Assembly (NCBI GenBank): GCA_963681505.1
Contig: OY811977.1
Location: forward strand, 5,573,223 to 5,637,222
Reading direction: 5' to 3'
Length of the DNA stretch: 64,000 nt
Source: Eunapius fragilis
Lineage: Eukaryota; Porifera; Demospongiae; Spongillida; Spongillidae
A model generated the notes under the pieces. That model did no database searches. It saw nothing but the letters and a program-made list of their open reading frames with translations, and had not been told where the DNA came from. Each line of letters opens with the position of its first letter. Within the stretch, counting starts at the first letter, position 1. Made by a program: the position numbers and the translations under genes. Positions 1 through 64,000 of the stretch are shown piece after piece.

Positions 1-64
1 TATGCTGGACCAAAATTTTGGGGGGGCTTAAGCCCCCCCAAGCCCCCCCCTTACTACGGCCTTG
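1..64. repeat. Truncated G/C-tract MITE end
   Basis: The window opens with a G run, the palindrome CTTAAG between G and C runs, and then an end reading CCTTACTACGGCCTTGG. This resembles the right end of the complete MITE at 6566-6742 (G run, CTTAAG, C run, CCTTGTCTACGCCCTTG), so it is probably a diverged relative cut by the window edge. Confidence 0.5.
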
Positions 65-652
65 GTGTCTGGAAGGTAGGTAATGATCTCCTGCGCCAAG
101 TAACTTTAATCAAGGAGAGTGATCGTTCCTCTATATCCTGTTGCTTTTATTTTTGGACAAAATGCTCTGGCATGATACTTAGAGTGGATGGCGAACACTC
201 CTATTGTAATTTATACCCTTAAGTAGTAGTCGCCAGGGGTGGCGACTACTACTTAACGCACCAAGTGAAGTTAAAACACTTAAATCTTGTACCATTAGGC
301 TTCTAAATGTTTCCAATTGATTATATAAAAGCAACATGAGCTATTTATGTTGCGAAGGAGTATTCGCCAGGGGGGTCGGGTATGGCGAAATCGACAATCA
401 TAGGCCTAGGCCTACACGCATAGACTGGTACCAGAAGTGACTGCTACTGCAAGATCGAAAAGATTTCTTATTTTTCAGGTAGTGGCCTCATCTTCAACTT
501 GGTTCATGATTATGAGAGATATTATGGTCTAGTGCCTGTAGTGTATGCCAATGATGTACCTGCTTTTTCACACTTGCATGTATGAATGTCAATAAAATGA
601 TAAAATTACTCCTAGACATTTACATGTACACTCCACAGTTAAACCTAACATA
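65..652. other. Flank of pogo-like pseudogene; one strong hairpin
   Basis: No gene is visible. At 219-256 there is a perfect 17-bp inverted repeat (TTAAGTAGTAGTCGCCA and its complement) around a GGGG loop. The motif GGCGAACACT near 190 recurs as GGTGGCGAACACT near 4334 and 4566, which suggests dispersed pieces of one repeat. I could not find terminal inverted repeats for the neighbouring transposase. Confidence 0.5.
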
Positions 653-2814
653 ATGGAGCAACGCTATTTAAAGTACTCGGTTAAGTCAATGGAGTCAGCT
701 TTAAGGGAGATAAGAGAGGGACACATGTCTTGCAAGGCAGCAGCCAAGGCATTTGGAGTCCCAAGAACAACATTGCGGGACAAGCTTGCTGGGAGAAGCC
801 CAGAAGATAGACAAATGGGACCAAATTCAGTGCTGACCAAAGCTGAGGAGACTGCTTTGGTAACCTTCTGCATACAGCTATTGAAGTGTGGTTTTCCCAT
901 CAACCGTGACGATTTGTTTAACACTGTGCAGAAGATTGTGAAAGAAGATGGCAGGAAAAACCCTTTTACTGATGACAAGCCTGGGTTTTACTGGTTTCAA
1001 GGATTTATGAGGCGTAATCCACAGCTTACATAGCGGTTCCCTGAACGGCTGACAGGTGGAAGGGCTGTTGTAACTGAAGAACATATAAGGAAGTGGTTTG
1101 CTGACATTGATGATTATGTAGTTCAGGAGGAAAAGGCTGGAGATATTTTCCATAATCCTAGCAGGGTGTTCAACTTTGACAAATCGTTTTTCCTACTTGC
1201 AAAAAAGAAGGGTACAAGTTTGGGGCCAGTAGGGTATAAGAACTTCCTAGGTATCCCGTGAAAATGACAAGGAAGGCCTTACTGTACTTATGGGGTATTC
1301 AGCAGATGCTAAATTGGCACCACCCATGATTGTATATGCGTATAAGAACAGCATACCACGTGATGTCATTGAAGCTGTGGGGAGTGTGGATCCCGGTTGG
1401 GGTGTGGGGAAATCAGATAGCGGTTGGATGACCGCTTTCACCTTTCTTGATTACTTTTCTCAAGTTTTTGATCCCTGGCTCACTGAACAAAAAGTACAAA
1501 GACCTGTACTTGTATTTGCTGATGGACACAAATCCCACCTGTCTCCAGAGACAGCAAACTTCTGTGCATCAAATGGGATCTTGTTGGTTGCTTTATACCC
1601 AAATTCAACCCATATGCTTCAACCTTTGGATGTGTCAGTATTTAAATCACTAAAAGGGCTTAGGGAGAAAGCCAAAAAAAAATTGGAAGGCTTCACATCC
1701 AAATGACAGCATTACCAAAAAAGCTTTCTCACTGTATTCAAGGCGGCAGTAGATCAAATAAATCATACTACTGTGACCAATGGTTTTAGGAAGTCTGGGC
1801 TTTTTCCATTTGATGCCAATGCAGTGGATTATTCAAAATGTGTCAAGGACCACATTCAGAAGACAATCACAGCAATGCCACTTTCTGCACTGTCTTCTGA
1901 TAGCAGCCTGTCAGTGTTGAGAAGTTACTTCACTTACATTGATGAATGTATTGGAGATGAAAAGACATTGTTGTTCAGGTCAGTACATGGTAGGGAGTGG
2001 CTTGGTGATATTGAAGATACATCACTTTTTCAATTGTGGTCATCTATAAAATTGCAATTGGATGAATCTTCAGTAAATACAGACATATGTATGACGACAC
2101 CTCCAGACATACCACCAGTTACAGCTACACCACTGCCTGTATGCATGCCAGTTGATGGAAGTTGCCATGGTACACCTCATGTGCTGAATACCCCACAGTC
2201 TTCAGTTGCAGTAACATCTCCACAATCATCTATTGCACTGTCAGCAGTAACAACACCACAAACATCGATCGGTGATCCATCTGATATAACACAGGGACCA
2301 TGCACATCCCAATCACTACGTACGAGTCATAGGCTTCAGTCTTCTATCACACCTGTTTTAACAAAGCACCTTTCCGAGTGGTTGCAGACACTGGAGAAAA
2401 AAGACAAAGCTAAAGGTACAACAAGGAAGCGTCCATTGTCATCGTCAGTTTATGCACTCACCAGCAAACGTTGGAAACAGTTGCAAGAAGAAGAGATAGC
2501 TGAAAAGGAAAGGCAGAAACAGGAAAAGAAAAAAAAGTCTTAGGAGAAAAGGAAGCAAAATAAGAAGGGAAAGCAGAAGGAACGGAAGGTGATGAGGACA
2601 AAGAAGAGGACTGGATTTGCCTTACTTGTGATGGGAGCTTCTTCAATGATGAAGAAAACGGTGTGGGAAGTAGGTGGGTACAATGCTCAAGTGCCAAAGT
2701 GCCTCTCACATCAACTGTATCAGCCAGCTTCATCAGAGCCTATTTGACTTGGACGAAGATGATGAATACCTGTGTCCGGAGTGCTTTTTTACAGAGCCAA
2801 ATGTGGATGATTAA
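653..2814 (+). pseudogene. Pogo/Tigger-like DDD transposase with C-terminal PHD finger, broken
   Basis: This encodes a cut-and-paste transposase of the Tc1/mariner-pogo branch. The first 126 codons hold a Psq-type helix-turn-helix (KAAAKAFGVPRTTLRDKL) followed by a CENP-B-like region. The catalytic core reads FNFDKS near 1178, VFADGHKSHL near 1525 and LQPLDVSVFKSL near 1620, giving the three aspartates expected of pogo enzymes. The tail is Ser/Thr-rich, then Lys/Glu-rich. The last segment has the C-x2-C, C-x2-C, H-x2-C and C-x2-C spacing of a PHD finger (CLTC ... CPEC). The copy is dead: TAG at 1031-1033, a frameshift near 1255, TGA at 1704-1706, TAG at 2541-2543 and further shifts near 2550-2600 and 2690. 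The family call is firm. The PHD reading relies on joining two frames. No flanking TA duplication could be fixed. Confidence 0.85.
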
Positions 2815-3098
2815 GCTTAGCCCATACATAGCCTTTATTTATCACCTTGCCTTGATTCAACTTCCAATCATTTAGGCTTCCTTTCCAAACGTCACAGGTT
2901 CATACTTCATCCTATACTGAATGATTTGTTACATAAATCTCTTAAAAGTCTGGTTCATGTGCTAAATGTGCATGCAAGGGTGAGAGAGCCTTGTCAGGAA
3001 ATGAAGACTGTGTTTGGATCACAACAGTTATTATTCCTTGGCCTGCATGTATGGTCAAATTACAACAACCACTAGCATAATTATTTACTGGTGGTGTA

Positions 3099-3332
3099 TC
3101 AGGAACTACGATAGTAGTTCCTATATAGGAATTGACCCGGGTCGTGAATATCATTAAAAAAACGCAACCAGCGTACAACTCGCGTACCAAGGAACGGATA
3201 GTTTAGCTCTTTGTTCCTATCGAGCCAGAAGGCAAAGACGGTCATTTTAATGTTTTGTTCCAGTCTTCAAACCGTTTGCTTCAAGAGAACAAAAAAGTTC
3301 GTGTTTTACCTCGTCCCCAGGCCAAATCTTCT

Positions 3333-3367
<35 letters not shown>

Positions 3368-4040
3368 TTCTTCTCGGGTGAGTATAACTCGGGATAGGAA
3401 TGGTTTTAAAGAGCGCCAATTATACCAATCGCTTTAGAATCTCCTGGAAGGACATCTTCAAGTATCAGAGATATGAATAAAGCTTAAAACGTACATACGT
3501 AATCATTACGTAATGCGTAGTGTTTAATAGAAGCGTTCCCATGGCGACATTTACGTATATTTAGAATTGTGCAAACAAAGAGGAGAGCAGATGACGAGTT
3601 AGAATTCTCCCGCGTTCCTTACAGTGATCCCAAACAAAGCGGGCGTCTGCTCGTGACGGTAATTGAAGCGGAGGGGGGGAGGGGTGGGTGGTGGGGTGGG
3701 GGCACTTGCCAGTATAATCGATAAAAAAAAATGATAATTAAAAAATAGAGGAAACAAGTAAAGAAAAACATTCTCTAACGAGAAAGTTGGTGGGATATAG
3801 GAATTGGAGGCAATGGTGGTGTTAAAAGGAAGGGAACAAGGTTTTGAGAAAAGGGTAATGAGACAAAAATCCTATATTGAGCACGTGTAAATGTAACAGA
3901 ACCAAAAGAAGTGCTAAATATAGGATTTTTGTCTCATTACCCTTTTCTCAAAACCTTGTTCCCTTCCTTTTAACACCACCATTGCCTCCAATTCCTATAT
4001 CCCACCAACTTTCTCGTTAGAGAATGTTTTTCTTTACTTG
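3099..4040 (+). mobile_element. Helitron-like element, copy A
   Basis: It starts with TC directly followed by a hairpin (stem AGGAACTAC/GTAGTTCCT, loop GATA) and ends in ACTTG. It lies between an A and a T with no visible target duplication, as expected for rolling-circle insertion at A^T. It aligns with copies B (37480-38968, minus) and C (53064-54505): after the hairpin all share ATATAGGA, then GAATnTCATTAAAAAAACGC. A conserved protein-like stretch (IIKKTQPAYN here, VIKKTRPASN in B/C) lies at about 3151-3300. The last 286 bp (3755-4040) form one long palindrome ending at the element terminus. The family assignment is an inference: the 3' end is CTTG, not canonical CTRR, and no Rep/helicase is present. 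Confidence 0.65.
3755..4040. repeat. Long palindrome forming the 3' end of Helitron-like copy A
   Basis: The two halves (about 3755-3890 and 3905-4040) are nearly perfect reverse complements, beginning CAAGTAAAGAAAAACATTCT and ending in its complement. Equivalent palindromes occupy 37480-37768 in copy B and 54209-54505 in copy C. It could be a MITE inserted once at the end of the ancestor, or a true structural end. Confidence 0.85.
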
Positions 4041-5413
4041 TGAATTATATTTTCCCCTGAGACTGCACGCATCAAATGAGGCCCATGCTAGTGGGCCATG
4101 GTAACCCCCTACCTAAACTCACCCCATGCTTCAGCCTTTAAATTTGTACGTTGTTAAAGTCACTGCAGGGTTATGGAGGAAGAAACGGAAGGCTTCCTAT
4201 TCAAAATGCCAGGGTCACAAAGAACAGCGTTGCAATGGTGTTTAAAAGCTACAGGGGTAACGTTACCTTGTTTAAGAAACTTTGTGTCAAGCGTACGCGT
4301 TTTTACACTCCGAAACAGCGATAAACAGGGGGGTGGCGAACACTCCAATTGTAGTATGGCGGAAGACCAAGTGGGGTGGCGAATATACCTGAAATATGCT
4401 TAATTGGATAAAACAGTCGTTTTGTTTTGTATGGAGCGCGTTGTTGAAGAAACGAAGCGATAATAGTGTACAGTAAGGACTGAGGATCTCTTGGAGTCAA
4501 GTATGTTTGCAAAAGTACCCGTCCGTTTTGCTACATATGTAAGAAAACCGAGATCGGTACTCGCGGGTGGCGAACACTACTTTATTTACCCTATAATATA
4601 GCATTTACTTGGTTAGATTGAGGCTTGTCGGAGAGTCCAGATGTCTCTCGAAAGCGTTCGAATCTTCTAACCCATTTAGGCCATTCATCCGGCCGGCAAA
4701 AATTGAACTGTTCGGGTGGCGTAACTTGAAAACTAGCCATCCCGCTTTACCGCTGCCACCATGTGTAATGTCTCCAAATAATAATCAATCAACCCCCGTC
4801 ACGTGCCCACATTATAACACATAACCCGATATATATAACACTGTTCAAGTGCTACTACTACAACCCCCTCATGGGTTTGGAAAAAATTGCATTGTGACTT
4901 TCATACCAGATAAAACACCCCTCCCAACAGCATCTACATGCAACCTAGAGCTTACTATAGGCTACCAACTTGCCATGGAGAAAACTATGCTGCGTTTAAA
5001 GAGACATGGTTCTTGCTCTTAAAGGACATGATGGCTTTGTTCAAGTTTAATTCAGTTGTTAACTTTTTTTAATTTTCAGCCTCATACACTTTCAAGCACA
5101 CTTGTTATCCAATAATTTATTGTAAGTTTCATTGGCCTATTTCACTGCATAACCATAGTTCTTGTGCATGTAGCTCTACGCTGCAAGCAACTGCTGAACT
5201 GATGATCATTATTGCACCGACATGTACATGTATATCTTACATGCCCAATTGTGAATTGATATCTTTTACCATCTTGTCTGGTTGCAAAATAACAGAAATC
5301 TATCCCTACCAGTGGTGGGCATTATAGATATTTGCCTGATTTTATAGTACACTGGTAGCTTCCTTATTACAAGGAATAGTTTCACAACTCCTAATCACAC
5401 ATGTTTCTAGTTC
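4041..5413. other. No gene recognised
   Basis: Short open frames only. Two copies of GGTGGCGAACACT (near 4334 and 4566) match the motif near 190. I see nothing else with a recognisable function. Confidence 0.5.
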
Positions 5414-5541
5414 TGTCACGAAAAAATTGGTCCGCCGAAAATTATGGTCCCGGACCAAAATTTTTGGAAAAAATTGGTCCGGGCGGACCAATATTATCAG
5501 GAAATTTTGGTCCGGGTAAGTAAAAATTGGTCCGGGCCCTC
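5414..5541. repeat. Clustered GGTCCG/CGGACC palindromic motifs, copy 1
   Basis: Within about 125 bp, TTGGTCCG or its complement recurs six or more times in both orientations, including GGTCCGGGCGGACC and GGTCCCGGACC. A related cluster lies at 13170-13292 in the opposite orientation, and both are bordered by TGTCAC/GTGACA. This looks like a small dispersed element with many dyads. Confidence 0.6.
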
Positions 5542-6165
5542 CATTTACATCTAAAACAGACGAATCAAACACAACTCTAAACCCTGAACTCAGCTAGTGG
5601 GTGAACAGTAGGGTAGCTGCTTTTCAAAGCTACGAAGGCTATGGAACAGTAGGCCGGGTTCTGCGCGCCCCAGGTTCAAGCGGATTAGCCTTCCGGTCGC
5701 GATCGGACCAGTTCCCACTTGTTTTTTACAATTCATGTACACGTCATAAACTGTGATATTCACGGCTGCAGACCTGCCTGGCCGGATCCCAGCTGCGCAG
5801 TTTGTCAGACCGGACCTAATTCCTGATGAATTTCAAAAAATAATTAATTCCTCAGCTGACATCTTGTTCAGAACTCTGCTTCGTCACAGGGGGAAACTAT
5901 AAGCGCTCGATGCAACGCAAACGGGCCGCAAACCTTGTTACAAATATCTATGAATCGATCGCCCGCAACAACTCGATACAGGGCCGCCGGAGCCGGGGCG
6001 GCTGGGGCGGGCTATGGCCGCTCCACTTTTTAAGGTACATTTATAAATATTAATTAATCACAATTACATACTTTCGCTTAATTACTTTAAATTGAATAAC
6101 CTACCAGCTGTCTTTAACTACCCTGAGATACCATCGAATTCTTCCAAACCAGTAGTTCTGGTCAA
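5542..6165. other. No gene recognised
   Basis: GC-rich patches near 5640-5700 and 5960-6020 are present. I find no domain, RNA gene or repeat end. Confidence 0.4.
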
Positions 6166-6411
6166 TTGGAGCTTCTGTCGCAGGTCACGCAATTGGTCAG
6201 TCTACTACCTGCTACTAATGCTGAAAGTGAGCGATCTTTCAGTGCTGTACGACGAATCAAGAGTTACCTACGATCAACAATGTCACAGCAGCGGCTCGAT
6301 CACCTTATGGTGTTACATGTGCACAGTGATCACACAGATAAACTCAATTTGGTTGACGTAGCTAACGAGTTCATTGCGAACATAGGAGACAAGTATTTGG
6401 AACGGATTTAA
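6166..6411 (+). pseudogene. hAT transposase C-terminal dimerisation fragment
   Basis: The 81-residue frame contains the hAT C-terminal signature LLPATNAESERSFSAVRRIK, followed by LRSTMSQQRLDHLMVLHVH. This is the region where hAT transposases dimerise. It starts abruptly, ends at a natural stop and has no catalytic core upstream, so it is a 3' fragment or a far-away exon of a degraded copy. AATAAA occurs downstream near 6521. Confidence 0.85.
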
Positions 6412-6565
6412 AGAAATCTGATTTGTAGATATATAAAAGTGTACTTTATTAAAATGTGTACTTTAAAAGTGATTTGTAGAGATTATTAATAGTTTGTTAT
6501 GTATGGAGTAATAATATTCAATAAAACATGAATACACGAATATACAGCAGTAAGGTAATTAAATG

Positions 6566-6742
6566 CAAGGGCGTAGACAAGTTTTTCAAACTGGGGGGGC
6601 TAGTTATTAATAAACCAAGTTATCCAAACTAATTATAGTACATCCGGTTGGTTTATTAATTAAGTTTGCTAGTTATTAAAAAACTGCCCAAAAAACTGGG
6701 GGGCTTAAGCCCCCCCTGCCCCCCCCCTTGTCTACGCCCTTG
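6566..6742. mobile_element. 177-bp MITE with 5-bp target duplication
   Basis: The termini are perfect inverted repeats CAAGGGCGTAGACAAG, flanked on both sides by AAATG (6561-6565 and 6743-6747). Inside are a G run near the left end and a GGGG-CTTAAG-CCCC palindrome with a long C run near the right end. Confidence 0.85.
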
Positions 6743-7171
6743 AAATGAACCCTACTATAGGTACTAGACAGGGACAAAACACCTGGAGAGGATGGCTGTG
6801 GCATTGGCTCTAACTAGTATGAGGTTCAGCCTCCCATATAAGGCAGCTAGGACCTCAGCCTTAGCCCTATTGGAGCTAGTTGGCACCAGACCCGGCGCAC
6901 TCGGTCCAAAGTTGGTGCGGCCAATTATTAAATATTAGTGTGGGCGTGGCCCCATGCAAGGCGCGCGCGCGCGCGCGCGCTTGTGTTGACTTTTTCTTTC
7001 GAAGCACATGCACGGCCCGTGTTCTATAAGATGCAAAAATAGAATCATATGTAACCGGACAATGCGAACATGGGTGTGGCAAAAGCAAATTAACTGATCA
7101 AGATTCAAGCTCTTTAAGTATTAGGAGACTTTGGTTATCATTACTAGTATCAAGGATTGCCAAATTCCTTT
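6743..7171. other. No gene; (GC)n tract and shared repeat piece
   Basis: A pure GC dinucleotide run lies at 6961-6980. The stretch near 6890-6960 (CCAAAGTTGGTGCGGCC, GGGCGTGGC) resembles 12330-12410, suggesting another dispersed repeat. Confidence 0.5.
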
Positions 7172-7202
7172 GTCCTATCATAGATTATAGGATTGGAAAC
7201 GG

Positions 7203-7210
7203 TATATAAA
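7203..7210 (+). promoter_or_regulatory. Possible TATA box of the P-type transposase gene
   Basis: TATATAAA begins at the inner edge of the left terminal repeat, about 530 bp before the proposed start codon. Position and sequence suit a core promoter, but there is no independent support. Confidence 0.35.
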
Positions 7211-7734
7211 TTTACGTGACGTGACGTCACGTTCCGTTACATGACCGTGCTTCGCATTGAATCTTCTAGTGGGCGTGTGAACTGTTGAGCATCCGTTCGT
7301 AAAGAGCTTCTTTAGTGTTGTTTAACCTATACCTGTGTGAGGACAGCCTTTTTGACACCCAAACATCGTTTAGCTATTCTTTTCCAGAAGTTAAGTTCAG
7401 ACAGCGGGCGATCGTATAGCTGCCTCCTGATTGGAAATTGGTTGTGTGATTTTCCTGGACACAGGTACCATCAGGAAACCTTTTTGTGAGTTCCAGTATA
7501 GAGTACGTAGTGGGTAGTGTGGCTGTAGAAGGTTTTGGAGCCTCTAAAAAGTGTTTTGGCGTTGTAGATCGGTAATTTGCTAGCTAATGACACCCGAAAA
7601 GCGTACTTTTTGTGTAATTTTCACATAGAAGTGGTTAGGTTTGTAGAAAATTTCAGGATATATACTGAACCAGAGATGCATGTAGAGTGGCGTGATCAAT
7701 ATTTGTTGTATGTGCTGCATGTTTATAGGAGCAA

Positions 7735-10571
7735 ATGGCTCGCAAGTTTCGTTTGGGTCGGTCACGTAAGAATGCTGAGAGAAAATCCCAACAACATAAA
7801 AAATCTACATGCTTCGTGAAAAAAGGGAGGCCTACTAAGAAAGTGAGTTATAGAGCATAAAGTTTGTACTGTCTGTTATACTTGCCACTGCAGATTGGCA
7901 TCCAACAGCTCTCCACTGGATATATTTGCCCCCATTGTGGAGTAACCAGTCTTCAATGCAGTTTGTACACTTCTGCAAAATTGAGCATGGAAGCTCAAAC
8001 CAAACAGCAGCTACTGTTACTAAGTCAGTGACAATAAATGAGGACCTAAGTTGGTCTGTTAATGTTCATGGACACAAGTTGATAGCTGGTAAGTGCAACG
8101 CTTTGTGCTGTGTAAAAGACAAGATAACAACAAAAGTTGCACTTAGTCGACTGGTACACCAAATAGACAGCTTAAGTGTTTGTTCAGGAAATCCTGATAG
8201 TCATTTTCTTGAACTAGCAGATGCTCGCAAGGGCATTTTTCATTCTCCTAGCAAAAACATGGTGGCATTTATTGATTCATTCTTCCCTGTTATGTTTGAG
8301 GATGAAATGTATAGTAGAACACTGCGCTGTAATGAATGTGAACTCTTAGTTACTAACAACAGGTGTGATACTTGCAAGCAGTATCGTTGCACTCTACGTG
8401 CTCTGCATAGCCAGTGGTTACGGCAGCAAAAAAAAACTGCCAATCATGCCTCAATATCTAGCCACACCAACTTCCGTTACTTAAAGACACCTGAACGCCA
8501 ACAGAGAATAAGAAGGCTCAGGAATGAAATAGTGAACAAAAGAAAAGAAGTGGAAAGGTTAAAGAGTTATGTGAATGTTGCCACTGAGCAGCATGGAATA
8601 TACATAGAAGAGGCTTTGGAAAAAGATATTATGCAAATTATGGAAGAGAAAAGCAATGAGATAAGAAAAACATACCAAGCAGATTCATTTCAGTGTATAT
8701 TTTGGAATCAACAACTTGAGCTTTTAAAACTGAAAGACAAACGGCAAATAAGATGGCATCCTATGGTCATTAGATGGTGTCTTAGCCTGAAGCTGCTTTC
8801 TTCTGCATCCTATCATGCCTTAAGGTCATCAAACTTAGTTATCTTACCATCTGAACGAACACTTCGAGATTATACTAACATAGTTAAAGCCAAGACTGGA
8901 TTTTCAACAGGCATTGATGCACAGCTGTGTCATGAAGCAAATAATGATAGCATTCCTGATCATGAAAAGTATGTGTGCCTAGTCTTTGATGAAGTTAAAA
9001 TAAAGGAAGATCTTGTCTTTGACAAACATTCATTAGAGCTTGTTGGTTTTGTTCAGATAGGTGATATAAATACTCACTTGTCTAAATTTGAAAGCTGCAG
9101 TATGCCACAGAAAACTCCTGTAGCACCACAACTTGCCACTCATATGCTAAGCTTCATGGTCTCTGGTATCATGACTGATTTGCAGTTCCCTTATGTTTCA
9201 TTTCCATGCTCAACGATTTCTGGTGACCAACTGTATTCAATGGTATGGGGGTGTATCCGAAGGCTTGAAACCTGTGGATTTAAAGTGCTGGCAGTCACTT
9301 GTGATGGTGCATCCTCAAACCGCACATTTATGAAGCTACACCAGTCTGGTGATAATTTAACCTACAAGACTATTAACCCATATGCAAATGAGGATCGACC
9401 CCTTTTCTTCATATCAGATCCTTCTCACTTAATAAAGACAGTGCGTAATTGTTGGGCCAATTCATATGGTCACAGCTATACAAGAAAGCTTAAGGTATGC
9501 ATCTTAGTTTTTTCCCCTCATAAATTCATTATCTCTCACATCAGATTAATGGTCAAGACATAAGCTGGCAACATTTAGTGGACCTGTACAAAGCACACAG
9601 AGGACCTGATTGTGCTACACTTGGACTGTCTATTCTACCTAAGCTGAACACATTGAACTTAATTCTTACTCTAAAATGAGAGTAGATCTTGCAGCACAAG
9701 TAAGATATTTATGGGGATGGATATGTGTGACCAGTATGACTTCCACAGGTGCTTAGCACTACTGTAGCTGAAGCATTTGCATATGAGAACAGCCCGCATA
9801 CCAAAGAGACAGAACGATTTGTTCGCATCTTTGACAAATTTTTTGATCTAATGAACACCAGAAACACCAAAGAGTTTGTACTTAAGCGAAAACCTAATCT
9901 TGCCCCCTACATTTATAATCCTGAAACTGAAGACCGTCTGAAGGTAAATTGTATGCATAAGTTTGAAAAAAAAAAACAATTATGGTCGCTATACTTATTG
10001 TCCTATAGTGGCTGCAGGATGTGTTTCTTCCGTATCTTGATGAGTGGGAAGCATATGCTCATGCTCAAGAGCATTTAAGTTCTGCTGAACAAATCAAGTT
10101 GTGTTTAAGTCAAGAAACATTGCAGGGGCTTCGCATAACAGGTACATTCTATATCATGCAATAATCACTGATTACTCTAACAAATCTAATGCAGTCCATG
10201 CATTCATTGAACTGGTGAGATATCTTCTAAAGCAACCCCGTGTGGTATATGTGCTGAGTGCGAAACTATCTCAAGATTGTGTGGAATCATTCTTCGGCAA
10301 GCAAAGAATGAGAGGTGGGTATTGTGAAAACCCAAATGTATCCTCTTTCATTAGTGGGGCCCAGTCATTACGTGTTCAGAGTTCTACAGCAATACAACCA
10401 CGTAGAGGGAACTGCAGACTTCGAGTAGTAGATGATGTTTGTATTGATGACAGACCACTTCCAAAACGGAAAAGGATAAGCAAGAAAAATAACTGCATTA
10501 CATTACATTACACACATGCAGCAAAGCATTTTAACTTAAATGTCATCAGCAGCAGCATTGTTCATATCTAA
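7735..10571 (+). CDS. P-element/THAP9-like transposase, six exons, frameshifted
   Basis: Likely exons are 7735-7842, 7894 (or 7962)-9494, 9545-9699, 9749-9943, 10009-10141 and 10195-10571; each intron is about 50-70 bp with GT and AG ends. Exon 1 encodes a basic 36-residue N terminus with an AT-hook-like KKGRPTKK. Then comes CPHC, in a different frame from FVHFCKIEHG: a C2HC-like finger split by a 1-nt shift, or by use of the acceptor at 7961. No THAP domain is visible. The RNase H-like core is clear: LVFDEVKIKEDL (first Asp), VTCDGASSNRTFM (second Asp), FISDPSHLIKTVRNCW and LSQDCVESFFGKQRMRGG (Glu). The end is PLPKRKR. Exon 3 needs a frame change just before 9676 to reach MRVDLAAQ, so this copy is probably inactive. 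Confidence 0.85.
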
Positions 10572-11871
10572 CTTCCTACGTTTAAGTTGCTTTCGTAATC
10601 CAGTTGACTTTTTTGTACATGATTTTGTTATCTGCTTGTATTGTTCCACAAATGCTCCAGCAATTGAAAACCCTCTGATTGTAACCCACAATTCGATGAT
10701 TTCTGTCAATAGTTGTTGTCCGACTATATCATCCAGTTCTACAGCAATCATAGACCAGTAGAATTGAATACTATCATTGTCATAGGCGGCCCCAGGGGGG
10801 GGCCCAGGGGGCCATGGCCCCCCATCCTCCCCTGGTTATGGCGCCCCCTCAACCCCTGTAAGTAATTTTTACTGTAGCGTTGCAATGTGATTACTACATG
10901 TAACTATGTGTAAAATAACTACAAACACTCATCTGAGCGTACAAATAGCGATTAACAAACGACTAAGATTGCAAAATTGATAATGCCCCTCCCCCTCTGG
11001 CGCCCTTCGTGACGTTGGCCCCTCCCCTTTTGGCGCCCTTCGTGGCGTTGGCTCCTCCCTTCCGTAACCGCTGGGGCCGCCTATGATTGTTGGCTATCTG
11101 AGCAATGGCATCTTGCTTATCTTTTTCAAAACCATCCAGTGTTGTCAGAAATTTCTTAACCAAACACTCTATTTCATAAAACATATTGTATGCCTCATCG
11201 TGTATATGGAACAAGCCTCCCCGGTCTATTGCTAAAAGCCATCTCTTAGTGTACTCCAGGTAAGTGCTTGTAACAGAGCCTTCACCCTTCTGAGATAAAC
11301 TTGATAAGCACACTATGAAATCCTGTCTATTCGGATCTGTACAAGTTGGTTTAGAATACTTTTGCAACAGTTTCCATGGGACATACCCAGCAGCATAGCG
11401 CAATGCATTCAGGTCATTCTCAGTGGGGTCAGCTACTACAATTTGCTGCTCATTCACTTCGTACATCGTCTTCACAAACATTCCAAACAATTTCTCATTT
11501 ACGTATTCGCATAGCAAAGGGTCTTCTAAATACTTGACATCTAAAGCACTGCTTTGAAAGTATTCTTTCCACAGCACACGAAGCTCAGATATCCTTGCTG
11601 AATGGAATTTGCTCCACAAATGCCTCTTCTTATTGTCGAAAGCCTTTTTACTCTTTGGGATCGCCGGATCGGGCACAAGTTTCTGATATGTACCTACTAT
11701 TTTATCGGCAAAGCTCTCAAACTTGTCCTGGCCATCATGGTGGCAATCGGCACTGGAGTCAAGTATGACTTTCGCTGCTTCTTTAGCCAGCTTCATTCTA
11801 GGAGTGTCTAACTGGCAGTCCTCGTCATCAAAAATGGCACAAATAGCGCTTCTAAGTATCGCAGCAGACAT
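10536..11871 (-). pseudogene. Second gene of the P-type transposon, unknown function, split by a MITE
   Basis: An open frame runs from ATG at 11871 down to the MITE at 11085 and resumes at 10775, ending at 10536. Taking out the MITE and one 5-bp target copy leaves 786+240 = 1026 nt, exactly 342 codons including the stop, with no internal stop. The protein looks soluble and helical. Notable segments are LRYAAGYVPWKLLQKY, a Trp/Asp-rich stretch ending IDRGGLFHI, and FYWSM across the insertion. Further on are IIELWVTIRGFS and a basic tail KKSTGLRKQLKRRK that could be a nuclear signal. I recall similar hypothetical proteins in sponge and coral genomes but know no function. As it stands, translation runs into the MITE and adds about 39 foreign residues. 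Confidence 0.8.
10781..11085. mobile_element. 305-bp MITE inserted in the second P-transposon gene
   Basis: The ends are perfect 15-bp inverted repeats CATAGGCGGCCCCAG, flanked by ATTGT on both sides (10776-10780 and 11086-11090). The interior has G/C-rich arms (GGCGCCC repeats) around an AT-rich centre. It is non-coding and its transposase family is not evident; a 5-bp duplication does not settle it. Confidence 0.9.
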
Positions 11872-11980
11872 AGCTAGGAAGATCGAACACAATCATGCAA
11901 TTTACGGTATCGCGAAATGCGGATGAATCCCGTAATCTTTACCATTTCCAATCCTTTTATTCTATTATCTATGGTCCTAT

Positions 11981-12723
11981 GCTGCGAACTGCTGACAAAA
12001 GTCATCTGAGATGTTCCCTAGGTTGATGATGTCAGTGAGAGCTTAATCTCACCTGGCTCATTGTGCTTCGTAGATACTTTTAATCCTACGGAGCGCGCTA
12101 AATGCATGCTCGGAAGTTGCATTTGTAAGCAAGCATCACTAGTATTAGCTTCATTACTGTACGCTTAGGGTTGGCACAGCAGGAAATTCATACAATGGTT
12201 AAAGTACGACTATGAATTTATGTAATTTTGTAATGTCGTACGTTCAAATAGTTATAGACGATCGATAATTGTGCATTCAATGGTAAGTATACTACTATGA
12301 ATTATAGCATCAGACACGCCCACATATTAGACACGCCCATTTTGGGACCGAAAGTTGGTGCGGCCAAAGCCGCACCAACCGCACCGTGTGCGCCGGGCGT
12401 GGTTGCAAGACGGGAAGCCAGAAGATAAAAAGACTCCATTGCTTCTGTCCCCCAAGCACCATATGCCTCAACCACCATGGGGACGCAAACCCACCCTAGT
12501 TCCATCATTTTCTTCATGCTTCCTTTCCTCGGTAACTCTGGCAGCCTGACCTGCTCCGAATCCCGCTTCAAGTAAAATATTGGTTAAGCGGTGACGTCAC
12601 AGACAAGTCAAAGGCTGCTATGTAACTTTTAATAATTTTATTACGTTATTGATCATGAATATTAATGAGCCGCCCCATTTATGTTATCCTTCCGGCGGCC
12701 CTGCGATAACACAGCTAGAGAGT
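11981..12723. other. No gene recognised
   Basis: Contains a repeat-like patch at 12305-12410 (ACACGCCCA twice; GGTGCGGCC and GCCGCACC as an inverted pair) related to 6890-6960. No domain or RNA gene seen. Confidence 0.4.
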
Positions 12724-13016
12724 CCAGGGGCGGATACAGGAATTGTAAAAGGGGGGGGGTCCGACATGAATAACTAATAAGGGGGAGGGTGCGGGAGTGG
12801 GATGTGCCCCCTCCCGCGCGAAGCGCGGAAGCTTTTGGGGGTCCGTGACACAGACTGTCTGACGCCTGAAGCTGTTTGTGGCCATGTGCACCTGATATTA
12901 CGATTAAGGCACGCAATGAGGTTAACTGTACACGTCACGTGTTATAGGCGGAGGGGGGGGGGGGGGGGGGGGGGGGTCCGGACTCCCCGGACCCCCCCCC
13001 CTGCGTCCGCCCTTGG
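12724..13016. mobile_element. MITE of the CAGGGGCGGATACAGG family, copy 1
   Basis: The left end CCAGGGGCGGATACAGG matches the complement of the right end TGCGTCCGCCCTTGG in its outer part. AGAGT flanks both ends (12719-12723, 13017-13021). A run of about 26 G at 12951-12976 lies before a CCGGACTCCCCGG dyad and a C run. Confidence 0.7.
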
Positions 13017-13169
13017 AGAGTATATGTATACAAACTGGTTTATCCGTTTGGCGCTTCGCCCGGCCATCATGCCCTCGTGCATATACAGCTAGCATACACT
13101 GCGATATCAAACTACCTGTGTTTGGCTACGTGAAGCCTCTATAAACCGGCTGTAGGGCTACTTCCAACA

Positions 13170-13292
13170 TCCGGACCAAACTTTTCAGCCCGGACCATAA
13201 TTTCTGGTAAGTTTGGTCCGGGCGGACCAAAATTTTCAGCGATTATTTTGGTCCCGGACCAAATTTACCGCGGACCAATTTTCCAGTGACAG
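13170..13292. repeat. Clustered GGTCCG/CGGACC palindromic motifs, copy 2
   Basis: Alternating TTGGTCCG and CGGACCAA dyads match the cluster at 5414-5541 in inverted orientation, including GGTCCGGGCGGACC and GGTCCCGGACC. Confidence 0.6.
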
Positions 13293-13371
13293 TTCTCTCC
13301 ACCCACTAGTGGACATCTGAATGTATACTGAAGCAGCCCACACATAAAGGACAATCCAACCACAGATTACA

Positions 13372-13510
13372 AAAATAATATGTTGGCCTTGCATTAGTAA
13401 CATGATAGGTTGTTCGCAAAGTGCAGCATAAAGTACGAGGAGAGATGATCTCTAGCTAGAACCATAATCACGGATGCATGGTCTCCTATATAATGAGCAC
13501 CCGCTCCGGC
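13372..13510. repeat. Outer left-arm piece of the 13.4-16.7 kb fold-back repeat
   Basis: This stretch is the diverged reverse complement of about 16600-16745; shared text includes GAGATGATCTCTAG and ACCATAATCACGGAT. It places the outer arm of a larger palindrome that was later split by the DNA at 13511-14784. Confidence 0.7.
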
Positions 13511-14040
13511 CATATCCAGCGGACCCGGTGTAACAGGATAGACCTAGTACAAGCTGTCCGGGCCAGTGGCGGCGGAGTCCATAGGGCAGGTGGGGCATGT
13601 ATAGCCCTACCATCCTATTTATGCACCATTTAGCCCTACCAAAGTTTTTACCCATCCGCCACCGTTGGGCCTGTTCTCCCCCCCCCCCCCCCCCCCATAC
13701 ACACACACACACACTGAAGTCTGTTCATTGCTCCGCCTTTGCACGCTGATAGTGTCTGACAAAATCACCGAATGCAAGGTCTTTATACACGTAAGTGTAT
13801 CTGTTGTTTTGACCCCATATTGCCTAGCTAGCATGAACGTACGCAAGTAGTTTCAGATACATGTATATGTTTACTGTTACACATCTGATACTACTACAGA
13901 GAAACTAGCTCACCTGTGAAATGCAGCCATATATAGCATACATGTATCTCGCTCTAACGTCAATTATCATGCACATTCCTGCGCTGCGTGTGCAATATCA
14001 CACCTCTACACATCAGAACAGGAAAACCATGTAAACAGTA

Positions 14041-14721
14041 AACCAGAAATTTGGCTTGCAATTGGTGAACTTGAGCTTGACCAGGAGTTGCTAAGGACAA
14101 TTATGTCTGATGAGGATGGCTGGATGATAATGTGATCAACGCAACTCAGAGTCTACTAAAGGATCAGTACACTGTATGGTACAGCCGAATTAAAGAAAGG
14201 TTACAGTATGGTGTCATGAGGAGCGAGTTTATTCAAATAGTGCATGCACAATGGGGAAAACCATTGGTTGACACTCTCTACAGCCTCTACACATCACTGT
14301 CCACTTCAATCATGAAGCAAATTTGTTCTTTGCTGTACACAATGGACAGTATAGCATAGATGTGAGATTTATTGATGCTGATGAACAGGCAAATACCTCT
14401 GACTGTGGCCTTTATGCAATAGCGTATGCTATGAGCCTATTTTGTGGTCAGGATCCCTGTTCTGTACAATACTGAAAGGTTAAGAATAAACACCTAGTGA
14501 CTTGTTTTGAAAGAGGCCGTATTACTACCTTCCCCTGTATCTCCAAACAGTCAATAAACTCAGTCATTTCAAAGGAGACAATTTCAGTGTTTTGTTGCTG
14601 TCAAATGCCAGAAGAGGGGAAAATGACTGAATCTACAAAATGCAAGAAGTGGTTTCACAGGCAGTGTGCAGGATTGCTCCCTAGGAAGGTATGGAAGTCC
14701 AAAGGATGCATATGGTATTGA
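14041..14721 (+). pseudogene. Ulp1-like cysteine peptidase with PHD finger, fragmentary
   Basis: Three frames read in turn as INATQSLLKDQY, then EFIQIVHAQWGKP and DTLYSLYTSLSTSIMKQICS. These are followed from 14349 by IDVRFIDADEQ, SDCGLYAIAYAMSL (the Cys of a C48/Ulp1-type site, in DCG) and a PHD-like CCCQMPEEGKM with KKWFHRQC. The order matches Ulp1-PHD proteins that I recall as multicopy, transposon-associated genes in cnidarians and sponges. There are stops or shifts near 14128, 14265-14275, 14345 and 14473, and the segment that should carry the catalytic His is shortened. It is inactive. Family recognition is from motif memory. Confidence 0.7.
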
Positions 14722-15334
14722 GGTAGATGCAAGTGACTTTCACAGAATAACATGTGTGGTCTAAATGCTTTGCATGACTAACATTGGATACCATTGATTG
14801 TGCACACCACTACATCAACAGCACAAGACACAACGCACAGACAGACACAGCAACTGCCCAAATACATAACACACCCATGGTTGTGAAATAACTCCTGCAG
14901 AAAAAACCAATAGGGAAAAGAATCTTGCAGGGGAGAAAAACAACCAATAACATAGCCAGCAGATCATGCACAGCAATAACAGTCTGTAGCTATCACTCCA
15001 CATCAGGATGAGTTTCTTGACTGAGTTGAGATTATTTGATTATCTGTTATGAAATAACTTGCGCAACACTGGCAACTCACAACACACAACAACAAAAACA
15101 ACCAGTGGCGTGCACTTTTTCTGTAAACTGGTCTTTACCTCCAGTACCACCCTTTGAAACCATCCACCACGTGAAACCCTGCCACACCCCCTCATCTAGC
15201 TCCTCGCTAGCAAATTTTCTATCTAAATCATGTAATTAAAACGATAAGAAATGCTAAGTTAGAGAAATTATTTTAATGTAAAAGTAGGTCTGGGTATGAG
15301 ACTAACCGGGCCATGCAGTATTACATTGATGGTC

Positions 15335-15510
15335 AAATCGCATCGATCGATGGTCCAATTGCATCGATCGATGGTCCAATCGCATCGATCGATGGTCCAG
15401 TTGCATCAATCGATGGTCCAGTCGCATCGATCGATGGTCCAGTCGCATCGATCGATGGTCCAGTCGCATCGATCGATGGTCCAATCGCATCGATCGATGG
15501 TTCAAAAGCA
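15335..15510. repeat. 21-bp tandem array, left arm, about 8 units
   Basis: Each unit contains the perfect 12-bp palindrome CATCGATCGATG followed by GTCCA and a variable (A/G)T(C/T)G. Units differ by only one or two bases. Confidence 0.9.
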
Positions 15511-15777
15511 TTGATTGATAAGTGTTGACCATCGATGTCGAGTGAACAGCACGATTGTCGAAAGTGGTCGATGCGATAGAAATTTATGTCCCTACGAATG
15601 AAGGAAATGGTCGATGCGAGTAAAAGGCAAGTCACAGCGATCGTGAGAAGCAGTCGATCGAGTGAAAAACGAGAGACTGCGATTGTCAAAAGCAATCCAT
15701 GATGCAGTTGCAACCATACGAATGACATTGCGGAACAATGCGAATAAATTTGATGAATTTTGGCGCATTTGGCGCTC

Positions 15778-15985
15778 CATAGATCGATGCGATTGGAACA
15801 TCGATCGATGCGATTGGAACATCGATCGATGCGATTGGAACATCGATCGATGCGATTGGAACATCGATCGATGCGATTGGACCATCGATCGATGCGATTG
15901 GACCATCGATCGATGCGATTGGATCATCGATCGATGCTATCAAACTATCGATCGATGCGAATATGCGATTGGACCGTCGATGTAA
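15778..15985. repeat. 21-bp tandem array, right arm, about 9 units
   Basis: Inverse of the left-arm array: CATCGATCGATG followed by CGATTGGAA or CGATTGGAC. It ends in a degenerate unit and then GTCGATGTAATTCTGCATGG. Confidence 0.9.
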
Positions 15986-16395
15986 TTCTGCATGGCCCGG
16001 TTAGTGTCGTACCCAGACCTACTTTTACATTAAAATGCTATCTCTAACTTAGCAGAGATACCATTTCTTGTTGTTTGAATTACATGAATTGGACGCTCCC
16101 GCCTGTAGCAAGGGCTAGATGAGGGGGTGTGGCAGGGTGCTACGTGGGGGATGGTTTAAACGGGTGGTACTGGAGATCTATAGTACACGCCACTGGTTGT
16201 TGTGTTGTTGTGTTGTTGTACTGTGTTGTGAGTTGCCAGTGTTGTTTTTCACCCCTGCAAGATGTTATTCCCTATGGGTTTTTCTGCAGGAGTTTTTCAG
16301 TGTGTTATGTATTTGGCCAGTTGCTGTGTCTGTCTGTGCGCTGTGTGTGTGCTGTTGTAGTGGCGTGCACAATTGATGGTAACCAATGTTAGAAA

Positions 16396-17395
16396 ATGGT
16401 CATCTTGCATGGTGGTATGGGCGGGAGCCTTGCAAACCTTTACAACCCCTGCGGATTATGCCTGTTTAGCATAGTTATGCGTGATCTTGTGTGCACATTG
16501 TTTCTACCGTACTTTACAATGATAAAAATGTATATTAAACAATAAAGGCTAAGGTTTCTAAAATGTGCGTGCATCTCAATTGGAGCTCGGCGTATAGACG
16601 TTGACATGTATTTATCGCTGGCGCGGGTGGTCATTATATAGGAGACCATCTATCCGTGATTATGGTTTTATCTAGAGATCATCTCTCCTCATACTTGATG
16701 CTGCATTTATTGATAACCTACAATGCTAGCAAACACAAGGCCATTATTATGTGTAAACTGTGGCTTGATTGTTTTTATGTGCTTCAACGGCTTCTGTATA
16801 CATGTTTGGTCTTTAATGGTGTGGGCAAGAGTATAAGTGCATGATTGATATTGTGAAGCTATATTGGTGCAGTATCTCAGAGTTGAAGCATGATTTTTAT
16901 TCGTTTCTTTTGCATAATGAAATGCGATGAAGTAAAATGGTATTGTTTTTCTTTATTGATAGGATGATGCACAGAATTTAAATCTAAGTGTTACACTATG
17001 CGAGTAATAATTTTTGTGTAGCTTAGTAATTCTTTAAAAACAATGATGAACGTGCTTTTGTATAAGGATTGTATCCATGTATAGCTTGTTTGCATTGACT
17101 CTTAAAAGTTATAATAGTCTATGTGACGAAATGCATCCATTATGACAATGTAATAGCTTAAGGGTTTTGCAAGGCGTGCATGAAACGTTTAATAAAATTA
17201 TTGATGCAAGATTCATGTGCAGCAAAGGAGGATACAAGGAATAACAGAATATGTACATTCATTATACATCACAGACCACAATTTTTTTCCGCAACCCTAT
17301 GAGGCTGAAACAATGTGCTAAAACAATGCTTACACTGTAATATAATAAAAAATAATGGCCATATGTAAAAATGATTTGTTGGTGCAAGAGAGTAA
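16396..17395. repeat. Flank of fold-back repeat, paralogous to 27405-27901 + 33101-33612
   Basis: AT-rich non-coding sequence found in three to four copies in this window, in inverted orientation around 33970-34190 and in the right palindrome arm. Near 16881 it contains the uninterrupted version of the site where the DIRS-like element sits in the other copy (CTCAG-AGTTGAAGCATG). I see no gene. Confidence 0.75.
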
Positions 17396-18206
17396 ATACA
17401 TATGGGACGGTGTCCAGCAAAATCACCCTTCTGGAGTTTTTATTTTATCACTATAAAAATTGTACGTTACAAAAAGCAACATATCTTCACAACGGTTTTG
17501 TATTTTCTTTTCGAATTTCGTACACTTGTTCACACATCAGTTCTCTCTGTGAAAACCGATTTTGGTGCTCTAGATATTTTCCATGCCATGGTTATAAAGG
17601 TCTCTAACCCAATGGGTTAAGATTCCACATTTCTCCAGATACGAGTGACGATAATATGTCAAATTTGGAGTGTACATAGAAGGGTCCTGTAGCTATTGAT
17701 TTCTGCAGATCGTTAAGTTTTTTCTTATCCGTTACGGAGATATGGATTTTCAAAGTAATTCGACATTTCGCGCCACTCACCCTATTCGAATATGCCATTA
17801 TGTAATGGTCACGCCCTTTAAATTTGAAGTTAGGTAATTAACTCCGCTATGATCGTTCTATACGTGGTATATTTAAGCGATCGTACCTCGTACGCTACGT
17901 TTCAACATAAAACAGTATCGTACGTTCACATGTATCGCTTATGATGGATGCTGTGAATGTTCATGGTAGTTTATATTGTGCACCCTTTTTCTATATCTGC
18001 TCAGTTTATGGCATGTACATGTAAGCATGCATGTACCATGCCTTGTAATCATGGGGCCACCTTCTTCACCCTCTACACCCTCTACACTAGTCTGGGGACC
18101 AGATGACTTGCTTGCGACAGTCAGTTATCTGGTACACAAACTGCAGTACCTTTAGTATGGCATATCTCTCTAGACCATTCATATTCACTGCCTTTCTTTC
18201 TATCTG
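17396..18206. repeat. Paralogue of 43283-44420, without the hAT MITE
   Basis: From GGGACGGTGTCCAGC onward this matches 43284-44400 closely. The 326-bp MITE of that copy is absent here, leaving a single ATCGTTCT at 17852-17859. A 72-codon open frame is shared but probably not coding. Confidence 0.8.
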
Positions 18207-20694
18207 ACCTCCTCCTCCTTCTCCTCCTCTCCCTCCACCTCTTCATATCTTCCTTCATCCACCCATCCTCCTCCTCCCCTCCTCTTCCCTCCTACTCCTC
18301 TCCTCCTCCCTCCTCCTCCTCCCTCCTCCTCCTCCTCCCCTCCTCTTCCTCCTTTTACTCCCTCTCATTTTCCCTCCTACCTTCCTTTCCCGTTGCATCC
18401 ACCCCCACCCTCTCCTTCTCCTCTTCTCCCTCCTCCTCTTCCTATCTTCCTTCATCCACCCATCCTCCTCCTCCCTCCTCCACCTCCCCTCCTCCTCCTC
18501 CTCCCCTCCTCCTCCTCCTCCCCTCCTCCTCCTCCTCCTCCCCTCCTCCTCCTCCTCCCCTCCTCCTCCTCCTCCCTCCTCCTCCTCCCCTATTCCTCCT
18601 CCTCCCCTCCTCCTCCTCCCCTCCTCCTCCTCCCCTCCTCCTCCTCCCCTCCTCCTCCTCCCCTCCTCCTCCTCCTCTCCTCCTCCTCCCCTCCCCTCCT
18701 CCTCCTCTTACTCCCTCTCATTTTTCCTCCTACCTTCCTTCCTATTACACCTACCCCTCCCCCTCCTCCTTTCTTTTGATTGCATCCACACCTCCCCCTC
18801 CTCCTCCTCCTCCTCATGCTCCTACTTCTACCTTCCCACCAGTTGCATCCTCCCCCTCCTCTTCTTTCCATTCTACCCGTTGCATCCACCCCCACCTTCT
18901 CCTCCCCCTCCACTACCTCCTTCTCGACCTCTCCCACCTCCTCCTCCTATCTTCCTTCATCCACCCATCCTTCTCCTCCCCTCCTCCTCCTCCCTCCTCC
19001 TCCTCCTCCCCTCCTCCCTCTCCTCCTCCTTCCATTCTTCCCGTTGCATCCACACCCCACCTTCTCCTCCCCCTCCTCTACCTCCTGCTCCTTCTCTCCC
19101 TCTTCCTATCTTCCTTCATCCACCCATCCTCCTCCTCCCCTCCTCCTCCCCTCCCCCTCCTCCTCCTCTTACTCCCTCTCATTTTCCCTCCTACCTTCCT
19201 TTCTATTACACCTACCCCTCACCCTCCTCCTTTCTTTTCATTGCATCCACACCTCCCCCTCCTCCTCCTCATCCTCCTACTTCTACCTTTCTACCCGTTG
19301 CATCCTCCCCTCCTCCCCCTCCATCCACCCATCCTCCGCCTCTCCTCCCCCTCCTTCTATTTTCCTTCATCCACCCATCCTCCTTCCCATTCTCCCCTCC
19401 TCCTCCCTTCCTCCTCCTAGGACTCCTCCCCCTCCTCCTCCTCTTACTCCCTCTCATTTTCCCTCCTACCTTCCTTCCTATTACACCTACCCCTCTCCTC
19501 CTTTCGTTTCATTGCATCCACACCTCCCCCTCCTCTTCCTCCTCATCCTCCTCATCCTCCAACTTCTATCTTCCTACCCTTTGCATCCTCCCCTCCTCCC
19601 CTCCCCCTCCTCCTTCCATTCTTCCCATTGCATCCACCCCCACCATCTCCTCCCCCTCCTCTCCCTCCTCTTCCTATCTTCCTTCATCCACCCATCCTCC
19701 TCCTCCTCTCCTCCTCCCCTCCCCTCCTCCTCCTATCTTCCTTCATCCACCCATCCTCCTCCCCTCCTCCTCCCCTCTTCCTCTCTTCCTCCTCTCCTCC
19801 CCCTCCTCCTCCTCTTACTCCCTCTCATTTTACCTCCTACCTCCTTCTCCTCCTCCTATCTTCCTTTATCTACACACCCTCCTCCTCCCTCCCCTCCTCC
19901 TCTCGTACTCCCTGTCATTTTCCCTCCTACCTTCCTTTCTATTACACCTACCCCTCCCCCTCCTCCTTTCTTTTGATTTCATCTACACCTCCCCTCCTCC
20001 TCCTCCTTATCCTCCTATGTCTACCTTCCTACCTGTTGCATCCTCTCCTCCTCCTTCCATTCTTCCCGTTGCATCCACCCCCACCTTCTCCTCCTCTTCC
20101 TCTACCTCCTTTTCCTCCTCTCCCTCCTCTTCCTATCTTCCTGCATCCACCCATCCTCCTCCCCTCCTCCTCCCCTCCTCCTCCCCTCCTCCTCCCCTCC
20201 TCCTCCCCTCCTCCTCCCCTCCTCCTCCCCTCCTCCTCCCCTCCTCCTCCCCTCCTCCTCCCCTCCTCCTCCCCTCCTCCTCCCCTCCTCCTCCCCTCCT
20301 CCTCCCCTCCTCCTCCCCTCCTCCTCCCTCCTCCGCCCCTCCTCCTCCTCCTCTCCCCCTCCTCCCCCCTCCTCCTCCTCTTACTCCCTCTCATTTTCCC
20401 TCCTACCTTCCTTCCTATTACACCTACCCTCCCCCTCTCCTTGCACCCACACCTCCCCCTCCTCCTCTTCATCCTCCTACTTCTAGCTTCTTACCCGTTG
20501 CATCCTCCCCTCCTCCCCCTCTTCCTTCTTCCATTCTTCCAGTTGCACCCACCCCTCTCCCTCCTTTACCTCCTCGTGTTCCTCGTCCCCATCCTCTACC
20601 TCCCCACCCCCCCCCCCCACCTCTACCTCCTCCTCCCCCCCTTTCTCTACCTCCTCCTCCCCTCCTCTACCTCCTCCTCCCCTTCCACCTTCTT
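18207..20694. repeat. 2.5-kb polypyrimidine minisatellite with higher-order units
   Basis: The + strand is almost only C and T, dominated by CCTCCT and CCCCTCCTCCT. Interspersed anchors recur in the same order: ATTACACCTACCCC (near 18745, 19204, 19480, 19946, 20416), TTGCATCCACAC, CTTCTACCTTCC, and CTTCCTTCATCCACCCATCC. These define a higher-order unit of a few hundred bp. Very long Pro/Leu/Ser frames in all three phases are a by-product of base composition. Confidence 0.9.
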
Positions 20695-21070
20695 GGGTAG
20701 GGAGGGTATATAATATTAACCACTTTGTTTCAAAGGAAGTGTTCACCTCGATATATGTTTTCACCTAGGTAGTCAGCGGAATGTATTTTTTGGGATGTGC
20801 AAACTACATGCAACTAGAAAATGCTATTATAAGAGATTACAGTATATACAGAGCCTGTGCAAGAACTGAGCTCTAGAGCTCTACACAAGGGAATGTATGT
20901 TGGTATAAGCCTTTTATGAATATTATTATACCTTTATCAGTACAGATTGTGGGTGGCCAGTGGTTTACATAGACAAGCAAGCATGGTAGAATGGTACATG
21001 GTAGAATGGTACCTTGTACATGCTCTACATGGAAGTTAGAACAAGTAGTTTTGAACTACATGCGTGCATG
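20695..21070. repeat. Unique tail of the pyrimidine-tract repeat
   Basis: Matches 47551-47925 (and its mirror at 48430-48803) with small indels, up to the assembly gap. Non-coding. Confidence 0.8.
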
Positions 21071-21270
21071 NNNNNNNNNNNNNNNNNNNNNNNNNNNNNN
21101 NNNNNNNNNNNNNNNNNNNNNNNNNNNNNNNNNNNNNNNNNNNNNNNNNNNNNNNNNNNNNNNNNNNNNNNNNNNNNNNNNNNNNNNNNNNNNNNNNNNN
21201 NNNNNNNNNNNNNNNNNNNNNNNNNNNNNNNNNNNNNNNNNNNNNNNNNNNNNNNNNNNNNNNNNNNNNN
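21071..21270. other. Assembly gap (200 N)
   Basis: Exactly 200 N, so the length is probably a placeholder. The left flank is the end of the pyrimidine-tract repeat; the same repeat end flanks the other gap. Confidence 0.99.
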
Positions 21271-21931
21271 TAGAAAATGTATTGACGCATTACTGCAACT
21301 TACTGCAGAACAAAACCAAATATTGACTAGGTGCTCTCGGATTTGCAATGTGGGACTATTTGGCATTGTATGAGTAGTTTTTTAGCATCTTAGGTACTTA
21401 TATCCGCACTTCCACATTAATTATGCAAGGTTTCCAATGTCCATTCATTTTATCTCATTTCGTTATTCAGTCATCAATAGTTTCCCAACCAATGATATTT
21501 TCTTAGGTGCTAACGGATTATAGAGAGCAGTCAGTGTACTTATTTATCATCAGAGCTGAAGGGTCTTCAAATTGCAATTCCGTTGAATGGTTAGTGAGAT
21601 ACACCCCACATACAAGATGCGTAACACAATCATCACATGCCACTTATCGTCAGTCAGCCATGCCCAGACCTAGCTGTTTTTGATGTTGTAGTTAAATGAC
21701 CAAAGTAATATACTGACTTAGCATGCATGACCACATGTAGGACTGGCTAGGTTGCACTAATTGGAATTATTAACATGTATTGCAAAGACAGAGGTAGAGG
21801 TGGCAGGGCCCGCGGAGGCCGGGGGGGGGGGGGGGGGGGGGGGGGGCAAGCGGGGCAGCTGCTCCCCCCTCCACTTTTTGGCCGATTATTTTTATTTTTA
21901 AAAATGTATAAATTATCGATGCAGTATAATT
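21271..21931. other. No gene; long G run
   Basis: Unremarkable AT-rich sequence, then an uninterrupted G run of about 26 at 21821-21846 within a GC-rich block (GGCAGGGCCCGCGGAGGCC to AGCTGCTCCCCCC) that looks like a degenerate MITE. Confidence 0.45.
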
Positions 21932-22474
21932 ATGCACATACAAGCATGCAGGCAACCAGCCTTTTGTTGTTATTGTGCAGTGTATCCACCTCAAGTTATA
22001 GTGATTGATTGTTTGCTTGACGAAGGGCTAGGAAACTCCGAAATATATTTGCTTGTGTACGATAGCCTGCCAACCGATTGGATTCGAGCTCTAATTGCCA
22101 GGTCGGTCCGCTACATACGCAATGGGCGAATCTCCTTAAAAAGCAGTGTATATGGCATAGCTATGTTCCTAGTAATCCAAGCATGCTTAAAGATATCGCA
22201 GTATCTTTTAATTCGAGTAATAAAGCACGTGGTACTGCAGATGTGCCAAACGAAGATGATGACCGTGTATTGGATGGCAATACTTTACCAGGACGACATA
22301 CCTGCACCCGAGGATAGCCATACTTGCAATGTGAAAAAGTGCCATCTTACGGAGATTGTTACAGACTTTACTATACTTAAACTGATCTTGGTCAATCCAG
22401 CTACTAAGGCAGTTAGTGAAAGATCATTTTCGACCGCTCGTAGCTTAATTGAAAACTTGGTTGTTCAAGCATGA
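21932..22474 (+). pseudogene. hAT transposase remnant
   Basis: A 180-codon open frame ends with LKLILVNPATKAVSERSFST and ARSLIENL, the hAT C-terminal dimerisation motif. Upstream residues show no recognisable catalytic core, and only this last third (from about 22340) is supported. It appears to be a decayed 3' end of an element different from the one at 6166-6411. Confidence 0.7.
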
Positions 22475-22682
22475 ATCAAATTAAAAGTTACTGCTCAGTT
22501 TATTTAAATGTTCAATTCTGGAGTTATACCATTTTGCGCGACTTTCAATCACCCTGTATAGATCGATATGAGGTATTATTGTGCATTTTACTGTGTATTT
22601 ATACGCACGTTATAACTATGAATAACTGCGAAGGAAAACCATCTGTGTTACAACTTAACTGCTAACATGGAGGAGTACTGAA

Positions 22683-22712
22683 ATCTCCCCCCCCCCCCCC
22701 CCCCCCCCCCCC
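22683..22712. repeat. Poly-C run
   Basis: About 30 uninterrupted C residues following GAAATCT. Confidence 0.95.
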
Positions 22713-22903
22713 CTTTATAATACTCTCCACGGGCCCTGGGTGGCGATTACACAAAGGAGTTTGCCATGAACACTTCTTAATATTTGTTTCATGGACGAAT
22801 GGCTATTTCTAACAAAGCTTCAATGGGGTACATGGCCTTCAGGAAGAGGGGGGTTCGAATTTGGTTAATAGATGACCTTATAATAACATAATGCATCATA
22901 CGG

Positions 22904-23011
22904 CAGGGGATTTTCAAAAAGGGGGGTTTACAGGTCAGACCCGCAATACGCAAAAGGGGAGGGGGGGGGGGGGGGGGGAACTGTACGCTTCAGGCCCTGT
23001 ATCCGCCCCTG
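22904..23011. mobile_element. Short MITE of the CAGGGGCGGATACAGG family, copy 2
   Basis: The right end CCTGTATCCGCCCCTG is canonical. The left end has lost the inner CGGATACAGG but keeps CAGGGG and ATTTTCAAAAAGGGGGG. TACGG flanks both sides (22899-22903 and 23012-23016). A long G run lies inside. Confidence 0.75.
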
Positions 23012-23016
23012 TACGG

Positions 23017-26000
23017 CTGGATGTTATATTATTACATGCACAGGCATCTGTATTGTTATATACTCAACAGGTAAAGTTTTATAAAGTGGGAAGGAAAAGT
23101 TTACATAATCACCCATAACTACCTATATACATAGTTCTTATCTAAAAGACCAAGCCTCCTGTCTGCTTTAAGCAAGTCCATCATTGTCCACAGTTCCATA
23201 CCAGCACCTTCTGCAACTATCCACATTCACACATACAGATCTTACATCACCAAATACAAATGCCAAGCACACCACAAATCTACATGCATGCATCACATGA
23301 AGTCTGCAGAGCCTTGTAGCTACTTGATGACCACACAAAGCCTGCAATGTCCCTTCTATTTGAGTTGTTGCTGAAGCTTTTTGTCATGCTGGCTGTATCA
23401 CACTGATCATCTAGGGAGCAGGGTAGGAAAAATAAATAAAAAGAAACTGTTAGTGTTCTTAGCCTATCCTGTTGATCACTACCCCTTTATGTGGGGCAGA
23501 TGACCTCTGATAGGGGAACACACCACATGTAGAATTATGGGTACATGTATGAAGGGAACTGCATATGTTATCTTGTTGTTACATGTAGTGCATGCCTTTG
23601 GTGTACATATGAGTTGGTGTATGGGGTGCATGTGGGGCATTTGCTGTATTGTTGCCCCTTGGCAATAAGTGATACAACCTGAGAGTTGCCTTAGCAGCAA
23701 ATTTTTAAAATTCCCCCTCTAAGGTTTTTATCCAAAGAAACCCAGTGTGTGGGACTGACTGTGCTGTTCACTGTTATGCTCACTGTTCTGGTGTGTGATG
23801 TGTAGAGCTATTGGTGTGTGAGTGTGTGTGTGAATTAAACTCATGTTGGTCTAACAATGTGTAGGCTAGGTGGTTGGCCGGCTATACGTTGTGCTGGTGT
23901 GCCTGTGGGGTAACCTGGTGTGTACATGTTGTTATTAAGGGATAACAAGTGACACGATCCATCATCGAGAAAAAACATCAGAGGGGGGGGGGGGGGGGGG
24001 GGAATGAGATAAATGTTAAGTTGAAACTTTTAGGAGCAATTTATACCAAGCGAGCCAATTCTGTGCATGGGTTGTGTAACTTGTTATACCTTCATTGCCA
24101 AGAGGAGCAAAAATAAGGTAGGTGTAGGGCACTCCCGCCCCATCTATACTGGTGTGTAGGGTCATTGGGAATGTATACACTGTTGCTAGTGTATACTGGT
24201 ATGTGGTTAGTGGAGAATATGAGTTGGGTGTGTATGCTGATGGGGGTCATATAGTTGTGTATGCTGGGAGTGTACGCTCATGTTGGGGGTGAAAATGTTA
24301 TTTGGTGTGTTGGGTGAGTAATATAGAATTCTGAGTGTGACTGTGTGTTTTGTGAACTTGGAGTCATGGGCACCCACGGGCCGTGCCCCCACCAGCCCCC
24401 CTTCCCCTTTGAGACTCAATGGTGCCCCACCCCCAACCCCTTCTAATAAATGCCTGTTAGAGTTCAACCCCTGTCCCAGTAACAAATTTATGCACCCCAA
24501 GAAGCCACAAGACACATAACAGGTTGATCAAAGGATGAGGTCATGATTGCGGGGTATACTGCGGTTCCTGAATTATGGGGGGGGGGGAGGGGGGTGGCAA
24601 ATTGATTGGCTGGAAGGAGTACAATATGCGATCACAGTCCCCGGCCCCCATCGGTGTCAGTGCGTTAAGTTTAAACAATCAGTATTATGGTGAACGTGAC
24701 GTGTACTATATGTAAGCATAGTACCAATGCATATCCGCCACTTCTGTAAGAGTAACAATATGCCATTCTGCACTTAGTAACAATCCGCAATTGTACATAA
24801 CCCACCTTTACAAAAATGTGGTTGGTCGTCTATGTTGTGCTAATTGATGCACATCCACCCCTCGTCAGATGAGGTGGGGCTGGCCTGGGGTGCATGTGGA
24901 TATGAGTTTATTAACGAAATGCTGCTTATTGTAGTTATTGAAGCTAACGGCAGTGTTGAATATTATAATTACCTGCGATAGTAATTAAATTTTTGTCTTG
25001 ATTTTTGTATAACGTTGCATACTTACAACGCACTGAAAAACAAAATTCAAATTCAGACCAATTTTTAATTTATTTATTTTTTAGTTTAGAAGTCAATTTG
25101 AAATAAAATGCAAGATGACCGCCGATGTATGGGCCATTTCTCCATATGATTGGCGGAGGCAGCTTTAAGTGGCAGCTGACAGCACTGGTAAAAGCAGTTG
25201 CTGGAGACTGTTGTTCAGTCTAAGCGTTCGTGCATGGCATGCACCAGAAATTTTTACTTTTATTTGTTTATTCTCTGTTTGTTGCCAAAGAGTAGCATTG
25301 TGTGTGTCTTCTTACAAGAGCAGAGACCGATGACAGATGACCCCTGGGCACAGAGAAGGCCGCAGCTGTTGGACTGTTTGTAGACTGAATGTGTTTGTTG
25401 TTGTATGTGGCTGGGCAGTGCAAGTTAGAGGTTTTTCCCCAATGTATGGTGGATTTTTTCCTATTAGAGGTTTTTCCACTGGGGCTTTTTCCTTAAGGAG
25501 ATGTGGGCACATCTCCTTTAAAATATAGGTGTATGTGAGCCCCTGCCCAGCCTTGTGTGTTGTGTGATTGTGTATTGTTTTGTTGTAAGTGATGTTGGGA
25601 TGTTGTGGAGGTGTATATGTGGATTTTAGTGGTGGATGTGTTCGTTGTGCTGGATTGTGGTTGTTGTGGTCAATATTGGTCCATGTACATGTATCTATCA
25701 GGTGCTATTATTAAGTTGGCGTGCACAGGCGACGCTGCACCAATTGTCATGTGATCTGGGAAGGGGATACGTACCATGGAAGGCATGTGGCGGGAGCGCT
25801 CATGCGTATGTAGGCCTTTTCATATGTCTGCATGGCATATGTATACCATATGTACATGTATCATGGGCGTGGGTCCAGATACCACATCCACACAACAGTT
25901 TTTGTTCCTCTATTGATAAGAGGTCCTTTTGGATGCTTTCATGTATTGCCACCAACCCCCCACACCCCTCACAAGGAAGGTGGCACCAATCCATATGTAG

Positions 26001-26109
26001 GCCCATACACGCCTACGTCTCCCATTAAAATGCACACAGAGCTTTAAATATATCTAGAGGTACCAACCCACTCGCGCACGCACACGCACACACACACACA
26101 CACGCACAC

Positions 26110-26147
<38 letters not shown>

Positions 26148-26439
26148 ATTAAAGACCTTAATCTATACACACATTGGCCTACAACACTTGAATGCGCACA
26201 CACAAAAACACGTAGAACTCTACAGCTACGCTAAACTATATGCTCACACCTCCTCCATACCATTCTTCATCGAAACGAGGCGCTTATATAAGTTTAGGGA
26301 TGTTCCGCTTAAGAAAGCGTCTCTGCCGCCCCACTAGTTTCATAGCTGCAAAGCCCATTTCTGTGCAACGAAGAAGACTATTATTACTCCAGTCCAAGTC
26401 TCGGTATACCTATTCTGGTAACAGCCTAACCTCGTACCA
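23017..26439. other. 3.4 kb without a recognisable gene
   Basis: Only short frames. Simple sequence is present: a G run at 23983-24001, G runs near 24578-24594, TG-rich stretches at 23790-23830 and 24170-24310, and a CA/CGCA tract at 26072-26143. I find no domain, tRNA or transposon end. Part of a host intron or intergenic region is possible. Confidence 0.5.
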
Positions 26440-27901
26440 CCTCGTTCCCCATCGAATGATCCAGATCGGTGATCGATCGACGAATGATCGATCGATCGAA
26501 CATCAAGCATCGATTTAATCCCATCAAAAAGAATTTTGTGTCGAATCCGCATGATCGAATGAGATAAAGCGTCGAATGCAAATGATCGGTTAGAAAATTA
26601 CGTCGATCCAAAAAATTTGATCGAATTACAGATGTGATCAATTTTGACCCAAACGGCGTTCCATACAAATGCGCCAAAATTCATAAAATTTATTCGCATG
26701 GTTCCGCAATGTCATTCGTATGGTTGCAACTACATCATCAACTGTTTTTGACAATCGCGGTCTCTCGTTTTTCAATCGCATCGACCGTTTCCTTCATTCG
26801 TAGGGACATAAATTTCAATCGCATCGACCACTTTTGACAATCGTACTGTTCACTCGACATCGATGGTCAACACTTATCAATCGATGCTTTTGAACCATCG
26901 ATCGATGCTACTGAACCATTGATCGATGCTACTAAACCATCGATCGATGCGACTGAACCATCGATCGATGCGATTGGACCATCGATCGATGCGATTGGAC
27001 CATCGATCGATGCGATTGGACCATCGATCGATGCTATTAAACCATCGATCGATGCGATCACCATCGATCGATGCGAACATGCGATTGGACCGTCGATGTA
27101 ATTCTGCATGGCCCTGTTAGTCTCGTACCCAGACCTACTTTACATTAAAATGCTATTACCATTTCTTGTTGTTTGAATTACATGAATTGGACGCTCCCTA
27201 GACTGCTATTGCTGTGCATCTGTTTTGAAGTGGCTTGTTATTGGTTGTTTTTCACCCCTGCAAGGTGTTTTTTCCTATGGTTTTTCTGCAGAAGGAGTTT
27301 TTTCAGTGTGTTATGTATTTGATTTGGCCAGTTGCTGTGTCTGTCTGTGCGCTGTGTGTGTGCTGTTGTAGCGGCGTGCACAATTGATGGTAACCAATAT
27401 TAGTCAATGGTCATCTTGCATGGTATGGGCGGGAGCCTTGCAAACCTTTACAATCCCTGCGGATTATGCCTGTTTAGCATAGTTATGCGTGATCTTGTGT
27501 GCACATTGTATCTACAGTACTTTACAATGATAAAATGTATTATACAATTAAGGCTAAGGTTTCTAAAATGTGCGTGCATCTCAATTGGAGCTCGGCGTAT
27601 AGACGTTGGCATGTGTTTATCGATGGAGCGGGTGGTCACTGTATAGGAGACCATCTATCCGTGATTATGATTTTATCTAGAGATCGTCTCTCTTCATACT
27701 TGATGCTGCTGCATTTATTGATAACCTACAATGCTAGCTAACACAAGGTCAATATTATGTGTGAACTGTGGCTTAATTGTTTTTACGTACTTCAGCGGCT
27801 TCTGTATACATGTTTGTTGTCAATTTGGTGTTTAATGGTGGAGGGCAAGAGTATAAGTGCATGATTGATGTTGTGAAGCTATATTGGTGCAATATCTCAG
27901 A
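26440..27901. mobile_element. Second copy of fold-back repeat (right half and flank)
   Basis: Contains the GATCGAT-rich centre (26460-26870), a 21-bp array (26885-27080), the TGTAATTCTGCATGGCCC junction and then the same flank as 16040-16870. The left arm is missing or highly reduced. The flank stops at 27901, where the DIRS-like element begins, and resumes at 33101. Confidence 0.8.
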
Positions 27902-28166
27902 TTAATGCTGTCTGGATGCTCCCTCATGCTTGGTATACTACATGCGCTCTAATCGTGATACCCATTGCGCTTGGCATAATTTATAGTTTGCCCAAAAGGG
28001 GGGTAGGCGACAGCTGGCCAGTCGGGTGTGCGTAAGGGTGCTGACCCCCTACCCTGAGCCTGACTGGAACCAAGGGAAACGCTGGTCCCCATTAGGTCAG
28101 CCCCACCCCTTGACGCTGGTCAAGGTAAGGTGGTTAGGTCAGGGTAGAAGCCCGAAGGGTGCCGCC
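27902..28166. repeat. DIRS-like split direct repeat (outer copy)
   Basis: Starts TTAATGCTGTCTGGATGCTC and ends GGGTGCCGCC; repeated almost exactly at 28570-28835. It forms the 3' terminus of the minus-strand element. Confidence 0.9.
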
Positions 28167-28246
28167 TACCATCGATGTGCAAGTAGGAACACAGCAAAAC
28201 ATGTGTACAAGTACAGTCAATGCACAGGTGGAGTGGTGGGTGGGTA

Positions 28247-28569
28247 AACAATGCAGCTGGCAGACTTGGCTTTGGTCTGAGTGATTGCTGCCCACCTTAC
28301 CATCCTTTATATACATGTGTGTGACCTGGAACCATATCAGGTGTCAATATCTTTGGGATAATGTGTTAGATTGGATGAGGGGATTTATTGAATGTAAGTG
28401 AGACTTATCCCAGACTTTAAGGGCTTTAGGTTTGAATGGAGGCGAGGCTTTCCCTAGGCTCAGGGTTGAATGGAAGTAAGGCTTTCCCAGGGGGTACAAC
28501 CCTGGGGATTTTAGCATATTGCTCGCATACCCCCAAAACATTAAACAAAGTTTAGTACCTAAACCAACA
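28247..28569. repeat. DIRS-like split direct repeat (inner copy)
   Basis: 323 bp from AACAATGCAGCTGGC to AACCAACAC, repeated at 32777-33100. It abuts the next repeat without spacer. Confidence 0.9.
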
Positions 28570-28835
28570 CTTAATGCTGTCTGGATGCTCCCTCATGCTT
28601 GGTATACTACATGCGCTCTAATCGTGATACCCATTGCGCTTGGCATAATTTATAGTTTGCCCAAAAGGGGGGTAGGCGACAGCTGGCCAGTCGGGTGTGC
28701 GTAAGGGTGCTGACCCCCTACCCTGAGCCTGACTGGAACCAAGGGAAACGCTGGTCCCCATTAGGTCAGCCCCACCCCTTGACGCTGGTCAAGGTAAGGT
28801 GGTTAGGTCAGGGTAGAAGCCCGAAGGGTGCCGCC
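28570..28835. repeat. DIRS-like split direct repeat (inner copy of 27902-28166)
   Basis: Near-identical direct copy. It lies immediately downstream (minus sense) of the recombinase gene. Confidence 0.9.
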
Positions 28836-28928
28836 CAAGTGAAACCCCCAAATGGATTGACTAAGGGTGATTTGGTTCCAGGTGAAGTGTGAGTACACAT
28901 GAAGTGTGTGAATGTGTGTGCAGTGGAG

Positions 28929-29980
28929 TCATGGTGCTGATGCTAGAGTTGCTGTGTCTGAAGGGTTTGTCAGTGGATGCTGGGTGTAGGTGGTGTAGGC
29001 AGTGCTGCTCCATCCTCCCAGCCGCTGGATGGTGGATGGTGGAAGCCCTGCTTGTGCTGCTGCAGTTGCTGCCCCAATCCGGAGACTGTGGGTATTGTAT
29101 TTGGAGGTGTCGTACCCACCCCTGAGCAGTAGATCTTTCAAGATGGCTCTCATAGCTCTGGAGGTGAGTGGGTGGCCAGTGTGGAAGTGAAATAGGGCTG
29201 CTTTTGGTGGTGCTGTGCAGTTTTCGAAGTATGCTCGCAGTGCCATGACTGGGCATGATGCACGATGAGTGTAACCCATGGATATTATGGTGCCTCTCCC
29301 GGTTTGGTCCGTTTTCGACTTCTTGATGAGGAAGTGAAGGCCCTCCTTGACCCAGGTGACATCGCTTCTGGTGGGGTGGAGTCTGGGGTCGAATCTGCCT
29401 CTGGTAGTCAGGGTGTACTCACTAACCCTCAGGAACCCAAAAACACACCGATAGTGAGAGCTTGTTTCAGCATCAGCTTGTCATGATTGCTCAGTGGATC
29501 GCTGTTCAGTAACCTCAGCAGTTGCTCCAGCATCCCTATGGTGAGAGGCAGTCTCTTGGGTCTGAGGTGGGCTGGGCCCTGGGAGCGTTGCATGCCTCTG
29601 ATGGCCAGGTTCAGTGTTGGGTTGTTCTGGGCTGGACTGCTGAACCCACGAGTAAGATGGAGATGGGTGACGGCTGCCAGGTACACCTGGATGGTGTTAG
29701 CCTGAAGTACTTGGCTGAGATAGGCAGCAAAGAGATTGATGGTGTGCTTGGACCCTGGAAGAGGGTTCAGATTGAACTGGGTGCAGAAGGCGTAGTACTT
29801 CCTGATCCCTGCCCCGTAGGTGGTTGATGTTGAGGGGACCACGGCTCTGTGCAGGAGGTGTCTGAGACGGCCTTCTAGAGCTCTGCCAGCTCCTGAGGTG
29901 CGGGAGTGGGAAGCTGGTTGGCCTGGGGGGCAAGGGAAAAAAAAAGCGTCACGTTTGATTGCGGGGAAGTGCATCTGCAA
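28929..29980 (-). pseudogene. Tyrosine recombinase of the DIRS-like element, one frameshift
   Basis: This is the integration enzyme expected in DIRS elements in place of a DDE integrase. The first frame (29980-29429) carries the SAM-like core-binding region (VVPSTSTTYGAGIRKYYAFC; LAAVTHLHLTRG). The second (about 29442-28929) carries the catalytic part: the first Arg in FLRVSEY, the His and second Arg in THSLRIGAAT, then RLGGWSSTAYTTY with the nucleophile Tyr. The two parts are out of frame at a T run near 29440, just before FLRVSE. The start overlaps the end of the RT frame by 32 nt. Confidence 0.85.
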
Positions 29981-31685
29981 TGCAGTTTAGTCTGCCTGGG
30001 AGGTGCACCAGGGAAACTGTAAAGTTGTTTCTGGCTGCAATAAAGAACAGGGTTCTTAGGAGATCCATTACACCAGGGTGCCTTGAGGACTGGTTGGTCC
30101 ATGCCTGGACTATGGGCAGGTTGTCGCAATGAAACCTGATGTGGTGTCCAGCCAGGAGGTGGCCCCAAGTGAGAGCTGCTGCCACTATGGCGAATAGTTC
30201 CTGCCACTGTATGGAGCGCTTGGGTAGCTGCTGGTGTGGCTGCCAGTCGCCTCTGAACCAGGCACCGTCCAGGTAAGCGCCAAATCCGAAGGAGCCGGAG
30301 GCATCAGTGTACAGCTGGAAGGAATCTGCATCCTTCCACTCGGGTGCTATGAACATCGAGATGCCATTCCAAGATGGTAGGAAGCTGTTCCACCATCGTA
30401 GGTCAGCTCTGGCTTCGGGGTTGAGGTGGGTGTGGTGGTGTAGCTTCCTCACTGTTGCTGAGAGCTGGATGAGACGACGCAGGAACAGGCGGCCTGCTGG
30501 GACTACCTTGGCTGCAAAGGATAGTTTCCCGATGAGAGATAGGAGCTCCCTCTTGGTAGCTCTGCGTTTGCCAAGCCATGATTTGATCAGGGATGAGATG
30601 TCCTGCAGCTTCTTTGGTGGCAATCTAAGCTGCTGCAGTGAGGAGTCCAGGACACTGCCGAGGAAGGTGATGCAGGTCGCTGGACCTTCACACTTTTCGG
30701 TGGCCACTGGGATCCCCATCACCTCACATACCTGGAGCATGATTGACATGGACTCCTGGCAGGTAGGTTGGTCTGGGGGGTCGACTAGGAGAAAATCGTC
30801 AAGGTACTGGAGTAGGATTGCCCCGTGATTGTTCTCTAGGACCCAGTGAAGTGCGCTTGCAAAGTTGTCGAAGATGCTTGGGGCAGAGCGGAGACCAAAG
30901 GGGAGGCGGGTGTCAATGTAGTACTGCCCTCGCCAGTACATACCAAGGAGTTCCCACTCAGATGCCTGGATTGGAACCATTCTGAAGGCGGATTTCAGAT
31001 CGACCTTTGCCATCCTGGCTCCTTTGCTGAATCTGCTAAGGAGGGCCACTGCATCATCAATGGTGGAGTAGTGGATGGAGAATTCTTCCTTGGCAATGAA
31101 GTCGTTGATGCTACGACCCTCTGGTGCTGACAAGTGAAGGATAACTCTCCATTTCCCGTTCTTTTTCGGAACTGCTCCCAGGCCGGATGTGCGGAGGTGC
31201 TCTAGGGGCCATTGTGAGAAGGGGCCGAGGATGCGTCCCAGCTCCACCTCTTTTTGTAGCTCAGCGTCCACGATTTCGGGGTGCTGTAGTGCAGAGGTCA
31301 GGTTGCGTGCAGTGAAGGGGAAGTGAGGACCCTTGTAGCCGGTGGAAACACCGTTGTCAATGCCATTGAGCAGCCAGGAGACCCAGGCCTTGTCAGGATG
31401 TCCCTTTAGTTCTCGCTCAAAGGCTGAGCGTCGTAGAGGAGTGTGAGCCCGCTGGAGCTCACTTAACCCCTGGAGTGCTGGTGCGGGGGCAGGACTTGGC
31501 AGAGTGCTCTCCACCGCAGCCAGTGGCCCAGCACCTGATGCTGTATGTGTGGCGTGCTCACCATGGTGAAGACTGCCAGTAGTGGCTGCTGGGTGCTGTG
31601 CTGGTATCCCTGATGCCCCGATCCGTGGGTATGAAGACTGCTGTCTTGTCCGAAGTGCCGGGTTTGTGACGCACCATACCAGCAA
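29949..31685 (-). CDS. Reverse transcriptase-RNase H of the DIRS-like element
   Basis: 578 codons. RT motifs appear in order in the middle third: GAVPKKNGKWRVILHLS, KVDLKSAFRMVP (first catalytic Asp), LPFGLRSAP and LQYLDDFLLV (the YxDD pair). RNase H follows: LYTDASGSFGFGAYL, QWQELFAI, FHCDNLPIVQAW and HLPGRLNCIADALPR. The N-terminal part (LVWCVTNPALR) seems to continue the gag-like protein, which is in another frame upstream, so either a frameshift mutation or recoding near 31760 separates them. Confidence 0.92.
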   Translation of the reverse strand: MLVWCVTNPALRTRQQSSYPRIGASGIPAQHPAATTGSLHHGEHATHTASGAGPLAAVESTLPSPAPAPALQGLSELQRAHTPLRRSAFERELKGHPDKAWVSWLLNGIDNGVSTGYKGPHFPFTARNLTSALQHPEIVDAELQKEVELGRILGPFSQWPLEHLRTSGLGAVPKKNGKWRVILHLSAPEGRSINDFIAKEEFSIHYSTIDDAVALLSRFSKGARMAKVDLKSAFRMVPIQASEWELLGMYWRGQYYIDTRLPFGLRSAPSIFDNFASALHWVLENNHGAILLQYLDDFLLVDPPDQPTCQESMSIMLQVCEVMGIPVATEKCEGPATCITFLGSVLDSSLQQLRLPPKKLQDISSLIKSWLGKRRATKRELLSLIGKLSFAAKVVPAGRLFLRRLIQLSATVRKLHHHTHLNPEARADLRWWNSFLPSWNGISMFIAPEWKDADSFQLYTDASGSFGFGAYLDGAWFRGDWQPHQQLPKRSIQWQELFAIVAAALTWGHLLAGHHIRFHCDNLPIVQAWTNQSSRHPGVMDLLRTLFFIAARNNFTVSLVHLPGRLNCIADALPRNQT

Positions 31686-31762
31686 GTCCTCCTTCAGTAC
31701 ATCCCAGCGGAGGGCCTGTTGATCATTTCTGGCTGCAGCTTGCCTGCACAGCTTGTCATACC

Positions 31763-32833
31763 TCAGGGAAGCAGCTCAAGTGCGGTGTTGGGGGCGATCT
31801 GGACCCGGATGGCAATGAATATATTCCAGGCCTCGAACCAGCTGCCAAGGTCGCATACTTGGCGTCTGTCCTTCCCTTTGCGCTTTCCCACAGGGAGCGA
31901 GAAAGGGTCGTCTATGGGGGAAAGGAGTTTATCAAAATGGGCGTACTTACCCTTCTTGATCCTCTTCGCTTCGCGCCTCGAAGGAGTAGGGACCATGGTG
32001 GTGAAGGGAGCGTTCAGGGAGCTGCGGTCCCGCGACTTCGAGTGATGGTGCCTCTTGTGCCGCTTGGACTTCGACTTCCGCTTCTTCCTCCGTGCGTCAG
32101 AGTCGCTGGACTCGGACGACGAACTTCCGGAGCTGCTGGAGCTGTCCAAGCTGCTGGAAGTGGAGCTGCTAGCGGATGACATAGATCGTCTACGGCGTCG
32201 TTTCCTGGCGGGGGATTTGCTCTTTGAAGGGTGCTGGCGAGCCCCTTTTGAGGTGGCTGGCTCGGTGCTTATTGCACTGTCGTCGGGAGAGTGCGCTTTC
32301 CCGTGGGCGGTGACGCTGTGCATTCGGCTTATCCGCGCTGCACCCGCTGGGGAGCAGTGGAGGGTTCGCCGAGCTCGAGAGACTGCTGGTCGTTGAGGTC
32401 TCTGATGCTTTCGCCGAGTGCCGTGTGGAGGAGCAACGTCCTCGCATGCTGTCTGGTCGCCGAGGCTGTCCTCCGACGTTTCGCTGGAACCGTCGGGTGT
32501 GGGCGTGCCGATGGCCAGGTTCGATGCGGCAAGCGAGTAGCGACTGGTGGTCTCGTCCTGATCCGCATCGTCCGTACCGTCCGTGGAGTCGGAGACGGTC
32601 GATTCGGAACCTCCTGACCTCGCGGGGAGACCAGACGATCCTTGTACGTAGCTTGCCTCGTGCTGGAGAAGTCGCTCCACGAGGTCCGCTTTGTTGCCGG
32701 TGGTGGCGAGGTGAGCCTGCATCAGTTTGAGGCGGAGTGCCTCGCATGTGAGGCGCATTAGGCTTTGTCGTGACGAAACAATGCAGCTGGCAGACTTGGC
32801 TTTGGTCTGAGTGATTGCTGCCCACCTTACCAT
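31763..32833 (-). CDS. Gag-like protein with SAP motif and Arg/Ser-rich region (DIRS-like)
   Basis: 356 codons counted from ATG at 32833. That ATG lies within about 10 bp of a TATA-like box, so a start at 32758 (MRLTCEALRLKL) may be the real one. The N terminus resembles a SAP DNA-binding motif (EALRLKLMQAHLATTGNKAD then LVERLLQ). A Ser/Thr-rich linker, a basic RKRRRRR block, a long Ser run and an Arg/Ser/Lys/His-rich stretch (KSKSKRHKRHHHSKSRDRSS) follow. The C terminus has SWFEAWNIFIAIRVQIAPN, typical of gag-like proteins of such elements as I recall them. It ends at TGA near 31763; the neighbouring frame carries on with KLCRQAAARNDQQALRWDVL. Confidence 0.75.
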   Translation of the reverse strand: MVRWAAITQTKAKSASCIVSSRQSLMRLTCEALRLKLMQAHLATTGNKADLVERLLQHEASYVQGSSGLPARSGGSESTVSDSTDGTDDADQDETTSRYSLAASNLAIGTPTPDGSSETSEDSLGDQTACEDVAPPHGTRRKHQRPQRPAVSRARRTLHCSPAGAARISRMHSVTAHGKAHSPDDSAISTEPATSKGARQHPSKSKSPARKRRRRRSMSSASSSTSSSLDSSSSSGSSSSESSDSDARRKKRKSKSKRHKRHHHSKSRDRSSLNAPFTTMVPTPSRREAKRIKKGKYAHFDKLLSPIDDPFSLPVGKRKGKDRRQVCDLGSWFEAWNIFIAIRVQIAPNTALELLP

Positions 32834-33100
32834 CCTTTATATACATGTGTGTGACCTGGAACCATATCAGGTGTCAATATCTTTGGGATAATGTGTTAGA
32901 TTGGATGAGGGGATTTATTGAATGTAAGTGAGACTTATCCCAGACTTTAAGGGCTTTAGGTTTGAATGGAGGCGAGGCTTTCCCTAGGCTCAGGGTTGAA
33001 TGGAAGTAAGGCTTTCCCAGGGGGTACAACCCTGGGGATTTTAGCATATTGCTCGCATACCCCCAAAACATTAAACAAAGTTTAGTACCTAAACCAACAC
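32777..33100. repeat. DIRS-like split direct repeat (5' terminal copy, minus sense)
   Basis: 324 bp, matches 28247-28569. A mirror copy is at 63225-63548 in the right palindrome arm. Confidence 0.9.
32835..32844 (-). promoter_or_regulatory. TATA-like box in the DIRS 5' repeat
   Basis: GTATATAAAG on the minus strand, upstream of the gag-like frame. Also present in the other repeat copies (28305-28314, and on + near 63481-63490). Confidence 0.5.
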
Positions 33101-33627
33101 ATCGAAGCATGATTTTTTTTTCGTTTTTTTTGCATAATGAAATGCGAGGAAGTAATTGGTATTGTTTTAGGATGATGCACAGAATTAAATTCTAAGTGTT
33201 ACACTATGCGAGTAATAATTTTTTGTGTAGCGTAGTAATTGTTACATTCTTTAATAACAATGATGAACGTGCTTATGTATAAGGATTGTATCCATGTATA
33301 GCTTGTTCGCATTGAATCTTAAAAATTATAATAGTCCATGTGAGGTAATGCATCCATTATGACAATGTATAATAGCTTATGGGTTTTGCAAGGCATGCAC
33401 GAAACGTTTTATAAAATTATTGATGCAAGATTCATGTGCAGCAAAAGAGGATACAAAAAATAACAAAAAATATACATTCATTATACATCACAGACCACAA
33501 TTTTTTATGCAAACCTATGAGGCTGAAACAATGTGCTAAAACAATGCTTACTCTGTAATATTATAAAAAATAATGGCCATATGTAGAAGTTTTTTGTTGG
33601 TGTAAGAGAGTATAAAAAAAAACGGAA
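33101..33627. repeat. Resumed fold-back flank (paralogue of 16882-17390)
   Basis: AT-rich, matches 16884-17390 from GAAGCATGATTTTT to AGAGAGTA. It is then cut by the 33628-37350 element, while the 17.4-kb copy continues into GGGACGGTGTCC. Confidence 0.75.
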
Positions 33628-34189
33628 GGCAACCTTAAAGTACTACCTGTTCATGTAGTGCAATGTCACATCACAGGTATCATATCTCTCCCATGATAGA
33701 ACATTCTTGGAACTAACACCAGCAGCTTCCAATGAGGCATGCAGCTTTGTTCTTGACATGGTCACATGCACTGCTGCTCCCGGGAATGTGCTTTGCATGT
33801 ACTTATTTAATTTTGCGTCTGCCAGATGTTAGCTGTTCTGGCCAATATTTTTTTAGTGGACATGGATAAGAGGACCATCCAGCCAGGATGGTGTTGGAGA
33901 AATGTGGGCTGGGTGCATGGATGTGTAAGTTTGTGTGTGCCATGTGACATGGATATGATGCTGAGGGGGTGCTGTATATACGCCGAGCTCCAATTGAGAT
34001 GCACGCACATTTTAGAAACCTTAGCCTTAATTGTATAATACATTTTATCATTGTAAAGTACTGTAGATACAATATGCACACAAGATCACGCATAACTATG
34101 CTAAACAGGCATAATCCGCAGGGATTGTAAAGGTTTGCAAAGCTCCCGCCCATACCATGCAAGATGACCATTGACTAACTTTGGTTACC

Positions 34190-35160
34190 ATCAATTGTGC
34201 ATGCCGCTACAACAGCACACACACAGCGCACAGACAGACACAGCAACTGGCCAAATCAAATACATAACACACTGAAAAAACTCCTTCTGCAGAAAAACCA
34301 TAGGAAAAAACATCTTGCAGGGGTGAAAAACAACCAATAACAAGCCACTTCAAAACAGATGCACAGCAATAGCAGTCTAGGGAGCATCCAATTCATGTAA
34401 TTCAAACAACAAGAAATGGTAATAGCATTTTAATGTAAAGTAGGTCTGGGTACGAGACTAACAGGGCCATGCAGAATTACATCGACGGTCCAATCGCATA
34501 TTCGCATCGATCGATGGTCCAATCGCATCGATCGATGGTTCAGTCGCATCGATCGATGGTTTAGTAGCATCGATCGATGGTTCAAAAGCATCGATTGATA
34601 AGTGTTGACCATCGATTTCGAGTGAACAGTACGATTGTCAAAAGTGGTCGATGCGATTGAAATTTATGTCCCTACGAATGAAGGAAACGGTCGATGCGAT
34701 TGAAAAACGAGAGACCGCGATTGTCAAAAACAGTTGATGATGTAGTTGCAACCATACGAATGACATTGCGGAACCATGCGAATAAATTTGATGAATTTTG
34801 GCGCATTTGGCGCTCCATACCGATCGATGGTTTTATAGCATCCAATCGCATCGATCGATGGTTTAATAGCATCGATTATGGAGCGCCAAATGTATGGAGC
34901 GCCAAATGCCCCAAAATTCATCAAATTTATTCGCATGGTTCCGCAATGTCATTCGTACATGGTTGCAACTACATCATCCACTGTTTTTGACAATCGCGGT
35001 CTCTCGTTTTTCAATCGCATCAACCGTTTCCTTCATTCGTAGGGACATAAATTTCAATCGCATCGACCACTTTTGACAATCTTACTGTTCACTCGACATC
35101 GATGGTCAACACTTATCAATCGATGCTTTTGAACCATCGATCGATGCGACTGAACCATCA
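34190..35160. repeat. Inverted copy of the 21-bp fold-back repeat
   Basis: Contains the GGGCCATGCAGAATTACATCG junction elements, 21-bp units at 34505-34600, scattered units at 34820-34875 and 35130-35160, and two inverted copies of TTTGGCGCTCCAT around 34805-34910. Confidence 0.8.
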
Positions 35161-35294
35161 TACGGAATAGCTTATAAGGGCACTGCTATCTAGATCAATC
35201 TACCCACAGTGTACACGTTCAACGTTCAACGTTCACAGTGTACACGTTCAACACAAGCTTGCATACCAGACAGTTCAAAATAAAATAACAGTAC

Positions 35295-35446
<152 letters not shown>

Positions 35447-35578
35447 ATGTATACTGGATTTGGCATATAACAGCTAACCAGGCACTGCTTATCTCAATCA
35501 ATCTACCCACAGTTTACCAGGTCAACCTCCTTGTCTGGGCATCAAAAGAGTTGGGAGGGGGGAGGGGGGGTTACCTGT

Positions 35579-35653
<75 letters not shown>

Positions 35654-35657
35654 TGTG
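35579..35657. repeat. (TG)n microsatellite, about 38 units
   Basis: TG repeat with one TA interruption; mirrored at 60647-60720. Confidence 0.97.
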
Positions 35658-36337
35658 AAGAGGGGAGGAGGATGAACAGAGCATCACACATAAATATATG
35701 CCATCCATCCTATACAGCAATAGAATAGACTATAGTTAACCATATACAAATATTGAGTTAGAATTAAATCTACATGGTCTGCATGTAGGCCTGCATGTAA
35801 ATCGCTCTTCACTTTCACGGAAAGTGGCATATATGTATACATGGACTGTAAAATTAGCCCCCAAAAAATTTTGTATCAGGGCATGCCTATTAAATGATGA
35901 ATAGAAACCTATTAGATTGGATATGAATTTAGTCACAATAACTTCAGGCCTATTTATCCCCCCACACACACACACACACGCACACATACACACACAACAC
36001 ATACACACAGATACACACACACATGCACGCACCTTATAGTGTTCTGGTTTTTAAAGAACAATTACTATTGAATTCGTGGCATTCACCTGCCAGCAGCAAA
36101 GGGCTCCTGAGGAGTTAAATTTATTTATCACCTTAAACTGTATTCTCTCACTTTCGTGGATGCATTTTCTCTCCATTCAGATGTTATCTACACATACGGG
36201 ACGGCTTTATATCCCATGAGTTCAATTTGAAATCAAAATTTTATACACAAGCACATACATATTACGTACTCAGACATACTGATGAAAATAGATCGTCGAT
36301 ACATACACATATACATACATAAATACATAGATTCATA

Positions 36338-36372
36338 CACGCGCGCGCGCACACACACACACACACATTCAT

Positions 36373-36411
<39 letters not shown>

Positions 36412-36412
36412 T
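36338..36412. repeat. (CG)/(CA) compound microsatellite
   Basis: CGCGCGCGC followed by CA runs and TTCATACATA. CA and CG rich DNA continues patchily to 36640. Confidence 0.9.
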
Positions 36413-37479
36413 TACAATCACACGAACGCGCGCGCTCACGGGCGTTGTGCGAATGGCTATGAATCCTTCCTCTTTTTCCCTCTACATGCATAGTTTGAGT
36501 CGTGTGCGTGTATGTATGTGTGAGCGCGCGCGCACACACACACGCACACGCACTCACACACATAGGCCTACATGTAGACACACGCAATCACACATACAAA
36601 CACACGCACGAACTCCAGATCTCGCGCGCACACAAGAAGTGGATGAATACACGTATACTCTCACATGGTACTAATGTTGTAGTTCTTGGATTATGGAACA
36701 GCCAGGCCCCATGACATCATTTGCACTAGACAAATAACCTATTCAATAAGCCAACGTCCAGTTAATAAATTAATTTGCATTTTTTCATGTATCTGTATCC
36801 AGGGAAGCTACATTAAAAACACTTAATAAGATGGCGCTAATTGTATCCTAGTCCTTGTGACCCAAAACAATTTAAAAATCAAATGGCCGAAATCTATACT
36901 AGGTAAATTTTTTTAAATTTCTCTAAAAATAATAAAACTGTATGATCTTTTATTCTGGGGGCCCACAAAATCTGAATCTAAACTGGTGTAAGAATTATGA
37001 GCTGCAGAATACATTAATTAGGTGCGAAAAAGTTGATTTTCCATACATCTCTATGGAAAGTGCTGTTTTCACAAAAACTACAACAATTTTCAATACAAAG
37101 CATTGTTTTTTGTTCAGCTAAATCAAGATCGTACGTATCTGAAACAATATTGATAGCCATAAAAGTTGTACCCTATTACGTTATTAAATAGCAATCAAGT
37201 TTATAAAACGCCGTTCATTTTCTATGGTAGTTATCCGGAAGTATACGCGAATGTACAAACCGCAACAATTGTCAATTCCCTTTGACCGCGCATTTCTGGA
37301 TATGTGATGTTACATTGCACTACATGAACAGGTAGTACTTTAAGGTTGCCCTTTCCTTTGTTTATATATATGGGGCAGTGCAAGAGAAAACTGGGCTTAT
37401 GTGATTTTTAACATTTCTTCAATTCATTTTGCAGTATCGTTGCGACGTTAAAAGCTCTGTCCTTCAAACTTACTACATA

Positions 37480-38101
37480 CAAGTAAATAAAAACATTCTC
37501 TATGAGAAAGTTGGTGGCATATAGGATTTGAAGGCAATGGTGGTGTAAAAAGGAAGGAAACAAGGGTCTAGTAATAAGGAAAAATGGAATAGTCCTATAT
37601 TTAGCACACGAACAACATACTATATCCTACATATAGAAATGTGCTAAATATAGGACTATTCCATTTTTCCTTATTACTAGACCCTTGTTTCCTTCCTTTT
37701 TACACCACCATTGCCTTCAAATCCTATATGCCACCAACTTTCTCATAGAGAATGTTTTTATTTACTTGTTTCATTGATTTTTATTCATACCCGATTATGA
37801 GCCGTATAGCACGTTAAGTAATCCATCTTGATATGAGAGGGAGGTTGTAAAGGTACGACATACCATTGAGTGACCTTAACTCTTTTCGCCGAGCGAGATG
37901 CACGTTCAGGACTATGGCAATATCGCTGTCTTTTTTCAGGATCTGCTCGATACCTTGCACGTCGAGAGGTCCGTTCCTTTTCAGGATCTGAGGGGGCTTT
38001 TAAGGGGCGGCCGAAATAGAAGAGAGGTTATTAATTGTCGCCCCAGCGCGATCGAACCCACAAACGCATTTTGTATCGGGCCAGAAGCAGACAGCACCCT
38101 C

Positions 38102-38132
<31 letters not shown>

Positions 38133-38968
38133 ACTAATCGCATCTCGATACCTTGCGCGTGGAGAGATCCGTTTCTTTTCAGGCTCTGCTCGATAGTTTT
38201 CACGTTTGAGAGGCCCGCTTCTTTTCAGGCTCTGCTTTGTAGTTCCGCTCGGGCTGAATCTAATACGTCGTCTCTAGTTTTGAGGTACTATGCTCGTCGT
38301 TTGGCTTTCTTCTTATCCTGACGTGCATGAAGGCATTTTGAGAAAAAAAAAACTTCACTAAGTTACAAAGAACGTCAAACCTAAACGATAGAATGATTAT
38401 AGTACGCACGTGCACGTTATTAATAAAAACATAACCGCCAAAGTTAATTACCACTACGTGTAGTGCCCAGACTGTACACATTTGATGTATACTGCTAGTA
38501 CTTCGTATAAAGAGCGACGTAGGACCTATCCGAGTCGTGTCAGTGCAGTAAGCTATACGTGATTTGCTAACACAACCACCGATAAATGTCATGTAGCCTC
38601 GAGACGTTTTGACCACAGAAGCGAAAATGCCAGTGAATTCTGAAGCCATTGGTGTGATTTTCATTTCTTAAAAGTGTTCCTATCCCGAGTTATGCGTGGT
38701 CAAGAACAAGAACAAGAAGAAGAAGAAGAAGAACGAGAAATACGTGGGACTGGGTACGAGTTTCAAAAATTGTTTTGTTCTCTACAACCACGCGGTTTTG
38801 TGACATCAAACAAACACGAAACAGCTTGTTGTTGCCTTCTTGTACGACGACGATAACAAGGTAAGCCATCCGCTCGTCGGGAGTCTTGTTAGAAGCGGGT
38901 CGCGTTTTTTTAATGACATTCATAATCGGGGTCAAATCCTATATGAGAGTTACTAACGTAACTCTCGA
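37480..38968 (-). mobile_element. Helitron-like element, copy B
   Basis: In minus sense it begins TC, hairpin GAGAGTTAC-GTTA-GTAACTCTC, then ATATAGGA, and ends ACTTG. It is flanked by A and T in target sense, with no target duplication. The empty site is in the right arm at 58819/58820 and also in the inner paralogue near 43163. It contains the VIKKTRPASNKTPDERMAYL frame and pieces of a basic repeat protein (PEKKRTSRRARYR). The last approximately 290 bp are a palindrome. Confidence 0.75.
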
Positions 38969-39401
38969 TATTACCGGACCATTTTACTACTGCATTTTGC
39001 TGTCGAATGTTTTTTATTTACTCTCTGGGGGGTCCTCATGATTAAACAACCAGAACAGTTAGATTTCAATGGATCTCGATGAAAGAATGCCTTTTCGCGT
39101 TCATATTTGCAGCACATTTACAAAAGTGCACCCGCTATTTTTTCCGCCTTTTCGTTTGAGATGTGAGGAGCGGTTACAAAACTGCGGCGTTTGAAAGTTG
39201 TCGTTCATTTATTATCCGATTGCTCCGCCATTGTGCCGTCATTGCTATTTTAACCCCGTGACTACGAGACACTGCCCATCAAGTGCCCCACCCTCCCTCG
39301 AATCGATAGCCCAGGCCATCCGGAGGTGGACCTGGCATTTTGCAAGTTGCTTGTCACGTGAGTATCACTTGGTTCACCCTGCGTCTCCCACAGGAAAAAG
39401 T

Positions 39402-39727
39402 TTCAAAATCCCAGCCTTGGGTTTTTAAAAGCCATCCTGGAATTGAGCGTCTAGCATGGGAATAACGCAAAAACCATCCTGAAATTTGGCGTCCAGGGTG
39501 GGTAAAGCCTAAAAACCATACTGGGTTTGCCGAACATCAACCATGTTGAAGGAATGAATAAAAATGAGCTCAACACGGTTTTTGTTCGACAAACCCAGCA
39601 TGGTTTTTAAGCTATACCCACCCTGGACGCCAAATCCCAGGATGGTTTTTGCATGCTAGACGCTCAATTCCAGGATGACTTTTTGTTAAAAAAAACCCAA
39701 GGCTGCATGGGATTTTGAAACTTTTCT
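39402..39727. mobile_element. 326-bp palindromic element in the fold-back arm
   Basis: GAAAAAGTTTCAAAATCCCA at the left is mirrored by TGGGATTTTGAAACTTTTC at the right, with GCCATCCTGGAATTGAGCGT, CACCCTGGACGCCAAAT and AACCATGCTGGGTTTG-type blocks paired inward. The related site in the other arm (42725-42780) lacks it. Flanks CTCCCACAG and GTCCATCAG may be a diverged 9-bp target duplication. Confidence 0.75.
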
Positions 39728-40042
39728 CTGTGTCCATCAGTTGCGTAAACGAGTTGCGAGTTTACGGTGGTGCGTGGCGACATGAAAACGTCGAATTGAT
39801 CGAGCCTACGTGATCCAAAGGCTAAGATAACGTGCATAAGCTCAAACCCTTTTGCAATCACGTATTGTAGTTGAGCTTGTATGGTTGTTCATTTCTACGA
39901 GCGTGATTCGTTTTTTTTTTTTTTTTCTCGGACACAGGCCACACGTGCTGTCGCTCGTGTATTTGTGACTGAGATATAATCGCTACAACGTCATCCTACT
40001 TAAACTCGCGATCGACCGGTGCAACGTTTGTGTTTACTGCAA

Positions 40043-40110
40043 CTGCAGGGGCGGATACAGGACTTTCCAAAAGGGGGGGTTGAGACCCACGATATGAAAA
40101 GCAGGGTGTG

Positions 40111-40155
<45 letters not shown>

Positions 40156-40310
40156 GTGTGCTGTCCGCTTCAGGCCCGATACAATAAGCGGGGAGGGGGG
40201 GGGGGGGCTGCTTAGAAGAAGAGGGGGAGGTACCTTATATGAAAGGGGGGTTTGCAACTCCCAACCCAACCCCCCCCCCCCCCCCCCCCCTCCTTCTGTA
40301 TCCACCCCTG
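40043..40310. mobile_element. MITE of the CAGGGGCGGATACAGG family, copy 3
   Basis: The left end is CTGCAGGGGCGGATACAGG and the right end CTGTATCCACCCCTG. TGCAA flanks both (40038-40042 and 40311-40315), and the empty counterpart has a single TGCA(A) near 42452. Contains a TG tract, a G run and a C run. Mirrored at 57476-57745. Confidence 0.8.
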
Positions 40311-43300
40311 TGCAAGGTATACATGAAGACGATTTGGAATGGTACGTTACCCTAGTAGTTTACACCCATGCCAGTTTTAAATCCGGTATTATGGAGACTG
40401 AGCAGCAAAGCGATGACCAATCAGTTTACACCACTGATGGCATAGCATACATGTACACTATGCCAGTATTATCTGGCCACAATGGTGCTGTTGACAATAC
40501 TCAGACCTCCAAACTTTATGCCTTCAACACATTGGAAATCTTGTACACACAATTGTGTGTACATTGACTACGTAGTCCCTCACAACAAGTCACACACGAA
40601 ATAACTGTGCGCACACACTCCCACACAAAAATATCACAGTTCTTGGGGTAAGCAGTATGCAGTGTGTCCCTTCATATGGCTTGCTTGCATTCAGACTTCA
40701 TACCACTCGGGTATACTTGCTCCTATTAGATGCACTTAAACGTGTTGGGTCCTCCTGTTAAGTCAAGAACTTGTGTATGCATGTGACATAGATGTATGGA
40801 TGTGAGTGTACCTGTATGTGTGGTGCGCATATGTGTGCATGTGTGTTGTGTGTGTGCATGAGTGTATGCGTGTGTATTTGTGTGTGCAAGTGTGTATGTG
40901 TGTGGAGGAGATATTTTCTGCTGGAGGGGGACAGAATCTGCTAGTGTATTGTGTCCTCAGGGGACATGATTTGTAATGCAGTTATGTGCAGATTCTACTA
41001 GCAGATTTTGTCCAGGGGAACAATTTCAGTGCACAATGTTGTTGCATAGCTGATAGAATACAATGAGCCAATAGGTGTAGTGTTCTGACTGAAATTGCAT
41101 TATGTAGTAGTCCATACAATTGTGGTTTGATACAAAACACCAATCCGACAGCCACTGGTGCTGCCAAACTACTACAGTACTACTTGTACAGGCCAAGCTT
41201 GTACTCATGTGTTTGTCAGTGGTTGATATGGGGATGGGGTAGCATTCTATGGTTGCCTTTGTACATAAATTCATAGTGCATTGTGTGTTTGAGGTCAGCA
41301 ACCTGCCCACAGTCAGCCCCCCTTCCCTAAACTGCATCTGCACAGAACATAGATCTTGACCTGGATACAAAAATTCAAAATAATGTGGCCTGTACAAGTA
41401 CATGTAGCACTGTTGTAAGAGCTCTAGGAAATCAAGTTTGGCTGCACCAGTGGCCAATGGATTGGTGCTTTGTATCAAACTTGGACTACTACATAATGCA
41501 ATTTCAGTCACAGCACTACACACCATTCCCTGTTGGCTCATTGTATTTTTAATTACATGCACACATAAACGAAAGCAACCATACACACACATGCATGCAT
41601 GCACATGTACACTCACATGCATACACAGGTTCTTTGAACGGATGGGAAAAAGGAGGACGTTTTATGAAAGAGGGGGACATATTTATTTCGCTATTGGATA
41701 TTTTGTCTGGGGATGGGATCTGCTATGATACCAGTGTGAGCATGGCATGTGACTTAGAATTGGATGTCTCCAAGCAACAGTAGAAGTTTTTGAGACTGGT
41801 TCCTTAACTCTTTACAGGGATAGAACAACAGGCTAGAGCTTTGTGGTCTGTCTAGTGTCCCGCATGTGAATGTAAGCGATGTGCCTTTACCATGAATGCG
41901 GTCATACCTGTGTGATTCTACTCATTTAGGTGTGCTTAGCTTGTATAGATGTTGTGACCATCAATTAATGTAATGAGCCACAGTTGCAGACACAGGCAAC
42001 ACATACAAGTGCATCTAATAGGAGCAAGCATACCCGAGTGGTATGAAGTCTAAATGCAAGCAAGCCATATGAAGGGACACACTGCATACTGCTTACCCCA
42101 AGAACTGTGATATTTTTGTGTGGGAGTGTGTGCGCACAGTTATTTTGTGTGTGACTTGTAGTGAGGGTCTACGTAGTCAATGTACACATCATACAGACAA
42201 TTGTGTGTACAAGATTTCCAATGTGTTGAAGACATAAATATTGGGGGTCTGAGTATTGTCAATTGTGGCCAGATAATACTGGCATAGTGTATGTTATGCC
42301 ATCAGTGGTGTAAACTGATTGGTCATCACATTGCTGCTCACAGGCAACAGTCTCCAGAATACCGGATTTTAAACTGGCATGGGTGTAAACTACTAGCCTA
42401 AGGGTAACGTACCATTGATTCCAAATCGTCTTAATGTATACATTGCAGTGAACACAAACGCTGCGCCGGTCGAGTTTAAGTAGGATGACGTGTAGCGATT
42501 ATATCTCAGTCACAAATACACGATCGACAGCACGTGTGGCCTGTGTCCGAGAAAAAAAAAAAAACGAATCACCCTCGTAGAAATGAACAACCATACAAGC
42601 TCAACTGCAATACGTGATTGCAAAAGGGTTTGAGCTTACGCACGTTATCTTAGCCTTTGGATCACGTAGGCTCGATCAATTCGACGTTTTCATGTCGCCA
42701 CGCGCCACCGTAAACTCCCAACTTGTTTACGCAACTTATGGAGACGCAGACCGGTGTACCCTAGTGATGCTCACGTGACAAGCAACTTGCAAAATGCCAG
42801 GTCCACCTCCGGATGGCCTGGGCTATCGATTCGAGGGAGGGTGGGGCACTTGATGGGCAGTGTCTCGTAGTCACGGGGTTAAAATAGCAATGACGGCACA
42901 ATGGCGGAGCAATCGGAAGACAAATGAACGAAAACTTTCAAACGCCGCAGTTTTGTAACCGCTCCTCACATCTCAAACGAAAAGGCGGAAAAAATAGCGG
43001 GTGCACTTTTGTAAATGTGCTGCAAATATGAACGCGAAAAGGCATTCTTTCATCGAGATCCATTGAAATCTAACTCTTCTGGTTGTTTAATTATGAGGAC
43101 CCCCCAGGGAGTAAATACAAAACATTCGACAACAAAATGCAGTAGTAAAATGGTCTGGTAATATATGTAGTAAGTTTGAAGGACAGAGCTTTAAAGGTCG
43201 CAAAGATATTGCAAAATGAATTGAAGAAATGTTAAAAATCACATAAGCCCAGTTTTCTCTTTCACTGCCCCATATATATATATATGGGACGGTGTCCAGC

Positions 43301-43740
43301 AAAATCACCCTTCTGGAGTTTATATTTTATCACTATAAAAATTGTACGTTACACAAAGCAATATATCTTCACAACGGTTTTATGTTTTCTTTACAAATTT
43401 CGTACACTTGTTCACACATCAGTTCTCTCTGTGCAAACCGATTTTGGTGCTCTAGATATTTTCCGTGCCATGGTTACAAAGGTCTCTAACCCAATGGGTT
43501 AAGATTCCACATTTCTCCAGATACGAGTGACGATAACATGTCAAAATTGGAGTGTACATAGAAGAGTCCTGTAGCTATTGATTTCTGCAGATCGTTAAGT
43601 TTTTTCTTATCCGTTACGGAGATATGGATTTTCAAAGTAATTCGACATTTCGCGCCACTCACGTTAGCAACCCAATTAATATGCGATTATGTAATGGTCA
43701 CGCCCTTTTAATTTGAAATGAACCCCGCTTTGATCGTTCT

Positions 43741-44066
43741 CAGCCCCGGATCCAGCATAGGCTCGGGGGGGGGCGGCCGCCCCCCCCATTCATACGAAAT
43801 GCCGCCCTCTGGGACCAATTGCCGCCCCCCCCCCCCCCCCCCGCTCCATTCTCCACGCACTATCACGCGCGCGCGCACAAAGCAAGATATAAATCATCGT
43901 ACGGCAAGCACCCCCCTCCCCCCCCCACTTTTCGTATCGGACCTGAAGCAGACTGCACCCCCCCCGCTTTTCGTATCCGCCCCTGGCTTCGCATGTATTC
44001 ATTGTCAATGTGCCGCCCCTCCAGTAAAACCGCCCCCCCCTTAGCCAAATCCTGGATCCGGGGCTG
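43741..44066. mobile_element. hAT-type MITE, 326 bp, 8-bp target duplication
   Basis: The termini CAGCCCCGGATCCAG and CTGGATCCGGGGCTG are perfect inverted repeats. ATCGTTCT is present on both sides (43733-43740 and 44067-44074). The paralogous site at 17852-17859 has one ATCGTTCT and no insert. An 8-bp duplication and CAG...CTG ends fit the hAT superfamily. Long G and C runs lie inside. Confidence 0.92.
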
Positions 44067-44420
44067 ATCGTTCTACGTTGGTATATAAGCGATCGTACCT
44101 CGTACGCTATGTTTCAACATAAAACAGTCTCGTACGTTCACATGTATCGCTTATGATGGATGCTGTGAATATTCATGGAGTTTATATTGTGCACCCTTTT
44201 TCCATATCGGCTCGGTTTCTGGCATGTACATGTAAGCATGCATGTACCATGCCTTCTAATCATGGGGCCACCTTCTTCACCCTCTACACCCTCTACACTA
44301 GTCTGGGGACCAGATGACTTGCTTGCGACAGTCAGTTATCTGGTACACAAACTGCAGTACCTTTACTCATAATGGTTTATCTCTCTAGACCATTCATATT
44401 CACTGCCTTTCTTTCTATAA

Positions 44421-47400
44421 TATCTCCTCCTCCTCCTCCTCTCCCTCCACCTCTTCCCATCTCCTTCATCCACCCATCCTCCTCCTCTCCTCCTCCCCCT
44501 CCTCCTCCTCCTCCTCCTCCTTCTTTTACTCCCTCTCATTTTCCCTCCTACCTTCCTTCCTATTACACCTACCCCCTCCTCTCCTATCTTTTGATTGCAT
44601 CCACACCTCCCACTCCTCCTCCTCATCCTCCAACTTCTACCTTCCTTCCCGTTGCATCCTCCCCTCCTCCTTTCATTTTTCCCGTTGCATCCACCCCCCC
44701 ACCTCCTCCCCATCCTCTACCTCCTTCTCCTCCTCTCCCTCCTCCCCTTCCCATCTTCCTTCATCCACCCATCCTCCTCCTCCCCTCCTCCTCCTCCTCC
44801 TCCTCCTCCTCCCTCCTCCTGTCCCCCTCTCCTCCTCCTCCCTCCTCCTCCCCTCCTCTCTTCTCCCCCTCATCACTTCCTCCCCTCCTCCTCCCCTCCC
44901 CTACTTCTACCTTCCTACCTGTCGCATCCTCCCCTCCTCCTTCCATTCTTCCAGATGCATCCCCCCCCACCTTCTCCTCCTCCCCTCCTCCTCCCCTCCT
45001 CCTCACCTCCTCCTCCTCCTCCTCCCCACCTCCTCCTCCTCCCCACCTCCTCCTCCTCCTCCCTCCCCCTCCCTCCCCCTCCCCTCCCCTCCTCCTCCTC
45101 TTACTCCCTCTCATTTTTCCTCCTACCTTCCTTCCTATTACACCTACCCCTCCTTTCTTTTGATTGCATCCACACCTCCCCTCCTCCTCCTCACTCCCCT
45201 ACTTCTACCTTCCTACCATTGCATCCTCCCCTCCTCCCCCTCCTCCTCCTTCCATTCTTCCCATTGCATCCACCCCCACCTTTGCCTCCCCTTCTCTACC
45301 TCCACCTCCTCCTCTCCCACCTCCTCCTCCTATCTTCCTTCATCCACCCATCCTCCTCCCCTCTGCCTCCCTCCTCCTCCCCTCCTCCTCCCTCCTCCTC
45401 CCCTCCTCCTCCCTCCTCCTCCCCTCCTCCTCCCTCCTCCTCCCCTCCTCCTCCCTCCTCCTCCCCTCCTCCTCCCTCCTCCTCTCCTCCATCTCATTTT
45501 CCCTCCTACCTTCCTTTTTATTACACCTACCCCTCCCCCTCCTCTTTTCATTTCATTGCATCCACACTTCCCCCTCCTCCTCATATACTCCTACTTATAC
45601 TATCCCACCCGTTGAATCCTCCCCCTCATCCTCCTTCCATTCTTTCCGTTGCATCCACCTCCACCTTCTACTCCCCTCCTCTACCTCCTTCTCCTCCTCC
45701 ATTCTTCCTTCATCAACCCATCCTCCACCTCCTCCTCCCCTCCCCCTCATCCTCCTCTTACTCCCTCTTATTTTCCCTCCTACCTTCCTTCGTATTACAC
45801 CTACCCCTCCCCCTCCTCCTTTCGTTTGGTTGCATCCCCACACCTCCTCTTCCTCATCCTCCTACTTCTACCTTCCTACCAGTTGCATCCTCCCCTCCTC
45901 CCCTCCTCCTCCTTCCATTCTTCCCATTGCATCCACCCCCACCTTCTCCTCCTCCTCCTTCTCTCCCTCCTCTTCTTCCTATCTTCCTTCATCCACCCAT
46001 CCTCCTCCTCCCCTTCTCCTCCCTCCTCTTCCCCTCCTCCTCCCCTCCTCCTCGCCTCCTCCTCCCCTCCTCCTCCCCTCCTCCCCCCCTCCTCCTCCCT
46101 CCTCCTCCCCTCCTCCTCCCTCCTCCTCCCTCCTCCTCCCTCCTCCTCCTCCTCCTCCTCCTCCCCCTCCTCCTCCCCTCCTCCTCATCTACCCCTCCTC
46201 TCTTCCTCCCCTCCTCCTCCTGTCCCCTACTTCTACCTTCCTACCTGTCACATCCTCTCCTCCTCCTTCCATTCTTTCCATTGCATCCACCCTCACCTTC
46301 TCCTCCCCCCTCTACCTCCTCCTCTTCTCCCTCCTCCTCTTCCTATCTTCCTTCTTCCAACCATCCTCCTTCTCCTCCTCCCTCCTCCTCTTCTCCCTCC
46401 TCCCTCCTCCTCTTCTCCCTCCTCCTTCTCTTACTCCCTCTCATTTTTCCTCCTACCTTCCTTCCTATTACACCTCCCCCCTCCTCCATTCATTTGATTG
46501 CATCCACACCTCCCCTCCTCCTCCTCATCCTCCTACTTCTACCTTCCTACCTGTTGCATCCTCCCCTCCTCCTCTTTCCATTCTACCCGTTGCATCCACC
46601 CCCACCTTCTCCTCCCCTCTACTACCTCCTTCTCCTCCTCTCCCACCACCTCCTCCTCCTATCTTCCTTCATCCACCCATCCTCCTCCCTCCTCCTCCCA
46701 TCTCCTCCCCTCCTCCCCTCCCCCTCCCCTCCTCCTTGACTCCTCCTCTCCTCCTCCTCTCCTCCCCTCCCCCTCCTCCTTTTACTCCTTCTCATTTTCC
46801 CTCCTACCTTCCTTTTTATTACACCTACCCCTCCCCCTCCTCCTTTCATTTCATTGCATCCACACTTCCCCTCCTCCTCATATACTCCTACTTATGCTAT
46901 CCTACCCGTTGATCCTCCCCCTCCTCCTCCTTCCATTCTTCCGTTGCATCCACCCCCACCATCTCCTCCCCTTCTCTACCTCCTTCTCCTCCTCCTCCTA
47001 TCTTCCTTTATCCACCCATCCTTCTCCCCTCCACCTCCTCTCCTCCTCCCCTCCACCTCCTCTCCTCCTCCCCTCCACCTCCTCTCCTCCTCCCTCCACC
47101 TCCTCTCCTCCTCCCCTCCACCTCCTCTCCTCCTCCCTCCACCTCCTCACCTCCTCCCCTCCACCTCCTCTCCTCCTCCCCTCCACCTCCTCCCCTCCAC
47201 CTCCTCTCCTCCTCCCCTCCACCTCCTCTCCTCCTCCCCTACACCTCCTCTCCTCCTCCCCTCCACCTCCTCTCCTCCTTCTGTCCTCTTCCTCCTCCTC
47301 CTCCTCCTCCTCCTCCTCCCCTCCCCTTCCTCCTCCTCTTCTTATTACACCTACCCCTCCTCCTTCCTTTTGATTGCATCCACACCTCCCCTCCTCCTCC

Positions 47401-47550
47401 TCTACCTCCTCTTCCCCTCCTCTACCTCCTCCTCCCCCTCCTCTACCTCCTCCCCCCCCCTCTTCTACCTCCTCCTCCCGCTCCTCTACCTCCTCCTCCC
47501 CCTCCTCTACCTCCTCCTCCCCCCTCCTCTACCTCCTCTCCTTCCACCTT
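44421..47550. repeat. 3.1-kb polypyrimidine minisatellite (left arm)
   Basis: Same composition and anchors as 18207-20694, with about seven ATTACACCT anchors (near 44562, 45138, 45520, 45794, 46466, 46819, 47343). It ends in (CTACCTCCTCCTCCCC)n-like repeats. Frames of up to 714 codons are compositional artefacts. Confidence 0.9.
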
Positions 47551-48038
47551 CTTGGGTTGGGAGGGTATTTAATATTAACCACTTTGTTTCAAAGGAAGTG
47601 TTCACCTCGATATATGTTTTCACCTAGGTGTCAGCAGTATGTATTTTTGGGATGTGCAAACTACATGCAACTAGAAAAGGCTATTATAAGAGATCATATA
47701 CAGAGGCTGTGCAAGAACTGAGCTCTAGAGCTCTACACAAGGGAATGTATGTTGGCATAAGCCTTTATGAAATTATTATACCCTTATCAGAACAGATTGT
47801 GGGTGGCCAGTGGTTTACATAGACAAGCAAGCATGGTAGAATGGTACATGGTAGAATCCAAAGTACCTTGTACATGCTCTACATGGAAGTTAGAACAAGT
47901 AGTTTTGAACTACATGCGTGCATGTCATAGCACTAAGGTCTTTCCAAAAACAAAGTACACTATAAATAAGGAGAGGGGGGAAAAAGAGGAGGAGGGGGGG
48001 GGGGGGGGGGGGGACATCTGATGTCCCTGCCTAATTGT
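47551..48038. repeat. Inner end of left palindrome arm
   Basis: Non-coding; paralogue of 20695-21070, continuing to GGACATCTGATGTCC and AATTGT at the gap. A G run sits at about 47994-48013. Confidence 0.8.
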
Positions 48039-48238
48039 NNNNNNNNNNNNNNNNNNNNNNNNNNNNNNNNNNNNNNNNNNNNNNNNNNNNNNNNNNNNNN
48101 NNNNNNNNNNNNNNNNNNNNNNNNNNNNNNNNNNNNNNNNNNNNNNNNNNNNNNNNNNNNNNNNNNNNNNNNNNNNNNNNNNNNNNNNNNNNNNNNNNNN
48201 NNNNNNNNNNNNNNNNNNNNNNNNNNNNNNNNNNNNNN
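48039..48238. other. Assembly gap (200 N) at the palindrome centre
   Basis: Exactly 200 N directly after the left arm; 78 bp of unique DNA (48239-48316) separates it from the right arm. Confidence 0.99.
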
Positions 48239-48803
48239 TGTTCAAGCAATATAACCTCTCATTGGTTATTTTATAACTAAAAAGGTGACGATGCAACAAC
48301 CTAGTAGGCACTGCTAACAATTAGGCAGGGACATCAGATGTCCCCCCCCCCCCCCCCCCCCCCTCCTCCTCTTTTTCCCCCCTCTCCTTATTTATAGTGT
48401 ACTTTGTTTTTGGAAAGACCTTAGTGCTATGACATGCACGCATGTAGTTCAAAACTACTTGTTCTAACTTCCATGTAGAGCATGTACAAGGTACTTTGGA
48501 TTCTACCATGTACCATTCTACCATGCTTGCTTGTCTATGTAAACCACTGGCCACCCACAATCTGTTCTGATAAGGGTATAATAATTTCATAAAGGCTTAT
48601 GCCAACATACATTCCCTTGTGTAGAGCTCTAGAGCTCAGTTCTTGCACAGCCTCTGTATATGATCTCTTATAATAGCCTTTTCTAGTTGCATGTAGTTTG
48701 CACATCCCAAAAATACATACTGCTGACACCTAGGTGAAAACATATATCGAGGTGAACACTTCCTTTGAAACAAAGTGGTTAATATTAAATACCCTCCCAA
48801 CCC

Positions 48804-51800
48804 AAGAAGGTGGAAGGAGAGGAGGTAGAGGAGGGGGAGGAGGAGGTAGAGGAGGGGGAGGAGGAGGTAGAGGAGCGGGAGGAGGAGGTAGAAGAGGGGG
48901 GGGGAGGAGGTAGAGGAGGGGGAGGAGGAGGTAGAGGAGGGGGAAGAGGAGGTAGAGGAGGAGGAGGGGAGGTGTGGATGCAATCAAAAGGAAGGAGGAG
49001 GGGTAGGTGTAATAAGAAGAGGAGGAGGAAGGGGAGGGGAGGAGGAGGAGGAGGAGGAGGAGGAGGAAGAGGACAGAAGGAGGAGAGGAGGTGGAGGGGA
49101 GGAGGAGAGGAGGTGTAGGGGAGGAGGAGAGGAGGTGGAGGGGAGGAGGAGAGGAGGTGGAGGGGAGGAGGTGGAGGGGAGGAGGAGAGGAGGTGGAGGG
49201 GAGGAGGTGAGGAGGTGGAGGGAGGAGGAGAGGAGGTGGAGGGGAGGAGGAGAGGAGGTGGAGGGAGGAGGAGAGGAGGTGGAGGGGAGGAGGAGAGGAG
49301 GTGGAGGGGAGGAGGAGAGGAGGTGGAGGGGAGAAGGATGGGTGGATAAAGGAAGATAGGAGGAGGAGGAGAAGGAGGTAGAGAAGGGGAGGAGATGGTG
49401 GGGGTGGATGCAACGGGAAGAATGGAAGGAGGAGGAGGGGGAGGATCAACGGGTAGGATAGCATAAGTAGGAGTATATGAGGAGGAGGGGGAAGTGTGGA
49501 TGCAATGAAATGAAAGGAGGAGGGGGAGGGGTAGGTGTAATAAAAAGGAAGGTAGGAGGGAAAATGAGAAGGAGTAAAAGGAGGAGGGGGAGGGGAGGAG
49601 AGGAGGAGGAGAGGAGGAGTCAAGGAGGAGGGGAGGGGGAGGGGAGGAGGGGAGGAGATGGGAGGAGGAGGGAGGAGGATGGGTGGATGAAGGAAGATAG
49701 GAGGAGGAGGTGGTGGGAGAGGAGGAGAAGGAGGTAGTAGAGGGGAGGAGAAGGTGGGGGTGGATGCAACGGGTAGAATGGAAAGAGGAGGAGGGGAGGA
49801 TGCAACAGGTAGGAAGGTAGAAGTAGGAGGATGAGGAGGAGGAGGGGAGGTGTGGATGCAATCAAATGAATGGAGGAGGGGGGAGGTGTAATAGGAAGGA
49901 AGGTAGGAGGAAAAATGAGAGGGAGTAAGAGAAGGAGGAGGGAGAAGAGGAGGAGGGAGGAGGAGAAGGAGGATGGTTGGAAGAAGGAAGATAGGAAGAG
50001 GAGGAGGGAGAAGAGGAGGAGGTAGAGGGGGGAGGAGAAGGTGAGGGTGGATGCAATGGAAAGAATGGAAGGAGGAGGAGAGGATGTGACAGGTAGGAAG
50101 GTAGAAGTAGGGGACAGGAGGAGGAGGGGAGGAAGAGAGGAGGGGTAGATGAGGAGGAGGGGAGGAGGAGGGGAGGAGGAGGGAGGAGGAGGGGAGGAGG
50201 AGGGAGGAGGAGGGGAGGAGGAGGGAGGAGGAGGGGAGGAGGAGGGAGGAGGAGGGGGGGAGGAGGGGAGGAGGAGGGGAGGAGGAGGCGAGGAGGAGGG
50301 GAGGAGGAGGGGAAGAGGAGGGAGGAGAAGGGGAGGAGGAGGATGGGTGGATGAAGGAAGATAGGAAGAAGAGGAGGGAGAGAAGGAGGAGGAGGAGAAG
50401 GTGGGGGTGGATGCAATGGGAAGAATGGAAGGAGGAGGAGGGGAGGAGGGGAGGATGCAACTGGTAGGAAGGTAGAAGTAGGAGGATGAGGAAGAGGAGG
50501 TGTGGGGATGCAACCAAACGAAAGGAGGAGGGGGAGGGGTAGGTGTAATACGAAGGAAGGTAGGAGGGAAAATAAGAGGGAGTAAGAGGAGGATGAGGGG
50601 GAGGGGAGGAGGAGGTGGAGGATGGGTTGATGAAGGAAGAATGGAGGAGGAGAAGGAGGTAGAGGAGGGGAGTAGAAGGTGGAGGTGGATGCAACGGAAA
50701 GAATGGAAGGAGGATGAGGGGGAGGATTCAACGGGTGGGATAGTATAAGTAGGAGTATATGAGGAGGAGGGGGAAGTGTGGATGCAATGAAATGAAAAGA
50801 GGAGGGGGAGGGGTAGGTGTAATAAAAAGGAAGGTAGGAGGGAAAATGAGATGGAGGAGAGGAGGAGGGAGGAGGAGGGGAGGAGGAGGGAGGAGGAGGG
50901 GAGGAGGAGGGAGGAGGAGGGGAGGAGGAGGGAGGAGGAGGGGAGGAGGAGGGAGGAGGAGGGGAGGAGGAGGGAGGCAGAGGGGAGGAGGATGGGTGGA
51001 TGAAGGAAGATAGGAGGAGGAGGTGGGAGAGGAGGAGGTGGAGGTAGAGAAGGGGAGGCAAAGGTGGGGGTGGATGCAATGGGAAGAATGGAAGGAGGAG
51101 GAGGGGGAGGAGGGGAGGATGCAATGGTAGGAAGGTAGAAGTAGGGGAGTGAGGAGGAGGAGGGGAGGTGTGGATGCAATCAAAAGAAAGGAGGGGTAGG
51201 TGTAATAGGAAGGAAGGTAGGAGGAAAAATGAGAGGGAGTAAGAGGAGGAGGAGGGGAGGGGAGGGGGAGGGAGGGGGAGGGAGGAGGAGGAGGAGGTGG
51301 GGAGGAGGAGGAGGTGGGGAGGAGGAGGAGGAGGAGGTGAGGAGGAGGGGAGGAGGAGGGGAGGAGGAGAAGGTGGGGGGGGGATGCATCTGGAAGAATG
51401 GAAGGAGGAGGGGAGGATGCGACAGGTAGGAAGGTAGAAGTAGGGGAGGGGAGGAGGAGGGGAGGAAGTGATGAGGGGGAGAAGAGAGGAGGGGAGGAGG
51501 AGGGAGGAGGAGGAGAGGGGGACAGGAGGAGGGAGGAGGAGGAGGAGGAGGAGGAGGAGGGGAGGAGGAGGATGGGTGGATGAAGGAAGATGGGAAGGGG
51601 AGGAGGGAGAGGAGGAGAAGGAGGTAGAGGATGGGGAGGAGGTGGGGGGGTGGATGCAACGGGAAAAATGAAAGGAGGAGGGGAGGATGCAACGGGAAGG
51701 AAGGTAGAAGTTGGAGGATGAGGAGGAGGAGTGGGAGGTGTGGATGCAATCAAAAGATAGGAGAGGAGGGGGTAGGTGTAATAGGAAGGAAGGTAGGAGG

Positions 51801-51921
51801 GAAAATGAGAGGGAGTAAAAGAAGGAGGAGGAGGAGGAGGAGGAGGGGGAGGAGGAGAGGAGGAGGATGGGTGGATGAAGGAGATGGGAAGAGGTGGAGG
51901 GAGAGGAGGAGGAGGAGGAGA
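48804..51921. repeat. 3.1-kb polypurine minisatellite (right arm)
   Basis: Mirror of 44421-47550; the + strand is almost only A and G. Unit numbers differ from the left arm, for example in the GGAGGAGGGAGGAGGAGG block at 50150-50270. Confidence 0.9.
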
Positions 51922-52277
51922 TATTATAGAAAGAAAGGCAGTGAATATGAATGGTCTAGAGAGATAAACCATTATGAGTAAAGGTACTGCAGTTTGTGTA
52001 CCAGATAACTGACTGTCGCAAGCAAGTCATCTGGTCCCCAGACTAGTGTAGAGGGTGTAGAGGGTGAAGAAGGTGGCCCCATGATTAGAAGGCATGGTAC
52101 ATGCATGCTTACATGTACATGCCAGAAACCGAGCCGATATGGAAAAAGGGTGCACAATATAAACTCCATGAATATTCACAGCATCCATCATAAGCGATAC
52201 ATGTGAACGTACGAGACTGTTTTATGTTGAAACATAGCGTACGAGGTACGATCGCTTATATACCAACGTAGAACGAT

Positions 52278-52603
52278 CAGCCCCGGATCCAGGATTTGGC
52301 TAAGGGGGGGGCGGTTTTACTGGAGGGGCGGCACATTGACAATGAATACATGCGAAGCCAGGGGCGGATACGAAAAGCGGGGGGGGTGCAGTCTGCTTCA
52401 GGTCCGATACGAAAAGTGGGGGGGGGAGGGGGGTGCTTGCCGTACGATGATTTATATCTTGCTTTGTGCGCGCGCGCGTGATAGTGCGTGGAGAATGGAG
52501 CGGGGGGGGGGGGGGGGGGCGGCAATTGGTCCCAGAGGGCGGCATTTCGTATGAATGGGGGGGGCGGCCGCCCCCCCCCGAGCCTATGCTGGATCCGGGG
52601 CTG
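52278..52603. mobile_element. hAT-type MITE, mirror copy
   Basis: Mirror of 43741-44066, flanked by AGAACGAT on both sides (52270-52277, 52604-52611). Confidence 0.9.
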
Positions 52604-53063
52604 AGAACGATCAAAGCGGGGTTCATTTCAAATTAAAAGGGCGTGACCATTACATAATCGCATATTAATTGGGTTGCTAACGTGAGTGGCGCGAAATGTC
52701 GAATTACTTTGAAAATCCATATCTCCGTAACGGATAAGAAAAAACTTAACGATCTGCAGAAATCAATAGCTACAGGACTCTTCTATGTACACTCCAATTT
52801 TGACATGTTATCGTCACTCGTATCTGGAGAAATGTGGAATCTTAACCCATTGGGTTAGAGACCTTTGTAACCATGGCACGGAAAATATCTAGAGCACCAA
52901 AATCGGTTTGCACAGAGAGAACTGATGTGTGAACAAGTGTACGAAATTTGTAAAGAAAACATAAAACCGTTGTGAAGATATATTGCTTTGTGTAACGTAC
53001 AATTTTTATAGTGATAAAATATAAACTCCAGAAGGGTGATTTTGCTGGACACCGTCCCATATA

Positions 53064-54505
53064 TCGAGAGTTACGTTAGTAACTCTCATATAGGATTTGA
53101 CCCCGATTATGAATGTCATTAAAAAAACGCGACCCGCTTCTAACAAGACTCCCGACGAGCGGATGGCTTACCTTGTTATCGTCGTCGTACAAGAAGGCAA
53201 CAACAAGCAGTTTCGTGTTTGTTTGATGTCACAAAACCGCGTGGTTGTAGAGAACAAAACAATTTTCGAAACTCGTACCCAGTCCCACGTATTTCTCGTT
53301 CTTCTTCTTCTTCTTCTTGTTCTTGTTCTTGACCACGCATAACTCGGGATAGGAACACTTTTAAGAAATGAAAATCACACCAATGGCTTCAGAATTCGTT
53401 GGCATTTTCGCTTCTGTGGTCAAAACGTCTCGAGGCTACATGACATATATCGGTGGTTGTGTTAGCAAATCACGTATAGTTAAGCTTACTGCACTGACAC
53501 GACTCGAATAGGTCCTACTTCGCTCTTTATACGAAGTATTAGCAGTATACATCATGTAATCAAATGTGTACGGTCTGGGCACTACACGTAGTGGTAATTA
53601 ACTGTGGCGGTTATGTATTTTTAATAACGTGCACGTCATTCTTGTTATTCGATCGTTGTAAGTTTGACGCTCTTTGTAACTTAGTGAAGTTGTTTTTTTT
53701 TTTTTTTCAAAATGCCTTCACGTCAGGAAAAGAAGAAAGCCAAACGACGAGCATAGTACCTCAAAACTAGAGACGACGTATTAGATTCAGCCCGAGCGGA
53801 ACTACAAAGCAGAGCCTGAAAAGAAGCGGCCTCTCAACGTGAAAACTATCGAGCAGAGCCTGAAAAGAAACGGACCTCTCGACGCGCAAGGTATCGAGAT
53901 GCGATTAGAAGGGGGGGGGGGACGGTGCTGTCTGGATCTGGCCCGGTACAAAATGCGTTCGTGGGTTCGATAGCGCTGGGGCGACAATCTATTTCGGCCG
54001 CCCCTTAAAGCCCCCTCAGATCCTGAAAAGGAACGGACCTCTCGACGTGCAAGATATCGAGCAGATCCTGAAAAAGGACAGCCATATTGCCATAGTCCTG
54101 AACGTGCATCTCGCTCGGCGAGGTCACTCAAAGGTCCCTCTCATATCAAGATGGATTACTTCACATGCTATACGGCTCATAATCGGGTATGAATAAAAAT
54201 CAATGAAACAAGTAAATAAAAAACATTCTCTATGAGAAAGTTGGTGGCATATAGGATTTGAAGGCAATGGTGGTGTAAAAAGGAAGGAAACAAGGGTCTA
54301 ATAATAAGGGAAAATGGAATAGTCCTATATTTAGCACATTTCTATATGTAGGATATAGTACATGTGTGTTGTTCGTGTGCTAAATATAGGACTATTCCAT
54401 TTTCCCTTATTATTAGACCCTTGTTTCCTTCCTTTTTACACCACCATTGCCTTCAAATCCTATATGCCACCAACTTTCTCATAGAGAATGTTTTTTATTT
54501 ACTTG
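53064..54505 (+). mobile_element. Helitron-like element, copy C
   Basis: TC, then stem GAGAGTTAC, loop GTTA, stem GTAACTCTC, then ATATAGGA; it ends ACTTG. The flanking ATATA and TATATATAT add up exactly to the 14-bp AT run of the empty site in the left arm (43272-43285), so nothing was duplicated. Inside are VIKKTRPASNKTPDERMAYL (from 53097), MPSRQEKKKAKRRA (53712), and basic repeats YRAEPEKKRTSRRARYR and DPEKERTSRRARYRADPEK interrupted by a small G-rich insert (about 53900-54020). It ends in the palindrome 54209-54505. No helicase is present, so it is non-autonomous. Confidence 0.75.
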
Positions 54506-54513
54506 TATATATA

Positions 54514-57500
54514 TGGGGCAGTGAAAGAGAAAACTGGGCTTATGTGATTTTTAACATTTCTTCAATTCATTTTGCAATATCTTTGCGACCTTTAAAGCTC
54601 TGTCCTTCAAACTTACTACATATATTACCAGACCATTTTACTACTGCATTTTGTTGTCGAATGTTTTGTATTTACTCCCTGGGGGGTCCTCATAATTAAA
54701 CAACCAGAAGAGTTAGATTTCAATGGATCTCGATGAAAGAATGCCTTTTCGCGTTCATATTTGCAGCACATTTACAAAAGTGCACCCGCTATTTTTTCCG
54801 CCTTTTCGTTTGAGATGTGAGGAGCGGTTACAAAACTGCGGCGTTTGAAAGTTTTCGTTCATTTGTCTTCCGATTGCTCCGCCATTGTGCCGTCATTGCT
54901 ATTTTAACCCCGTGACTACGAGACACTGCCCATCAAGTGCCCCACCCTCCCTCGAATCGATAGCCCAGGCCATCCGGAGGTGGACCTGGCATTTTGCAAG
55001 TTGCTTGTCACGTGAGCATCACTAGGGTACACCGGTCTGCGTCTCCATAAGTTGCGTAAACAAGTTGGGAGTTTACGGTGGCGCGTGGCGACATGAAAAC
55101 GTCGAATTGATCGAGCCTACGTGATCCAAAGGCTAAGATAACGTGCGTAAGCTCAAACCCTTTTGCAATCACGTATTGCAGTTGAGCTTGTATGGTTGTT
55201 CATTTCTACGAGGGTGATTCGTTTTTTTTTTTTTCTCGGACACAGGCCACACGTGCTGTCGATCGTGTATTTGTGACTGAGATATAATCGCTACACGTCA
55301 TCCTACTTAAACTCGACCGGCGCAGCGTTTGTGTTCACTGCAATGTATACATTAAGACGATTTGGAATCAATGGTACGTTACCCTTAGGCTAGTAGTTTA
55401 CACCCATGCCAGTTTAAAATCCGGTATTCTGGAGACTGTTGCCTGTGAGCAGCAATGTGATGACCAATCAGTTTACACCACTGATGGCATAACATACACT
55501 ATGCCAGTATTATCTGGCCACAATTGACAATACTCAGACCCCCAATATTTATGTCTTCAACACATTGGAAATCTTGTACACACAATTGTCTGTATGATGT
55601 GTACATTGACTACGTAGACCCTCACTACAAGTCACACACAAAATAACTGTGCGCACACACTCCCACACAAAAATATCACAGTTCTTGGGGTAAGCAGTAT
55701 GCAGTGTGTCCCTTCATATGGCTTGCTTGCATTTAGACTTCATACCACTCGGGTATGCTTGCTCCTATTAGATGCACTTGTATGTGTTGCCTGTGTCTGC
55801 AACTGTGGCTCATTACATTAATTGATGGTCACAACATCTATACAAGCTAAGCACACCTAAATGAGTAGAATCACACAGGTATGACCGCATTCATGGTAAA
55901 GGCACATCGCTTACATTCACATGCGGGACACTAGACAGACCACAAAGCTCTAGCCTGTTGTTCTATCCCTGTAAAGAGTTAAGGAACCAGTCTCAAAAAC
56001 TTCTACTGTTGCTTGGAGACATCCAATTCTAAGTCACATGCCATGCTCACACTGGTATCATAGCAGATCCCATCCCCAGACAAAATATCCAATAGCGAAA
56101 TAAATATGTCCCCCTCTTTCATAAAACGTCCTCCTTTTTCCCATCCGTTCAAAGAACCTGTGTATGCATGTGAGTGTACATGTGCATGCATGCATGTGTG
56201 TGTATGGTTGCTTTCGTTTATGTGTGCATGTAATTAAAAATACAATGAGCCAACAGGGAATGGTGTGTAGTGCTGTGACTGAAATTGCATTATGTAGTAG
56301 TCCAAGTTTGATACAAAGCACCAATCCATTGGCCACTGGTGCAGCCAAACTTGATTTCCTAGAGCTCTTACAACAGTGCTACATGTACTTGTACAGGCCA
56401 CATTATTTTGAATTTTTGTATCCAGGTCAAGATCTATGTTCTGTGCAGATGCAGTTTAGGGAAGGGGGGCTGACTGTGGGCAGGTTGCTGACCTCAAACA
56501 CACAATGCACTATGAATTTATGTACAAAGGCAACCATAGAATGCTACCCCATCCCCATATCAACCACTGACAAACACATGAGTACAAGCTTGGCCTGTAC
56601 AAGTAGTACTGTAGTAGTTTGGCAGCACCAGTGGCTGTCGGATTGGTGTTTTGTATCAAACCACAATTGTATGGACTACTACATAATGCAATTTCAGTCA
56701 GAACACTACACCTATTGGCTCATTGTATTCTATCAGCTATGCAACAACATTGTGCACTGAAATTGTTCCCCTGGACAAAATCTGCTAGTAGAATCTGCAC
56801 ATAACTGCATTACAAATCATGTCCCCTGAGGACACAATACACTAGCAGATTCTGTCCCCCTCCAGCAGAAAATATCTCCTCCACACACATACACACTTGC
56901 ACACACAAATACACACGCATACACTCATGCACACACACAACACACATGCACACATATGCGCACCACACATACAGGTACACTCACATCCATACATCTATGT
57001 CACATGCATACACAAGTTCTTGACTTAACAGGAGGACCCAACACGTTTAAGTGCATCTAATAGGAGCAAGTATACCCGAGTGGTATGAAGTCTGAATGCA
57101 AGCAAGCCATATGAAGGGACACACTGCATACTGCTTACCCCAAGAACTGTGATATTTTTGTGTGGGAGTGTGTGCGCACAGTTATTTCGTGTGTGACTTG
57201 TTGTGAGGGACTACGTAGTCAATGTACACACAATTGTGTGTACAAGATTTCCAATGTGTTGAAGGCATAAAGTTTGGAGGTCTGAGTATTGTCAACAGCA
57301 CCATTGTGGCCAGATAATACTGGCATAGTGTACATGTATGCTATGCCATCAGTGGTGTAAACTGATTGGTCATCGCTTTGCTGCTCAGTCTCCATAATAC
57401 CGGATTTAAAACTGGCATGGGTGTAAACTACTAGGGTAACGTACCATTCCAAATCGTCTTCATGTATACCTTGCACAGGGGTGGATACAGAAGGAGGGGG

Positions 57501-57632
57501 GGGGGGGGGGGGGGGGGTTGGGTTGGGAGTTGCAAACCCCCCTTTCATATAAGGTACCTCCCCCTCTTCTTCTAAGCAGCCCCCCCCCCCCCCTCCCCGC
57601 TTATTGTATCGGGCCTGAAGCGGACAGCACAC

Positions 57633-57677
<45 letters not shown>

Positions 57678-58928
57678 CACACCCTGCTTTTCATATCGTG
57701 GGTCTCAACCCCCCCTTTTGGAAAGTCCTGTATCCGCCCCTGCAGTTGCAGTAAACACAAACGTTGCACCGGTCGATCGCGAGTTTAAGTAGGATGACGT
57801 TGTAGCGATTATATCTCAGTCACAAATACACGAGCGACAGCACGTGTGGCCTGTGTCCGAGAAAAAAAAAAAAAAAACGAATCACGCTCGTAGAAATGAA
57901 CAACCATACAAGCTCAACTACAATACGTGATTGCAAAAGGGTTTGAGCTTATGCACGTTATCTTAGCCTTTGGATCACGTAGGCTCGATCAATTCGACGT
58001 TTTCATGTCGCCACGCACCACCGTAAACTCGCAACTCGTTTACGCAACTGATGGACACAGAGAAAAGTTTCAAAATCCCATGCAGCCTTGGGTTTTTTTT
58101 AACAAAAAGTCATCCTGGAATTGAGCGTCTAGCATGCAAAAACCATCCTGGGATTTGGCGTCCAGGGTGGGTATAGCTTAAAAACCATGCTGGGTTTGTC
58201 GAACAAAAACCGTGTTGAGCTCATTTTTATTCATTCCTTCAACATGGTTGATGTTCGGCAAACCCAGTATGGTTTTTAGGCTTTACCCACCCTGGACGCC
58301 AAATTTCAGGATGGTTTTTGCGTTATTCCCATGCTAGACGCTCAATTCCAGGATGGCTTTTAAAAACCCAAGGCTGGGATTTTGAAACTTTTTCCTGTGG
58401 GAGACGCAGGGTGAACCAAGTGATACTCACGTGACAAGCAACTTGCAAAATGCCAGGTCCACCTCCGGATGGCCTGGGCTATCGATTCGAGGGAGGGTGG
58501 GGCACTTGATGGGCAGTGTCTCGTAGTCACGGGGTTAAAATAGCAATGACGGCACAATGGCGGAGCAATCGGATAATAAATGAACGACAACTTTCAAACG
58601 CCGCAGTTTTGTAACCGCTCCTCACATCTCAAACGAAAAGGCGGAAAAAATAGCGGGTGCACTTTTGTAAATGTGCTGCAAATATGAACGCGAAAAGGCA
58701 TTCTTTCATCGAGATCCATTGAAATCTAACTGTTCTGGTTGTTTAATCATGAGGACCCCCCAGAGAGTAAATAAAAAACATTCGACAGCAAAATGCAGTA
58801 GTAAAATGGTCCGGTAATATATGTAGTAAGTTTGAAGGACAGAGCTTTTAACGTCGCAACGATACTGCAAAATGAATTGAAGAAATGTTAAAAATCACAT
58901 AAGCCCAGTTTTCTCTTGCACTGCCCCA
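54514..58928. mobile_element. Nested fold-back element, mirror copy without Helitron
   Basis: Mirror of 37371-43272 but lacking the Helitron-like insertion. It retains the palindromic element (about 58070-58395) and the MITE (57476-57745). The spacer is at about 56395-56600. Confidence 0.75.
57476..57745. mobile_element. MITE of the CAGGGGCGGATACAGG family, mirror copy
   Basis: Mirror of 40043-40310, flanked by TTGCA (57471-57475, 57746-57750). Confidence 0.8.
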
Positions 58929-58948
58929 TATATATAAACAAAGGAAAG

Positions 58949-62697
<3,749 letters not shown>

Positions 62698-63224
62698 TTC
62701 CGTTTTTTTTTATACTCTCTTACACCAACAAAAAACTTCTACATATGGCCATTATTTTTTATAATATTACAGAGTAAGCATTGTTTTAGCACATTGTTTC
62801 AGCCTCATAGGTTTGCATAAAAAATTGTGGTCTGTGATGTATAATGAATGTATATTTTTTGTTATTTTTTGTATCCTCTTTTGCTGCACATGAATCTTGC
62901 ATCAATAATTTTATAAAACGTTTCGTGCATGCCTTGCAAAACCCATAAGCTATTATACATTGTCATAATGGATGCATTACCTCACATGGACTATTATAAT
63001 TTTTAAGATTCAATGCGAACAAGCTATACATGGATACAATCCTTATACATAAGCACGTTCATCATTGTTATTAAAGAATGTAACAATTACTACGCTACAC
63101 AAAAAATTATTACTCGCATAGTGTAACACTTAGAATTTAATTCTGTGCATCATCCTAAAACAATACCAATTACTTCCTCGCATTTCATTATGCAAAAAAA
63201 ACGAAAAAAAAATCATGCTTCGAT

Positions 63225-63548
63225 GTGTTGGTTTAGGTACTAAACTTTGTTTAATGTTTTGGGGGTATGCGAGCAATATGCTAAAATCCCCAGGGTTGTA
63301 CCCCCTGGGAAAGCCTTACTTCCATTCAACCCTGAGCCTAGGGAAAGCCTCGCCTCCATTCAAACCTAAAGCCCTTAAAGTCTGGGATAAGTCTCACTTA
63401 CATTCAATAAATCCCCTCATCCAATCTAACACATTATCCCAAAGATATTGACACCTGATATGGTTCCAGGTCACACACATGTATATAAAGGATGGTAAGG
63501 TGGGCAGCAATCACTCAGACCAAAGCCAAGTCTGCCAGCTGCATTGTT
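63225..63548. repeat. DIRS-like terminal repeat, mirror copy
   Basis: Mirror of 32777-33100, including the TATA-like GTATATAAAG near 63481-63490. Confidence 0.9.
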
Positions 63549-64000
63549 TCGTCACGACAAAGCCTAATGCGCCTCACATGCGAGGCACTCCGCCTCAAAC
63601 TGATGCAGGCTCACCTCGCCACCACCGGCAACAAAGCGGACCTCGTGGAGCGACTTCTCCAGCACGAGGCAAGCTACGTACAAGGATCGTCTGGTCTCCC
63701 CGCGAGGTCAGGAGGTTCCGAATCGACCGTCTCCGACTCCACGGACGGTACGGACGATGCGGATCAGGACGAGACCACCAGTCGCTACTCGCTTGCCGCA
63801 TCGAACCTGGCCATCGGCACGCCCACACCCGACGGTTCCAGCGAAACGTCGGAGGACAGCCTCGGCGACCAGACAGCATGCGAGGACGTTGCTCCTCCAC
63901 ACGGCACTCGGCGAAAGCATCAGAGACCTCAACGACCAGCAGTCTCTCGAGCTCGGCGAACCCTCCACTGCTCCCCAGCGGGTGCAGCGCGGATAAGCCG
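63492..64000 (+). CDS. Gag-like frame of the DIRS-like element, cut by the window end
   Basis: Mirror of the 32833-32325 part of the gag-like frame, with the SAP-like EALRLKLMQAHLATTGNKAD. A second DIRS-like copy evidently continues beyond the window. The alternative start MRLTCEA lies at about 63567. Confidence 0.75.
   Translation, partial: MVRWAAITQTKAKSASCIVSSRQSLMRLTCEALRLKLMQAHLATTGNKADLVERLLQHEASYVQGSSGLPARSGGSESTVSDSTDGTDDADQDETTSRYSLAASNLAIGTPTPDGSSETSEDSLGDQTACEDVAPPHGTRRKHQRPQRPAVSRARRTLHCSPAGAARIS

Follow-up and report, generated by a model that had tools for sequence, protein, structure and literature searches.

A convergent second gene in P-superfamily transposons of the sponge Eunapius fragilis

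A two-gene P-superfamily element

The window analyzed here is a stretch of 64,000 nucleotides from the demosponge Eunapius fragilis (GenBank assembly GCA_963681505.1, contig OY811977.1, positions 5,573,223 to 5,637,222 of the forward strand), and positions below are counted from its first letter. A P-superfamily element occupies positions 7179-11973, with two tail-to-tail genes lying between inverted ends and perfect copies of the 7-bp target-site duplication GTCCTAT on either side (7172-7178 and 11974-11980). The left terminal inverted repeat (7179-7204, plus strand, CATAGATTATAGGATTGGAAACGGTA) has its tip at exactly 7179, reading CATAGATTATAG-GATTGGAAACGGTA, and the right one (11940-11973, minus strand) has its tip at exactly 11973 and reads CATAGATAATAGAATAAAAGGATTGGAAATGGTA inward; the left repeat is shorter than the right by a gap of several bases. 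An initial annotation, made from the letters of the window and its open reading frames, had proposed that a P-type element with two convergent genes lies here, bounded by inverted ends and flanked by a 7-bp duplication, and this structure is confirmed at exact coordinates.

Gene 1 (7735-10571, plus strand) is a P-superfamily transposase with about six predicted exons, beginning at an ATG at 7735 and composed of the RNase H halves and a GTP-binding-type insertion. It matches PF21787 (E 4.7e-23) and PF21789 (E 6.6e-8), both above cut-off, and PF21788 (E 7.5e-5) just below its cut-off, and phmmer aligns it to the Drosophila P transposase 6p5a with an E-value of 7.8e-6. By analogy with the D, D, E catalytic residues of P transposase (PMC7776569), the presumed catalytic codons on the plus strand are the Asp of FDEVK at 8988-8990, the Asp of CDGASSN at 9303-9305 and the Glu of VESFFGKQR at 10284-10286, the last within the PF21789 match; all of these catalytic candidates lie in gene 1. 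A scan of the frame 7926-9563 found no match to the THAP DNA-binding domain that marks the N-terminus of P-superfamily transposases. The gene stops about 70 residues past its RNase H C-terminal match.

Membership of the P superfamily holds from the catalytic domain, the ends and the duplication. The catalytic domain is an RNase H of the TNP type carrying a GTP-binding insertion; the terminal inverted repeats start with CA, as is usual for the superfamily, in an end search that itself required CA; and the duplication is 7 bp, found by a search that permitted the 7 and 8 bp typical of the superfamily. The element departs from the classical P element, in which a single polypeptide includes the C-terminal domain, in that the gene 1 frame stops at 10571.

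Gene 2 (g2; 10536-11871, minus strand) runs from an ATG of its own at 11871, with 102 bp between it and the right tip, to a stop at 10536. In the window, its 262 amino acids ahead of an insert of about 305 bp are followed by a continuation to the stop; open copies elsewhere encode about 300-350 amino acids. The insert (about 10780-11086) is MITE-like, with its own inverted ends TCATAGGCGGCCCC and TTG on either side, and is absent from the related copies L009 and L013, in which g2 is uninterrupted at this point. The core of the protein is conserved (NALRYAAGYVP..L and W...DRGGL) and its C-terminus is rich in lysine and arginine. Gene 1 for its part changes frame near 9640-9650, where the corresponding stretch of L013 is open. 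The window therefore holds a decayed rather than an intact copy, with a frameshifted transposase and an interrupted g2.

The initial annotation had also described an overlap of the 3' ends of the two genes. In the window, the last frames do overlap, over 10536-10571, and they do so in three of 11 other convergent copies checked (L009, L010 and L012, the nearest kin of the window copy); the remaining eight have a spacing of about 15-252 bp, so the overlap is real at this locus but is not a general feature. The position of the g2 start is more regular, 77-125 bp from the right tip in seven of the eight convergent copies measured and 655 bp in L013, and this closeness to the tip makes a g2 promoter within or beside the right end probable. 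L039 has no ATG in the g2 frame upstream of the conserved part.

The second gene accompanies the transposase across the genome

Searches of the whole genome (219 Mb, 24 contigs) returned 115 matches for the window g2, 103 for the window transposase and 57 for PF21787. Merging matches by coordinates gave at least 64 transposase clusters and at least 109 g2 clusters, both counts being lower bounds from a search that scores best candidates only. In a first pass over the 64 transposase clusters, g2 lay 3' of the transposase in 41, of which 25 had it on the opposite strand and 16 on the same strand; in two clusters the sole g2 was a remote one on the 5' side, and in 21 no g2 turned up within 8 kb. 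A later pass added g2 queries from two other subfamilies and one fetched stretch (L044), bringing the final tally to 29 clusters with a downstream g2 on the opposite strand, 18 with one on the same strand and 17 with none detected. In total, g2 lies on the 3' side in 47 of the 64 clusters. Of the 41 first-pass pairs, 37 have transposase and g2 separated by 1.28-1.60 kb, and the other four gaps measure 0.69, 1.79, 1.93 and 2.18 kb.

Three of the 17 clusters without g2 have a more distant match that was left uncounted, 7.4 kb away on the 5' side for C7:4245966 and, on the same strand, 7.9 and 9.2 kb away on the 3' side for C14:2504078 and C1:24486957. Four of the 17 (L040-L043) were inspected in part, over 2.6-2.7 kb downstream: three lacked g2 as well as the last transposase exon, and in the fourth only a 27-residue piece of that exon was present. 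In sequence, these four look like truncated or interrupted copies rather than transposase-only elements. The other g2 matches of the window query are mostly short fragments distant from any transposase match, and one match within an apparent frame of 1750 amino acids on C21 was dismissed, as this frame runs into a stretch of N.

The conserved partner gene that the initial annotation had envisaged is a regular, multi-copy, convergent passenger inside the ends of many P-type elements. Neither transposase-only copies nor a single-copy g2 away from the ends, the two outcomes that it had set against such a partner, were found, with four of the 17 g2-less clusters inspected. Signs of selection on g2 come from dN/dS values of 0.36, 0.33 and 0.15 in three of six pairs; two further pairs are saturated, and the pair L013/L014 gives 1.7, but with a dS of 0.03 and the tail of L014 out of frame.

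Movement of the gene pair and families of ends

A general end pattern, CATAGATN{3,16}ATTGGAAAYG, occurs 694 times in the genome (345 + 349), more often than by chance, as the same pattern read backward, used as a control, occurs 0 times; positions were listed for the first 100 or so matches, on one contig. Matching ends with perfect 7-bp duplications were found at 10 of 18 convergent loci (the window, L013, L014, L018, L031, L032, L033, L036, L037 and L039), a set that leaves out L044, which consists of a tail only. A duplicated pair was looked for and not found at L009, L010, L012, L022, L028 and L038. Duplications of 7 bp are seen in 10 convergent copies, three deleted copies and one fused copy.

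L031, L032 and L033 are 99.8% identical at three different sites, which indicates that the gene pair has moved recently as a unit. Among the copies with duplications, L033 is missing about 730 bp centrally and g2 of L014 is out of frame at its end. Three deleted copies likewise have perfect duplications and retain g2, L016 and L017 (2.3 kb) and L021 (2.1 kb), the last of which has no transposase match. The end sequence of the L031 family occurs 50 times at no more than two mismatches, and at least 15 of its end pairs, among the pairs listed, are exactly 1,204 bp apart; on sequence grounds, these pairs are a young non-autonomous family. The P-type set in this genome as a whole is large and old.

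An apparent fusion of the two genes in one clade

In the same-strand families, the exon for the C-terminal part of RNase H is followed by g2. L020 has both in a single stop-free frame, and a phase-1 GT-AG intron of 54-69 bp can be drawn at the same place in four of seven loci, where it either headed the mechanical list of candidates (L025, L026A) or was placed by eye (L020, L034). No convincing intron at the joint was found in the other three (L019, L023 and L024); the seven loci exclude L035, a near copy of L034. L026A makes up a complete element, bounded by ends CAGAGATAATATATAG... and flanked by the duplication GTATAAG, and its ends occur 568 times in the genome at no more than two mismatches. 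The same-strand g2 appears to be the transposase's own C-terminal part, joined to it by predicted splicing of the joint intron. One domain thus seems to exist in two states, as the tail of a transposase or as a separate gene.

The two genes share a history. In a transposase tree of 24 rows (five of 29, L011, L015, L016, L017 and L021, were dropped for having fewer than 110 aligned residues), the eight fused rows form one clade with support of 100/100. In the g2 tree (26 rows), the seven fused rows again form one clade (100/99), and the clades are the same as in the transposase tree. Pair distances for the two proteins correlate with r 0.893 over 240 pairs, a value equalled by 0 of 300 permutations.

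With Drosophila P as the root, the fused rows are nested among the convergent ones, in a clade of eight fused and four convergent rows supported at 99/99 and 100/100; support drops to 80-89% at the deeper forks of this tree, and a very long branch leads to the outgroup. A root between the fused and convergent states was rejected (AU p 0.0045), for a group defined after the tree had been seen. Among the elements of this genome, convergence appears to be the older state and fusion the derived one, which agrees with the CATAGAT-type end 0.5 kb downstream of the fused L024. Our starting idea that the fused state was simply ancestral and the convergent state derived was dropped on this evidence. 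If g2 is a true P C-terminal domain (CTD), an earlier fused ancestor would have been split before the convergent state arose.

Comparison of g2 with the Drosophila P C-terminal domain

In Drosophila P transposase, as described in PMC7776569, an all-helical CTD is carried on a flexible linker, lies between RNase H and another subunit's GTP-binding domain, and touches both transposon and target DNA. The profile for this domain, PF12596, does not reach its cut-off in g2: scores are 14 bits in the rows shown against a cut-off of 22.6, and a few copies match at E 0.048-0.08. The weak matches of L013 and L037, the two copies for which positions are shown, share the profile stretch 71-97. A genome-wide search with PF12596 at E 1 returned 0 matches, and its controls were silent too.

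Searched as a profile against PDB, g2 gave no P CTD match, and a profile of the fused family matched 6p5a within RNase H only. Among Pfam, NCBIfam and PDB sequences, g2 has no reliable relative; matches to RGS10 and thymidylate kinase (E 0.01-0.12) were taken as chance. Scans of viral and prokaryote contigs with g2 profiles found no relatives. On these comparisons, g2 cannot safely be called a homologue of the Drosophila P CTD.

A candidate transposase in two pieces

We consider it likely that these elements are P-superfamily cut-and-paste transposons with a two-gene transposase, in which g2 most likely encodes a C-terminal subunit and not a foreign partner. Gene 1, read from the left end, would supply the catalytic part, RNase H with its GTP-binding-type insertion, and g2, read inward from the right end, the CTD; the two products, presumably both needed, would assemble into the active transposase. 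If arranged as in Drosophila P, the CTD subunit would sit between RNase H and another subunit's GTP-binding domain, the place that the CTD takes on a flexible tether in the fly protein, and would contact transposon and target DNA. The reading of g2 as a CTD subunit draws on the flexible linker in Drosophila P, at which a split of the protein is plausible, and on the fusion in a sister clade. Such a fusion is a classic sign of two proteins working together. Since g2 is the apparent C-terminal part of the transposase in that clade, it is best read as a separately encoded transposase domain, and the initial annotation's suggestions of a separate repressor, an end-binding factor or a mobilized host gene are not supported.

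It is rather unlikely, though the strongest of the alternatives, that g2 is an independent accessory protein, such as a regulator or an end-binding or target factor, acquired once, as RAG2L was by RAG-like elements, and fused to the transposase by inversion in one clade. Such an origin would agree with the deeper position of the convergent state in the tree rooted on Drosophila P, with the rejected root between the states and with the lack of a safe match between g2 and the P CTD, and transposons with two convergent genes are already known in the form of the RAG1L-RAG2L pairs (PMC7204232). Against this, gene 1 ends where Drosophila P goes on with its CTD, g2 occupies that very place in the fused clade, and the weak PF12596 matches of L013 and L037 fall on the same stretch. 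Somewhat less probable still is that the fused form is the original one and the convergent copies arose by several separate splits. The Drosophila P transposase and zebrafish THAP9 are each described as a single polypeptide including the CTD (PMC7776569, PMC10983969), as this history would have it, but the fused rows form one clade beside or inside the convergent lineages, and a tree that sets the convergent rows apart from the outgroup and the fused rows was rejected, with the reservation of a long outgroup branch and a group named post hoc. P-type copies do carry nested inserts, such as the one in the window g2, and g2 could in principle be a nested element, or a gene of the host without relation to the transposon, caught inside one P copy; this is refuted by its occurrence on the same side and at a near-constant distance in dozens of loci, by its co-divergence with the transposase and by the presence of both genes within duplicated ends at 10 loci, and we give it almost no weight.

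A two-gene transposase with g2 as its C-terminal subunit would also bear on regulation. The Drosophila P protein without its C-terminal third, made when the third intron is retained, is a repressor, and adding that third yields the transposase (PMC7776569). By analogy, and only tentatively, gene 1 alone may bind the ends and repress, with g2, expressed from the right end, completing the enzyme, a heteromeric transposase with a genetic on-switch. If so, the fused clade, with its short intron right at the joint, would have gone back to a single gene by re-wiring. A large set of elements with a separate convergent gene for the putative CTD, beside apparently fused sisters, offers a natural dissection of the role of the CTD, and makes it testable whether a P transposase is able to act as two separate proteins and whether a split-off domain replaces the splicing switch of Drosophila.

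Comparison with known transposons

The P element is the textbook example of a cut-and-paste transposon with one transposase, and no two-gene form of it appeared in the part of the literature searched, Repbase aside. The sponge elements share with the Drosophila P element and THAP9 an RNase H with a GTP-binding-type insertion (PF21787-PF21789) and the occurrence of internally deleted copies, and with Drosophila P, whose ends measure 31 bp, ends of about that length starting with CA. They differ from both in the duplication, which is 7 rather than 8 bp, and in that the C-terminal part would come from a second, convergent gene. Duplications of 7 bp are also found in Galileo, a P-superfamily element of Drosophila, whose ends in contrast are very long and for which no mention of a second gene was found in PMC3573991.

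In layout, the closest likeness is to the RAG-like transposons (ProtoRAG, RAG1L-RAG2L), which also have two tail-to-tail genes within inverted ends (PMC7204232). Those elements use a Transib/RAG1-type transposase and make 5-bp duplications, whereas the elements described here have P-type Pfam domains in place of a RAG1-type catalytic core and duplications of 7 bp. Nor is the second gene of RAG-like transposons known to be a domain split off from a transposase and joined to it in sister elements. The sponge elements thus represent a further convergent two-gene DNA transposon, besides the RAG-like elements.

Non-autonomous, short and rearranged copies

A homogeneous non-autonomous family of 1,204 bp in the E. 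fragilis genome, represented by at least 15 end pairs among those listed (for example, C2:10977971-10979174 and C3:10035337-10036540), has the ends of the youngest family of two-gene P-superfamily elements. The same genome contains many short matches to g2, the second, convergent gene of these elements, at about amino acids 45-98. In short copies, the 5' end of the g2 gene may be retained adjoining the right end, as in the one case at C1:13533625-13533832 (read from its coordinates), perhaps due to a requirement in cis for that DNA.

At L018, a convergent locus, a partial second P-type transposase (8196-9338) directly adjoins the complete two-gene copy on the same strand. Elsewhere, a g2 match (C1:24476877-24477749) and a transposase (C1:24486957-24488447) lie on the same strand with 9.2 kb between them, and are perhaps a fused copy, in which g2 appears to be the C-terminal part of the transposase, split by an insert. 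In the window copy, g2 is interrupted by a MITE-like insert (10780-11086) with inverted ends TCATAGGCGGCCCC and TTG flanking both sides.

Other features of the window

The window also contains imperfect CCT/AGG arrays of kilobase length and extreme strand skew (18208-20380, 44702-47542 and 48815-51642), and a large palindrome whose two arms, each about 15.7 kb long (32325-48038 and 48317-64000), are 99.3-99.95% identical across most of their length. Related stretches of about 1.5 kb, 91% alike, sit at different places in the two arms (37477-38971 versus 53061-54508), which argues for a real duplication rather than a simple fold-back assembly error.
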